DNA of 64,000 nt from Nereocystis luetkeana (taxonomy: Eukaryota; Sar; Phaeophyceae; Laminariales; Laminariaceae): NCBI GenBank assembly GCA_031213475.1, contig JARUPZ010000024.1, forward strand, positions 1,054,001-1,118,000, written 5' to 3'. The position numbers and the translations under genes are program-made. Below are positions 1 to 64,000 of this stretch, in pieces; the stretch's first letter is position 1, and every line of letters starts with the position of its first letter. The notes under the pieces were generated by a model. It worked only from the letters and a program-made list of their open reading frames with translations. It was not told where the DNA came from and did no database searches.

Positions 1-1129
1 CAACCCGGACAAGTAGAAGGGTCTGCCCCATGCTGCATGACAGTGCCCTGCTATCTATCTAGCCGCGAGGGTTCGTATCTCAACATCGGGCAACGTCACG
101 GAAAATGCGAGCGCGCTTGTTACGGAAGTTTACGGCAAATTACACCAAAGCTGCAATGAATAGGCCGCAAACGTATTGCTCGGAAAAGGTGGGGCTGTAA
201 AATCACTCGCGGAAAAAAAAAAATACCCTACACACTATTTCCAAGCGGATTGTCCCAAAAACTCTAAAGATGGCACTCCAGCCTGGAGTTGAGATGAATA
301 CTAATGGGTACGTTTCGTGTGAGAGTAGTTACGTTATCATCTTAAGGAAACGATATGGTTCCTCACTTACGGAGGGGGGTCCGCCAGTCAGAAAAAATGC
401 CCCCTAAAGTACCGCCTCTACCTTCGCGTCACTGCCCGACGTGATGACAAAAAATAGCGATGGGTCGGAGCTCAGAGGTGCTTCCTCCTGTTGCGGTTGG
501 GATTCGCTCGGGTACGAACCACTTTTTTCGTTCTATCAAGATGTGATGTAACGAGGACTCCATCAATTTATCGATATTCCCCCCTTCGATTTCCGTCTAA
601 GTGAAACGCCTTCCAAGGGTTGTACGCACCCAGCGAAACAATCATCAGGCACCGTAGTACCATGGACTCCTAACGCAACGTACATCCGCCAGAAAATAAA
701 ATCAACACATCCGGTCTTTGTTCTCTAGCACTGCTTCATTACAAACACGCCGGTATTTCCTGAGGGTTAACGCGCGCCACAAACTCAACGTCGGGGGAGA
801 GCACATGCTGAAGCTCGCCATGTAGTGTGGTGTGGGCAAGTCTGCTGCGTCGCAAGTCCTGCTCGAACAAATATACAACAAAAGTCAACTTTGTACCAGG
901 TACTACTCGTATATAGTCGTCACACCCTCCTCTCTCCCCCCTTCCTGACAAGGAACGCCACCGGCCGTCGTCAACATCCGAACCGAAGGGTATTAGTCCG
1001 ATCGAACCAATTGCTTTTGATCTGTCGCAAAAAAAAAACTGTCTCCCCCTACATTCTCGACCAGATTGGCATGAAAAAAAAAACTCACAAATCCATAAGC
1101 TCGCAAACCATTGTTGCAAACACCAGACG
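1..1129. other. Intergenic, no gene recognised
   Basis: This is the 3' flank of TIM13. Short A-runs and one TACCAGGTA word (about 895) are visible. Overlapping open frames of 100-130 codons occur on both strands near 740-1210, but none has recognisable protein character. I see no RNA gene. Confidence 0.5.
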
Positions 1130-1475
1130 ATAGCTTCCACTCGACGAAAACTTGGCTTCCACTACAGCAGACAACTTCCACTACAGTATACCCGTACGCG
1201 ATAGCTTCCACTACTGCTGCCGTACCAAGGTGGTACCGTAGATGACAGCGTCAACTATACTACTGGTAGACGATAGCTGCCAGTTGCTTTTCACTATTAT
1301 TCGTAGTAAAAGCTTCCAATACTATTAATAGTAGACAATAGTTTTCACACGAAAGCTTCCACTGTCAAACAGACGACAGGGTCCAATGGGTTTCCACTAG
1401 TATGATATGAAACAATAGACGACAGCGTCCATTCCCACCAAAACAAAACCTTCCAGAGGACGACAGCCTTGGGGC
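1130..1475. repeat. Degenerate GCTTCCACTAC array
   Basis: The phrase GCTTCCACTAC or a close variant, followed by CAG or GACAG-like spacers, recurs roughly every 25-50 bases (about 1131, 1155, 1177, 1205, 1350, 1385). It lies just downstream of the TIM13 stop. A related CTTCCATGG array occurs at 54.1-54.9 kb, but common origin is not shown. Confidence 0.55.
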
Positions 1476-1644
1476 AGAACACCTTATCGAACAACGGGGT
1501 CGCTTCCGCCAATGAACGCTAGCCGTACTACGGGCAGAAGATGCCACGCGCGCGGCCTCGAAAACACTCTCGCCCCCCCCCCCCCTTCATCTGCCGCCAC
1601 CGCAGTAGATACCCGGAACAATACGAGCGTGGTGCATGCCCGCG

Positions 1645-1702
1645 TCACCGCTGAGACTTGGTGACCATGGCCTTGTTGACGACCCCCATGGTATCCATAT
1701 AC
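1645..1702 (-). CDS. TIM13: TIM13 exon 3 (C-terminal 18 residues and stop)
   Basis: The exon supplies one base to complete the Arg codon split with exon 2, then YMDTMGVVNKAMVTKSQR and TGA. The acceptor is GCACAAG|G. The twin-Cys helix runs on into the family's usual Y-M-D segment, which is why this short exon can be assigned confidently. Confidence 0.88.
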
Positions 1703-4700
1703 CTTGTGCAGTGTGAGGGGGCGTGCGCGGGGAAGCGAGCGAGCGAGACAGGCTGTTACACATGAGAGGCAACATGCTACGGTAGAGCAGGGGCACACGT
1801 GTTTCGTCTGAGGCTCCTCTCCTGAGGAGGTATCCTCATGTTATACCTCGTCTAAACCCCGACTTTATGTGAGAGAAAGATTGAAAGTGCCGCCTTGTTA
1901 ACATCACGGTCTACTGTAGGTACGTGTGTTTTGTCTTCACGTTAAGCCGTTCTTTCTACCCAGATAAATCAGTACACACAGTAGTGTCCGTCCTGATTAT
2001 TTGTCGCGAAAACATACAGCAAAAATTTAACGATGCGTACTACAGTAAATTGGGAAAAAATCCTCAGGTGAGGAGCCCCGTCCGCCCAAAAAAAACGTAT
2101 GGCGAAAAAAGGCTAGATACAATATACCTAGGGCTGGACACTGGCAGTGTCTACTGGCTGCAGCAATATACCGGCAGTCGTTATCTACAGACAGTAGTAG
2201 TCTACTGATTGATCCGACCATTGTTTTCGGCAGTAGTTTTTTTTTTAATCTCACGTACGCCCAAGAAACACGCCATATCAAAGTACGGAAGCCAAACAAA
2301 TGCGTTTCGGAAGGAGAGAGTACTGTAGAGAGAAGTGACAGTATACTGTTGCAAACCAGTGTACTGATAGATTTTGACGACAGTATAATCACTACCGACT
2401 GAGTCAGCCAGTGCCCAGCGATATACCCCTATCTTGGCAAGCGTCGTCTCGACGGACTGAACTGAAAGCACCACTCACTTCACTTGGGCACTCGGGTATT
2501 TGCGCTCTCTCTGACGAAGTGCTCGAGAGCTACAGCAGTATATCATATATCTCAATCCTACATACCTGCTTCGTCTGCTGCTGTGTGTATATGTACTGAT
2601 GCTGATGCTGATGTTGATGTTGATGTCGTTGCTGCTGCGGTTGCTGTGCTAAAGGTACATAGGTGACCACGGGCTAGAATACTGCAAAAAGCGAACGTGC
2701 TAACATGGGTACACAGCAACAACAGCGACCAGGGTATTATCATACGTAGGTACGTGCCGAAACAGCATGTAATCGGCAGAAGCAAGTGACGGGGGACTCC
2801 GCCCACATTTGCTTGTGGCCGGCTGCGGCCACGACCCCGTTGGATACGCAATAACTTGTGTACCAGCATAATATGCCGGCTGAAGGGCACACAAAACGAA
2901 AATGGTTGCTTTAGGAAACGTCTCGCCCAGATTTTGCTACAGGGGCACCGCTCGGCCTTTGAGCGTTGCGCCCTCCCCGCTGTCGAGACAACTAGGCTGT
3001 AAATTGGTGTGCTACCTTGCCTTTCGCGTTTTACGGTAACCTAATGATGTGGCGACAGCGATCCAACCGTGTAGTCGGCGTTCTTACTCTATGCTTATCA
3101 TCACACCTGTCCATGCACATGGCCATGCAACCCTGCTCGGACGAGTTCAAGCGGTCGCCGCTCGAGGTCTTCGCGCATCGCGTGAAGCACTGGTCCGTCA
3201 TCTGCGTCATCAGCTCCTGCAGCGCCTTCGCCTGGACTTGCTCTTGCAGCTGCTCGAGAACAGCCACACATAGAGACCATGGAGAGAGAGATCATCATCA
3301 TCATCATCGGCCCTATTATCAGAGAGGTCCATCACCGCAGAGCTAAAACATGCTATTTATTTTGCTGTTGGGCACCTCTCTTTACATTTTTTTTTTTTTT
3401 TTTTTTTTTTTGCTCATCCCATTCATTATCTTCGCACATCTTCTTCTCTCTCTCCTTCCAACTCGTAACTCAGATCCGGGGTCACATAGCAGGCTCTTCT
3501 ACCCCCTTCCCGCTACGGTACGTGCCTTCATTTTTATCGCGAGAATATTTCAGCCTTTTCTTCCCTCGTCGACTCGCATCGAATTGTGCCTACCCACGCT
3601 GCAAGGCGCTCTCAACAATTGAATCCTTTTTATTTTTATTTTTGCAAATAAAGTCAAATGTCCGACCCACCTGGGGCTCGTACCCAGGACTCAAACACAA
3701 GTAGAATTCGAGGTTAACCACTTGAACCACCGGGGCGACCGGCTCATTTTACATGCACGGTAAGGGTTGCCAGGTATGTTGGCCTTGTTATATGATGGTA
3801 CTGGTTTGTGTGCTAGGGGAGGTTAGTCGAGGCGTCAACACCGCGGTCTCTTCTGCGTACGTACGTAAGACCTATCATGTGACAGCATCTACGCCTGACG
3901 AATCATCACCAGAGGTACAGGGTAGTACCAGAGGTATAAACTACTACTGCTGTAGTCAGCACGTACGGGATGACGCCACCCATTCACCCTCGGGGAAGTA
4001 GCGAGAAGCATGGATGAACAGGATTGGAAAGGTACGTACAGCTCTGCCTGGAAACCAGGTACCATGGTACATCGCAGTCGCGTCCCACGTACGGCAGTTG
4101 GTGCAAGGTTCGAAGCGAACATCATTTCATGTTCCACTAGCTACCGGGCGTAGACCACGATGTCGCCGACTACACAGTATGGTGGTGGGTGCCCGCAGTT
4201 AAGAAACACTAAGGTATGGAAAATAGGCTCAGATCGGCACGAACAATAAGAAAAATGGGTTAAGAAACACAGCTCAACAAAGTGGGACCAATTCTAAACC
4301 CTACACAATAGAGTTGGATAAAAAAGACATCGAGCCTGGATACCTATAACCTTTATCTACACCAGGCGGCCACTACAGATCGCTGTACTGCTGTATACAA
4401 GGGTAGTGCGTTGCAGCTGCGACAGGAGCAAATCAACACCGGACACTACGTAAGAGATACCTTGTACATAAGAAACAGCAAAGTTGTTCCAGCATGGATC
4501 TCGTAGTGTAGAATGGGTGCGCACACTTACTTCCGTATAACGACTCCCGACTTTCTTATTTTCCTGTAGGTCCCAGCCTTTCTGAGTGCTCTTTTTGTTG
4601 TAGATGACCTACCAGGTATGATACTATTAATACTATAAATAGTGTACGAGTAGGTGACGCTCCGAACGCCACAGGCAGCATTGCAGCAGGAGCAGTACAA

Positions 4701-5332
4701 GAGCTTCAACAATAAGTTGCCCCTTACGACAGCAGTTGATTGCCTGGGAAGCCTTACAGGCTGCGGATTCTATAACCTAATACCTGGTACATGATATCAC
4801 TGAAGGGGGTCAATTCAAGCATGGCGTTCCAACTGTTTCTTTGGCAATCGGTGGGACGGGCAGCGAAGGCACCGCGGGCCTTGAACTGGATACATGGGAC
4901 ACTGGTCATGCCGGTACTTAGAGGCACACACAGATTAGAGTCGCCGCTTCCTTGGATTGTTGCGGAATGCACGGTACAGCAATTGGCAAGAAATCAGGCC
5001 AACTGCAGTCGTCGTAGCCAGTCACGGCCGCTACACTCCACCACCGATTGAACCACGCCCCCGGACCAACACGTGCGTAGAGTAGGCCTTGACACACTGT
5101 TGTTTCGTGGCTATGGTTAAGCTACGTATATACAAGGAATCATCGAGTACTGGTAACTGCTCGGCTCATGGACATACCAGGTTATTGATGCGTCGTAGTG
5201 GAGAACAGAGACGGAAGCATCAACACGAGGCTGATTACTGGTGTGTCGCCAAACACCTGCCAGCTAACACAGCACCCGCCTCACCTGTTGGATGATTGCC
5301 GCTTGTTGCTCTGCCGAGGCTTGCCCGTCCAT
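1645..5332 (-). CDS. TIM13: Mitochondrial intermembrane-space chaperone Tim13 (3 exons)
   Basis: Small Tim proteins escort hydrophobic precursors across the mitochondrial intermembrane space; Tim13 works as a Tim8-Tim13 hexamer. Three minus-strand exons join as 5332-5285, 3249-3107 and 1702-1645 with matching phases (0, then 2+1) and give 82 aa, the usual size. The twin CX3C motifs are visible: Cys37-Cys41 (CFTRC) and Cys57-Cys61 (CMAMC), 15 residues apart, in the family context QELMTQMTDQCF and SSEQGCMAMCMDRYMD. The start ATG sits in a good ACCATGG context and there is no presequence, as expected for these proteins. The exon 2 acceptor could be a few bases upstream, adding one or two residues. 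The gene is head-to-head with SerRS. Intron 1 (2.0 kb) holds a SINE in the same orientation. The choice of Tim13 rather than Tim8, 9 or 10 rests on overall similarity and is less certain than the small-Tim family. Confidence 0.9.
2596..2645. repeat. GATGCT/GATGTT short tandem repeat
   Basis: A run of GATGCT and GATGTT hexamers passing into GCTGCT, inside TIM13 intron 2 (1703-3106). The rest of this intron shows no exon-like sequence that I can support. Confidence 0.6.
3107..3249 (-). CDS. TIM13: TIM13 exon 2 (twin CX3C domain)
   Basis: Encodes residues 17-63 plus two bases of codon 64, including both CX3C motifs. The donor is ATGGACAG|GTGTGA. The acceptor chosen is CTCGAGCAG|CTG, which keeps phase 0 with exon 1 and gives an unbroken amphipathic N-terminal helix (IIQQLQEQVQAKALQEL). 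Confidence 0.9.
3456..3745 (-). mobile_element. tRNA-derived SINE in TIM13 intron 1
   Basis: Read on the minus strand, the element begins near 3745 with a tRNA-like head: an A-box-like GTGGTTCAAGTGGTTAA, then a B-box-like GGTACGAGCCC about 45 bases on. The tail contains a segment (around 3475-3540) shared with the copies at 19.2 kb and 13.6 kb and, more distantly, with the SINEs at 39.4-40.2 kb. It is therefore interspersed and not a tRNA gene. Confidence 0.7.
3746..5284. other. Rest of TIM13 intron 1, no gene recognised
   Basis: Contains two TACCAGGTA-class words (about 4615 and 4785) and a CTATTAATA word near 4625. Open frames of 60-90 codons on both strands have no family resemblance. Confidence 0.5.
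5285..5332 (-). CDS. TIM13: TIM13 exon 1 (start codon)
   Basis: ATG in the context ACCATGG, encoding MDGQASAEQQAAIIQQ, followed by the donor CAG|GTGAGG in phase 0. A Q/A-rich start leading into the helix before the first CX3C motif is typical of small Tims. Confidence 0.87.
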
Positions 5333-5639
5333 GGTGGTACCGTTTCAACGTTTAGGAGAAGCGGATGCCTGGGTATACCACCAGTAACGAGTTGCTGCGG
5401 CGACGAGAGGAGAGAGCAGAGAAGAGGAGACCACACACAGCACCAGGATGACGGAGTAAATATCAAAATAACCAAAAATTCGAAGGCGGTGATTTGGCGG
5501 GGACGAAAATACAGCTTTTTCTGTCTTTTTGGTGGGTTTGGTCCTGAGCCGCACACTTACACAGCGTCGTCTATAGGTCTTTTCCCTGCGACCTCGCAGA
5601 CATTCTTTTCGGCATTACCTGCAGGAAGGTGCCGTCAAT
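5333..5639. promoter_or_regulatory. Shared intergenic region between divergent TIM13 and SerRS
   Basis: Only about 307 bp separate the two start codons, so both 5' UTRs and both promoters must lie here, unless one gene has an unseen upstream non-coding exon. It is a plausible bidirectional housekeeping promoter. I see no clear TATA box in either direction. Confidence 0.6.
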
Positions 5640-5744
5640 ATGCCGATCGATATCAACATGTTCCGCACGGATCGCGGGGGCGATCCCGATGTGATTCGGG
5701 AATCGCAAAGGAGACGATTCGAGTCTCCCGATATCGTCGATACG
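5640..5744 (+). CDS. SARS1: SerRS exon 1 (start; residues 1-35)
   Basis: Starts with [19 protein letters not shown], the conserved eukaryotic SerRS beginning (D-x-F-R-x-D-x-GGDP), and ends DIVDT with donor ACG|GTGAGC, phase 0. This ATG is chosen because the conserved N-terminus begins exactly here. Confidence 0.93.
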
Positions 5745-8700
5745 GTGAGCTGAGAGAAACAAGAGACCGGTCTTGTTTGACGCGTCAAGGCCTATTACTG
5801 TATTATTATACCAGTCTTATTAGAGGTAATCAGTCAGTCAAGGGGGTCAAACCGCGGTCTTCTAGCACATTTTTTGCGGAGAGCACTTTCCAGGTGCTCC
5901 AGCTACACTCGTACTACAATGCCAGGAGCGACGACTGCCTTGCTTGTGCAAAGCGCCGGCCGGAAGGTTCCTGTAACGAAGGAAATGCGCTTGAATTGCC
6001 TGTACAGTAGTAGTGGAGTTGTTAGGTCTCGTACTCGTATTTTTTCGGTTATCTGGACGCGATGTTCCTTTTCCGCTTCGAGCACTGCTGCCGTCCCAGT
6101 ACCTAAGTCTATTTTGCAGCATTCAACATCAGGGCACACTGATATTAATAACAGCAGCAGCAGTACCTGGTGGTACGTACGTACAGGTACCAGGTACGGC
6201 GCTGCTGTAGAGCACCAGGTGCACCGGTACTCGTGGTCTTACGGCACATACTGCTTCTACGTGTTAAAGTCGTGTACATCTCTCTCCATAAATGTAAGTG
6301 CCGTTTGTGTACTCCTATTTAGACCCAGACAACCCTTGAATTCACCGACAGAGGGGATACTGGGTACCGGGTAACTGGTACCTGGTACCTTACCATCATA
6401 TGGCGCCTGCTTTTTGTGATAGCATGCCCCATCTGAGTGTGTATGGTTCACCGCCTCAAACAGCTTCGCCAGCCAACTACGAGTATTAATATTAATATTA
6501 CGACAGACAGCAGTATTACCAGTACAACAGCAGTAGTGATGGAAGAATGGGAGTGATGAGGATTTTTCAGTCCGGGTGAAACCTCCATCATTAAGTGCAG
6601 TAGGCTATTAATAGGCTGCCCGCCGACACTCCCTCGTACGACATATTTTATTTTACACAACTACGGCAGTACATACACATGGGACATGGATGTGCGTGCG
6701 GCTCTATCCCACGGCGTGCAATCCCACGGCGTGTCTCCATGTTGTATTATATCAAGAAGGCCACCAGGCCTCGGCCTATGTATGTACCGGTATATCGTAC
6801 CTGGTAGTCAAAACAGGCCACCGTACGTGGAAGAGCTCAAACTCTTGACGGTTTGACACGAGACTGGTACTCGTACGTAAGGGAATACTTTCCCAGTCTT
6901 TCCCGTTCCGCCGACGCAGGGCGCGTCGCAATCGCAATCGATGGAGTTTGCTTCGTGAAATGTGCGTTCCATTGTCGACGACAGTTATTCATATGGTATA
7001 CGAGTACCCGTAGATTCGTTGGTTTAGGGAAAATAGTGAATCCGGATCCTCAACAGACTTGTGCCTTCAGTTCCAAATACTACCCGTGTTTTCCTCGCAT
7101 GTGCTATATTACCTACAGCTGCTGTACGAGCGCAACCCAGTAAAAAAGAGGACTATTTGAAGCCTCGGTCGCTTCGCTCTCTCGGCTTCAAAGTACCTGG
7201 AACTCACTACAACTGTCTCTCCTACGAGTCGGCTGGCGCTCCTTGGCGTCATTTCACGCACAAAAATAAATAAATGAACTCCAACAGCCTTCGGCGCTGC
7301 CATCGGAACCGGACCCAGTGATGGCCATGGGTTGTGATCAGAATTCTAGTTAGGCAGCCGGAGCGTGGTGCGCGAAGTACGTAGTGCACCTCGCCAATCC
7401 CGCGCAGACCCCCCCCGGTACCGCCGGAGCCCGCTGCCCTAGTAGGGCCCGTCGGAGGCCACCATTTTGGCATGCACGCGTCAATATACTCGAAATGTGC
7501 GTCTTTACTGGCATACTTTTGGACTGACTTCCACAAAAAAGACACATCACGTGCGCCACCTATCAATTTGGCATGAACGTGTCACGCACCATGGCAAAAG
7601 GCGCCTCACACGGCGAAAATCACCTTCTTGGAAAAAATAGCCTGCGGCGAAACGAACGCAATCCCCGCACATTGAGCCTACGGCGAAAAATAGTGCGGAA
7701 CTTGAAAACGGATGTGCAGCAAGCCGCGCATACTCTCCAGCGGATAGTAGATAGTGCGCTGCGCGCAAATATTTAAAAATATGTGCGCCAGCGCAACAGT
7801 TCTCAACCTCATTATAACCCTGGTTGCAGTAGACCTCTCAGCTCTCTCTCCCTCTCTGAACGAGTGATCTCGCGGGGAAATGCGCACCCACTAACAAAGA
7901 AGCCTTCCATAAACGAGGAAACCCAACCTCAAGTAGTCGGATAGTTGGACGCTTGGCACCGCTGCAACTAACTGAAACACCCTTTGTGCACCCACTAGCA
8001 AAGAAGCCTTCCATGATCGGGGAAACCCAACCTCTAGTAATCGGATAGTTGGGCACTTGGCACCGCTGCAACTAACCGGAAACACCCTCGCAATACCTAG
8101 CTGGCGACTTTTTGTCATCAGAATCACAGCTCTATCCTTGGGGCTACTGTATGATAATTGGGCTACTGTACGGGTATGATACTTCCTAGAGGAAACTGTC
8201 GAAACTACCGTAAAAAAAACAGGGGTGGGTGCCATCGTTTTTCAGCGCTCGTTTTCTCGACAACGGCAAGGGTGCTGTAAAAGTCGTACCAGGGACGTTT
8301 TTATTTTGGGAAAGCTCGCGACCAGATCTTTCCGAAAACACCTTGACCCTTTTGGGACTGCAGTCCCGTTTTTGGGGACAAACTATACGTGCATGTTGAC
8401 TAGATCGTCTTCAAAAACCGGACTGCGGTCGTAAAAGGGTGAATGCTGTTCGGTATTGTCAACGCTCACTGTTGTCGAGAGAACGATATCGCCGAAGAAA
8501 CGATCTCACTCCTGTGTGCGAACTCAGCGTTGTTTACGGTAAATGACGGCTCGCGTATTGATACAATTAAAAAACAAAAGCTGTGAGATGGAGGATTTCG
8601 TCGAAGCTCATATTTGCAAGCTGTGTGTGACAATTCCCTCGCGCGTACTACGGGTTTTGCATGGCCCCATGCCGGGTGTATAAGTCCGTATATGAGGAAG

Positions 8701-11700
8701 GCAAAATCTGAAGGTGCAGAATTCAAGGAGTAGGTGTGTCTTATATTTGGGAAAACAAGTATATACTTCATATATAATACAGCATCGACCAAACGAAGCA
8801 GCCAGGTATGCGGGGGTAAGGGATGGATGCATGTGCTCTAACTACTCTGTCTTCTGGCATAAATGCAGTGTAAGGAGTTGCACGACACTCGCGCGGCATG
8901 CTGATTGATGATACTCGTACCATACTGGTGCACGCTCACACTGTATATACCAGGTATATACTATTAATACTGCTGTAGTATAGGCGCTTGCTCAGTGATG
9001 AACTCGCAGCAAACAAATCGTCAGTGTTGTCGTCGCTGCGTAGACATAGCTGCCGAAACGATGAACTTACAGCTGACCTACCAGGTACAGCATTATATTT
9101 TTGCTGCGTGTTTGCCATCCGACACTGTGCTACTTTGTAGTGTTGGATGTCGGAATCGAGGTCGACAATATACCTATAAACCAAAGAAGCGTGAAATAGT
9201 CGATACGATTCCTATCACTGGTACATCAAAGGCTCCGTTCAGTGTTGGCGTAAGAAACACGGTGATGCCAGGGGATGGATGGAATGGAGGAAAAACCGAT
9301 ACGATTGCCTAACACTACAGTAGCAGCGTGAGTCAGAGCGCGCAAAAGCGACGAAAAAAACAGAACATGAAGACGCACGAAAGACCACGCCACACGGCTG
9401 TACCAAACCGATTGGCGCAAAACATCGTTTTCTTATCATACATATTTGTAGGACAATAGGACAATAAATGTGATGAATACGAGGTTTTCGCTCGTCCCTC
9501 GCGACTGTGATAAGATAGCCGTATCACACCGGGTGATGGGATAACGCACCCCCTGGGATGACTTTCCCAGCCGAGGTTCTCCAGAACGAGGGAGGCACGC
9601 ACGACGAAGGCGTCATCACTCTCCTCGTTGCGGAGAAAATCGGCCTCGAAAAACGTCCGATGTGTGTGTTATTTTTGCGTTCTATACAGTAAGCATGCAG
9701 CATGCGGCCGTGGGGCATAATATCATGAACGAAGCTTGGGGGAGATACCAGCACTTAACAATAAAACAACTCAAAATGAGACCGAGGTTGGTGGGCTCCT
9801 TCCGGTCTCATTGGGTGCTTGATTTTATGGCATATCATACGGGGTAGAGCTCATGTGGTGCGGTGGTACCAGGTATCTAACGTACCCTGCTCATACTTTT
9901 CATGTTATATACCTCGATGTTGGCAGTATAAGCTTCTCAGGTTATATACCTCGATACTGGCAGTATAAGCGGCATGGCCGCAGTCTCTAGCCCCCAAGCG
10001 ATGTATTTTTTGGCGTGCTGATTTCGTCCCTTTGCGTGCTTGGTTCACGGCATACCAGGCAAAGGTTTGTAGATGTGTTTTGATACCAGCAGTATAAGCT
10101 GCACGTCTGCAGTTTCTGATATACTGAGCATACCGGTACCAGGTGCATACCACAAGTGGTTACAGTGCACTGTATGCTGGTCATACTACCAGTCGAACCA
10201 ACCAACCACCCCCCGAACCAAACCATACCGACCACCCAACCAAACAACCAGTCAACCAATCAAAGCAGCCCGCGAAATGAATCACACCAGCCAACCCGCC
10301 CACGAACCAAGACCATACCAACCGATTGACTAAGGGTTGTTCCTAACGACAGAATGAAATAGCAAAAAACTTGCTATTTTGGCAAGTCATGCTTTCCATA
10401 AAGTTGCCAAAACCTTCTATCGTGAAACACTGCACATGTGGCAATATTTGGCAAGTATTCACAACGTAACGCCCTCAGAGTTTTCGTCAAACCCCTTACA
10501 GCAGTAGCAGCGGCAGGTAGCCGACGGCACGCCAACGCGCTCTATGGAGTAAATGCTGCCGCAGAAATGACTCCAGGCTCAGTCAACGTACCTCAGAGAT
10601 CGGCAGTTCTTCCAATCCAGCCGAATCCCTTTGGAAAAACTGGGACGGCTGGGAAAAGCTGGGACGGCTGCTGTCTGTGATTCTGTTTTAGCCCCCGCAC
10701 AAAACGATATCCATGCCCCATCCACCCACGGCTCACGGCCAGTGTCGTCAGCCCTATCATCGCTGTGATCAATGCCTCCGCGTATCCTTGGTATCTCCCT
10801 CTATTCCACAAGTTAGAGCGAGTCTAGTCTACGTGCGCCGTGGGGTGGTCTGGTTTGTACAGCCTTGCGTAAGCGTTATTAGGCTACAACAGCAAATACA
10901 CAGCAAATATCACTTTCCATAAACTTGCCAACGAAGCAAAACGGAAATATCCCAAAACACTTTGGCAAGTTTTTTGCTATTTTGGTAAGGCTGGGTCTTA
11001 TGCATTTTTTTTTGAGTGATTGAAAAAGGCAGGAAGTCGGATTTTCCACCGGCAAAAAGCCACACCAGATCGGTGCGCCATGTGCCGTCTTATCGTGATT
11101 TTGGTTTTATTTCATGGGAGAACTAAAAAAACAGAACACAACCGACATTTTGAACTCCACGTGGACCACGACACGAACGAGAGTCGCTCACGACGGGTTG
11201 GGCGATCAACCTTGACCACCAGCTCCTCGAAGGAAGCAGCGGAACGTGGAACCCCCTGGGGAGCTGCGTAAGGGGTTTGCTAGTCGCTGGACCAGCAAGG
11301 AGCTCTCGCCTTCGCGGAGCATGAGCTTCTTGCGGCGGTCGCAGTCAGAAAAATACCGTTTGATTGTTTTGATACTGCTGCTGTAGTCTCGTCCTATTTG
11401 TTTCCAAAGTTGTTTCGCCTAGAGCAGCTGCAGTTGGGCAGCTGCAAGGCACACGATGGTGGCCAAGGTACTGATGCCCTCCCTCTCCGTGGTGGCCGAT
11501 GCACAAGTGTTGGAGCCCAGCTGTGTACAAGCGTAACCAAGCATGTAGCGTCGTGACCGGTCATGAACCCAGTCTATAACCTAGACAAGATTGTATAATG
11601 CCACCGAGGTCTAGTGCAAAGCCAAATTTTATCACTTTCAGAGTTGATCAGAAAAGGCTGCCAAAAAAAATCATTTCATGGAATTTCAGGAGTGATAAAA

Positions 11701-14700
11701 TCTCGGAGGAACATTTTTTCCACCAAACAGGCCCCATAAGACGTGATTTTGATAAAATCTGATCAGATATGGGACCAGATACCCCGAAGCCTCCGTAAAC
11801 AGTCATATAACCACCTAAAACAAAATTGCATAAGATCCAGCCTAAGTCCACCTTTCCATAAACTTGCTATTTTGGCAAATAATTTGCCAAATATGTGTCG
11901 TTAGAAATGCCCCTACCAAGCCTACCAGCCAATCCAACCGACTCTCCAAGCCAATCCATCCAACCAATCCACCAATCAGCCAAATCAACCAACCAGCCAA
12001 TGTCTGACCAAGCCATCAACCAACCAGGCCACCAATTCAACCGATCAACCAATTTAACCATCACACAAACTCACCGACCGACCCTCAGGTGATAGACCTG
12101 GACACCCAGTGGCGCGACTGTCGCTCTCGCATCGACTTCCTGAACAAGGACAAGAACCGCTTCCAGAAGGAGGTAACCAAGGCAAAAAAAGCCGGTGGGG
12201 AGGACCCGGAGAACGCCGCGAAGATCATCGAAGTGGTAAAGGAGGTCAAGGTCGTGGAAGCCAGGTTGGGTGAGTTCTGCGTTAACTACCGTATACGACG
12301 GTGTATAATAGCACACCCCCGGTGATAGCATCTGGGGTTCTAAAAAAAACCTTACCACCCGTTGTGTTATACTCCGGGGGTGTGATATACAGCGTAACCC
12401 GGTGATAAATCGGGTGACGAGTTTTGGGATTTCGTAAGGCGTATCACCGGGGATGTGATATAATGGGTGTAGTAGCGGTGGTTGCAAAGGAGTTTGGCTG
12501 CCGCACTCCAAGCATGCAGGCGCGTGAGTGAAATGGGCGTGATATAAATTAGTGGTGGGAGGTTTTGCTGCCACACTCCAGGAAGGCGGCAAGGGGTGTG
12601 ATAACAAGGGGTGTGGTAGCAGTGGTTGGAGCTCTTGCTGCCAGCTTGTCCATCTGTTGTGGGGGCCTCAGCTGCAGATGCCGTGCTTGGCTTGTCTGTG
12701 GGATCTGCTGAGGGAGCCTCCGTACCAGACGCTTGCGCTGGCTTGACGGTGAGCTGTGCCGAAGGGAAAATATCAGTAGGCACGGGTGTGGTTGTCCGCG
12801 ACAAACACGCGATCGAGCCCTGAGTACCGGTAGCAGCAGTCGCTGGCGTCGAACAAGGGTCTAGCCCACTGGGACGGGCCACACGCTCGCAAGGCATTCG
12901 CACCTCCTCCACCTCTATGTTGCTGGTCTCCACCTTCTGCCGTGGTGCGCTCGCGCACCTGAGGGCACTGTGTGCTTACTCTCGTCACGATGTCACCTAC
13001 CTGGTGGGTGATGTCTTGGGGGTGTCATACTGAACATGGAGCATGACACCGCAGGGGGTGTGATATACAACCTACCCCCGTGATGAACCGGGTGGGTGTC
13101 TTGGGATTTCACTGTTTTTTTCACCCGAGTGGTATACTCCGGGGGGGGTGATATACAACGTATTGGGTGATATACACCGTCGTGTACGGTGTAGAGGTGT
13201 ACTTATTATCATGCGTGGCCGTAGTCTTATGACCATAGACCCTCGCATCGCTACAGCACGTCGGGACGGAGCACGTCGGGTTTTCACATACCAGGTAGAC
13301 ATTGCTTGCACCAAGCGCGAAGCGCCCTGAGGTGTTGGGCGAGTCGTATGAAGTGTGGGCTGCACCCTACTAAAAACCGCCTTTTAGGCGAATTTTCTTG
13401 CGTATGGATGATGACAGCGGCAATGAATTGTTTTTTTTCTGGTGTGGCCACTTCCAGAGACAGCATTGGATTTACTATGTAACCGCCTCGTGGGTGCGTT
13501 ACCGTATACACACTACGTCATACGACCATTCCACTTGTGCGGAGTTAAGGTTCTCCCCGCATAGAAATGATCTAACGCGACCACCAGCGGTGTTTATACC
13601 GCCACTAAATACAAAAAATGAAAAGGCTGGGGGGTGCCTGCTATGTGACCCCGGATCTGATTCACGACTATTAATACTGTAGGAGGGGAAGCAAGAAGGA
13701 CGAATATCATCAACGGGATGGAAAAAAAATCACACACACATAACACAAAAGCAGGGCGCTTTTAACTGGCCGTGACCCAACCCGCCGGTCGGGTCAGGAA
13801 GTTTTTGAAATCTCACGGGGTGGGCCGGGCCGGGTCGGGAGGCCTTCAAACTCTCACGGGTCGGGTCGGGTCACCGGGTCGGGTCGGGTCACCCATACTC
13901 AACCCAGCCCAACCCGACCCGCGAAGTTTGACCCGACCCGCGAGCAGCTCTGAAAAATGAACACGTACGAGTTATATCCCTGCTCACCAACCAAATGTGT
14001 ATTTTGTGAGATCGACTCGGTCTTGGCATTGCTTGATCTCTACCCCTCGCCTTGCGCTACTGGTCATAGTAAGCGGAATCCCCCCATCAGTCCTTCCAAA
14101 CTTCATCCATTTTTTATTACTTGGAAGTAGTATGGGACAAAAAAAAATCAGTGCTCAAAGTGTAATCGAAGGGTTGAACAAGCGAGCTGAAGCTCGCCAG
14201 ACACAAAACAGTCTTGTACGCAACAATCGATCTTATCATCAACGTACGTCTTGTGCGTGTGTGACTCGTACTCGCCTCCCTAAAGCCGAGCTGGGCCTAC
14301 AGGTGGCTAGGCTGCTGCCCAAGATCGGAAACATCGTTGCCAAGGACGTGCCCACTTCGGACGACGAGGAGAAGGACAGCATCGTCACGAGCACCTTCGG
14401 CCCTAACCCTTCGGGACAGCAGTACATGCACCACCACGAGGTGATAGGCGCTAACCCCCCGCTCCCCCCCGTCCCCTACCGAGAAAAAGTGTTCTGTAGT
14501 ATGTGGGAAAAAAGGTAGGGAGCGCCCAAATGTTGGAGGTGTCTCTACTAGGAGTAGGAACGGTGCTCCGTTTGCTCTGTCTTGAAGGGGATGCGTGTTC
14601 AAAGGTCGAATGACTAGGGCAAGCAACAAATGAGTACCCTCCCCTTTTCTTGTCTCGGAACGGGGTGCATGGTCAGGGGTCAAATGACTAAGGCAATCAA

Positions 14701-17700
14701 CAACTGCGTACACCCTCCCCCCCCCCCTCCCTACCGCCACCGATTCCTTAGGTTGATTGAATGTTGACCGGTTGCTTTGGAGCTAATCGGTCTGTTGGAA
14801 GGCGCTCGTTTTGTTAAGGTCAACGGGTCTGTTGAACATCAGTCGGTTCGTTGAAATTCGATAGGTAGAGCTGTGAAATAGCAGGATTTTACGACTAGTA
14901 TATAACCGGTAGGTTCCGTTAGCCAACTAACTGACTTAAACTGACAAATTGGTTTTTGCGACGCCAGCCGACTTGTCGACTCAAGGCAAGCGAGCGAAGG
15001 GAGCCAAATCGCCCCCCTCCCCGGCCATGGGGGCACCACCCAAAAACGAACAAATAATGTATCCCGCATAGAATAATCCTTCCTAAAAGTATGAAAACCC
15101 ATTAAGTCGGATAGTCGACACCTGCGGGAAACGACTGACTATTGGTCCGACTAGCAACTGGTTGGTAACTGACGTTGTGCCGACTCTCAGCTGAATATAT
15201 GGAACGCGCTATTATTCCCCTCTGCCGCCCCCACCTCAGTAAGTCCGTCGGAGGTCGATCGGTTGGTTGAACGTCAATGGGTTCGTTGAACTCCAATCGG
15301 TATGGTGAACGTCAATCGATTCGTTGAACTTCAGTGTGTTCGTGTACCGCCAGTCGGTTGATTGAATACCAATAAGTTCGTTGACCACCACTCGGTTCGT
15401 TCAGTGGGTTCGTTGAACGCTTCTCGGACCGACATCAATCAGTTTAGTTATAGTTGGACTCCGAGTTGGTTCGTTGACCGGCAACCGACTCATTGACAGC
15501 ATATCGGTTCGCCCTGCGTTCGATCGGCTCCATTGAGTCGGTGTTGCTTATTTATGCAGCGTACCGAGAGGAGCGCCTGAGACCGGAAGACACCCCCGAC
15601 CCCGCAAGACCGACCTCTTTCCGCGGAAGGGGTGGACGCTACCTGTTAGCCTTGGGCGCGTAGAGTGTTTAGCAAAAATATTAAACTCGGGAGTTTTTAA
15701 GTCAATACCGCCGTCTATCACACTAGGGTGATAGTACAACACACCTCCTCGGACGATTTTCAAAGCTGGGTTTCTCGACAGCGAGGATGGCGTACTGAAT
15801 ACGGCCAGCGATGCGTCTATCTATGCAACCTGCTCGACGAAACATTCACCAAATCCACCATGTTCGTTGTTTGTGCGCCCCCTTAACCCCTTTAGCACCG
15901 CACTCCCATATGTGGGGACAATTCACTCTAATTATAAGTAGTTTGTCCCCAAAACGGGACTGGGGTCCTAAGAGGGTTAAGGCATGTTTTGGAGGAAATC
16001 GGGTAAAAACATTTGTCTTTTAGAGGGTGTCTAATCTTATCACCCTATTACGGGGGGGGCATGTTAACTAGGACCTATGGTACACACAAACACATATGTG
16101 TTTTGCTATTTTTACTAACACTATTCGGTCCTATTAACTATGGTCCCCCGTAATAGTTTGATAGTGTTATGCGGTATATGTTTCGTTCGACTTTCGCACA
16201 GAACGTAGCGGATCTTTTTTGGTTTGCTGAGGTAAGTGTAAGCCAATTAGAGATCGGTCCGAGTTGGTGATTCTCAACCCTTTTGCGACTGCAGAGGGGA
16301 AAAACCCGGCGACTGCTGCATCGGCCACCGCGTGCGGTTGGGAGACTATTTACGGGGGACCTTAGTAAGTAGGACCAAATATTGTTAGTAAAAATAGGTA
16401 AATATATACCATGGTAGGTTTTTGTGTGTACCGTAGGTCCTGTTCACTATGGTCCCCCGTAATAACACCTCAGTTGCCGGCACTTTAATTCCTTGCGATC
16501 GCGCGACACGGGCGCCGCACGATATTTGCTGGTGTTGCTGGGTCGATAAACCCAAGCTTAAGCTTTTTTGTTTCGTTTTGTCGTTTTTTTCGAGGTCCCA
16601 AAGGTGTTTTAGAGTGATTTCGCGTCCTGTAGTGTTAAACATCTCTCCTCGGCTTCGTTCCTTCCCGTCGTAAAATCTGGTAGCATAGGGTTGTTTGTTG
16701 GGCTATTTTTTTTAGTCACTAATGGTCCAGTTTTGTTTCGTTGCTTCGTTACTTCGCAGTTTGTTGCTTTTTTGGTACCAAGTATATGTATTCATAGCTC
16801 ATTGTTTTTGACGAGTTTTGTTCAATTTGCTGTTGTGTTCTATAAAAGTTAGAAAAATGTGAGATCCAACATTTTCTCGGAACTCTCTTTTGCAATCTGC
16901 GTGGGGTACTTGGATCGCGCGTGCTATATATAACACGGAGCTCTTGTTTGTGTTCACTAATTTGTTTTTTTCATTCCTTCCTTTTGTTTTATGTTTATTG
17001 TTTTTTGTTTCCCCTTTTCTCTTTTTGTTTTTCCGTGTTTTTTGTAAAAAAAACAAAAAAAAGGTTTTGCACCGCATCGGCGGATACGAGCCGGAGAGGG
17101 GAGTGGGCGTGGCGGGGCACCGCGCTTACTTTTTGCGCGACGCCGGACTGCTCCTGAACCAGGCCTTGATCAACTACAGCATCGCCTTCCTCAGGAAACG
17201 GTGAGTGGCCTGTGTCCCTGCGGGCATGGAGACGCCCGTTTTCAGCATCTACGAAGTACTGTCCGCAAATACAAGGACCGTTTATGCATGTGTATTTTTA
17301 TAAAAGTGTTACTTATATTTTCGCACAGCATGATCCGTAAATACAAGGACCGTTTGCACATGTGTATCTTTATAAAAGCGATATTCATATTTTCGGACAG
17401 CATGATATGCTACACACTCTTCGGAAGCCGCGGTTCGACTCCTTGACCGACCGCCCCTCTCGAATAGAAGTACTTATGGCCTCTTGTACACCGCAATGGC
17501 CCCTCTACGAGTGTATTGCCGGTATGCGCCAGCCGGCAATACCGGCACGACGGCGGCAATCGGCACTATATACCCCGCGCACTGCCATACTTGTTAATCG
17601 CGTACCTGGTATGCGCCAAGCGCTTTCATCGGCACTACAGCAAGCAGCCGGCACTGTCATACTCAGCCGGCACTACTAGAGGGTCACGACAGATATAGGC

Positions 17701-20700
17701 CAAATAAGCCTTGGCTCGCATTTTCAGCCTAGTTTGATTATTGCCCTCCCCTCCATGTATCAACCATTGGTAAACCGCAACTTGTAACAGCCACCGCGAA
17801 CAACCATTGTTAACAACCATTGTTAACTGTCATTGGTACCAGCCATTGTGAACAACCAATGTTATCAAACCATTGTTCGGGGAAGCACGCGGTCTCGATG
17901 CCACCGCTCTTCAATATGGGAGGCGCCGCATGCCCATTTTCAAGCTTCGTTAACGACGAGCCCCCCCTTCATCACGACCCCCGTGTACCAACCATCGTTA
18001 ACAACCATCGTTAACAACCGTTGTTACTCAGGCAGTACTCGGTGTTGCAGCCTCCGTTCTTCATGACGAAGGATGTCATGGCCGGAGTGGCCCAGCTCGA
18101 GCAGTTCGACGAGGAGCTCTACAAGGTGCGGAGGCGGTTGTTTTTTTGCCGAGGGCTAAATACTAAACCTTGGCCCAGCTTCGCACGGACAAACTGCTTT
18201 ATATATGCCTTTGACCTTAGTCCCTATCCCCTCGTGACCCCAGCCCTCCTGCCGCCCTGGAGACTACCGCAATAAATACATCAACCATATGCTCACTGCG
18301 GACGGGTGCATATACCGTGCCCCAGTTTCGCGTCGAAAAAATGGTTGAAGCATACTTGACTTTTAGCTCTTGCCTTAACTATATCTCTGCCCCCCCCCCC
18401 CCCTCGAAGCTATCGTCCATTGCAAAAAAGTGCACATCAAAAGCGGTTCTTGGTATGTAGGATGCAGCTCACCCTTCATGCGACTCGCCCAACACCTTGA
18501 GTCGGTTTGCGGTTCGCGGTGGGTGCGAGCAGTCTATGCCTGGTCGGTGAAAACCCGATGTGCTCCGTCATTACTGCGTGAATACGAGTATCTACGGTCA
18601 CACGACTACGGCCATGGAGGACACGAGTATCCCCCCCCCCCCCCCCTCCGACTTCCTGGCGGATTTCTTCAAATTTAGATGAAATGAGGAATTGGTGTTG
18701 ACTCTCATCCAATTTTGTCGCAGCTGGGCCAAATCGTGAGCAGAGTTCGCCGCTTTTAGGAGAAAATGGTTGCACACACACTACTGTGTACCTGGTACGA
18801 TGCAGGAACAAAGCTGATCGATGTGTGTGTGTTTTTTTTGTATCCTTCCCGTTTGTTATCTCCGCCCCTCTTTTCCCTCTCCTCCTTCTAAATGAGAACG
18901 TACGGTACGCGCATCGCGTGCATTGTGCACTCGGGCGGCGGTTGGGGCTTGAGTTCTCGTCACCGTACCCTCAACGTACGGTGTTGTTGTGATGATACAG
19001 TCCTCGACGTTGTGACCATCAGGAAGGAATCTGGCCACATCCTTTCTTGGACCTTCTTGTTGTTGTTTCGTCTATTTTCTCAGTTACTTTCATCGCCCTT
19101 CTTTTCTCTCTCCTTCCTATTCCGGGGGGCATAGTAAATAGGACCAAATATGGTCTGTAAAAATAGGTAAACATACAGGTTTTTGTCTGTACCATAGGTC
19201 CTATTTACTATGCCCCCCCGCAATAGTCGTACCTCAGATCCGGGGTCACATAGCAGCCTCCCCCCTCCCACCGTGGTTCTTGCCTTCATTGGTCATATAT
19301 ATCGCGAGAAGACTTCAGCCATTTCTTCCCTCTATTTCAACTCGCGTCGATTGGGTCCGATTGGCTTATGGCCAGGGTTAGGCTTGATTCTATTCGTCTC
19401 ACACTCAGTGACCCTCAAACCATTTTCTTTATGTATGTGGTGAGTCGCCTGCCCCCCAAGGCGTTCGCGTTTCTGCCTAGATACCGATCGTGTGGGAACC
19501 TTCTCGTGGAAAGAAATACGTGAGGAGGGAGGGGTAATGACCAGGTATTTATCGGGGAGACTGTCCACCGCTTTCGTCCAAGCTGCTGGGCCAAGCCGTG
19601 AACATGAATTACTGCACGAAAACGCCGACGTATCCCTTTGGGGACTCCCATATTAAGCGCCCTAAAAAAAATGAAGGGAACAGCGAAGGGGGCAATTGAT
19701 GTCTCGACCCGGCTAGGGAAAAAAACGTGCTGCGGTCCGAGTACTGCTAAGGTGCGCGCGAGCTGCGCACAGCTTTTAGTTACTTGGCCGTTCTGACGCG
19801 CCCCGTACCCCAGCAAGCCAGGTTGCTTCATGCGGCTGCTGCTGTAATCGTGGTTTACTACAGTGATGATCCATAGATGTATAGTTCCGGTATCATATGC
19901 GCCGGCCAACAATACCAGCACTATAGCGGCAACCGGCACTATAATAACTACTCCGCACACTGCCACAATGGTTACTCCCATCTGTGCCAAGCGATTGCAC
20001 AGGCACTATATAGCGGGCTACTGGCACTACTGTATTTATCATGGTTTCCCTCCTAAGGGTCAGTTCCTTCCCCTTAATTTTGCACCAGACATGCGTCAAG
20101 ATGAGCCGAGTTTCGACGCCCCCCGCCTCCTCGGCCTTGTTTTTCGTGCGCGCGCGTGTCTGGTTCGGCTGGTTTGGCTGGTTGGCCAGGTTAGCGGAGA
20201 GGGCACGGAAGAGAAATACCTCATCGCTACCTCGGAGCAGCCTTTGTGCGCCTTCCACAAGGGGGAGTGGCTCAAGGAGTCCGAGCTTCCTCTCAGGCGA
20301 GCGATCACTACACGCATGGTTTCGACGGCTAGACAGTGACGATGATGGTGATTGGAACTTAGGTATATCTCATCATGTAGTGGGTACCCCCCGCTCATGA
20401 GAGCGTACGCTGAGGTATTGGTACAGTCGGGAGGGGCCGGGTTCGGCTGGACCCGCCTGCACCAAAGCCATAATATATTTTCCACTGTAGAAGAGAGAGA
20501 ACGGTAGTTCAGTCAAGATACGTACCATATGTGTTTTCGGCCTGCATGTACCACACGTCTTTTAACCTCTCGAGACTCCGGAGGGAAAATCTGACGATAC
20601 AAAATCGACGGTTACAGCAAAGGCTACCGCGTGATTGGCGGGTTACACAAAGTGGTCTCCGAGTTTTCAATTGGAAGGAGGCGTGCGGCACGGGTGCAAC

Positions 20701-23700
20701 ACGATCCCACTTGCACTGCTATTAATAGGCGCTGACGCTTGAATGGTTGACAGCACCAAAGTTACCAACCATTGTTACGGTCGCTATCTCTACACACCCG
20801 AAGGGGTTTGAAGAAGTCGGGGTACCAACTACAGTTAGTACCGTGTCTCATCTGCGTGATGAAAGTTTCGCCAACAAAAACAGGCTTACGAAAACGTCTC
20901 GATGAAAGAAGAGCTAAGCACCAGGTAACAGGATAGCACGTGCACGACAGTACATCCCGTTGCTGCGGGCGGTGGTCGCGGCCGAAGAAAGCAGACGCAC
21001 AACATAGCAGCACGTCGTAACAGCCCCCACGCGTAAGATGAAGGGCTGCGCACCACCCCACGAAGATCCTCCGGGGTGAACTTCCGATCCCTGCTTCTAC
21101 ACCAGGGCTGTGAATCGGAGCCGGTCCACCCACCCAACTATTCGGAGTGGTTTGAGTCGGATTTAGAATCGGCAAATCGGGACGGTTTGTTTTTGCCGGC
21201 ATAACATTGGCAAAATATCGGTAAATTATCGTTCCGATTTCCGTACTCGCCCTCATCAACTTTTTCGTGTTGTTTAGTAAAAAACTCGATTATCGTTCGA
21301 TCTCCACCTCTTCAGAATACAGGTTACCCCTTCATTTCGTGTAAATGGTTGATGCCTGGGTGAACGAACAGGGGGTTGACTCTGCCCTGCCGATGTTTGT
21401 TTCGGGCAGGTATGGAGGCGTGTCAACCTGTTTCCGGAAGGAGGCGGGGGCTCACGGTAAGGACACGTGGGGCATCTTCCGAGTCCACCAATTTGAGAAG
21501 GTGGAGCAGTTCTGCATTTGCGAGGGAGATCTGGAGAAGAGCTCGGCCATGCAGGACGAGATGGTGAGAGAGAGCCGCCCTGCTGGGTTAACACGCCGTA
21601 TTTATGTATCATGGCTGCTATTGTTAGTGTTAAGACACGAGACGATACTCAAAATCGATACGTACGCGATATGGGATTGTCGAGATGGCGAGTCGCCCTG
21701 CTCGGTCAACACGGCGTATGCATGAATCATACCTGGTTGTGTGGAAGGTGGGATGATAGTCGAGTTACGTTATGCGATACCGATGGGATACTGTGAGCAC
21801 AACACTAGTAACAACAGCAGCGGGTCGACCTGAGTACAGCAAAGCACAGCAAACGGTAACGACGAGTTCATGTTAGCACACGAAGAGCAACATACGAATA
21901 CTCCTCTACTCTACTCTGTTTGTAGCATGACCTCGTTTGTGCGCTTGCCCTACTGTGTGGTTGGCCGGTTGTGTCGCGCGCTCAGAGCAAGACGGCGGAG
22001 GAGTTCTACCAGAGCTTGGGAATATCGTACCGGGTGATAAACATCGTCTCGGGCGAGCTGAACAACGCAGCCATCAAGAAGTACGACCTCGAGGCGTGGT
22101 TCCCGGCGTATGAGGAGTTCCGAGAGCTCGTATCGTGCTCCAACTGCACCGACTACCAGGTGCGTGCCAAGAGTGTACAGCATTGCATCCATACCGTGTC
22201 CCTCTTTGCCTCTATTGCTCTTTTGCGTAAATTATTACGGGGGACCATAGTTAATAGGACCAAATACTGTTAGCAAAAATGGGTAAATATGTAGGTTTTT
22301 ATGTATACCATAGGTCCTCCTACTAACTATGGTCCCCCGTAATAGTCAATCCACACTAATACCTACCAGGTACCAGGTACCTGCTATGTACGTATCTCAA
22401 GACATTTTTGATTAACCAATCAATTGAATTAATCAAGTAAAGATATTGATTAATTATCAACAACCAAGTAGAGATTTCGGTTAATTAATCAAGTAAAGGC
22501 ATTGATTAATGGATGAAGTCAAGTCATTGATTCGTTCAATCAGTTTAATCAATTCAGCAGTTAATTTGATATCTCCCTACCCCTTACGCTGTGTGTCTGA
22601 TATGGGCTGCGAGCAGAAACAGATTGGCACGGCGGCGGGGGTTACTCTAGGTTGACACATGAAACCTACTGGTTCAATCTTGGTTCTGCGTGAAACTGTG
22701 ACGATCTTAACCCTTTTTTTTCGGGTTTTGTTACCCATCCGCCGGAGCTTCTAAAAATTGTGACCCCCCCCCCCCCTGTAAACAATGGAAACCCCGTAAA
22801 CAATCGGGCTCTATAGTATATACCATATTTATCGAAGATGGGTTACCTGCCGAATTTATCGGAAGGAGCAAACAATTGCAACCATAGTTGACGAATGCAG
22901 CCATGCCTCACGAGTACCACTACTACTACTACTACTATTACGGGGGGCCATAGTAAATAGGACCAACCATTGTTGGTAAAAATAGGTGAATATGTAGGTA
23001 TTTGTGTGTACCGTAGGTCCTGTTTACTATGGTCCTAACCCCGTAGTGTTTTATTGTACTACGTGTACATTCTGCTTGTAGGCGAGTATGCCTCGGCGGC
23101 TAGGGTGCAACGGTAGGCATGCGAGCAGTTCCGAAGGCTCGTTTCGTGCCCTGCGTGGTAACTGCACCAACTGCCGGGTGGGCGGGTGGATGCAAAGATG
23201 ATACGAGTAGAAGCCCGCGATTTTACCCCTCGACTGTCCGCCCCCTACACTAAAATGTACCTGGTACCTGGTATACAGTGACGCCAAAAGGCCTTGGCAC
23301 GAGACCGCGTTCGGACCTCTTGACTGACCGCCCGGTACACTAAAAACAGTATGGTTAGGTGAAGATAGGCTTTGACAGGAGACCGCGGTTTGACCCCTTG
23401 ACTGACCGTCCCTATACACGAAAAACAGCATAGTAACGCCGAAATAGGCCTTTTGGCAGGAGACCGCGGTTTGACTCCTTGCCTGACCGCCCGTTTACAC
23501 TAAACCAGTGTATTTAGGCCAAAGTAGGCCTTGACAGGAGTCCACGGTTTGACCCCTTGACTGACCGCTCCACCTACACTGAAAATGGCATGTTTAGTCT
23601 AAAACAGACCTTGACAGGAGACCGCGGTTTGACCGCTTGACTTACAGCCCGCATGCACTAAAACCAATACGTTTACGCCCAAATAGACCTTGACAGGAAA

Positions 23701-26700
23701 CCACATTTTGAATATTTGACTGACCGCCCCTTTAAGCTAAAACCGGTAATTTCACGCCAAAATAGGCCTCGACAGGAGGCCACGGTCTGACGCCTTGACT
23801 GACCGCCCCCACACTAAAAACAGTATATTTAGTCTACAATAGACCGTGACAGGAGACAGCGGTTTGACCCCTTGGCTGTCCACCCCCCACTAAAACTAGT
23901 ATAATAAGACCAAAGGAGACCTTGACGGGCCCAAAAAAGATGGAAGTACGGAGGTTGGGGGGTACATGTTGTTTGGGTCCATCGTGAGGTTCTGATGACC
24001 AGGCCCCGCCATTATCTCTCTCGCCGGACCTGAAAGTGGATAACAGGTTTCAAAATTAACGATAAAAAGTGACCGATCACGTATTTCATTAAGCGGCAAC
24101 TGTGCGATGGGGGCTTGACACGGATTGGTGTCTGGGTTAACGATGGTTGAAAACAAGGAGTCGTGCGGTACGGGGCACGGCTTGATCCCACCCGCACTTC
24201 TGCTAGGCGCTCACGCGCTGCTCGTAGGCGGCCGATAATACCCAAAGCTATTGTTAATAAAAAAAAACAGCTGTGAGGTCGAGGATTTGGTCGAAAACTT
24301 ATCATTGCAAGCTGTGTGCGACGATACTTCGATCGCGCGTATACTGCGGGCTTTATATAGTCTCATGCGCAAGAAGTACGGCCCGTTTATGAGGAAGACA
24401 AACTCTGAAGCTGCAGAATTCAAGGAGTGGGTGTCTTTATACTGGGAGAAAACCGTAAAAATGTACCAGGTATACCAGGTAGTTGTTTCGGTTGCGATTT
24501 CGGACGCCCGCGAAGGCGTTAGTCAAACCTTCTTGGGACTTGGGAGGGGAAAATGGGCGATAAAAATGACGATTTCAGCTACGGCCACTGCTTAACGTGA
24601 GGGGCTATACAATAGTTGGTACCAGAATCACAATGCGAGGGAGTCGTACGGTACGGGCGCAACATGGTCCTGCCCGTGCTCTTAGACGGTTCAATGGTTG
24701 ATAGCACCAGAGTTTACCAACCAGTGAAATGGCCGCTAGAAAAGGGGTTAGTGCCAAGGGGGTTGATACTAGGGTGCGCCAGTATGTACATTTGCTATAT
24801 GACGATGATTCGAGCGTGTCGTCGTGCATCCAGCTCCCCGCGTTGCCCGACGGACACGCCTCTTTTTTTCTTCCTCCTCGTGCTCTTCGTGGCGCGCTCG
24901 ATATGAAAAAACTTGACCCCTCGCTTTCAAGAGGAAATATTTATCGTGTGTTTTCCTTTGCGGAGTCGAGGCATGGAAGAGCTCTCCGAGGGCAAAACAT
25001 CATACAGCGTGTGATACCGGGCTCTGACTTGATTGTAGCGTTACGACGAAAGAAACGACGGGTGCGGGCGGTGCCGTCAAAGCGTCCAGGGTATTTATAG
25101 CGCGTGGCAGCGCGCGCTTGTCGCGCGTCTATCATGGCGTTGAATTCATGTCAGAACACCGCCGCCTCCGCCGCCACCGCCACCACCACCAACATTCACC
25201 GTTTTTTCTTTTCGCTGCGCAGAGCCGAGGCATGGAAGTGCGCTCAGGGCAGAAGAAGATGGGCCAGGGCGACAAAAAGTACGTGCACATGCTCAACTCT
25301 ACCCTGTGCGCCACCACCCGCACCATGTCGTGCATCCTAGAGAACTTCCAGACCCCCACCGGCGTCACCGTGCCCGAGGTGAGGAGCCCGCCCCTGCATA
25401 CGTATTGATAGGGGACAGGCAGTCCTTGCTTTTGCGGGGGCAGTGGCGGGGGTGTTCGTGTTTTGGGTGTGTGTTGGTGTTGTTGATGATGTTGGTGTGG
25501 GTGTGGGTGTTTGTGTTGATGTTGGCGTGTTGGTGTTGATGTTGGTGTGTTGGTGGCGTTGATGTTGGTGTTGATGTTGGTGTGTTGGTGGTGTTGGTGT
25601 AGGTGTGGTTGGTGTTGGGGATGTGCTGGCGTGGATGGTTGCGGTGGTGGTGGTGTGTGTTGGAGATGGTGTCGGTGATGGGGTGTGTGTGGGTGTTGGT
25701 GGGGGGGGTGTTGGTGATTGTGTTGGTGATGGTGTTGGTGATGGTGTTGGTGTTGGTGTTGGTGTTGGTGGATATATGTTGGTGGTGAGGGAGGGGTGGA
25801 TGGTATTACGGGGGACGATAGTTAATAGGACCTATGGTGTACATAATATAGAATATATACTATATATTTAGCCATATTTACTAACAATATTTGGTCCTAT
25901 GAACTATGGTCCCCTATAATAGGGTCGTTGTTGTTCACACCGTGGAGTTAAGCTGTCCACCACCCCCGATAACTGTGGTTCGCGCGAGCGTGGTTCGTGT
26001 CGAGGTGTCAGGGTCACGCGAATAGGTGGCAAATACGCACCTGGTACGGTATATCGAGGGTGGTGCTTGTGTGCCTATTAGCCTCGAGCCCGACAAACAC
26101 CACGTGTCACGTGCCGTCCTCCCTGGTGCCTGTTGTTGGCGGTTGCCATCCAGCATCTAGGAGGCCTTGAGCATGAGGGTTTTTCTTCCTCCTCCCCCCC
26201 CTCCCCCCCCCCCCGGCTTTGTCTCATGCCTTATCCTGTAGCTGCATGAGTCACCATCACCTACCCCTACGCCTACACCCAATATCAGTTCGAACCAAAC
26301 CAAACCACCCCAAGCCCAAAACCAAGACCCAAACCAAAACTACCCTCAGACTGCAAAAATACCCCCAGACTGCAAAACTACCCCGATAACCAAAACTATG
26401 CACCCGTCTCTCTCGAACAGGTGCTGGTTCCTTACATGGGGGGCATCACTTTCCTCGACTACGTGAAGGAGCTCCCTAAGGGCAAGCGAGAGGCCAAGGG
26501 GGCTACGAAGGGCGGGTATGCCTCCACAACAAAAGACCCCGCCGCCCCTGCCTCCACGGCCGCTGCACCCGCTCCCGCGGCTGCTACTCCTGCTCCTGGA
26601 GTGGCTAGCGCTAACGGGAGCGGGTCAACTGCGCGTGGGTTGCCTGAGGCTTCGGAGGCCGGGGCGGGAGGAGGGGGAGGGGGTTCCGAAGCGGACCTAA

Positions 26701-29493
26701 TCGGCGAAAAGATCGCCGCCAAGGTAAGCCGGTCGTTTTTCGTTTCGCTTTATTTTGTTTGTTTTAGTACGTGCTACCGATGTAGATCGTTGGACGAGTT
26801 GAATAGCGTGGTCGAAGCTCAGCTTTGCAAGCTGCGTGGTGCGTTGTACGTCGCCTTTTTTGCTTATTATTTTGTTTTTATTTTCTTCGTTCTTCGCTTC
26901 GGCTGGATTCGTTTCGCGCTTTTCCGTTCTGACTTGATTCTGGCGAACGTTCTCGGAAGGGTGTGTGCGGCCGAGGCCAAGCCAGATGAAACGGGGAGGG
27001 GGTGTTGTGTGACCGTCGGACGGGTGCGTACAAGCAGTGGAGCTTACCGCTCAATCGACGATATGGTTGACTCATACGGAGTACGGTATGAAGAGGAGTA
27101 GCCACAAAAGTTTGGTCAGCTGCGAGGGGGGCGGGGCTGGGGTCAGGGTTGCAGTGATTCTCGTATCGCCCTACAGTTGTGACCCCTCTGTACTGCCGGT
27201 GTGTGCAAGGTCAAAACAGCGGCAATATTGTATCGGGTGCCGGCATTATTCCCCGCGATGTCATGCTGGTTATTCCCGTCGTTGCCAAGCAGTTCCACCG
27301 GTACTATCTTGGGGACCGGCAGTATAAAGGGACCCTGGTTGTATAGAAAGAACCTCTACCATAGTGTCGGATACCTGGCACCTGGTACCAGGTACCTGGT
27401 ACTGGTATCTAATAAGGGACCCTCCATTGAACGCCGGAGGGTGTTGTGGCAACGTAGGACTTGCACCACTCTGTGAATACTTGACGTTGGACGGACCCTG
27501 CGCACAAGACGAACCAGACTTACCACAACCTGAACTCCAAACCTAATCTAAGGCAATCAAGCGCCACTACTTGGGCAATGAAAAAATACCACGTAGTTTT
27601 CCGAATAAGGATACTCGTACCTGGTACCTATTGAGCTTACTGACCAATCAACGTCACGTCGGTATTTAGGCCTCCGAATATGTGTCAAGTTCAATAATAA
27701 TGACTGCTTGACCAATACACGTCACTACTCGACCAATGGACTACAGTCGAACATCACTGCTGACCAATGACACTCGATGGAACATCTTTTTCTTGACCAA
27801 TGGAACTACATGACATACTTGAGCAAACACCAGGGTTTGGCCAGTAAGACTTAGTCAAACACTATTTGGTCTCCGAATAAGTGGTAGGCCCTGCTGTCGG
27901 CTACGGCCATGCATGGGATCGAGTACATATCTCCTACCGACACCCCCACCCACCCACCCCGCCCTCGTTTACGCCAATCCCGACAAGAACGAGGGCAAAA
28001 TATTACACACATTTGTTTCGGGTGGCTGCCCCCCCCCTTCCCCTCCGCCCTCCCCACCCATTTCCCCATTCCTCCTCACCGATCTTGACACAAAACAGGG
28101 GCTGGAAATCCGCGAGCTGAAGAAGTCCAAGCCGGACAAGGCGACCATTAAGCCCCACATCGACGCCCTTCTGTCCCTAAAGGCACAGTACAAGGACAAG
28201 GCCGGGAAGGATTATGCTCCCTCCCCAGCAGCAGCGGCAGCCCCAGCGGATTCTGGGGCGGCTTCAAAGAAGGAGGCGTTGTCGGGGGGAGGTGCTTCGG
28301 TCGCAGAGTCCCCTGCTGCCGCGGAAACGTCTGCCAAGATCGTCGCTAAGGTATGGTGTGGTTTGAGCAGGGCTATCCGTCGGATTTTCTCCCGTCATGA
28401 GAGTTGTGTTTTTTGGACTATTCTGTGTTCACCGTATACTTTTGGGACCTTCAGACGGGAAGGAATACACGAAGAAAGCTCCTGGCGTAGGAGGTGCACG
28501 CCCGAACTGCAATCAAAGGAACTGTAAGCGTGGGCAATGGCCAAATGGCTAAGGCAAGCAACGAATGAGTGCGCCCCCGCCCTCCCACTCACCCCCCACG
28601 CACCCCCTAGGGATGCGAGGGCTTATGGTCATACGACGACGACCATGCATGATAATGAGTACATCCCTCTCCCTATTCCTCGCCACCGTGCCTACCCAGG
28701 GGGAGGAGATCCGCGAGCTGAAGAAGTCGAAGGCAGACAAGGCCACGCTCCAACCCCACATTGATGCGCTGATCGCCCTCAAGACCCAGTACAAGGAGGA
28801 GGCGGGGAAGGCTTACGTGGCCCCAGGGGCGGTCGCGGCTGGCGCGAAGCCTAAGGAGCCAAAATCGGCGAAAAAGGCTCCCGCTGTGCACAACGCGGGC
28901 AAGAAGGGGTCTGCTGTTGCTAAGGGAGGGGATGCTAGTAGAGGTCTCCCCCCCCCTCCTGCGGCGAAGGGGCCGGTGATGGAGAATGGGAAGGCCAACT
29001 TGGAAAACCTTGCGCAGCATCTGGTGGCGTTTTCGTATGTGGCAGGTCAGTGGAAGTGGCGGGGGTGGTGGGGATGGAGGTGGGGGTGGCGGTGTGGACG
29101 GTGGTGGTCGTGGTGGTGGGGTGTTGTTGTTGGTCATTGTTGTTGTCGCTGATGGTATTCCGTCGATTCCTTCCCTGCCAACTCCCGGAACACGCCCCCC
29201 CCCCCTCCCTTCTGGCTAACATAATTTCACCTCCGCACCAAGTTGAAACATGCTCATGTGGCTCATTGCGGTTCCTTTCAAGCGGAAATAGTCCCACTTG
29301 GCTAATTAGACTACGCCAATAACAACCTCTCCACGATATCGCGCGGACGGCAGGATGGACAGCCGGAAAAGAGGACGCATGCATGTTTGAACTCCTGCAG
29401 GAGAACGCGGAGGCCAAGGCGCTGCCGGCTGTGGCGAGGTGGCTCGGACACATCGGCTCCTTCTCCGCGGGAGAACGAGCAGAGTGGCAATGA
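5640..29493 (+). CDS. SARS1: Seryl-tRNA synthetase with two WHEP domains and an EF1B/GST-like C-terminus (13 exons)
   Basis: Charges tRNA-Ser with serine in the cytosol. Exons: 5640-5744, 12089-12269, 14286-14440, 17064-17200, 18032-18125, 20190-20296, 21410-21563, 21986-22159, 25223-25378, 26421-26723, 28099-28350, 28700-29045, 29354-29493. All phases match and give 767 aa. Residues 1-147 form the N-terminal tRNA-binding coiled-coil arm. The class II core follows: the motif 1 region in exon 5, TSEQP in exon 6, motif 2 (FRKE to [10 protein letters not shown]) in exon 7, the eukaryotic SCSNCTDYQ segment in exon 8 and motif 3 ([12 protein letters not shown]) in exon 9. The core ends near residue 445. 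An Ala/Pro/Gly linker, WHEP-like domains at about 511-563 and 598-650, and an EF1B/GST-like segment at about 705-767 follow without a break. Human-type cytosolic SerRS ends at about 514 aa with a short basic tail. Intron 6 appears to use a GC donor. The core assignment is very secure; the domain names of the tail rest on motif reading. Confidence 0.95.
5745..7882. other. SerRS intron 1, first part, no gene recognised
   Basis: Intron 1 is 6.3 kb. This part carries several TACCAGGTA-class words (about 6185, 6385, 6800) and fragments such as CTATTAATAGG near 6604. An antisense fragment of the 80-bp satellite (CAAGGGGGTCAAACCGCGG) lies at about 5838-5856. Nothing protein-like stands out. Confidence 0.5.
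7883..8091. repeat. Direct tandem duplication, unit about 105 bp
   Basis: Two adjacent units beginning GCACCCACTA at 7883 and 7988, with only scattered differences. Each ends in AACACCCT. It is a recent local duplication within SerRS intron 1. Confidence 0.85.
8576..8745 (+). repeat. Interspersed repeat with decayed coding look, copy 1
   Basis: Similar over about 165 bases to 24268-24440, from AGCTGTGAG through GCAAGCTGTGTG to GCAGAATTCAAGGAGT. Copy 2 is open in one frame while this copy has stops, so it may be a degenerate copy of an unknown coding element. Confidence 0.6.
8746..10189. other. SerRS intron 1, middle part, no gene recognised
   Basis: TACCAGGTA words occur near 8947, 9078 and 9866. 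A short repeated phrase (ATATACCTCGAT followed by a GGCAGTATAAGC box) occurs twice at about 9908 and 9945, with a third GCAGTATAAGC near 10090. Confidence 0.5.
10190..10335. repeat. CCAACCAA-type low-complexity tract, left part
   Basis: Consists of CAACC/CCAAC words. A similar tract resumes at 11905-12075, on the other side of the element at 10343-11904. Confidence 0.65.
10343..11904. mobile_element. Possible non-autonomous DNA element with inverted ends (1.56 kb)
   Basis: The left end CTAACGACA (10343-10351) is mirrored by TGTCGTTAG (11896-11904). Just inside both ends lie TTGCTATTTTGGCAA segments, and a further TTTTTTGCTATTTTGG lies near 10972. Similar CCAA-rich sequence flanks both sides, as if the element had split one tract. 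No transposase is visible. A chance 9-bp match is possible, so the boundaries are tentative. Confidence 0.45.
11905..12075. repeat. CCAACCAA-type low-complexity tract, right part
   Basis: AACCAACCAATC-type words up to the pyrimidine-rich acceptor of SerRS exon 2. This is probably the continuation of the tract at 10190-10335. Confidence 0.6.
12089..12269 (+). CDS. SARS1: SerRS exon 2 (coiled-coil arm; residues 36-95)
   Basis: Encodes [20 protein letters not shown] and the following charged helix of the tRNA-binding arm. Acceptor CCCTCAG|GTG, donor TTGG|GTGAGT, leaving one base of codon 96. Confidence 0.93.
12270..13191. other. SerRS intron 2, first part
   Basis: A degenerate repeat of GGGGTGTGATATA-like and ACCCGGTGATA phrases runs from about 12290 to 13190, with inverted copies around TTTCACTG/TTTTTTTCACC. 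Frames of up to 188 codons on the minus strand (12367-12933) have repetitive composition and no recognisable domain. Confidence 0.5.
13192..13386 (-). repeat. Interspersed repeat family R3, full copy
   Basis: The minus-strand sequence matches copies at 18440-18632 and 42288-42473: it shares GATGCAGCTCACCCTTCATG-like, GGTCGGTGAAAACCCG and GGTCATACGACTACGGCCAT segments in the same order (inverted here). A TACCAGGTA word lies inside it near 13287. Confidence 0.75.
13595..13680 (+). repeat. SINE tail fragment
   Basis: Contains CTGCTATGTGACCCCGGATC, the complement of the tail of the SINE at 3456-3745. No tRNA-like head is visible, so it is probably a truncated copy. Confidence 0.5.
13762..13960. 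repeat. GGGTCGGGTC palindromic element
   Basis: GGGTCGGGTC runs on the left half are mirrored by ACCCGACCCG runs on the right half, around about 13880. A second element of this composition, with CAGGGCT/AGCCCTG ends, lies at 32052-32217. Confidence 0.6.
14286..14440 (+). CDS. SARS1: SerRS exon 3 (end of arm, start of core; residues 96-147)
   Basis: Completes Ala96 and encodes [20 protein letters not shown] up to MHHHE. Acceptor CTAAAG|CC and donor GAG|GTGATA, phase 0. An alternative acceptor CTACAG|GTG would break phase with exon 2. Confidence 0.9.
14441..16044. other. SerRS intron 3, first part
   Basis: Holds two copies of a CAAATGACTAAGGCAA-type phrase (14598-14640 and 14665-14715; others near 28530 and 41885) and a TCGGTTCGTTGAAC array at 14760-15545. 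Nothing gene-like is seen. Confidence 0.55.
14760..15545. repeat. TCGGTTCGTTGAACGTCAA degenerate array
   Basis: Short units such as TCGGTTGGTTGAACGTCAAT repeat about every 20 bases, clearest from 15235 to 15545 and weaker from 14760. Confidence 0.65.
16045..16156. mobile_element. MITE family M1, copy A
   Basis: About 110-bp element with inverted ends CTATTACGGGGG / CCCCCGTAATAG, then CATAGTTAATAGGACC-like subterminal sequence on both sides. Seven copies lie in this window. Confidence 0.85.
16346..16464. mobile_element. MITE family M1, copy B
   Basis: Left end CTATTTACGGGGGACC, right end GGTCCCCCGTAATA, with internal GGACCAAATATTGTTAGTAA and AAATAGGTAAATAT. It lies about 190 bp after copy A in the same intron. 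Confidence 0.85.
17064..17200 (+). CDS. SARS1: SerRS exon 4 (residues 148-192)
   Basis: Encodes [20 protein letters not shown] and [16 protein letters not shown], the entry into the catalytic domain. Acceptor AAAAG|GTT; donor ACG|GTGAGT, phase 2. Confidence 0.94.
17262..17406. repeat. Direct tandem duplication, unit about 72 bp
   Basis: Units begin TCCGCAAATACAAGGACC (17262) and TCCGTAAATACAAGGACC (17334), and each ends in CACAGCATGAT or GGACAGCATGAT. It lies in SerRS intron 4. A satellite-like CGCGGTTCGACTCCTTGACC fragment follows at about 17428. Confidence 0.85.
18032..18125 (+). CDS. SARS1: SerRS exon 5 (motif 1 region; residues 193-224)
   Basis: Encodes [20 protein letters not shown] and [11 protein letters not shown], the dimer-interface region with the conserved Pro of motif 1. 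Acceptor ACTCAG|G; donor AAG|GTGCGG, phase 0. Confidence 0.94.
18126..18439. other. SerRS intron 5, first part
   Basis: A C-run lies at about 18392. No feature beyond short low-complexity sequence. Confidence 0.5.
18440..18632 (+). repeat. Interspersed repeat family R3, copy
   Basis: Runs from AAGCGGTTCTTGG and GATGCAGCTCACCCTTCATG through GTCGGTGAAAACCCGATG to CACACGACTACGGCCATG. It is co-linear with 42288-42473 and inverted relative to 13192-13386. Confidence 0.8.
19117..19226. mobile_element. MITE family M1, copy C
   Basis: Ends CTATTCCGGGGGGC / GCCCCCCCGCAATAG, with internal ATAGTAAATAGGACC and GGTCCTATTTACTAT. It abuts a SINE tail fragment. Confidence 0.85.
19227..19355 (-). repeat. 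SINE tail fragment
   Basis: Shares CAGATCCGGGGTCACATAGC, a CTTCATT..ATCGCGAGAA segment and TTTCTTCCCTC with the SINE at 3456-3745, in the same orientation. The tRNA-like head is absent. Confidence 0.65.
20190..20296 (+). CDS. SARS1: SerRS exon 6 (serine-site TSEQ segment; residues 225-259)
   Basis: Encodes [20 protein letters not shown] and [13 protein letters not shown] plus two bases of Arg260. Acceptor GGCCAG|GTT. The only end that restores the conserved [13 protein letters not shown] reading is CTCAG|GCGAGC, a GC donor. Confidence 0.92.
20671..20815 (+). repeat. Interspersed repeat family R4, copy
   Basis: Similar to 24632-24765: a GTCGTGCGG/GGCGTGCGGCACGG start, then AATGGTTGACAGCACCA and TTACCAACCA, ending in GGGGTT. 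A shorter relative is at 24145-24225. Confidence 0.6.
21107..21260. repeat. Possible hAT-like MITE
   Basis: Left end CAGGGCTGTGAATCGGAGC resembles the end of the element at 32052-32217. The right end near 21250 (CGCCCTCATC) is only a partial mirror. AATCGGCAAATCGGG-type words fill the interior. Confidence 0.35.
21410..21563 (+). CDS. SARS1: SerRS exon 7 (motif 2; residues 260-311)
   Basis: Encodes [20 protein letters not shown] and [20 protein letters not shown], the class II motif 2 loop that contacts ATP and the acceptor end. Acceptor GGGCAG|G; donor ATG|GTGAGA, phase 0. Confidence 0.96.
21986..22159 (+). CDS. SARS1: SerRS exon 8 (serine-binding region; residues 312-369)
   Basis: Encodes [29 protein letters not shown] [13 protein letters not shown] and SCSNCTDYQ. 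The SCSNCTDYQ segment is diagnostic of eukaryotic and most bacterial SerRS. Acceptor GCTCAG|AGC; donor CAG|GTGCGT. Confidence 0.97.
22233..22345. mobile_element. MITE family M1, copy D
   Basis: TATTACGGGGGACCATAGTT / AACTATGGTCCCCCGTAATA, a nearly perfect pair of inverted ends. Confidence 0.88.
22400..22565. repeat. AT-rich ATTGATTAAT array
   Basis: Words such as TTGATTAATTA, AATCAAGTAAAG and GTCATTGATT recur through this AT-rich stretch of SerRS intron 8. Confidence 0.6.
22935..23047. mobile_element. MITE family M1, copy E
   Basis: Left end CTATTACGGGGGGCCATAGT. The right end is decayed (TATGGTCCTAACCCCGTAGTG). It is preceded by an ACTACTACT run. Confidence 0.8.
23207..23935 (+). repeat. 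Satellite array, about 9 units of about 80 bp
   Basis: The unit core GACCGCGGTTTGACCCCTTG, then ACTGACCGCCCC, TACACTAAAA and a GGCCTTGACAGGA box, recurs near 23213, 23303, 23383, 23462, 23542, 23621, 23700, 23780 and 23857. A solitary unit lies at 31803-31885 and an inverted fragment near 5838. Confidence 0.85.
24145..24225 (+). repeat. Repeat family R4, short copy
   Basis: GGAGTCGTGCGGTACGG followed by GATCCCACCCGCACTTC and a GCTAGGCGCTCACGC box, matching the beginning of 20671-20815. Confidence 0.5.
24251..24440 (+). repeat. Interspersed repeat with open frame, copy 2
   Basis: Counterpart of 8576-8745. One plus frame is open from about 24251 to 24595 and reads as a charged helical peptide (for example [19 protein letters not shown] and [14 protein letters not shown]). 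I do not recognise a family. It lies in SerRS intron 8 but does not fit the SerRS sequence. Confidence 0.5.
24632..24765 (+). repeat. Repeat family R4, copy
   Basis: GGGAGTCGTACGGTACGGGC then TCAATGGTTGATAGCACCAG, TTTACCAACCA and AAAAGGGGTT, co-linear with 20671-20815. Confidence 0.6.
24957..24995 (+). other. Partial mimic of the 5' end of SerRS exon 9
   Basis: GGAGTCGAGGCATGGAAG here differs by only a few bases from AGAGCCGAGGCATGGAAG at 25221-25238, and similarity continues weakly for about 15 bases. It could be a remnant of an exon duplication or chance. Confidence 0.4.
25223..25378 (+). CDS. SARS1: SerRS exon 9 (motif 3; residues 370-421)
   Basis: Encodes [20 protein letters not shown] and [20 protein letters not shown], with the motif 3 Arg of ATTR, ending GVTVPE. 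Acceptor CGCAG|AGC; donor GAG|GTGAGG, phase 0. Confidence 0.97.
25437..25795. repeat. GGTGTTGGTGATG minisatellite
   Basis: A strand-asymmetric G/T-rich tract of GGTGTT, GGTGAT and GTGGGTGTT units fills much of SerRS intron 9. Its translations are Gly/Val or Val/Trp runs without meaning. Confidence 0.85.
25804..25922. mobile_element. MITE family M1, copy F
   Basis: TATTACGGGGGACGATAGTT / AACTATGGTCCCCTATAATAG. The interior is AT-rich (ATATACTATATATTTAG), as in copy A's inverted orientation. Confidence 0.83.
26421..26723 (+). CDS. SARS1: SerRS exon 10 (end of core, linker, start of WHEP 1; residues 422-522)
   Basis: Begins [19 protein letters not shown], the normal end of the SerRS catalytic domain, then runs into an Ala/Pro/Gly/Ser-rich linker (about 450-510) and ends [12 protein letters not shown], the first helix of a WHEP fold. 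Acceptor CGAACAG|GTG; donor AAG|GTAAGC, phase 0. Confidence 0.9.
26724..28098. other. SerRS intron 10
   Basis: TACCTGGTA-class words cluster at 27371-27412 and near 27615. Phrases of the type TGACCAATxxACGTCA or TTGACCAATGGAC repeat loosely from 27640 to 27830. No gene is seen. Confidence 0.5.
28099..28350 (+). CDS. SARS1: SerRS exon 11 (WHEP 1 helices 2-3 and linker; residues 523-606)
   Basis: Encodes [20 protein letters not shown] and [19 protein letters not shown], the WHEP signature (I/VRELK then LxxLKxxY then G). A second Ala-rich linker follows, and the exon ends ETSAKIVAK, which starts the next WHEP helix. Acceptor AAACAG|GGG; donor AAG|GTATGG, phase 0. Confidence 0.9.
28529..28662 (+). 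repeat. Repeat family R3 fragment
   Basis: CAAATGGCTAAGGCAAGCAA then a C-rich stretch, then GATGCGAGGGCTTATGGTCA and ATGCATGATAATGAGTAC, the same order as at 41881-42030. It lies in the short intron between the two WHEP exons. Confidence 0.65.
28700..29045 (+). CDS. SARS1: SerRS exon 12 (WHEP 2, linker, start of GST-like domain; residues 607-721)
   Basis: Encodes [20 protein letters not shown] and [19 protein letters not shown], nearly the same as exon 11 and with the same intron position and phase. After a Lys/Ala/Pro linker it ends [18 protein letters not shown], which resembles the start of the EF1B GST-like fold (LxxHLxxxSYVxG). Acceptor ACCCAG|GGG; donor GCAG|GTCAGT, phase 1. Confidence 0.88.
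29354..29493 (+). CDS. SARS1: SerRS exon 13 (GST-like C-terminus; residues 722-767)
   Basis: Completes Gly722 and reads [20 protein letters not shown] then [23 protein letters not shown] and TGA. The pattern SYVxGxxxxKxDxxxF...hxxxxRWxxHI is that of the EF1B-alpha/beta GST-C-like module. Acceptor GGCAG|GA. The region around the stop codon is the first unit of the tandem array at 29440-30560. Confidence 0.86.
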
Positions 29494-30560
29494 TCTTTTT
29501 TTCGTTTCGGCGTTTTCTCTGGAGCGGAGAGAGCCCTGCCGAGGGTTTTTTTTCGTGGCGATTCGTAGTGCACCCATCAAACAGATCACCATACAGATCA
29601 CGATCTACTGTTGCTACATCCAGATCCGTTGGCTCCTTCTAAGCTACGAGAGAGCGAGTAGAGTGGCAAGGACGTTTTTTTTTTGTTCTCTCGGAGTGGG
29701 GAGCCCGGCTGGAATATCATAGTTTGTTCCACAAGCAAGACGCACGTCGGACAGCTGACGGACGACCTGCCGTGGATCACGATCAGTAGCTCTACAGTAG
29801 ATCTAAATCACGATCTAGCTCTCCACCCGTCGGCACCTTCTCGCCGGGAGAGAATGGGCGGAGTGACAATGCTTTTTTTGTTGACCTTTTTTGTCTCCTG
29901 AGTACGGGTGCCGGATGGACACATTTTTTTTTGGCTTCTAGTAGAGCACACCGTCAGACTGAAATCACGATCTAAATCGCGATCTACTGTAGCTCTACAG
30001 CAGACCCAGATCACGATCTTCTAGAGCTCTAGATCCGTCGGCTCCTTCTCGTCGAGAGAACGAGCGGAGTTGCACTTCATCGCTGGGTCTTTTTCTTTGC
30101 AGTGAATCAGAGCCCGGGTGAAACATTTTCTCGCCGTTTCATATGTAGTGCGTGCGCACAGCAGGCGGATCACGAGCAGCAGACATATCAATTTCTCGCT
30201 CTACAGTAGATCTATATCACGAGCTGCAGATAGATCAAGATCTACTCTGCAGTAGATCCAGATCACGATCTGTCGTAGGTCTAGATCCGTCGGGCCCTTC
30301 CCCCCGTCGCGAAAACGAGCGGGGTTGGGTTGCGAATGGGATGCTTGGCGTTCTTCTCTGGAGGGTGGAGCCCAGCTGGAACGTTTTTTTGTTACAGTTA
30401 GTAGTACATGAAGACGTCGGAGATACCACTCTTCAGATCACGGTCTGGGTCCCCGTCCAGATCACAATCTAGCTCCAGATCCGTCGGCCCCTTCTCCGCG
30501 GGAGAACGAGCGGATTTAGCGATGTTTCTCTCTTGGCTTTTTTTTCTGGACTGGACGGGG
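29440..30560 (+). repeat. Tandem array derived from the SerRS 3' coding end, about 6 units
   Basis: The segment TCGGCTCCTTCTCCGCGGGA then GAACGAGCAGAGTGGCAATG, which is coding at 29449-29493, recurs with substitutions at about 29628, 29827, 30038, 30289 and 30481 (spacing about 180-250). Between copies lie T-runs and GATCACGATCTACTGTAG-like words. The copies have no open frame of their own and lie after the stop codon. Confidence 0.8.
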
Positions 30561-31802
30561 AGGGAGGCCGTCTGAAACGTATTTTGGTCAGAGTAATATT
30601 AATCGTGTGTCCTGCTTGTCTTTTGCCGCTTCGGCAGGGAAGGAAGAGCGTTTTCAATTGTGTTGTTGCAACCCGTTTTCGCTGCTGTGGCAGAGCTCAC
30701 CCCCTTTTTGTTTCTGCCGCACAAATATTCCAGCACTATTCCGAAGTCTTTTCCCCCCAAAGACGTGCGTGCGGTTCTAAAGGGGCTGACCATTTTTTTT
30801 TTCCGTTTGTGTGTCTCGCTCGGGATGGCTGATCCGTTTTGTCGCTGTACTGGGAAGGTTGGTCACTACCTCTTTTGATGACCATTTGTACCTTGCAGCT
30901 TGGGGGTTTTTGTTCTCGCTTTGGCCATAGTTTTCTGGTTGGTAGTTTTTTTTTTTTTCTGCTCTTGGTATGTCGGCGTCGTGATCTCGCCTGTCTGCCT
31001 GTGTGCGTGTGTCGTGCTTGGCCGTTTGTGTCCTGTGTTGGCGCTTACCCCTCCTTTCTGGTTAATTGGTGTCACCTGGTTTACTGGTGTCAACTGGTTT
31101 GACTGCTTTCTCGATTGCCCGTTTGGTGGTGCGCCTGCTCTCTGCTCAGCCTGTTTGCTCGTTGCCCTGCTTTTGCTGGTTTTCTGGTATATAGCTGGTT
31201 TCCTGCCGTGTGCTTTTTCCCTGTTTGCCATTTTGCCTGCTTTTTGATGGGCCTGTTTATTTGGTTGGCCTGCTTGCTGGTTTGCTGGTGAAGCCTGCTC
31301 GCGGGCGATGCAATTGGGAGCTATCGCCGTGGGACGTGCCCTTTTTTCGGGGATAGAGATGGCGCTCTCCTTGACGGAAGAAACTGCCTGCACCCACGTT
31401 TCTGTGGACATACTACTTATAGTAGTGTGTGTGTTTTTGCTATCGGGGAGGGTTGATAAGAGTAGTCCAATCCAACGCCTACTTCCTGTTCCAACGGACA
31501 TGGTGGTCGAAACGCATGACACCCGGCGTCATCTCGTGCTGTCCCCGGCTTATTTATACCAAACTCTCGTATGGAACATAACCGTATTTTGATACCCACG
31601 AACGTGTCTTAAACGTGGATTACATCCGCTCGCGGCCAGAGATATAGTGGTATGCACTGATCCTTACGGTAACGCGTGCATGCTTCTCCACGTACGGTAA
31701 TCATTTTGTAGAGTCCGGGCAAGGCGGGTACGTTACATCTGATTCGTGAGGGCGGGCCGCGCGTTGGAAAAAGCGGCAGCGATACATTTTTGTGCAAGTA
31801 TG
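30561..31802. other. Intergenic, low-complexity CTGCTTGCTGGTT tract
   Basis: From about 30880 to 31300 the sequence is made of CTG/TTTG/GGTT words, which opens long frames on both strands (115 and 218 codons). Their composition follows the repeat and no domain is recognisable. The stretch on either side shows nothing more. Confidence 0.5.
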
Positions 31803-31885
31803 CTATACAGGAGACCGTGGTTCGACCCCTTGACTAACCGCGCCCACGCTGAAACTATTGTGTTGAGTCCAAAAGAGACCTGACT
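31803..31885 (+). repeat. Solitary unit of the 80-bp satellite
   Basis: CAGGAGACCGTGGTTCGACC then CCTTGACTAACCGCGCCCAC and a CTGAAACTAT segment match the unit of 23207-23935. Confidence 0.75.
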
Positions 31886-32051
31886 CGCCCAAAAAGCAGG
31901 TTTCCTATATACGTACGTGCCATCCTTTTGTTTGATGTAGGCGTTATTGATTGGGGACTTTGAGGAGGCATCCGGGACCGCTTCGCGCCGCCGTCACCGT
32001 CGTGTACCATTATGGGGTGTGCTGGTGCAGTAAGTACGAACCTCTTTTTAG

Positions 32052-32217
32052 CAGGGCTGTTAACGGGTCAATTCAAACCTCGCGGATCGGGTCGGGTCCG
32101 GTCAGGGTGATCCGGCCCGACCAGCGAGATTTTGAAAACATCTTGACCCGACCCGACCAGTCAGATTGTGAAGACCTCCTAAATCCGACCTGACCTGTCA
32201 GATTGTGAAGAGCCCTG
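32052..32217. mobile_element. hAT-like MITE with GGGTCGGGTC interior
   Basis: Ends CAGGGCT / AGCCCTG (7-bp inverted), typical in style of hAT elements. The interior shares GGGTCGGGTC / ACCCGACCCG with 13762-13960. I cannot see a clear 8-bp target duplication. Confidence 0.5.
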
Positions 32218-32983
32218 CATTTGCGGGGAAACTACGTAGGGCGTTCGGAAGTGAAGGTACTTTGTCCTTCATTATGGTACTAGCGTCCCTCGCCAGGATT
32301 GGTATCGTTCGCTTTGATTAATAGTCGCAAAAAAAAACGATTCGTATGCAGAAGCTGTCAAGGTCCCTTGTATAGACCCTCTTTCCTTCTGAGCTCCCAC
32401 GCGACTCATACCTCAGTAGGCGGTTAATAGTAGTGTTGTCCACGTATTTGCTACATATAACCTCTACTGGGCGTGTTACCTGCTTTTTTGTTGGCTTACG
32501 TTTGTTGGGGTACGATTCACGATCGTCGACTTCGGCTACTACGACGTTCTTCCGACTATTAATAATTCACAAATATATCTTCAACCTTAATATATCGCCG
32601 TGAACCCGTTGGCAGCACTGTCGTTTTTGCGGCCTCGGCTTATTCTACCGTACGTACGAGTACTGCCCATATCATGTTTGGCGAGCATACGCGGAACAGT
32701 GGCGGGCTTGTACCCGCCGCCACAGCGGAGCCCCTCTTGTACGTATAGTACATGCCAACATGTATCGGTACAGTTGGGTATTCTCTCGGGATGCCGCGCG
32801 ATTGCTGCCAATTGTTTCCTTTTAGAATTATGCGCATTCAGTAGGCCGGGCCTATCGCCTGTTGCTGGTGATGGTACGTCGAAACAATCGCCTGCTGGTG
32901 GTAGTACAGCAGTGTATGTGTACCAACACGTACCAGTTAGTACACTGGTATGCCACAGACTAATGGCAATGCACGGTTGGACA

Positions 32984-33141
32984 TCCTCAATGGATGTATG
33001 TCGCGCGATGGCTACGTATATAATTGATTTCTGGAGCATGATGTGCCTGTATAGCTCGTGCTCCTCAATGGATGTATGTCGCGCGATGGGTACGTATATA
33101 ATTGATTTCTGGAGCATGGTGGGCCTGTATAGCTCGTGCTC
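32984..33141. repeat. Direct tandem duplication, unit 78 bp
   Basis: Two units starting TCCTCAATGGATGTATGTCG at 32984 and 33062, differing at a handful of bases. The unit is a multiple of three, so frames stay open on both strands (see rejected items). Confidence 0.9.
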
Positions 33142-33540
33142 ATGGCCTACTGGTGATGGCACACCAGTCACTAGCCAACCTGTCACCACTAAAGTACCTA
33201 ACGAGAGCGCACGGTTGGGGGTTCGCCGCTGTATGATGTGGCATGAATTTTATGATGGATTGATTCCTACTGTAGTAGTAGCATGTTCGTAGGCCCAAGA
33301 CGACGGGTAGAAAACTCTGGCTTCATCGGGTTGTTATCATGTCATGCATGGGAGATAAGAGGTGTGGGTGAGTAAAAGTATTATTTTGTCGTCTTGAGTT
33401 ACGGTAGTGCTAATTACCTACCAGTCTGATCGTCAATATAACGAACGTTTAGATTACAACACAATGTCGAAGCGTACCCTATACTTATAGTCAGGCTGGT
33501 AGTTTTTACCTCAAAATTATATACCCTGAACACACCTGGT
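33142..33540. other. Intergenic, nothing recognised
   Basis: No repeat or coding signal that I can support. Confidence 0.5.
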
Positions 33541-34340
33541 GATCTTGTCGTCCAAAGCGCTGACCTTGTGCCGGAGATCAAACGACGGGCACCACGCGCA
33601 AGGGCGTGCTACGATCGGTTCAAACGGGAGCTGCACGATATGGAGGAGGCCTCGTGCACACTATAGATACGCATGCTAAGGACATAAGGTGATGGAAACC
33701 CTGCTGTACGGGTGTATGGCGTGGACTCTCGGCCAGGAGCACTTTGCTGAGCTCCGAACGGCTCACCGCAAATTCCTCCGACGGACTATTGACTACCTGC
33801 GCCGATATCGCTTCGACCACGACATGTCGTACGCCAAGGCCCTCACGAAGGCACAATGCGAGAGCGTTGAGACTGCCATCCACAAACTACTTCTCCTCTT
33901 TGCGGGGGGCGTACAGCGGACAACCAATAAGCGCCTAACCTGTCGGGTGATGTTTGGGACGATGGCTGGTGGGGAGAACTTGGACCAGACTGATCAGAAA
34001 AAAAGTGGGTACGATGTCTACCAGACGATCTCAAGGTTTTTCAGGCCACCGAGGGGTCCGTCATGAAAGCAACATTTTGCTGTTCGGAACAGAGACGGTG
34101 TCATCGCCGAGGGTGGCTATGAAGAGAGTGGGAAGTGATATCGGGGGTTGTCGAAGCGGCGGACTGCTTCATGGCGACATGGCAGTATAGAGGAGAGACG
34201 AAGAGGAGTTGGCTACGCTACACAGCCTAGGACGCTAACAGCGGCGACAAGAGTAGGTGGGAGGCAGCCGTACTGTTACAGCTGTCGACGAATTCATAGA
34301 CAAAACGATATATCGGGTGGCAAGGTACCGACCCGACTAT
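33541..34340 (+). pseudogene. Remnant of a non-LTR retrotransposon reverse transcriptase (3' part)
   Basis: In one frame DLVPEIKRR, CYDRFKRELHDMEE and a stop; after a one-base shift VMETLLYGCMAWTLGQEHFA, RTAHRKFLRR, KAQCESVETAIHKLLLLFAG and GGVQRTTNKRLTCRVMFGTM. This is the conserved block after the reverse transcriptase domain of LINE-type pol proteins that are common in stramenopile genomes. The 5' part is absent, as in many LINE copies, and several frameshifts and stops make it inactive. Weak similarity continues to about 34340 (VARYRPD-like end). Confidence 0.8.
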
Positions 34341-35329
34341 TATAATAGCCGTTGAATTCGAGCATTTTTTTCGTTCGTTGTTTTGGTAAGGTTATTTAAT
34401 GGGGGAGAGCGCGACTACGGCAGTTGCGACACTTGACACCGCCGCTGTTAATGAAGAAAGTAGGAAGGAGACGGCAGAGGGTGTTGCAAATTCCTCGAAT
34501 CGGTTGTGTAGCCGAGACGGGAACCCATGTTACTGTCACCGCCTTGAATACGAGTTCTTCTCTGTTCTCTCTGCTCTCTTCGTTTGTGCCGTTTCCCTTT
34601 TTTCTCTGTCATTTTCCGCTCCTCCCCCGCTGTCCTTAATTAAGCAGAGATATTCATCTCCTTGTTTCTTCGTGCGTGAAGCAGTTATTATCTGTTTCAG
34701 TTAATATCTGTTTTCCTAGCACGTGTTAGGTGTTTCTTGTATTAAATATCAGCCGTCTTGGTCTCTTTGCGTCAGCTGTATTCTATTTCATCCCATGATC
34801 ATTTTTATTATTTTTATTACGCTTGCCATCCGACAATCAATGTATAGTGTTGTTCTAATAAACGACTATATTAAAAAATAACAGAAAGCGAAGAACTCTC
34901 CAGAACAAAAGCGCGGCAGTATTATTATTGTATTTTCAATTGCGTTTTTATCTTTATTTTATGTTGTCTTGTAGTTTAGTTCTTGTTATCTGGTCTGGTT
35001 TTTGTGTTGTTATCTTCTCGTACCCTGTACAAAGTTGGCCTCTCACGTATACCAGGTATTGCTTTACCCATTCATTTTGTTTTGTTTCGGGTTTTCTCCG
35101 TCTCACATGCCTGCGACCACATATCAAGCAGTAGTACCGGTATCTCTTTAGGAGGAGGAACCACGACGGACACTGGGTGTAGTTGGATAGAAAAAACGGT
35201 TTAATGTGAATACGACACCACACACTCACTTACTTGTAGTAGAAGAATGCTTCGTAATTCGTAAATCAAAATTATGAAAATATTTCACATTTTTGAAACT
35301 TTTCACACCTCTGACAGATTAGACCCCTA
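34341..35329. other. Intergenic, no gene assigned
   Basis: A plus frame beginning ATG at 34399 (MGESATTAVATLDTAAVNEE) is open for about 100 codons and has Ala/Thr/Glu composition, but no donor or partner exon is convincing. The remainder is AT-rich. Confidence 0.4.
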
Positions 35330-36880
35330 TTATTTCAGAAACTAACTAGATCTGTGTGGATAGATAGGTCCTTGATCTATATTATATCTGCGGGATCTAG
35401 ATATTATTTTCCGGATGGGTTCTGTACGATATATCAAAAGCTCTTACACACATACATGCCTGGGGCGAAGCCGTATGATCTACACTACTATTAATAGATA
35501 TTTCGCACATATTTGCCTAGGTGGGGTCTAAATGATATGCGGGGTCTAGACTATTTTTCACTGATGAATCTGAGCGATCTGCGGGATCTACATGATGTGT
35601 ATCACATTTCACTGATTGATGGATATTAATGATCTACGGGATCTATATCACATTTTACTGACGGACCTGTGTGATCTGCGGGATCTACTGTAGGCCATAT
35701 TTCGCTGATGGAATCTGTATGATCTAGATGTTTCACACATTTTCGCCTGCTGTGGGTCGATCTGTATGATCTAAATCTTTCACACACACACGTGTTTGCC
35801 TCGGTGGGATTTCTATGATCTAAACTCCTTCGCACATCCTTACCCGGGTGGGGTCTGTACAATCTGCAGGGTCTGCGACGTACCCCCGGGTGGAGGTCAC
35901 ATATACCAGTACTTACTTGGTGAACATAAACAAATGTTCAAAAACACCGGTATCATATACCAGGTAATAGGAACCTAAACTGTTCGTGGTCTATACGAGA
36001 TCGGAGCTTTATACCCATATGACAGCCCGATATGACTGCGGATCAACCTCCCATGCCCGCACTGCCCAGCTTCACAACAAGCACAACCTCACATTTCATT
36101 TGCTGCTGTAGATCTGCGGCATGAATGATGCCGGGGGCAGCAGCTCTAGTGGATCTCCGGCCGCAGATTATCTCGGCAGCGGGCAGCATGCAGGTTCCTC
36201 TGCGGATCCTGGAGTAGGGATGATCGACTTGCTGGAGGCCGTGGATGGTGGCGACGTGGAAGGATGAGCACGATCTCGCTCTCACGCACGTGTTGGATAA
36301 TATGTGTGATCTAGATAGATGCGTGATCTAGATGCTTCGATACGTTTGTTTGGGGGGGGGGGTCCATATGATCTAGATATTTCTCAGATAGATGTCTGCC
36401 TGGGTGAGATCTGTATGATTTACATAAATCATATATGTTTGCCTGGGTGGAGTCGGTATGATCTGCGGGATCAAGATCATTATAGTTCAATGATGGATCT
36501 GTATGCTCTGCGGGATCTAGGTAACATATTTTACTGATGGAAATATATATGATGTAGATCGTCTGACACACACGTTTGCCTGGATGGGATATTTACGATC
36601 AAAATAGATCACATGAATGTTTGCCTGTGGGTGGGATCTGTATGATCCACAGTAGGTATTTCACACATACATGTTTGACCTGGTGGGGTCTGTAGTATGA
36701 TCAGTATGATCTACACACTTTTTCGCGGGGGGATCTGTATGGTCTGCTAGATCTGCACATGTTTCGCGGCGTAGGATCTCTATGATTTCGAGATATTATG
36801 CAAAACTATTCCGAATGGGCCAAAAAGGACCTAGAAGATCTACTCCTGTGTGTAGATTATCTGATCCTGATCTGTCCGAA
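35330..36880. repeat. GATCTGTATGATCT array, unit about 70-75 bp
   Basis: Degenerate units contain GGGTGGGATCTGTATGATCT, a CGGGATCTA box and TTTCACACATnnnTTTGCCTG. At least fifteen can be followed by eye, with an interruption at about 35990-36290. Confidence 0.75.
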
Positions 36881-37228
36881 GTGTGAAACTTTCGAAAGAT
36901 CGTGATATTCCAAAACGAGCATATTTATGCCAGGTACCAAATAGATAACCAGGAAACCAAGAACGAGTCCTCGTCGTGATCCTATAACCACGAGCTTCAG
37001 TACTTCTAGTTCATGTCAACCACAGACTATGACGCCTGTCAGGTTTCAGTTGGAGATAATGTGATGGAAAGCTAGTTTAGGACCTTAGAACTAGAGGTAG
37101 GTGGCGTTTGTTGTGCAACATTTTATTTAGTCTACGCTCCCCACCTCCGTTTCACTTTCAGCACATACATACAGCAGTTTATTGATGATTCTTTAAATAA
37201 ATAGCAGTCCGACAACAAACTGTGAAAA
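36881..37228. other. Intergenic, nothing recognised
   Basis: No repeat or coding signal that I can support. Confidence 0.5.
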
Positions 37229-37624
37229 AACAGACAAAATCTGAAAAATGGGAACGAAGCCTAAAATGAGAACCAAGCCGTATCTTCAGAACCATGTGGT
37301 GTATCAGAGAACCCAAATGATCCTGCGAAACCCCTTGGCCAGCCCTGTGAGAGGAGCTCGTCAGAACGGTCATGCTCCATCTCGTGCCTTCGGGTGGGCG
37401 CAAAAAGCGATATACGCTGGCTCTATTGTGATTTCTCTAGATGCTGGCTACCGCGGCGATGCCGAGGACTTCCAGCCTGAGCGACAGCTCATTCGAAGGC
37501 TGCTGTGCAGCCCCACAGGACTGTCAACTTTTTTTCTTGGAGTTGTACACAATTGGTTTGCTTTCTAAAAAAAAACGTCCGTTCCCATTTTTTGTTTCGT
37601 TCCCATTTTTCCGTTTTGTCTGTT
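37229..37624. mobile_element. MITE-like element with 29-bp inverted ends
   Basis: The left end 37229-37257 (AACAGACAAAATCTGAAAAA, TGGGAACGA) pairs with the right end 37596-37624 (TTCGTTCCCATTTTTCCGTT, TTGTCTGTT) with about two mismatches. A second GTTCCCATTTTT lies just inside the right end. One plus frame is open from 37249 to 37565 (106 codons) without a recognisable domain. Confidence 0.7.
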
Positions 37625-38659
37625 AAAACCTGTTTATATGGTCGGCGACTTGAGTCGTGTCGATTTCCAGCCCCAGAGAATGGAGCCCTTCGCCGTTTCC
37701 TCATTGTCTGCGCAAGCGAGAACACGAGAGCCGATTCGTGCAGGTGTTGTGAGCTCTTTCTACAGCAGATAAAACGAGAACAGGTGCTGTACATCCTTGA
37801 CTAAAGTACAGTATAATAGCACTGGTACAAGAAACTTGCATTCAAGCGCTGGAACCACATTTAATTTTTCAAATTTCAGCAACGAGGTCCGCCAGGAAGG
37901 AGGGCACGGAAACTCATGTCGCCTTAACAATCTCACGGAAATACATCAAGCAGGTCATATCTGCCTTGGCAAATGCTAAACAATGGACTATTAGATGGGC
38001 AATTGCGAAGCTAGATAGAGCAGAACCGCGGAACACCCTACGGGATAAAAACAGAGGTAGAGGTGGTTCCAGTTGTCGATTTGATCTCAGATTAAAGTTG
38101 CCAAAGAGCAAATTAATGGTGGGCAGTGCAACACGGGTGACTCTTTAGGCGTGTTATTCACTAATAGGTGCCGTACAGCGTGCCACCTTGCTCAGGGTAC
38201 CAGGGTAGCTTCCTACTATTCCGCTCTACCCAAGGAAGCACCAGCTTGCCCTGTGCAGCATCATATTCCCGAAGCCCCGGGGTTAAAAATAGGTTCTGCA
38301 ACTATCTGCTGCAATTTCGTCATAGATAGGTGATGTTCCGCTGGAGAATAGCGCGAGGACTAGAGCTGACTGCATACGCTGGGTGCTTGGCGGTTACCAT
38401 CTGGCATATTCCTACCGTGTGCTCGGAGCTGTGGTTGAAGGAGTGCACGGCGAACCGCGACTGCCGAAGGTCAGTTTTATTTTTTTCGTAAATTATGGCG
38501 ACTCCGTTGCTTTGTAGTCTGCGCTCTGGAGCCAACTTCGCCGCACTTTTCCGCATGGATGTTGAAAGTTGAGTGCTGACCGCAGGGTAAATATGAGGTG
38601 GCCACCACGGGCCGGAGCCAATCATCTACAACGTGATATTATTTGACGTTTTCAGGCCC
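37625..38659. other. Intergenic, nothing recognised
   Basis: No coding signal that I can support. Frames of 60-100 codons on both strands have no family character. Confidence 0.5.
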
Positions 38660-39384
38660 GTTTAAATGGCATGCCCCCACCATGGCATTATTACCATAGA
38701 CCACCATGACATTGCTTGCTACGGACCAAAATGATATTATTGCCATGGACCACCATGGCATTGCCATGGGACGCCATGCCAATATTATATCATGGGTCAT
38801 GGCGCACCATGATGGCATTGCCATGGCGTTGCCATCGGGAAACTGCCATGGCATCACGCCGAGACAATGCTAAGGCGATGCCACGGTACTCGCTACATCA
38901 TACGCCATGACACCGGCATGATTGAACACGTTGTTAACGATCCACACTATTGATTGTGGCTGGGCTTTGCTGTGGGCAACCGTGGGATCACGGGGGCTAG
39001 TGGTATTATTGCCATGAGCCAATATAATAAAATGCTACGGAGGTCTATGCACCTTCATCGTCCTCCATGAACTTCTCCATACTACTGCTGTAACATGTCA
39101 TGAGTTCGCCATGGGATACTATGAAGGGAGATGGCATTGACATGGCATTGCCATGAACATTTATGGCACGCCATGTTCGATCATGACCAGCCGTTGGCAG
39201 CACGGGTCTGTCCAGGCGTACCATGAAGGCCCATGAACATTGCCATAGATTTCCATGGGTCTGCCGTACCATGGAGCCATGGAGGTCCATAGCATTGCCT
39301 CGAACCTTCATCGCACGTCATGAGCTTCTCGATGACCAGCCATGGATCCTCCATGGTGGGCCATGAACTTCTCCATATATATAT

Positions 39385-39700
39385 TGTTTTTCCATCATCA
39401 CTTTTACTTTCCACCCTAACTCGTAGGAGGTTTACCCTCAGCGATCTTGTGGACAAGCCGTGGTCACAGGTGTCGTCCCTTCTCGCCCCCGGTACGGGCC
39501 TTTATTTTTATCGCGCATAGGATTCAGCATTTCCACTACTCGTCGGGTTTCACTGATTGTTGCTCACTCACGCTCTCGCGATTTCCGCTAATTCAATTTT
39601 TATGCAAGAAGTCCCTACGAATATGCACTCGGTGTGACTCGAACCCACGAAATTGATCTCTATTAATAGTAGGCACGCGGACAACCTACCAAGCCACCAT
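39385..39700 (-). mobile_element. tRNA-derived SINE, minus copy
   Basis: On the minus strand, GGTGGCTTGGTAGG (A box) near 39700, GTGGGTTCGAGTCACACCGA (B box) near 39640, then a body ending in A/T-rich sequence near 39390. The tail segment around CTTTATTTTTATCGCGC is shared with the SINE at 3456-3745. It lies inside the CATGG tract, tail away from the plus copy. Confidence 0.8.
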
Positions 39701-39851
39701 GTGACCTGCCATGGTTCATGGCCTTTCGTGCCAATATCACGGCCATGGCAATAGGGTGGCCTGCCATGGCATTGGCGTGGACTGTGATGGCAATGCTATG
39801 GCAATCCATGGCAATCCATGGCAACACCATGCCCCCCCATGGCGGCATCTC

Positions 39852-40168
39852 TGGTGGCTTGGTAGGTGGCCCGCGTGCCCATCATGATCAATTTTGTGGG
39901 TTCAAGTCTCACCGAGTGCATGCTCGTAGGGACTTATTCTTGCATAAAACAAAATTGATTAGCGGAAAGAGCGTGAGTTAGCTACATTCGATGAAACTCG
40001 ACGAGCAGTGGGGATGCTGAACCCTATGCGCGACAAAAATAAAGGCACGCACAGGGGGGGAGAAGGGACGACACCTGTGACCACGGCTTGTTCAGAAGAT
40101 CGCTGAGGGTAAAACCTCCTGCGAGTTAGGCCGGAAGGTGCAAGTGATGATGAAAAAATAAAATAAAA
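39852..40168 (+). mobile_element. tRNA-derived SINE, plus copy
   Basis: TGGTGGCTTGGTAGGTGG (A box), GTGGGTTCAAGTCTCACCGA (B box), AGTGGGGATGCTGAACCC in the body and AAAAAATAAAATAAAA at the 3' end. Its head faces the head of the minus copy about 150 bp away. Confidence 0.85.
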
Positions 40169-41054
40169 GGGCAATGCCATGGTGACACCATGTATGTGCA
40201 CGCCTTGATAAGGCCATGGTAGTGCTTGGCAAAGTCATGGCTTTGCGTTGGCATGGCATACTATGGAATCGCCATGGACCGTTCCATGGCAATGTCATGG
40301 GCCGATTCGATGGGAATGCCGCCGTGGTTTTTTCATGGCATACCATGAAATAACATGCCGTGAAATCGCATGGTTTTGCCATGTATATCCATGACACTCC
40401 CAATAGCATTGCCATGAATCACCAGGACACTTCGTGCGAGCCCATAAAGTGCCAGCACGTGCCATCGCGTGCCATGGCAATGCCAAGTCAATATCATGGC
40501 AATGCCAAGTGAATGTCATGGCAACGCCATGCCTTGCCATGCCAATTGGCAATGCCACGGCGCGCCATGGCATCCCATAGGGTGTACCCTGACGCGCCAT
40601 GAAAAAGTAAAAAATGTAGAGCCCCCTCTCCTTACTCCCACCTACTACGACTACCAATCGAGCTTGAGATCACAGCAATACAGGAGCACAACAGTGATTT
40701 GTTACCGTCGTGCTCTTACCTCGATAGCTCGCGTTCCTGTGAACACGTACATACCTGGTACCGGGTATGTATCAGTAGCACTGCACCAGACCCAACTGCA
40801 GCGTAGCTATAGCACAGCAGGAAGCAGTGCGACATGTCCCCCCTCTTTCGCATCCTCAGCTAGCAGTTCATGGTACCAGACATAAACATGCCCAACTGGC
40901 CTTCCCTGCATATGGTGTTTTAGCTTGTGGAGGACTACTTCATACTTCACCAGACCGTACAGCACGATACGTGTACATGGTACACCAGCGAGCAGTATGA
41001 TAATGCTTCGCATCTACAGCATCCTCAGCAAGCTGCATCAAACATTCGGTGACC

Positions 41055-41153
41055 AATCGACGAGCAGTGGGAATGCTGAACCCTATGGGCGATAAAAATG
41101 GAGCCACGCACCGGCGACAAGAAGGAACACGACACCTACCTGTGACCACGGCT
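41055..41153 (+). repeat. SINE tail fragment next to GUP1 exon
   Basis: CGACGAGCAGTGGGAATGCT to CTGTGACCACGGCT matches the tail half of the SINE at 39852-40168. Similarity stops within about 10 bases of the first visible GUP1 exon. Confidence 0.75.
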
Positions 41154-41162
41154 CGTGGTAAG

Positions 41163-41462
41163 CTGGAAAATGGAAAGTATTTGGAAAAATATACGCCATA
41201 TTACCATGCCTTCCGCACGTACCTATTGTATTTCGGCGTTTGTTACGCACTCGTTCGGTGCAATCAACCTCATGATGACGGCGGCAACTCAAAAAGGTTT
41301 CTGCGAGAGGGATGGCTAGGCCCGACGCTAGACGGCGCGGACGATCAGTGGAGAGAGCTGAGGGAAAGCCTGCCCCTCATTTGTGCCGCCATCGCTGGGC
41401 ACGGACTCCTCAGCCTCCTAGTGCGCGAGACCAACCCCTCTGCCATCGGTACAGCAGTGCAG
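41163..41462 (+). CDS. GUP1: GUP1 visible exon 1 (first membrane segments)
   Basis: Encodes YTPYYHAFRTYLLYFGVCYA through FLREGWLGPTLDGADDQWRE to GTAVQ; donor CAG|GTGAAT, phase 0. Acceptor could be GTAAG|CTG (used here) or GGAAAG|TAT at 41178. No in-frame ATG fits, so an upstream exon is expected. Confidence 0.85.
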
Positions 41463-44400
41463 GTGAATAAAAAGTATCGTGAAGTAAGGAGCTTGATACG
41501 AGTACTCGCTAAGCAGCAGTAACAGCTTTGGTGTTGAGTATTTGGCGCGTATTTGGCGTTGACATCTTAGTGGTGGGTGTACATGCGAGCTTCTTGTTCT
41601 GCGGAGATGGTGTCGTGTCCGTTTTCGTCGTCGATATGATAGCGCTTGCTGCTGCTCCGTCACCGCGCTCCGTGCTGCACGGCGTGGAAAGAGGATCCCT
41701 GACCGCCTACCACGATAGCAGTTTGTGGCGGTCATGCATGTTTGCGTTCCGTGTTTGTTGGGACCCTCCTTGTTTCCGTGCTCGACGTCGATCGCGACGC
41801 TGACACGTGCATGACCTGTTGCAGAATGCGTCGAGCGACGCCCCCCCCCCCCCCCCTCCCCCATCGTCTCGAAAAGGGTGCGTGGTCAATGATCAAATAG
41901 CTAAGGCAAGCAACAAATGAGTACGCCCCCCTCGCCCATCGGTGAAAACCCAACGTTCTCCGTAGCGGTATTGTTAATATGCAAGGGTCTATGGTCGTTC
42001 GACTACGGCCATTCATGATATTGAGTGCACCCACCCCCTACCAGGATACCGTTTTTTTTGTTTTGTTTTTTGGCGGTGGCCCACAGCTGGTTGTCGAGTT
42101 AGATCATTTGTGCGAGGTAATTAACCTTTACTCCGCACAATTGGGAATTATCGTATCACGTAATGTTCAAGTTCAGGCGCCCAAGAGGCAGTTACATGAT
42201 ACTCCCAATGCTGTCTCTGGAAATGCCTACACCGGGAATTCAATCAACTCATTGAAGCTTTCGTCCATATTATGCAAGTCCGCCTCACAAGCGGTTCTAC
42301 GTAGGATGCAGCTCACCCTTCATGCGACTCGCCAGACACCTCACGGCGCTTCGCGCTTGGTGCAAGCAATGTCTGCCTGGTCGGTGAAAACCCGACATGC
42401 TCCGTCCCGGCATTGTAGGGATGCGAGGGTCTATGGTCATACGACTACGGCCATGCATGAGATCGAGTACACATCTACTATCGAGTACACTCTCCCCTAC
42501 CCCCACACCCCCGCCCCTCGGTGAAAACCGAACGTGCTCCGTCCCGGCATTGTTGGAATGCGAGGGTCAATGGTCATACGACCACGGCCATACATGATAT
42601 CGAGTACACCCACCCTCCACCCTTACCCACCCACCCACCCGCTCCTCCCCACCCCACCCCATATCACCCCATCCAACCCCACTCCACCCCACTCACCCCA
42701 CTCACCCACACGCCGCCTTAAAGGGTGCCGACCGTACGACTTCCAAGTTAAACGCCACTTCCGAGCGCAGCGATGCTATGCCCAAAACCAAACCAACCGG
42801 CTCGCCAAGGTCTCTCCCGCCGTTGATCCTCACGGGGGAACTGGGGCAGCGAAGGGTCCTCTTAAACGTTGCCGTCAGCACCGGTTTTGCCGTATTGATG
42901 CATGGCGCGCACGCCCTCTTTCCCATAGCCTTCGTGTCCGCGACGTTTATGGTCGGACACGCGCTGCGAGGAACACGGCTTGCTCAGCCTGTGACCTGGG
43001 CCATGGCGGTAGGGTTGATCTGGCTGAAGGAGCGCTGGTTCCGCGTGTTCACGTTTGAGACGCTGCTCGGGGGAGAGTTCGCAGGGTTGGACCAGTATCA
43101 GGGGATGTACCCATGGCGTCTGTCGTTCAACCTCGCCGTCCTGCGCGTCGTGAGTTTCAACATCGACTTGCACTGGGCCGAGATGAAAAGTGCGCAGAGC
43201 AGCGGGGATTCGTCGTCGGCTTCAAGCGCTCATGAGCAGGTGCGCACGCGTATTGCATAGTAGACACGAGGGGGCATACTTCGTAGGTTTATAAGGAAAA
43301 CGCTCGTTATTCACTTCGATACTTTTTCACACGGCGGCGTTCTTCATCGTATCTGGAAGATCATTCTTCTGGTTGTTGATGATGGTTGATTTCGCACGTC
43401 GTGGGTGTGCGGCGTGTGCTCGAAGGCTGCGAGTAAAGCCTCCGGCGGAATTGGTCAAGCGTCTCGCGGTTGCGGAGGGGGCCTCAAGAAGTCCTCTGAT
43501 AAGCTAGGCTAGACTAGGCTATAGGATCGGATAGGCCTGTCAAACTGTTAGCTGTCGAACTCTGGGCGAGATCTCAACTCTGTTAGGCTCGTTTGGGCTC
43601 CTCTTCGCCATATATCAAGTTGTTGGCAGCGTGGAATGCACCCGAGCATTACGCACGTTGGAAAACTGAGTTTCCACGGGGGGAAGGCCCGCCGTATCCT
43701 TTCACAGCAGTCTTCTCGGACAAGTGGCTGAGATCCGCCATCTTACCTTGTGCGAATTGTCGAACGAATGGACTTTTATTTTCGCGATACGAAACTGTGC
43801 CCCCCGCGCATTGAGCTAGAGCCTATCCGCTGCTAATCCCATCCCATTATATCCCACAAACTATGTCATCTTATCCTATCCTATCCTCTATCCTATCCTA
43901 TCCTCTCCTATCCTATCTTATCCTATTATATCCTCTCCTCTCCTCTCCTCTCCTATCCTATCCTCTATCTTATCGTAATTTTTCATATCATATATTATCC
44001 TCTTCTAGCATGTACTAATTTAATATCTTGGATCCTGTCATCCCCTCCCCTCCCCTCCCATCCCATCCCATCCCATCCCATCCCATCCCATCCCATCCCA
44101 TCCCATCTCATCCCATCCCATCCCATCCCATCCCATCCCATCCCATCCCTTTCCATCCCCTCCCTTCCCATGCCCTCCCATCTCATCAGTTTGCCGTGCC
44201 ATGCCTATTTTTACGTGTGTCGTCGGTACCGTCTGTAACTGTGTCGTCAGAATTCCAAGCGTGGACGCGGGAGTCACACAACGTCTGCCAAGGAGGAGCG
44301 CGGCGTGTACGATTACTCGTCAAGAGTCTTGGCGCACCACCCCATGGCGGACTACTCCCTTCGTCACTGCCTCGCCTACGTCTTTTACGCGCCGCTCTAT

Positions 44401-47400
44401 CTCGCCGGCCCCACTTTGACCTTCAACGCGTTTGTGTCATACGTGAGTACCCTACCACCATACCATCATAGTACTGTACCACAATACCTGCAGGCGGTTC
44501 CCCAGTAGCCTTATGTTCCCGCGCGAACCAGACTATTAGCCCGGACATTCGACTGGCCAATACCCTGGCCGTCAGTCTGAGGCGTAACCTGTCCAACAGC
44601 CCGATCAATGACCTGACCAACAGCTTCGCCAATGTCCTGATCGATAGCCTGGCCAATACTTTGACCTGTTACCTGACCAAGAGCATGGCGAATAGCCTGA
44701 CCAAAAGCCTGACAATAGGCTGGTCATGCACATGACCAATAGTCTAGCCAATGCATACTTTGTGTGCGTCGTACAAACCTCGGTGTGTCTCTCATCCTCT
44801 TTTACCTGCCGGCACAACGATTTCCCGCCACCGCCTTATCCCTGCAGATGGCCTGCCCGCAAAGGTCCTACGGATGGAGATGCATGGGCTTCTATCTGTC
44901 GAGAATCGCGTTGGCGCTGCTGCTGTTGGAGTGGGGTGTGCATCACCTACCGGTCTTCGCCCTCGCGCGCTCGGGGACGCTCAAGTGAGTTCGGTCGGTG
45001 AGGTTGCGCGCCGAGTGGATGAGTCAGCGACGGCAAGGTCGGCAAATCCCGTGGCTTTATCGCGCGCTCGTTCAAAGGCGGGCCTCTGCCTCACCCGCTT
45101 CCCGCACTCGCAGAGAGGCGGTTTGAATGGTTAGATTGCAGAGAGCAGAGGTGCATGTATTGCGTAGTAGTATATCGTGATAACAGAGTTGACATCGTCA
45201 CCTCCTTCACACGGGCAAATATTTTTGCAGACGGCCGTTCGGCCGTGGCGGTATTGATGAAGTGGTATTAACGGAGTGGAATTACCCCCTTCTGGACGTC
45301 GAAATACAAGGCATAGCAGTGTTCACTTTGCCCGTACCAACCGCCCAGAAGCAGCGTGAGCATCCAGCAGAACGGGTACGATCATGCCGCGCCCGCGGCG
45401 AACGACTGCTTGCATTGTAGTGCGGACACCAATTTGGTGTCATACCCCAATCACGCAGTGGCCGTTGCTGTAATCATCACACTCTTGCGGCAGTTTTCCT
45501 CTCTGAAGCGGCAGCAATGAATATGGAGTGGTCATCTTTTCACTCCTTTGGGACTTGGTTAAACTTGATTATAGTACAGAGAGAAGAAGCGACAAACGCG
45601 AATGACGAATGCGGTATCGGCCATACGAGCTGCTTTGACTATAGTATGGTGCCACACTGGGTTAGAGCGTGGTACACTTGGTGCCCGAACTAGGAGTGCC
45701 TATAACACACGTGCAGTAGACCACTCTGTCCGGAATGTGGGAACCGTGTCAGCATTAATGTCGTATCGAACACCGAGCGGTCCTTACATTTCCGGATAGA
45801 GCAGCGGTCTATGACAACGATGCGTTTTTTGTGCGCTCACGCCGGACAGTTTGTTAGACCGAACTTCTGCGTGTCTGTCGCTGTGCCTTAGAGTGCTACC
45901 CGTGTTGGAAAAACCCTCGTCCTCGCGAGTACAAACTCTGTCAATACTCGTCATCGTGGCTTCGAGTAGCACTAAGTCTTTCGTATTCGCGAGTAGTTAG
46001 AGCCCGATACACTGTATGACATTTATGAACAGTATGTGATCCCAAAACCTATATAGATATATTCGTATGGAATATCGGTATCGTTATACCAGAACTCATG
46101 CCGTGTATAACGGCCATACTAAAACCGATCCCCTTCATTTATATAGGTGTTAGTGGGTACTACTCAAACTCACCCTGAACGACAGAGCGGAATTACTCGC
46201 GAGTACGAGTATTCGGGTTTCCCCCCCCCCCCCCCCCCAGGTTTGGCGAGCACTTGTTGGCCGCGAGTACTCGCAGGGGCACAACTGTATCTGTACTTAT
46301 CTAATGGCAATCCCCAACAAAGGTACCCGAAAGGGCTAGCAGTACTGTATCTCTTGCCTTCGGCCCCTCGCGCTTGTCCCACTTCCTGTCCCCCCTCGCG
46401 CTTGTCCCTCCTCTTCTTCGTTTTTTTCTTTCGGTGGGCCTCGACTTCAACGCTAACGCCGGCAGCTTCAGACCTGGGATTTTGGCGCTCTTCGTGTACA
46501 CAATCTTGCTCATCATGTGGCTCAAGTTCTTGGTCATCTGGAGGGTGTTCAGGTTCTGGGCACTCTGTGACGGGGTAGAACCTCCTGAAAACATGGTGGT
46601 GAGGCCCACGCGTATGCTGCACTCTGCTACGCTGTACTGCTGTGGTAACAATGTAGACAAGGGGACACCGGTGCCGCCCACAGTTCGCTGTGGCGATTAC
46701 CCTATTATATACCTGGTATGATTGATGTCTTTTTCGGTTTTGCAATCATACGTATCGACGGGCCCCAAACATTTTTGACGGTCTGCAATCAAGCACCCTC
46801 CCAGCGTACATACACCAGGGTGGCGAACCGCGCGCCTGGTGACGCACTCCAACCAAGCACCCTACCAGCGCAAAACAGCGAGCCAAGTGCACGATCCAAC
46901 GCACTCCACGGACACCTTTACAACGAGCGCATTGAGGCATTGGGTTGGGTTGGTGAGCGGGTTGGTTTCTGTCCCGCGCTCACGCACTCTTTCAACCTCA
47001 AACCTCAGTGTTTTACCCGCGGGGTACTTTGCCTCGATGGCTTGCTGCTTGCGCTGCTGCTGCTGCTGTAGTTGGTTCTATTGCAGTTGTTACGTTCTCC
47101 TTTGGGCACCGCACTACAGGCTTCGGACTGTTCAACGTCATGGCTCGCGTTGACTACGCTAAGTACCTTGGCGAATACTTTGGAACTCTCGCTTTCGCGA
47201 GAAAACATATTTTGGGAGACGTGTTGATAAGAACTCTTGGTCTCCTGCAGCGGCCGCTGCTGCTGTTGCGGCTGCTGTTGCTGCTCCTTGCTGCTGCCGT
47301 TTGTTCTGTTTTCTCTTGCCACCCTCAATGTTCATACGTTGTGCTGCTGCAGCTGTGTTGGTGGCTCGCGTTGCTGAGAACGCGGGTTTATGGAGTCGTG

Positions 47401-47468
47401 TGCTGATCGCACCAAGCATGTGTTTAGATGGCTCGCTTTCGGAGTCGGTCGTCTTTTGACGGGAGCTA

Positions 47469-47500
<32 letters not shown>

Positions 47501-50500
47501 TTATATTTCGCAGGAGCTGATTGTTGACCGAACCCATGCCAGAGGCCGCAGGCCATTTCTAGAAGATTGGTGCTGAATAGAGCCATCGAAGTTCCGCCAC
47601 ACCCGGGGACGATAGCCCCCATCCCTGGATCAGACATCCCTACACATCACTTCAATCAACCGGACACAAACACGGCTACCTCCCGGATGAACACCGCCCG
47701 CACTGTGTGGAAACCCCACCTCTATAGGCTGATCACAAATTGGTTTAGATTATAGATTAACGGAGCCAGCGACACACGGGGACGATAGTGTCCCATCCCC
47801 AGATAGTGAACCCTTCACTGTATTTACAGCTCCGACAACCCGAGGACGAAAATGACACCCCCCGAGTCGATGTCACCTCCCAAGGTGGGGAAGTTCCAGC
47901 GTTAAGGGCTGATTTCTGGTTGGCAAGGAATATGGAGCCAACGCGCGGCGAGAGTTTCCCCTCCCCGAATCTTATTGGAATCATACATATACAACTCCAA
48001 CAGCCCGGAGAAGAGAACGGACACCCCTCGGGTCGATGCCGCCTCGAAAGGTGTGGGATCCCCAACCCTACTGCCTGATTTCTGATTGTCTGTGCTGAGT
48101 TCACAACAACTCGGGGACGAAAAAAGGACATACCTCGGGTCGATACCGACCCACAAGGTGCGGAAACCCCAACCCTACAGGGTGTGATCTCGGATTTGGC
48201 TTGAGCTCATGGAGCTAGCGCCCGGGCAGAGTTTCCCCTTGGGACAACGGTGAGGCCTCACCGTACCCGGGGACGACAATCCTTCCTCGGGTCATAAATC
48301 GTTCAATAGATGTACAACTCTACCACCCCGGGGACGAAAACGGACATCCCTCGGGTCGATACCGCCCCGCAACGTTTAGAAACAATACCTTCACGGGCTG
48401 ATTTGTAATTGGCAGCGCTAATGGAGCCAGCCCGCGACTAGAGTTGCCCTCTTCTTGGAGAATATCAAGGCCCCACCGCACCCGGGGGCTTCGAGGTCCC
48501 CCCTCCGGATCGGAAATTATTTCCTACACGTACAGCTCCAACAACCTGAATATGAACACGGACACCCCCGGGTCCATAACGTCCCGCAAGGTGTGGAAAA
48601 CACTCCTGCACTGGCTGATCTGTGGTTTGACTGGGGCTCATGGTCGATGTACCGCCGCACCCAGGGATGGTATGGCCCCATATCCGGGTTATGAAGTATT
48701 TCATACGTACGTGTACAATTCGAACATCCCGGGGACAAAACAAGGTAAACCCCCGGTTCGATACTGCCCACGGTGGTCCCTACGTGTTCGTTCAGGGTGA
48801 TACATCACTGCACACACACTACGATTATTAAGATGCATTGTACTTAGATACAACTATGGGCAACGCAGGGCTAGCGCCACTGGCAGAGCCGCAGCCGTAC
48901 CGCCAGAACAACAGAAGGATACTGGTCACATTACATTTCAGCGCATGATCACGAAAAAATATCATCACGTTTCAAGTCCTTCGCGGATTTCGAAATTGCA
49001 CCACGGGGAAGATATCCCGTCACATGCGTTCAGATGACCACAGTGGTGGCGGCCCATGCGTTCAGATGACCACAGTGGCGGCCAGGGCGTTGCCCCGCCA
49101 CCCTGCTGGGTAATAGCCGCGATCAGGGAAGTTTAACATCTCGGACAACCTAACATTCGGATAACACTTATCTGGGTTATTATGGCGCCCAACACAGTGG
49201 CATGGCCACATCCTAACATACATAGTGTTAGCAGTAGAGAAGCAATAGCGGGTAACATGATGTTGAATGCCATCTTCAGCTAACGTTATAACGCATTGAC
49301 GATATGGTTCTTCTCTATCCCGGCGGCAGTGGTACGGTAACGTAGTGTTTTGCAGTGACCGGTACTAATATGAATATCGCAATGGAATGTTAGGAGTTGT
49401 CCAGATCCGCACGATATCAACAAAACATGTACAGTACTGTGATCACAATTCGCGAATCACTAACATGCTAGCGTATTGTTATGATGTAGGAGGCTCTAGG
49501 CATAACACCCTATTAATAGCATTGTGTTAGGTATCAGTGTAGTGTTAGGGATAGCGATTTCATATATCGTTAATACTTCAAGCGATCTTTGTGTATCCCA
49601 CGACACGAGCAATGTGTAATTTAAAGTTACTCGTGCTCCCTTTATTCGTCGTCAAAGTCAGATATTATTACAGTTGGTTAGTAGTTGCCTTAAGTTAAGT
49701 AAGTTACCTTCGGGGACCATTTTGGAATGCCACTAAAATGCCGAGGAGTCTGTAGCATTTGTTATCATATTATTCGCATTGACGATTTGACTGCAACGGG
49801 ACATTACGACGTTACCATAGATAGCTGGATGTAACACTACGCTACCAAATTACGATTAGGCCTGTCATTGCTGTGCAACATCATCATGTTGCTATGTTAC
49901 CGTTTTGGGCTCTTGGGTACATGGCGTGGGTCAACGGCGTTACGATTGGACCTGTCATTGCCGCAACACAATAATGTTGCTGTGTTGCCGTTTTGGACTC
50001 TTGTGAACATAACATGTGTTACCAGTGTTGCACTTGAATCGGAGTCGCGGAGTAACATAATGTTTTACCGCGTTTCCGATTCCGAAGAGTCCCCCTTGCA
50101 GTTTAACGTTGTTTTTAAAAGAGCGTCGCACTTTAACAGGTAATTAGGAGTACGTTAAGACGCGCGACACGCCCGTCACCAGGCACCACCTCACTGAGAT
50201 CCTCCATTTAGGGTTGCACCCCCTGAGGTCCACGACGCATATTGGCCATGATGACAGAAAATATCGACGCAAAAAAATAGTTCTCCGTCAAACAAAGTAG
50301 CCCACAGTCTATCACACCTATTACGCCTAAATAAATTATGTTGATGATGGCTCTACAGCAGTACTGTAGTACCTGGTTTCAATTTACCTCACATTATTAC
50401 CTCGTATTGGTACCTCGTACGAGTACTCGTCGTACTTTTTGTTGCTATCCCCTAGATTGATAACGATGGATAAATGGTGTGTGTTCGAGTGTTTGCCACG

Positions 50501-53500
50501 TGTTTGTTACAATACAAACGTATGCTGAGTTACTCACGAAATCGATACGACCTTATTATGGTCAAATGACAAGCACGTCTATTAGTAGAGTGTTTAACGT
50601 AGCACCAGGTATGTTGCACCTAAATGCGCGTACGAGCTAACACAGTTTCAATGCATTGCTTCATGAGTTAGTTGAGCATGTACGTTATCTGCGTAACGTT
50701 TGATGCGAACACAACTACTAGGTAGGAGTTCCGCTAACACGATAAAGTAGCGTTACTCGCTATAGGTTGCCCATCCTCATCACGTTGTATATTGCACCTG
50801 TGTGTTCGAACAAGCCGGCACGATAACCTAATGTTGGCCATATATTGGGCGTGTACGTTACCCCGCTAACATGTGCTACGATAACGTCAAGGAATCCAGC
50901 GAACACCGTGACACTCTGTTACACGCAATGGGCTGCCGACCCTGACACAGTAAAACACTATACTGCCGCCATTTTTTATGCAACATGACACTCTGGCGTA
51001 TTGTTAGACGATCGACGGACGACATCGTAACTTGCTGATACGATGTCAGCACACCACCTGTATAATACGATAACGTAGTAACGCGATGTTATGAATATTT
51101 TCCGCTGACGCCCACGTCCTCCGAGGTGTGGAAGTTTTCTCGCCTCGTGCAGAGTGCAAATTAAGTGGTGGCCCGGACTCCGTCCTGCCACCTTACTGGG
51201 TAGACAGACTACAGTAGCCTTTTTTCTCGGTCGCTCTGCATAACACGAGAAAAAAAGAACAAGCACCTACGCACGCGTACGAGCATGCGTACGGGTACGA
51301 TAAAGTTGTCGCCGCATGGCCTACCGTTCGAGGAGGCACGATGCGAAGGCCGCTCAGATGGGAGCACGATCGGGGGGGGGGCTCCGGCGACCGGATACAG
51401 CGAAGTTCCTGCAAGTCCTCCTCCGCAGGCTTGAGCTCCATCGCCCGAAGCCTGAACCTCCGCACTTGACGGCATGCACACCGACAGCGTGCGGCAAATT
51501 GTTTCCCCAGACGCCACGTACTCCCCAAGAACTTGCCTTTTCGCCCAAGCCAGCCAGCAAAACACTGTGACTATGGCTCTCACCAGCACGCGAATCCAGA
51601 AAGCTCCCCTCTCTCCCAAAACGAGTCGTCAAAGTACTGTGACGTCGCACTAAACGCTCACCTCTTCTCGGTCTAGTTGTAAAGGTTCAAGATTCCCACG
51701 AACAAGACGCGTGGATGCCTTACCATCGCCGTGCTGCTGTCAGTGGGGCTTACAGGGCCATTCAGTGATTGATTGAGGCATACGTATGCGTGATCGTACG
51801 CAGGGTCCCGGGAGAATGGTTCAAACGTGTTACCCTGCGGATATCACTCAAGAGGTTGTTTCTCGCGGAGCCAAGAGTTCATCGCATATCCAGGGCGGAG
51901 AGCCTGGAAGCACTGCCCTTAGTGTAGAGCACCTAGCACTTAGGTACTGTGGTCGGGGGTAGGGAGGCGGCAAAGTACACGACTCCCGAAAGCCACCTTC
52001 TCGCTAGACCGAGCCACCACAATACTGTGAGGTTTCCTTGGCCAACACAAGAATCCCGAAACTGCCTTCTCGCCAAAGCTTGGGACCAGAACACTGCGAC
52101 TTCCGCTGTGACCTACACAAGGCTCCCGAACGTTGCTGTCTCGTCAAACGAGCCACGAAAACACCGTGAAACCATGCAACATCGCCCATCTCCGTCTCCT
52201 GTGGCGTTCTACAATAGAGGTTCACCCTATAATATTTAAGCCACCTACTGTATGTCCCCCCAAGATATAATGCCGAATTCAACAGGGACAAGCATGTGAG
52301 TCCGACTGATGCTTGGGATATGTGGGGTGCGCATCTTCAATAGTTGTTACAGATACCCCAATCAACTGTGGTACTGTTACCCCCATCAACTGCGGCAGCT
52401 GTACGTCCGTCAATCGGGGCACGGTAAGAATGCTGTGGTGGCTTATAAAGTTTGTTCCTCAAATGTGATACCTCTATTGTAGAACGCCTTCCTTGTGTTC
52501 CCCCGAATGAAGCACGGACCTGCAACGGGGTTGGCGACGTCATCTACAGAGATGGTCGGCGTTCTTCGCTTGACGCCGTCGGGGGGATATTTGACGTACT
52601 GTGCTCATGGACTGTGCTGTACGGAACTTCAATATAGTCCCGACCTGCAGCGTAGGATCTGTTCGAAAGTAAGCTTGGTACCTAATGGGAGCTGTCTGTA
52701 TCGGTTTCCTGTTTCGGTCCGTGGTGTGGGTCGTCGAGACAATGTATGTCGCTGCATGATCATGCCGCGGCGGGCACACACTGCCTGCTTTTCGCTGCGT
52801 GTTGCAGCCGCCAAGTGGTGGTGCGCTGCCCTATACCTAAAGTAATATACCTATACCCTATCCTAGCGTTCACAACCATGCACAACAGCCATGCCCCCCC
52901 TTTGGGCGTCACGAGCACGAGCTCTTCACTGTCGTTAGGCCCAATATCACTAACCCAAGCGCGTACTCGCAGTAATCTGGCGTGGTGGCGCCACCCTCAT
53001 CGCAGGACGCGTCACGCGTATGCTGCGCCTTGCCGTGCTGTGCTGTGCCTCGGTGCGTTGTTCTGCGTCATATTGTGGTGTACTGTGTCTAGTTGTGGTG
53101 TGGTGTGATGTTGTGTGGTTTGGTGTGATGTGATGTGATATGATGCGTTGTTGTGTGGTGTGGTGTGGTATACTGTGTTATGCTGTGCTGAGCCCTACTG
53201 TGTTACACCGCGAGCTGTGTTGCACTGTGTCCTGCTGTGCTATGCCATGCTCCTCCTGTGCTATGGCTTTCTGTGTTGCGGTATTTCTAAGGACACCATT
53301 CCTTTCACGCGCGACTGCCGCGCTTGGTTCTTGACGGGCGACACCTACGTTTGTTTGCAGAAATGCATGAACAACAACTACTCCGTGGTGGGCTTCTGGA
53401 AAGGGTGGCACTGCAGCTTCAACAAGTGGCTCGTGCGTTACATATACGTGCCCCTTGGGGGGTCTAAGCCTAGCAGGCGATGGAACGTCTTCGTGGTGTT

Positions 53501-56500
53501 CGCTTTTGTGTCCTTTTGGCACGACGTCGAACCCAAGCTGTTCATATGGGGTCTCCTGAATGGCGTTTTTTTCGTGTTGGAGGTGGTGATGAAGGGCCTG
53601 TACCGACAAAGCGGCGCTCTGGAGGGCTGTCGGGCCAACCCGCTGGCAAACAGGTTTGTCTGCTGTGGTTCACTATTTTCGTGGTCGTCGTATTTGTTTC
53701 TTTTACTTGTTTACGTGGCAGGTTGGCAAGAGGTCCGTCGAGGTGATATCTCATTTTTTTGTCGATGCCATATTGGTCTCTTATATTCTGCGTGCTTGTT
53801 GTAATGTTCTTATTTCCCAGGTGGAGTGGCGAAACTAAAGCTAATATACCCTTTTTCTGTTGCAATCGATATTCATAGGCTAAATCGCCGTAGTTTGTCT
53901 CGTAAACTCGGGCGCCGTTGTAAGCAGGTTGAGCTCACCACTCACCACACTCTTACGGTTTATCGATACAATCGCCTTTTTTAGGGGCATATTTACGTTG
54001 CATCACTGCTTTGCCGTCGGACCTTGTATTCTACGTTGCCTGCTTTAAGTTGATTTTCTAGTAACTAAGTTGCCGTTGGTACGATTTCCGACACTTTGTG
54101 GCTTTTGCGATCATTTTATTCCAAGGAAGTAAAGTTTACTCCCATGAACGTAAAACACTTTGCTGGTTTACTTCCATGGACGTAGAAAATAGGTTCCATT
54201 GAACCTTCCAGCAACTTCCATGGAAGCTTTCGACAACTTGCATGGAAGATAATGTACTTATGTACTTCGATAAAAGTTGGAGTTACGTCCATGGCAGTTG
54301 AAGATACTTCCAAAGAATCTGCCTCCATGAGATACTTCACCATTTTCCCGACTGCCCTGCTCCCGCTTGGGTACCTCGACTCCGCCGAGGGACCTTCCCA
54401 TTAGGCACGCTGCTTCCGCCTGCTAGACGTACACATACAAATAGCCCTCCGCAGGAACCGCTATCGGGTCCCACCAGTCACCATAATCTCGGACACCATG
54501 TAAGCGTAGTTCCATGGAAGCAAACAAACTTCCAGGTACAAACACGTTTACTTCAGTGGAAGTAAGCAATGTTCCGATGGAAGTTAAAAATGTGTATTCC
54601 ACATTAAATATTTGCTTCAATGGAAGTAATTGACTACCCTGGTATTCTACATTAGCTTCCATGGAGGAAAGTTACTCTATGGCAGCTTCCGCCGAAGTTG
54701 GCTGTGGAAGCTTCAGTCGACGAAAGTTGGTGGAAACTTCCACTTCCATTAACAGTGGAAGTTTCCACGTACTTCCATGGGAGTATACTGTCTCTACGTA
54801 CTTCCATGGAGGAAACACAAATGTCAGGGGAGTCTAAATCCCCTCCAGGAAGTACGTGGTAGCTTCCATGGAACTACATACATAAATTAAAATAATGAGG
54901 TGGACCTGGAGTTTTGTCTACTGCTGTATGTCCTCTTGTCGGGTTACCTTTTCAAGTTTTGTTTATATGCCCCACGGGCCTTTCTCGGGCTCCCGAAGGG
55001 AAGGGCTTGGTTAGGTGTGAGAACCGTCATTGCTCAGGATATATATACATATGTTTTCTGTCTGTATCTTGTGGAGGAAGCCCTCTTGTACGACAAAAAT
55101 AGAACGCAACGAAATGACCTCGTCGGGGGGCAGCAACGTTTGCTTAAAGAGCCGTCCGCCTAAACGGTAGTTGACTCGAACAGCCGTTGACTCCTACGGC
55201 CATTGAAGCACAGTTCTTGCCGCTATGCGACCTGATACGTTTCATGTATGTGCTATTGTGGTGCACATGTACACGTTTCTTCTGCCGAAGGCGTAACCAG
55301 CGATCTGACCTCCGACTCTCGAACCATGCATGAACACTTGGTACACCCGTTTACCGTACGTACCTGTGCAGCACCACTGTGCGAGTGTAACGCGCGACAT
55401 AGCATACCCCCTGAACGAATTGCAGGGCCCACATCCTCCAAAACAGAGAAGGGAGTATACTCATCGAGTATGGTGGCTTTGGAAAGCTCTCGTCGTTTAC
55501 ACCTTTCCATAGACACGGCGCCCGGTGTTTACTCCCTCCCCGTTGTCGAGAAAACTAGCAATTGTCCTATCGCCGGTTGGCCCGCTGGTCATCATGATAT
55601 CATTACGCTCCCGGACAGTGGGGCAACCGAGCTTCGGTGTGGACGCTGATGCTGTTGAGGAACTGGGTACCGCGGAACGCTTGTCATGGCATTTCCTCGT
55701 GTGCTGGCAGTGCACTACGAGTATCATATGAACCTGGATATCGTGAAATGTATCTAATGTACGTAGGTCGTCTGATGCCCGAGAGCCATTCTTCAAAACA
55801 AGTTATAGCTTTGATGTCCTCGTATAGGCAACGGCACACTCAATTCCGTTCAGCCTGGACCTGTCTGTGGTTCCAAACGGAACGGGAATAGCATGCCTGA
55901 TATTTATTTGCAGAAATATTAGGTACACAAACCTTCAATGCCTCATTTGATGCGAGTAAAGTTGCCTAGTTCTCTCTATCGCATTGAAGTCATTCAGTGA
56001 GAGGCCGAATAAATTGATGGCAACAAAAACAAGGGAAATAAATGGTTGAAAACTAAAGGGAAGAAGACGTGAACAGGTTAAAAGCATGCAAGAGATACGC
56101 AGGGAAGCAGCGAAAATGATCGTTGCCAAAATTGCTCGTGTCCTGTACATTTCAATGTTACGGCACAACACGCGTTCGTGACTATTTGTGAAACTGCAAC
56201 TCTGAATAACATTTGAACTTTTTCTTCGAGATAGGGCGCCCGTTGCCTATTAGTGTATTTGGAATACGGCCAGCACCTGAGACCAGTTCTCGTCAAATGA
56301 CTAGAGGTTGTTCAATGGCAGACAATCTCAATTAGAGTCTCTGCACCTGCCTCGGAACTGTGCCTGGTTATTCAGTGCGCCGCGAGCAGATGGTGAGCAC
56401 TCGTCGCGGCTGCATAGTTCAGGGTCCCAAGTGTATGAGATATTTCGCGATATTTAGCTTGGTATGATACCCGGTACTGGTGAAGTACTGCCAGCACATG

Positions 56501-57778
56501 AGGACGTGTGAGTACCCGCGTTTCCGGCACCCAGTTCCTCGTCAGCATCAGCGTCCACAAAAGAGCTCGGTTGCCCCACTTTGCGGGAACGTATTGCGAA
56601 CCATGATAACCGGTGGGCTAACGGGTGGCACGGTATCCGCTGGTTAGCTCGACAACGGCCAGGGTGTAAAAGCAGAGCGGTGCTACTGGTTACATCAATG
56701 GCTGAAGGCTTCATTTGACAGTTGGCAATATGTGATCAAATTGACAAAATCCGTGGCAATAGGTGGCACTGCAGAAGTTGGTAGCAGGTGCAAGTAGGCG
56801 CCAACAGGTGGTGGCAACGAGTGTCAGTAGATACCAGTAGGTGCTTATAGGTGCTGGTAGGTGCCAATATGTCCCAATATGTGCCAATATATGCCACCGG
56901 GACGAGACCAACGCGCATCCAACTCCATATTCTCTGAGAAACGAACCTTACACTCAGTGTCGTTCTGTCTCGGCAGATGGGTGCAGGCGCTTGGCGCGAC
57001 GTCGAACGTCATGGCCCTCCTGCTCGTCAACATGATTGGATACGCCGCTGGCATTCAGAAGACGGGCCGAGTGGCCGACGGCATCTTCATCGACAGGGAA
57101 GGGATCATTGCCGCAGGTTACGCCTTCGTTTTCGTCTTTGGGGGCGTCCAGGTGAGATCAGTCGCAAGTTGTGGTTGCCTCATGTTTCACGCCATGCACT
57201 TAAACCAAATGTTGTGGCAGAATCGTTGTAGGTCACTGCTGTGCTCTTCTGCGATCGTGGACGCTGCCGCTGCCGCCTTGATTCATCGCGCGCATAATAT
57301 GCACGCGGTGTCTTGTGAGACTTTACGTGCGCAAACGCCGAAAAGTAGATTTTCGACACTCTTACAATATACATGTAATATAAACGGAGGCCTTCATGGT
57401 CAGGGCTTCTGCTGTTCGGTGCACATCGGTTCATGCTGTTGTGGCAGGTCTCCCCCAAAGTATTGCGCTCGAAACTCAAGGATACTTATCGACTAGGGGT
57501 TTTCCTACCTTTCACGGACAATCACATGTCATCAGGCAACACTCGGCAACCCAGCTCCGTTTTCTAAACGCCCCAATGTGGTTCTCGTTTAGCTGAAGGT
57601 TAGACGAAAATGAGGATGTTTCTCGTTATCGTGTCATAACCTCCCTCGTCCTCCGTCGCTTGCCGTCTGTTTTGTATGGTTATCGTGGACGTCGGAATAG
57701 CTCTTGTTTGTTATCGAAGAGGCCAAGGACAAGGGCAAGCGCAGCACCATCGCCTACAAGAAGGTCGCCAAGTCATGA
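41163..57778 (+). CDS. GUP1: GUP1-like MBOAT O-acyltransferase (8 visible exons)
   Basis: Gup1 proteins are multi-pass ER-membrane acyltransferases of the MBOAT family; the yeast enzyme remodels GPI-anchor lipids and was first described through glycerol uptake. Exons: 41163-41462, 42850-43239, 44251-44442, 44848-44984, 46466-46598, 53361-53653, 56977-57151, 57701-57778; all junction phases agree, giving about 565 residues, close to the 560 of the yeast protein. Landmarks in order: LREGWLGPTLDGADDQW (exon 1), WFRVFTFETLLG and RLSFNLAVLRVVSFN (exon 2), YAPLYLAGPTLTFNAF (exon 3), WLKFLVIWRVFRFWAL and GVEPPENM (exon 5), NNNYSVVGFWKGWH, RYIYVPLGGSK and the invariant His of FVSFWHD (exon 6). The exon 1 acceptor and a presumed short upstream exon with the start codon are not resolved. 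Intron 5 is 6.8 kb. Confidence 0.92.
41881..42030 (+). repeat. Repeat family R3 fragment
   Basis: TCAAATAGCTAAGGCAAGCA, GGTGAAAACCCAACG and TATGGTCGTTCGACTACGGC in the usual order, in GUP1 intron 1. Confidence 0.65.
42288..42473 (+). repeat. Repeat family R3, full copy
   Basis: CAAGCGGTTCTACGTAGGAT, GGTCGGTGAAAACCCGACAT and GGTCATACGACTACGGCCAT; the best-preserved copy in the window. Confidence 0.8.
42520..42610 (+). repeat. Repeat family R3, 3' half copy
   Basis: Repeats the second half of 42288-42473 (GGTGAAAACCGAACGTGCTC to CGACCACGGCCATACATGAT) directly after it. A CACCC-rich low-complexity tract follows (42605-42720). Confidence 0.75.
42850..43239 (+). CDS. GUP1: GUP1 visible exon 2
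   Basis: Encodes RRVLLNVAVSTGFAVLMHGA, ERWFRVFTFETLLGGEFAGL, DQYQGMYPWRLSFNLAVLRV and a Ser-rich loop ending SSAHEQ. Acceptor GGGCAG|CGA; donor CAG|GTGCGC, phase 0. Confidence 0.93.
43840..44180. repeat. TATCC and TCCCA simple repeats
   Basis: TATCCTATCC-type pentamers (43850-43975) then TCCCA pentamers (44040-44160), in GUP1 intron 2. Confidence 0.9.
44251..44442 (+). CDS. GUP1: GUP1 visible exon 3
   Basis: Encodes NSKRGRGSHTTSAKEERGVY then MADYSLRHCLAYVFYAPLYL and AGPTLTFNAFVSY, the central MBOAT block. Acceptor GTCGTCAG|AAT; donor TAC|GTGAGT, phase 0. Confidence 0.9.
44520..44720. repeat. CCTGACCAATAGCCTGGCC array
   Basis: Units of about 14-16 bases of the form AGCCTGACCAAnAG fill GUP1 intron 3. 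Confidence 0.75.
44848..44984 (+). CDS. GUP1: GUP1 visible exon 4
   Basis: Encodes MACPQRSYGWRCMGFYLSRI and ALALLLLEWGVHHLPVFALA, a membrane segment. Acceptor CCTGCAG|ATG; donor CTCAA|GTGAGT, phase 2. Confidence 0.88.
44985..46465. other. GUP1 intron 4, no gene recognised
   Basis: Contains a C-run at about 46216 and short frames without family character. Nothing else is supported. Confidence 0.5.
46466..46598 (+). CDS. GUP1: GUP1 visible exon 5
   Basis: Completes Asn, then encodes FRPGILALFVYTILLIMWLK, FLVIWRVFRFWALCDGVEPP and ENMV. Acceptor GCCGGCAG|C; donor GTG|GTGAGG, phase 0, joining to KCMNNNYS of the next exon. Confidence 0.93.
46599..47559. other. GUP1 intron 5, first part
   Basis: CTG/CAG runs at about 47040-47070, 47230-47300 and 47468-47495 open several frames. 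One TACCTGGTA word lies at about 46711. No gene is seen. Confidence 0.5.
47560..48790. repeat. Long-unit degenerate array, unit about 170-190 bp
   Basis: Each unit has CAACTCCAACAACCCGGGGA, ACACCCCTCGGGTCGAT, CCGCAAGGTGTGGAAACCC, a GGCTGATTTCTG box and GGAGCCAGCGCGCGG. Six to seven units can be followed. Confidence 0.75.
48791..51439. other. GUP1 intron 5, TAACAC/GTGTTA-rich stretch
   Basis: Between about 49130 and 51160 the words TAACAC, GTGTTA, AACGTTA, TAACATAATGTT and GCGTTAC recur in both orientations without clear period. Only one frame of 91 codons occurs, so it is strikingly ORF-poor. Confidence 0.5.
51440..52180. repeat. Degenerate array, unit about 70 bp
   Basis: Units contain CTCCCGAAnnTnCCTTCTCG, CCAAAnCnAGCCACnA and AACACTGTGAC. 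They are clearest at 51480-51650 and 51970-52180, with a break between. Confidence 0.65.
52181..53360. other. GUP1 intron 5, end
   Basis: A TGTGGTGTGATGTG low-complexity run precedes exon 6 (53090-53270). Nothing gene-like is seen. Confidence 0.5.
53361..53653 (+). CDS. GUP1: GUP1 visible exon 6 (active-site His)
   Basis: Encodes KCMNNNYSVVGFWKGWHCSF, NKWLVRYIYVPLGGSKPSRR and FVSFWHDVEPKLFIWGLLNG. The FWHD His is the invariant catalytic residue of the family. Acceptor GTTTGCAG|AAA; donor AACAG|GTTTGT, phase 2. Confidence 0.96.
53654..54109. other. GUP1 intron 6, first part
   Basis: T-rich sequence without recognisable features. Confidence 0.5.
54110..54880. repeat. ACTTCCATGGAAGT palindromic array
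   Basis: CTTCCATGGAAGT and half-site variants (CTTCCA or TGGAAG) recur every 15-35 bases, with an interruption at 54345-54500. Confidence 0.75.
54881..55524. other. GUP1 intron 6, middle
   Basis: No repeat or coding signal that I can support. Confidence 0.5.
55525..55760 (+). repeat. Inverted pair P1, plus member
   Basis: Similar to the complement of 56440-56680 over about 230 bases. In corresponding frames both read RSRTVGQPS / RSRKVGQPS then VDADA.EELG, so the element may once have been coding. Family unknown. Confidence 0.6.
56440..56680 (-). repeat. Inverted pair P1, minus member
   Basis: Minus-strand counterpart of 55525-55760. Shared stretches include GTGGGGCAACCGAGC and GCTGATGCTG/GCTGATGCTGACGAGGAACTG. 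The arms are about 680 bp apart. Confidence 0.6.
56740..56905. repeat. AGGTGCCAATA short-unit repeat
   Basis: AGGTGGCA, AGGTGCCAATA and ATGTGCCAATAT units of about 11-16 bases. Confidence 0.7.
56977..57151 (+). CDS. GUP1: GUP1 visible exon 7
   Basis: Completes Arg, then encodes WVQALGATSNVMALLLVNMI, GYAAGIQKTGRVADGIFIDR and AAGYAFVFVFGGVQ, the last membrane segments. Acceptor CTCGGCAG|A; donor CAG|GTGAGA, phase 0. Confidence 0.9.
57701..57778 (+). CDS. GUP1: GUP1 last exon
   Basis: Encodes LLFVIEEAKDKGKRSTIAYK, KVAKS and TGA, matching the charged cytosolic end after the last membrane segment (xxFxIxEExxR in the yeast protein). Acceptor GGAATAG|CTC, phase 0. A second AG at 57720 would also keep the frame but shorten the exon. 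Confidence 0.78.
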   Translation, partial: LLFVIEEAKDKGKRSTIAYKKVAKS

Positions 57779-58840
57779 TGACAATGGGGTTGTGTACTTC
57801 TTTGATACGCTTGCTGGTTAGATGGTTCGGGCGAGGTGCTGCGCTTGCCGTTGCGTTGCGACGGTGCTTAGACGCGCACGCCGCCGTTGTTGTCGTAAGT
57901 GGTGTTGCTGTTGCTGTTACTGCTCTTGTTGTTGCTGGTGATAGTGTACTTGTTGTTGATGCTGCCGTCTTGCTGGCTCCCGTGTGGTGCCAGTGTCTCG
58001 TGCCGGACCCTTGCCTGGACAGGCGCGATTTGACAGTCCGCCTTCGAGGGTTTGCGCTTCTCGTCCTTAGGATGCACAGGGAATATACGTTTTTTTGCAG
58101 AGGTTCTTGTTGGCGTTACGTATTACTACACGCACGTCCTGGAGCATTATTCAAACTCCGTTCGGATCCAGAAACAGTCGCCAGTACATGAGCAGTGCAC
58201 CGTCTAAGATTATACTCATATCAAGTGCGATAGACGTAGCTCTATGAGTTCTACAGAGATTGATATATCGGTTTTATATTTGGAGTTCACTACGTGTTTA
58301 GGATGTTCGGTGGTCCCAGCATTTCATACTGAATGGTTGGGTACCCTTCTGAGGCATTCCAGGTTGTGGATGTACACGTTCACGCATGTGCTATTGATAG
58401 TGCGCGTCGACTATACGAGTACTCTACTGGGAAGAATACAAGACACCTGATCTTCTGCTCATACCTGTCTGCTTGAGGGCGGCTCCCGTGCGCTAGCCAC
58501 CTATCCTCGCGAGGAAGCCAATCCCCGCACACGGTTTATGCTGTACACTGCAATCGTTTCGGGCATCGGAGGATCCCGTGCGCGATATATGATACTACGT
58601 ATAACTTGGATGGGGGGATGAAAAACCTCGGCTGAGCGAAAGGTGGCTGGCTGACCAAGCTGCGCACCGATACCGCATGCAACGAGTTATGAGGTCATCG
58701 CTACCTGAGGTGCTATGGTATCCCAACGTTACGCCATCATCGGCCTCCATCACCGACAAGGATATTCCTGATCGATCGAGGAGAGTACGACCGTCGAAAG
58801 GAACACCGCGTACCCGACGTTTGATGACCGACTCATCGGA
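57779..58840. other. 3' flank of GUP1, no gene assigned
   Basis: A GTTGTTGCTG low-complexity stretch at 57880-57970 opens a plus frame. A minus frame at 58864-58595 (MALDPFRHSDESVIKRRVRG, then GVPFDGRTLLDRSGISLSVM) has protein-like composition and could be a fragment of an unknown gene or element, but no partner exon was found. Confidence 0.4.
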
Positions 58841-59731
58841 GTGGCGGAAGGGGTCAAGTGCCAACTGGCCGATCGAAACAGGTACGGGTTAACCTTGCAG
58901 CAGAAGGAACTCATGGGCGTTTCGATAGCGACCGCGGCCCAGCTAAACCATCAACAGGAGGAGCAGCATAAGAAGCAGGAAGAGGGAGAGGTGAGGGTAA
59001 AACCGTACAAGTCGTTGTCGTTGCGGCCACCGCCGCCGCCGCCGCCGCCGCAAGGGCGGCCGCCGGGGCAGCAGCAACAGGAGCCCCAAGCGACGGCTGT
59101 CGGACAGGAAAAATGTAGTGGACAAGGCGGAAGGAAAATTGGCAAGAGGCTGGAAAGAGCAAGGGGCGGTGCGGAAGGAGCACGTATAGCAGCATCAGCT
59201 ACAACCCACAGCACCACGGCGAGCATGGCCTCCGCCGCAGCTACCCCCACTGGAAATGGAGGCGGCCGAGCCGCAGGAGCCGCAGCAGGCCTGAGCGATC
59301 CTATTGTAAGATTGGACTGTTTATCCTTTTGCTCGAGGCGGAAGCCTGATCATACTTTCAATGAAAACGAGGAGAAGGACGGTCCTGGGGGGGCTGGGGG
59401 GCGAGGCACAGGCACCGGTACCGTGGTGTCCACCACCACCACTGCCGGCGCCACCGCCACCACCGCCGCTGCCATACGTCTCGTGCGACTCGGAGGGGGT
59501 AGGAGAATCACCCCCGTGGTGCCCAATGTAACGATAGCCCTCGAGGTCGGATTCAGGGCACCGCAGGATGAGCAGCAGCAGTTGCAGCAGCAGTGGCGAC
59601 CGTCGCAATCATTGCCGGCGCCGCCGCCCGTATCGTCGCCGCCGCGATCCCCTCCGCACCCGGCAAAGCCACTCGCGCCACCGCCACCGCCGAAAGTCTT
59701 GTGCAACGCTACAAAGAAATTGGGGAGCTAG
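58841..59731 (+). CDS. Uncertain low-complexity ORF (about 270-296 codons)
   Basis: Open for 296 codons from a GTG, or 272 from the ATG at 58912. It starts with a charged helical part (QQKELMGVSIATAAQLNHQQ) and is then rich in Pro, Gly, Ala, Thr and Gln, with polyproline near the start and end. CCG and CAG runs keep several frames open on both strands, and donor-like GTAAGA (59307) and GTGAGG (58990) occur inside. I recognise no domain. It may be an exon of an unresolved gene or no gene at all. Confidence 0.3.
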   Translation: MAEGVKCQLADRNRYGLTLQQKELMGVSIATAAQLNHQQEEQHKKQEEGEVRVKPYKSLSLRPPPPPPPPQGRPPGQQQQEPQATAVGQEKCSGQGGRKIGKRLERARGGAEGARIAASATTHSTTASMASAAATPTGNGGGRAAGAAAGLSDPIVRLDCLSFCSRRKPDHTFNENEEKDGPGGAGGRGTGTGTVVSTTTTAGATATTAAAIRLVRLGGGRRITPVVPNVTIALEVGFRAPQDEQQQLQQQWRPSQSLPAPPPVSSPPRSPPHPAKPLAPPPPPKVLCNATKKLGS

Positions 59732-60618
59732 CCCTTCGATCCTCTAAATGGTGACGCGCAGCGGGGACGAAAACAGCAGTGCGCCTCAACAGATGAGCAG
59801 CAGCAGCAGCCACAACATCAATCAGCAAAACCCGCAGCGGCGGCAGTAGCAACAGCAGCAGCAACAACAGTATCAGATTAAAGAAGCAAGGAAGAGCACA
59901 CACCAGCACCATCCACTTCGAGATGTTGGAGGGGTCGAGATGCACGTTGGACGGTGCTGGAGCTGGGATGGGGATGGCTTCGCTTATTTTGAACCAGACT
60001 AAACAAATTGCTCATCTCCCTTCCGGCTCCGAGATATCACTACTGTTGTTCTACCTTTGTTTACAGTTGTCCTTGCGAAGCGTTGACTGTAGCTTCTTTT
60101 CGTTCCCTTCGTTCTGTGGTATTTTTGCTATGTGGTGTGAACGTGCATGATTGGAGACTTGACCATGAACGACAAGCGTAAGAAAGACGAAACTTACCAG
60201 GTACGATACCGAACGCAACTTCTGACGCTCAGTGCAGCCTTGTGGCTTGGTGCAACCAAGCACATGGAAGGACTAGCCCTCATGCGTTCTGGCCGAGACA
60301 TTTGCTTGTTTCTTTCTGCTACCGCCGTGCTGTAAGAGAAGGAAGCCGCATGCCTTTATTTTGGAGTCAGACGGGCTGGTGACATGCTCGTGCATTCGCT
60401 TTTTTTGCACAGTAGTTCGTATAGTCTACCGATGCGAGCACGTCTGGACTTTTAGTGCTCACCCTTTCACCGGGAAATGCCCAGGGGAATACGCAGGAGA
60501 TGGGTGTTGTTTGATTCGGTTGTTGGGCTTGGCTGGGTATAGTTTGAAAATAGATGGGGGGTGTTTTCGCTGTCTGAGCTCTGATACCATGGCCGCGCCA
60601 ACGTCGCGTATACAAATA
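59732..60618. other. Intergenic, CAG-rich then unstructured
   Basis: CAGCAG runs at 59800-59870; the remainder shows no feature except one TACCAGGTA word near 60198. Confidence 0.5.
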
Positions 60619-60729
60619 CTATTACGGGGGACCATAGTGAATAGGACCAAATACGGTTAGGAAAAATAGGGGAATATATAGGTTTTTGTGTGTACCGTAG
60701 GTCCTATTTACTACGGTCCCCCGTAATAG
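60619..60729. mobile_element. MITE family M1, copy G
   Basis: CTATTACGGGGGACCATAGT / ACTACGGTCCCCCGTAATAG, the best-preserved ends of the seven copies. It is the only copy outside the SerRS gene. Confidence 0.9.
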
Positions 60730-62990
60730 TATTAATAGTATACATGATCATTTGTCTGCAAGTATCCAAAAGTACACTATGTAACTCGGTGTGAAGCACC
60801 ATGTAGGTTCCGACCCGATAGGCCGAGAGAGTACAGCAGTAAAATATATATATTTAGTGTTACCCCTCTCCCATTTCGGCCCCAATATTGCACTAGAAGG
60901 TACATTATGTGTCATGCGGGACTGCAGTATATTGTAGTAGTGTTCATTGGTTACGCGTGGAAGCGCGTTGTACAAGACTGCTGGCGAATCCGGCCGAGGC
61001 ATTTTGGGTACCTGGGACCTTGCTTTGCAGTACGACCGCGTCGCAGACACAATGATGGCACATGCACAGCAGTAGGAGGGGTTGTAGGGATTGGTTTTTA
61101 CCCTTGATACTTTCAATATGTGGTCGTCTGTCTTGAGCACGACACGGACCTTCTATTTTTAGAGTTATTTCAATTGATTCTACGAGCGCTGGAGGAATGG
61201 GTTCGGGGGAAAATTTATGATTGATGCGCTCGGGATTGATGTTTGTTTCATTAAATATACTCGGTAGTTAGTTGGGGCCAAGGTGAGGAACTGCGTACGA
61301 ATGATGCGACATTGCCAACTCACCCAAAAGGTGTCGTCAGGGCTCCTGAATTAGGCGCGTATGTACAATATCACTATTACCTAATTTATCAAAATGGTTT
61401 CGTCAGGATTCCTGAAGCCGAGGATGGATGGGGTGATGGAATCGCTGCCAGGCGGAGATCCTTGGTTCGTTCCAGGCCCGAGAATGCCTGACCTAAAGAA
61501 CGGATCACTGCTCATGCATGCGGGCATGACCCGAGCGACAACGCAATTAGTAGCGAGTTGAGTGGTTTAACGGTGGTCGCGGGACCCGTGTCGGCGACGA
61601 ACGATCATGCCCTACTACAGCAAACGGTTCCTGGGTCCCACTTGCTATTTAAGCTGCAGAACTGCAGGGCGTTAGATTTGCTAGCCGCGATATGCTGTAG
61701 TACAGGGATATATAGAGCGTTATTTGCGGTAGAGATCAGTTGAATCTTCAATAATACTGTGAAAAGTAACGGACGCCAAATACCGGTAGCCACGGACAAC
61801 AAGGAGGACGCAAACCGACCAGCCGAGCAGGTACCCCCACTGCTGTTACCTCAGCCTTTCCGACTTCCCATTTACTCTACCCTTTACGAGGGCGTACTGG
61901 TGGTCGCGTACCGTGACGCGCGATATACAGAGTAACACATTCCCAAGGAATACTTTCCAAGATAAAAGGATTGACAACGAGGAAATAACAAAAAGCGCCG
62001 AGAGAATGGTGCACAGAAATACAAGGTCTTCGCAAAGCCACTTACGTTGGTTGTGTGTACCCCTCTCGGTTTGGAGAAGTCGGCCGGGACGATCAGCCGA
62101 AAGGGTGTGTGTTCTTGCGTGCGAGAGCAAGAACAGTGTACACCGGATAAAGTATGCGCTGTGAAGGAGAGGCAGGGCAGATATGACCCCTGCCTGCCCT
62201 GGATGGGAAAGACAGCAAACGTGCCCGGGACGCCCCTTCCCCCCCCCCCGCACAATTTGAGGGTGAAACAGAACTTGGGGAGGCATTGGACAATGCCGAT
62301 GTAGCAAACCCCTCAAGGTGTCGACAACCTCTCAATTTGATACGCCTCATAGTGTGCTACATTGTTCGATGTATCGACAAGAGTTCGTTCACGCCCACCC
62401 ATACCGTGCAGGGGGAGGGGTCCCGGCTCCTTGCTAAGAAGGGAAGGGGTCAACGAAACAACCCACACACAAAAAAGGAGCTCTTCCTTGCTACGCGCCT
62501 GATCGCCAACATACTGGAAAGTACCTTTGATAGCTAATGGTTTGAGTTCTCGGTACAGTGAATGGAGCTCCGCGTGGGAGACGGAGAGACGGGGTCTAAA
62601 TTCACTCACTGATCCATGATGACTAACAGTATATGTCAGTATATTGCAATGATGAGTGCTACACGCAACCTGCCATACTTGTTTTTCTGTGTTCACATTC
62701 GAACTTGGTGAGGTTCCCAGCTGCCGAATTTCAATCGGATCTGCATGTTGTTGAGTGTTTTCTCTTGTGATCTCGCGTTTTCATGAGTGCAATCACATAC
62801 GGGCACGATACACCACCAGGAAATTGACGACTGATAATACTTACCAGGTACAGTACAAACGCTCTCACAAGAAACCTGAAGTCGTTTTTTTATTCTGGGA
62901 GTACGCGAGAGCGCACTTTATTTCGTGGCGCGTTTTATATTTTAGTCCCCAAGAAGACGCTTTCCCGGCAGTATTAGTGCACCATGAATG
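60730..62990. other. Intergenic, nothing recognised
   Basis: No repeat array or coding signal that I can support. A 156-codon minus frame at 61846-62316 has no recognisable family. A long terminal repeat of the retroelement at 63-64 kb might end here, but I cannot delimit one. Confidence 0.4.
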
Positions 62991-62999
62991 GTGCCTCGG

Positions 63000-64000
63000 G
63001 CCCAGGTCAGCCACAGGAAGGAATCCATTTTCTTGAAACTTAGGCACTGAAGGAGCGTAGCCCGAGATCGTGGGGAACGAGGTTGTAGCCAGAAGCGAGG
63101 AAGCGTTGGCCTTTACAGCGCTGAAGGTTGCGCTGCGCGTCACCGATGCGCATCTGTCGGTAAAGGCTGTTTGCCTGTCGATGTTATGTTGCGGGTGACA
63201 GACCAGTGGATGAGGATGTGGTGTCTGGAGTGTCGGAGGCCGAGTTCTGGCTCCCAGGAAGGGCCAAGTAATCTGACCCAATTAATTTAGTATAGGATCG
63301 CGATAACCCCGCCACGGCCGCAAACGAGTTGGTGGCCCGTGACCTGTTCGACCTCGAGGCGTTCCGGCGGTGGTGAGACATCGTCGAAGGTGACGTAAAA
63401 GGGAGGGGACTTGGAGGTGAAGGAGTTGAGCATGTACTTTGTCAATTCTGATGGTAGGTACTTGGGGAGGTCATTGGTGTCGTAGGGGCTCCGGCAGGGT
63501 TTGCAGCGCTCGACGAAGACGCGGTCGTCGGAGTCCCGTCCAGGTAGGTGTTAGGGAATATCGAGGAAGAGGAGTTTGTCGTAGAGAGGTCGATTGTCAG
63601 GGGCATCGAGGGCCAGCGCTGGGCCCACGGCGAGAATGTCAAACGGTCCAATCCAGTTGAGGAGAAGCTTGGTCTTGAGCACGGTGGTGTCGGTGTCTTT
63701 CTTGGCACCTTGGCGGATAGTGGCCGCGGAGGTGTAGACCCATGCCCCTCCGCTCACGGCGTAAGGGGGGGAAAGGCGAAGGCCGCCCATGATGGGGTTG
63801 TTGCGGCGGGTCAGACGTGAAGCGGTGACGGCGTGGTTTTCGCGGACGAGGCAGCAGGCGTGTTGTTGGCACTCGGTGGCAAGGTTGCCGTAGGCCAGGT
63901 GGTTCCGGTCCAGGCTCTGGTGGGCGCCAATAGTTGGCGAGTCGAAAACCGAACGGGGGAAACACTGGAAAGGCGGCCTATGTGAACTTCGGGAGGGGCG
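63000..64000 (-). pseudogene. Ty3/gypsy-type retrotransposon polyprotein, 3' end (decayed, runs off the window)
   Basis: From the window edge the minus frame reads PTIGAHQSLDRNHLAYGNLA, LTRRNNPIMGGLRLSPPYAV and LKTKLLLNWIGPFDILAVGP, the region after the integrase core; then KLLFLDIP, an in-frame TAA (63553-63551), RVFVERCKPCRSPYDTNDLP, YVTFDDVSPPPERLEVEQVT, GRGGVIAILY and another TAA (63289-63287), followed by GPSWEPELGLRHSRHHILIH. This is the usual C-terminal tail of such polyproteins in stramenopile genomes. At least two in-frame stops make it inactive. The upstream reverse transcriptase and integrase core would lie beyond the window. Confidence 0.78.

What the first reader, a model, noticed from the sequence alone, without database searches (positions are those of the whole stretch)
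26421..29493. Seryl-tRNA synthetase extended by two WHEP domains and an EF1B/GST-like domain
Seen: exons 10-13 continue the SerRS frame in phase through a linker, two WHEP-like motifs ([13 protein letters not shown], then LxLKxQYK) and a terminal SYVAG...KEDACMFEL...ARWLGHI segment. Known: WHEP domains are appended to GluProRS, MetRS, HisRS, GlyRS and TrpRS, and GST-like modules to MetRS, GluProRS, ValRS, CysRS and EF1B, where they bind RNA or build multi-synthetase and elongation-factor complexes. Human-type cytosolic SerRS ends soon after the catalytic core. Inference: this lineage may tether SerRS to an eEF1B or multi-synthetase assembly through an added tail. I know of no described SerRS with this arrangement, but I could not search.
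Basis: partly seen in the sequence, partly recalled or inferred. Interest (0 to 1): 0.88.

Follow-up and report, generated by a model that had tools for sequence, protein, structure and literature searches.

The report
Algal seryl-tRNA synthetase with docking tail
The enzyme that loads serine onto its transfer RNA in this alga carries an extra tail of two RNA-binding-type modules plus a docking module resembling a translation elongation factor subunit; the docking module also occurs in several groups of photosynthetic relatives of brown algae and may plug the enzyme into the protein-making machinery.

Summary
Confirmed. A 13-exon gene (5640-29493, +) encodes a 767-aa seryl-tRNA synthetase whose frame continues through two WHEP domains into a terminal 66-aa domain. 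The same layout occurs in Undaria, Pylaiella, Chrysoparadoxa and Nannochloropsis. The terminal domain has no Pfam hit on its own. A profile of eight such tails finds first, in the PDB, the N-terminal domain of human eEF1B-alpha solved with eEF1B-gamma (5DQS, E 7e-13), ahead of AIMP3 and GSTs. A relative's tail models as a GST_C-type helical domain, a fold that does not single out eEF1B. 62 of 121 SerRS rows nearest to this one carry the tail, with 0, 1 or 2 WHEPs; 9 of 9 named oomycetes lack it. On a rooted tree of 55 chosen rows, 36 of 43 rows in the clade holding the seven included named ochrophytes have it. Seven searches aimed at it listed no such SerRS; a 2024 domain table names SerRS for neither domain. 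Best reading: an ancient ochrophyte docking module, probably for eEF1B-gamma or another GST-like translation protein. Binding is inferred. The window's genome could not be searched.

The parts
5640..5744 (+). exon 1 of SerRS, start codon and first 35 aa (no targeting extension ahead of it)
   Evidence: matches the N-termini of P0001 and P0003
12089..12269 (+). exon 2, SerRS N-terminal tRNA-binding arm
14286..14440 (+). exon 3
17064..17200 (+). exon 4
18032..18125 (+). exon 5
20190..20296 (+). exon 6, followed by a GC donor
21410..21563 (+). exon 7, catalytic core
21986..22159 (+). exon 8, catalytic core
25223..25378 (+). exon 9, end of catalytic core
26421..26723 (+). exon 10: last core residues, A/P/G-rich linker, first residues of WHEP 1 (from about 26700)
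28099..28350 (+). exon 11: rest of WHEP 1 (to about 28221), linker, first residues of WHEP 2 (from about 28327); 252 nt, phase 0-0
28700..29045 (+). exon 12: rest of WHEP 2 (to about 28822), K/A/P-rich linker, first part of the terminal domain (from about 28985)
29354..29493 (+). exon 13: rest of the eEF1B-type GST_C-like domain and stop codon TGA

Best explanation
The gene encodes the cytosolic-type seryl-tRNA synthetase of what is, by its nearest relatives, a brown alga, with an inherited C-terminal docking arm. Shown: an uninterrupted SerRS reading frame, two WHEP domains on low-complexity linkers, and a terminal domain whose family profile is closest, among solved structures, to the N-terminal domain of eEF1B-alpha. 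Inferred: the terminal domain makes a GST-GST-type contact with a partner, most likely the N-terminal GST domain of eEF1B-gamma (the partner of eEF1B-alpha's N-domain in 5DQS), next most likely a GST-like scaffold or synthetase of a multi-synthetase complex. The WHEPs would add tRNA/RNA affinity or further contacts, and charged Ser-tRNA would be passed to eEF1A from a complex rather than by free diffusion. SerRS is a dimer (established knowledge), so two tails would make it bivalent.
Confidence: 0.6

Rival explanations
1. The tail docks SerRS into a multi-synthetase complex through another GST-like protein (an Arc1p/p43/AIMP3 relative, MetRS or GluRS) rather than into eEF1B.
For: AIMP3 is the second PDB family (6e-6); Arc1p_N_like is the nearest Pfam model, matched by 4 of 8 tails, and it also covers the human eEF1B-alpha fragment (31.3 bits); GST-like domains drive such complexes in yeast and Toxoplasma (passages of PMC4394549 and PMC3930741).
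Against: Sequence is closer to eEF1B-alpha (51.7 against 29.5 bits). I recall no described ochrophyte complex.
Confidence: 0.25
2. The WHEPs are the working part (RNA or tRNA binding) and the terminal domain only stabilises the protein or pairs with the second tail of the SerRS dimer.
For: WHEPs are more conserved than the tail (71-73% against 43% in Chrysoparadoxa). Dimerisation is common for GST folds (established knowledge).
Against: The tail persists where no WHEP was detected (21 of 121 rows; for example P0022-P0024).
Confidence: 0.12
3. Gene-model artefact: exons 11-13 belong to another gene.
For: No transcripts of this alga were available; introns are long and repeat-rich.
Against: Same fused protein in independent genomes, and core plus tail in four MMETSP transcript proteins; phases fit and WHEP 1 is itself split across exons 10 and 11.
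Confidence: 0.02

Closest known systems
eEF1B-alpha (elongation factor 1-beta) N-terminal GST-like domain, PDB 5DQS
   Same: The tail profile's best solved relative, aligned over 5-63 of 66 profile positions; shared Y..G, D and RW..H positions in the printed alignments.
   Different: Here it is the C-terminus of a synthetase; no exchange domain follows it.
Human CysRS (CARS1) splice variant and ValRS, synthetases with GST-type domains that contact eEF1B
   Same: A synthetase carries a GST-type domain tied to the elongation-factor complex (passages of PMC9166799 and PMC4394549).
   Different: N-terminal, in animals, class I enzymes (class recalled); here C-terminal, class II SerRS, ochrophytes, often combined with WHEPs.
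WHEP-bearing synthetases (GluProRS, MetRS, HisRS, GlyRS, TrpRS; plant AsnRS)
   Same: Above-threshold WHEP-TRS domains, here in tandem.
   Different: SerRS is not listed for WHEP or GST in the 2024 domain table (PMC11580382, passage).
Vertebrate SerRS with UNE-S; plant and human SerRS C-terminal extension
   Same: A SerRS with a C-terminal addition (PMC3359775 and PMC7564348, passages).
   Different: The passages describe a unique motif or an extension and mention no WHEP or GST-like domain on SerRS.

Membership tests
Seryl-tRNA synthetase (eukaryotic cytosolic) | SerRS N-terminal arm plus class II core | tested here: met
   PF02403 and PF00587 above cut-off; TIGR00414 serS 440 bits against cut-off 302 in Undaria orthologue P0001, whose core is 96% identical to the window's
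WHEP-TRS domain | Pfam profile above curated cut-off, two stretches | tested here: met
   99.2 bits against 32.5, 2 stretches
WHEP-TRS domain | Helix-turn-helix hairpin fold | tested here: met
eEF1B-alpha-type N-terminal GST_C-like domain | Closest sequence family among solved structures | tested here: met
   5dqs_D 7.4e-13 with the 8-row profile; with the window's linker plus tail (121 aa) as single query E 0.026, best hit
eEF1B-alpha-type N-terminal GST_C-like domain | GST_C-type helical fold | tested here: inconclusive
Pfam Arc1p_N_like (GST-like; also covers eEF1B-alpha) | Score above curated cut-off | tested here: not met
   0 families for the window tail; best of 52 relatives 25.4 bits against 27; human eEF1B-alpha fragment 31.3. 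The protein database's precomputed column does list PF21972 for P0017
eEF1B-alpha-type N-terminal GST_C-like domain | Binds eEF1B-gamma GST domain | not testable with these tools
   no complex prediction or binding data
eEF1B-alpha protein | C-terminal guanine-exchange domain | tested here: not met
   the protein ends with the GST_C-like domain (residue 767); no such Pfam hit at E up to 1
Canonical glutathione transferase | Thioredoxin-like N-terminal half | tested here: not met
   no GST_N Pfam hit at E up to 1; most of the stretch before the tail of P0007 has pLDDT under 50
Multi-synthetase complex component | Co-purifies with other synthetases | not testable with these tools
   none

The most novel reading that the evidence does not exclude
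In the common ancestor of ochrophytes the cytosolic SerRS captured the eEF1B-alpha docking domain and became a constitutive arm of the eEF1B complex, so that Ser-tRNA is handed directly to eEF1A across brown algae, eustigmatophytes, pelagophytes and chrysophytes; WHEP copy number (0-2) tunes RNA binding by gain and loss of a symmetric exon.
Probability: 0.4. Interest if true: 0.75.

Novelty: new variant of a known kind. Interest (0 to 1): 0.62.

Why it matters
Human SerRS is counted among the synthetases outside the multi-synthetase complex (PMC9166799, passage). A conserved eEF1B-type docking domain on SerRS in ochrophytes would be an independent case of coupling a synthetase to the elongation factor complex, in the group that includes kelps and Nannochloropsis. 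It gives a specific, easy test (SerRS tail against eEF1B-gamma) of tRNA channelling outside animals, and a natural series of tail and WHEP gains and losses.

Tried and rejected
Considered and rejected: separate downstream gene (same fusion in independent genomes and in transcripts); chance similarity of the tail (shuffles); a canonical GST (no N-terminal half). A 36-nt repeat in the introns before exons 11 and 12 was not used as evidence of duplication; I suspected a dispersed repeat but did not test it. Tail absence in database rows is weak evidence where the protein may be a fragment; of 59 rows without a tail hit many are unnamed metagenome proteins, so only the named oomycete proteins (9 of 9 without it) are pressed. 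The 121 rows are the listed best of a capped search, so 62 of 121 is no census. The 49 tails were picked with a profile that included the window tail, so that control is not fully independent. The 55 rows of the careful tree were chosen by me: 37 of the 62 tail rows, 17 of the 59 rows without, and the plant row; rows that looked truncated were mostly left out. In the quick tree of all 121 rows the deep forks were weak. Diatoms: no row named as a diatom appeared among the 120 listed of 7980, so their state is unknown.

Literature: ten searches, seven of them aimed at SerRS with such domains. Of the 21 papers that hold both 'seryl-tRNA synthetase' and 'WHEP domain' I opened five, by 'find' only; the other 16 were seen as listing. 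Eleven papers in all were opened, passages only; none was read whole.

Full report
What is there. A plus-strand gene spans 5640-29493 in 13 exons. All introns are GT-AG except the one after exon 6, which is GC-AG. The spliced product is 767 aa. Pfam finds the SerRS N-terminal arm, the class II core and two WHEP-TRS stretches, all above their cut-offs. The Undaria orthologue passes NCBI's serS equivalog cut-off, and its core is 96% identical to the window's, which is why I call the source a brown alga. The protein starts directly with the SerRS arm, so a cytosolic enzyme is the natural reading (inference).

The fusion is real. Using the last 338 residues as query, 16 proteins were returned, from a capped set of candidates. 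Undaria (label Undpi1, 760 aa), Pylaiella (753 aa), Chrysoparadoxa (735 aa) and g10317.t1 (unnamed; groups with the brown algae) carry SerRS, two WHEPs and the tail in the same order; eight of the 16 are other WHEP proteins, such as GluProRS types. A search with the tail of P0009 returned five proteins, the query included, all SerRS with the same layout, among them Nannochloropsis gaditana. Identity between window and Undaria is 96% in the core, 86% and 94% in the WHEPs and 82% in the tail; the linkers are at 73%, 51% and 83%. Against the more distant Chrysoparadoxa the WHEPs (71-73%) exceed all linkers (46%, 29%, 35%), while the tail at 43% does not stand clear of linker 1. Of six MMETSP transcriptome proteins in the set four carry the tail, which puts core and tail on one mRNA in those species.

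What the tail is. On its own the window's 66-aa tail matches no Pfam family. With the linker before it (121 aa) its best PDB match is eEF1B-alpha at E 0.026. The tail of relative P0009 alone reaches 4.9e-7 with the same chain. A profile of eight tails (window, P0001, P0002, P0003, P0005, P0007, P0009, P0014; the last three of unnamed origin) reaches 7.4e-13 with that chain, then AIMP3 (6e-6), delta GSTs (9e-4) and the EPRS GST domain (0.4). That chain, 5DQS chain D, is human eEF1B-alpha in complex with the eEF1B-gamma GST-like domain (title; PMC7160314, passage). A profile from 49 SerRS tails outside the brown-algal and eustigmatophyte kin gave 65.4 bits for the window protein and 54.3 bits for the human fragment; the best of the shuffles scored 9.9 and 12.0 (10000 made, 9141 scored). 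A profile of five PX-clade tails gave the human fragment 36.3 bits, best shuffles 11.4 and 7.8. The 49 had been collected with a profile that included the window tail. Pfam's Arc1p_N_like, a GST-like family, is the nearest Pfam model: 14 of 52 relatives match at E up to 0.1, the best at 25.4 bits against a cut-off of 27, and the human eEF1B-alpha fragment itself scores 31.3. So the tail belongs with the translation-associated GST_C-like domains, nearest to eEF1B-alpha.

How far it reaches. A search with the core returned 7980 proteins, of which the best 120 are listed. Of the 131 proteins held after all three searches I set aside 11 (eight other synthetases or WHEP proteins, two partial SerRS without most of the core, and the plant row), leaving 120 plus the window protein = 121 SerRS rows. 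The tail (E below 1e-5, my profile) is in 62: 21 with no WHEP, 31 with one, 10 with two; 59 lack it, 7 of these with one WHEP. These rows are the nearest to the window, not a census. Tail-bearing rows with a name: Phaeophyceae (Undaria, Pylaiella), Chrysoparadoxa (PX clade), Eustigmatophyceae (Nannochloropsis gaditana), Pelagophyceae (Chrysophaeum, Pelagophyceae sp. CCMP2097, Aureococcus, the last with a partial match) and Chrysophyceae (Ochromonas danica) (names; lineages of six species looked up; Aureococcus as pelagophyte is recalled). All 9 named oomycete proteins end after the core. On a careful tree of 55 rows chosen by me (37 of 62 tail rows, 17 of 59 others) and rooted with a plant SerRS, one clade (98/97) of 43 rows holds the seven named ochrophytes included; 36 of the 43 have the tail. 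The eight oomycete-clade rows (100/99; six named, two unnamed) lie outside it without the tail. One unnamed tail-bearing row, P0100, lies outside both. The simplest history is one gain before the ochrophyte radiation with later losses; P0100 hints at an earlier or second gain. Parsimony needs 5 changes, at least 3 by starred branches. In the quick tree of all 121 rows the deep forks are weak. Rows P0022-P0024, which group with the brown algae (99*), have the tail but no WHEP detected.

How the WHEP number can change. WHEP 1 and 2 are 33 of 49 residues identical; both are split by a phase-0 intron at the same place (after KIAAK and KIVAK, before G), and the exon starts form a 119-nt direct repeat at 78%. 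Exon 11 is 252 nt, phase 0-0, so its loss or skipping would leave one complete WHEP in frame (inference).

What it probably does. eEF1B-alpha's N-domain is solved bound to eEF1B-gamma. In animals, ValRS needs its GST-like domain to bind eEF1B (PMC4394549, passage), and a CysRS splice variant with an insert in its GST region is tied to EEF1G (PMC9166799, passage). The same kind of module at the end of SerRS suggests docking on eEF1B-gamma or a GST-like scaffold, with the WHEPs adding RNA or protein contacts. None of this binding was tested; PMC4394549 cautions that sequence does not reliably predict such complexes.

Novelty. Seven searches of the held library aimed at this listed no paper whose title, abstract start or opened passages describe a SerRS with WHEP or eEF1B-type domains; most listed papers were not opened. 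The 2024 AARS Online table lists GST in CysRS, GluRS-E, MetRS, ValRS and WHEP in GluRS-E, GlyRS-E, HisRS, MetRS, ProRS-A, TrpRS (PMC11580382, passage); SerRS is in neither. The library misses most subscription papers. The WHEPs are flagged in the protein database's precomputed Pfam column, for example for the Nannochloropsis protein; the terminal domain and its spread seem undescribed. It is a new variant of a known kind: a synthetase with appended docking domains.

Limits. The window's own genome could not be searched (16 unanswered calls, listed under Tried and rejected), so eEF1B subunits and any second SerRS of this alga are unseen. No row is named as a diatom.

Noticed in passing
29440-30533: 47 nt at the end of the coding sequence recur in 3 more places and 35 nt across the stop codon in 4 more, at 60-87% identity to their reference copies and about 180-450 nt apart: a degenerate array in the presumed 3' UTR that begins inside the coding sequence.
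   Followed up: partly
16357-16455, 19126-19216, 22945-23035, 25813-25912, 60629-60719: A short inverted-repeat element with arms near GGACCATAGTTAATAGGACC: 12 arm matches with up to 2 mismatches (0 expected by shuffles), of which ten form five facing pairs spanning 91-100 nt; looks like a MITE-type element.
   Followed up: partly
53139-53801 (+): Open frame with an MBOAT acyltransferase match (E 2e-25), probably an exon of another gene.
   Followed up: no
20296/20297: GC-AG intron after SerRS exon 6.
   Followed up: no
P0002 (eukprot g10317.t1): A SerRS model that groups with the brown algae runs on after the tail into ankyrin repeats; possibly two gene models joined.
   Followed up: no
P0063: A protein labelled Ectocarpus fasciculatus (partial) is only 67% identical to the window's SerRS core and groups away from the brown algae, so it may come from another organism in the sample.
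   Followed up: no
P0100: An unnamed SerRS outside both the ochrophyte-holding and oomycete clades also has the eEF1B-type tail, which bears on when the tail was gained.
   Followed up: partly
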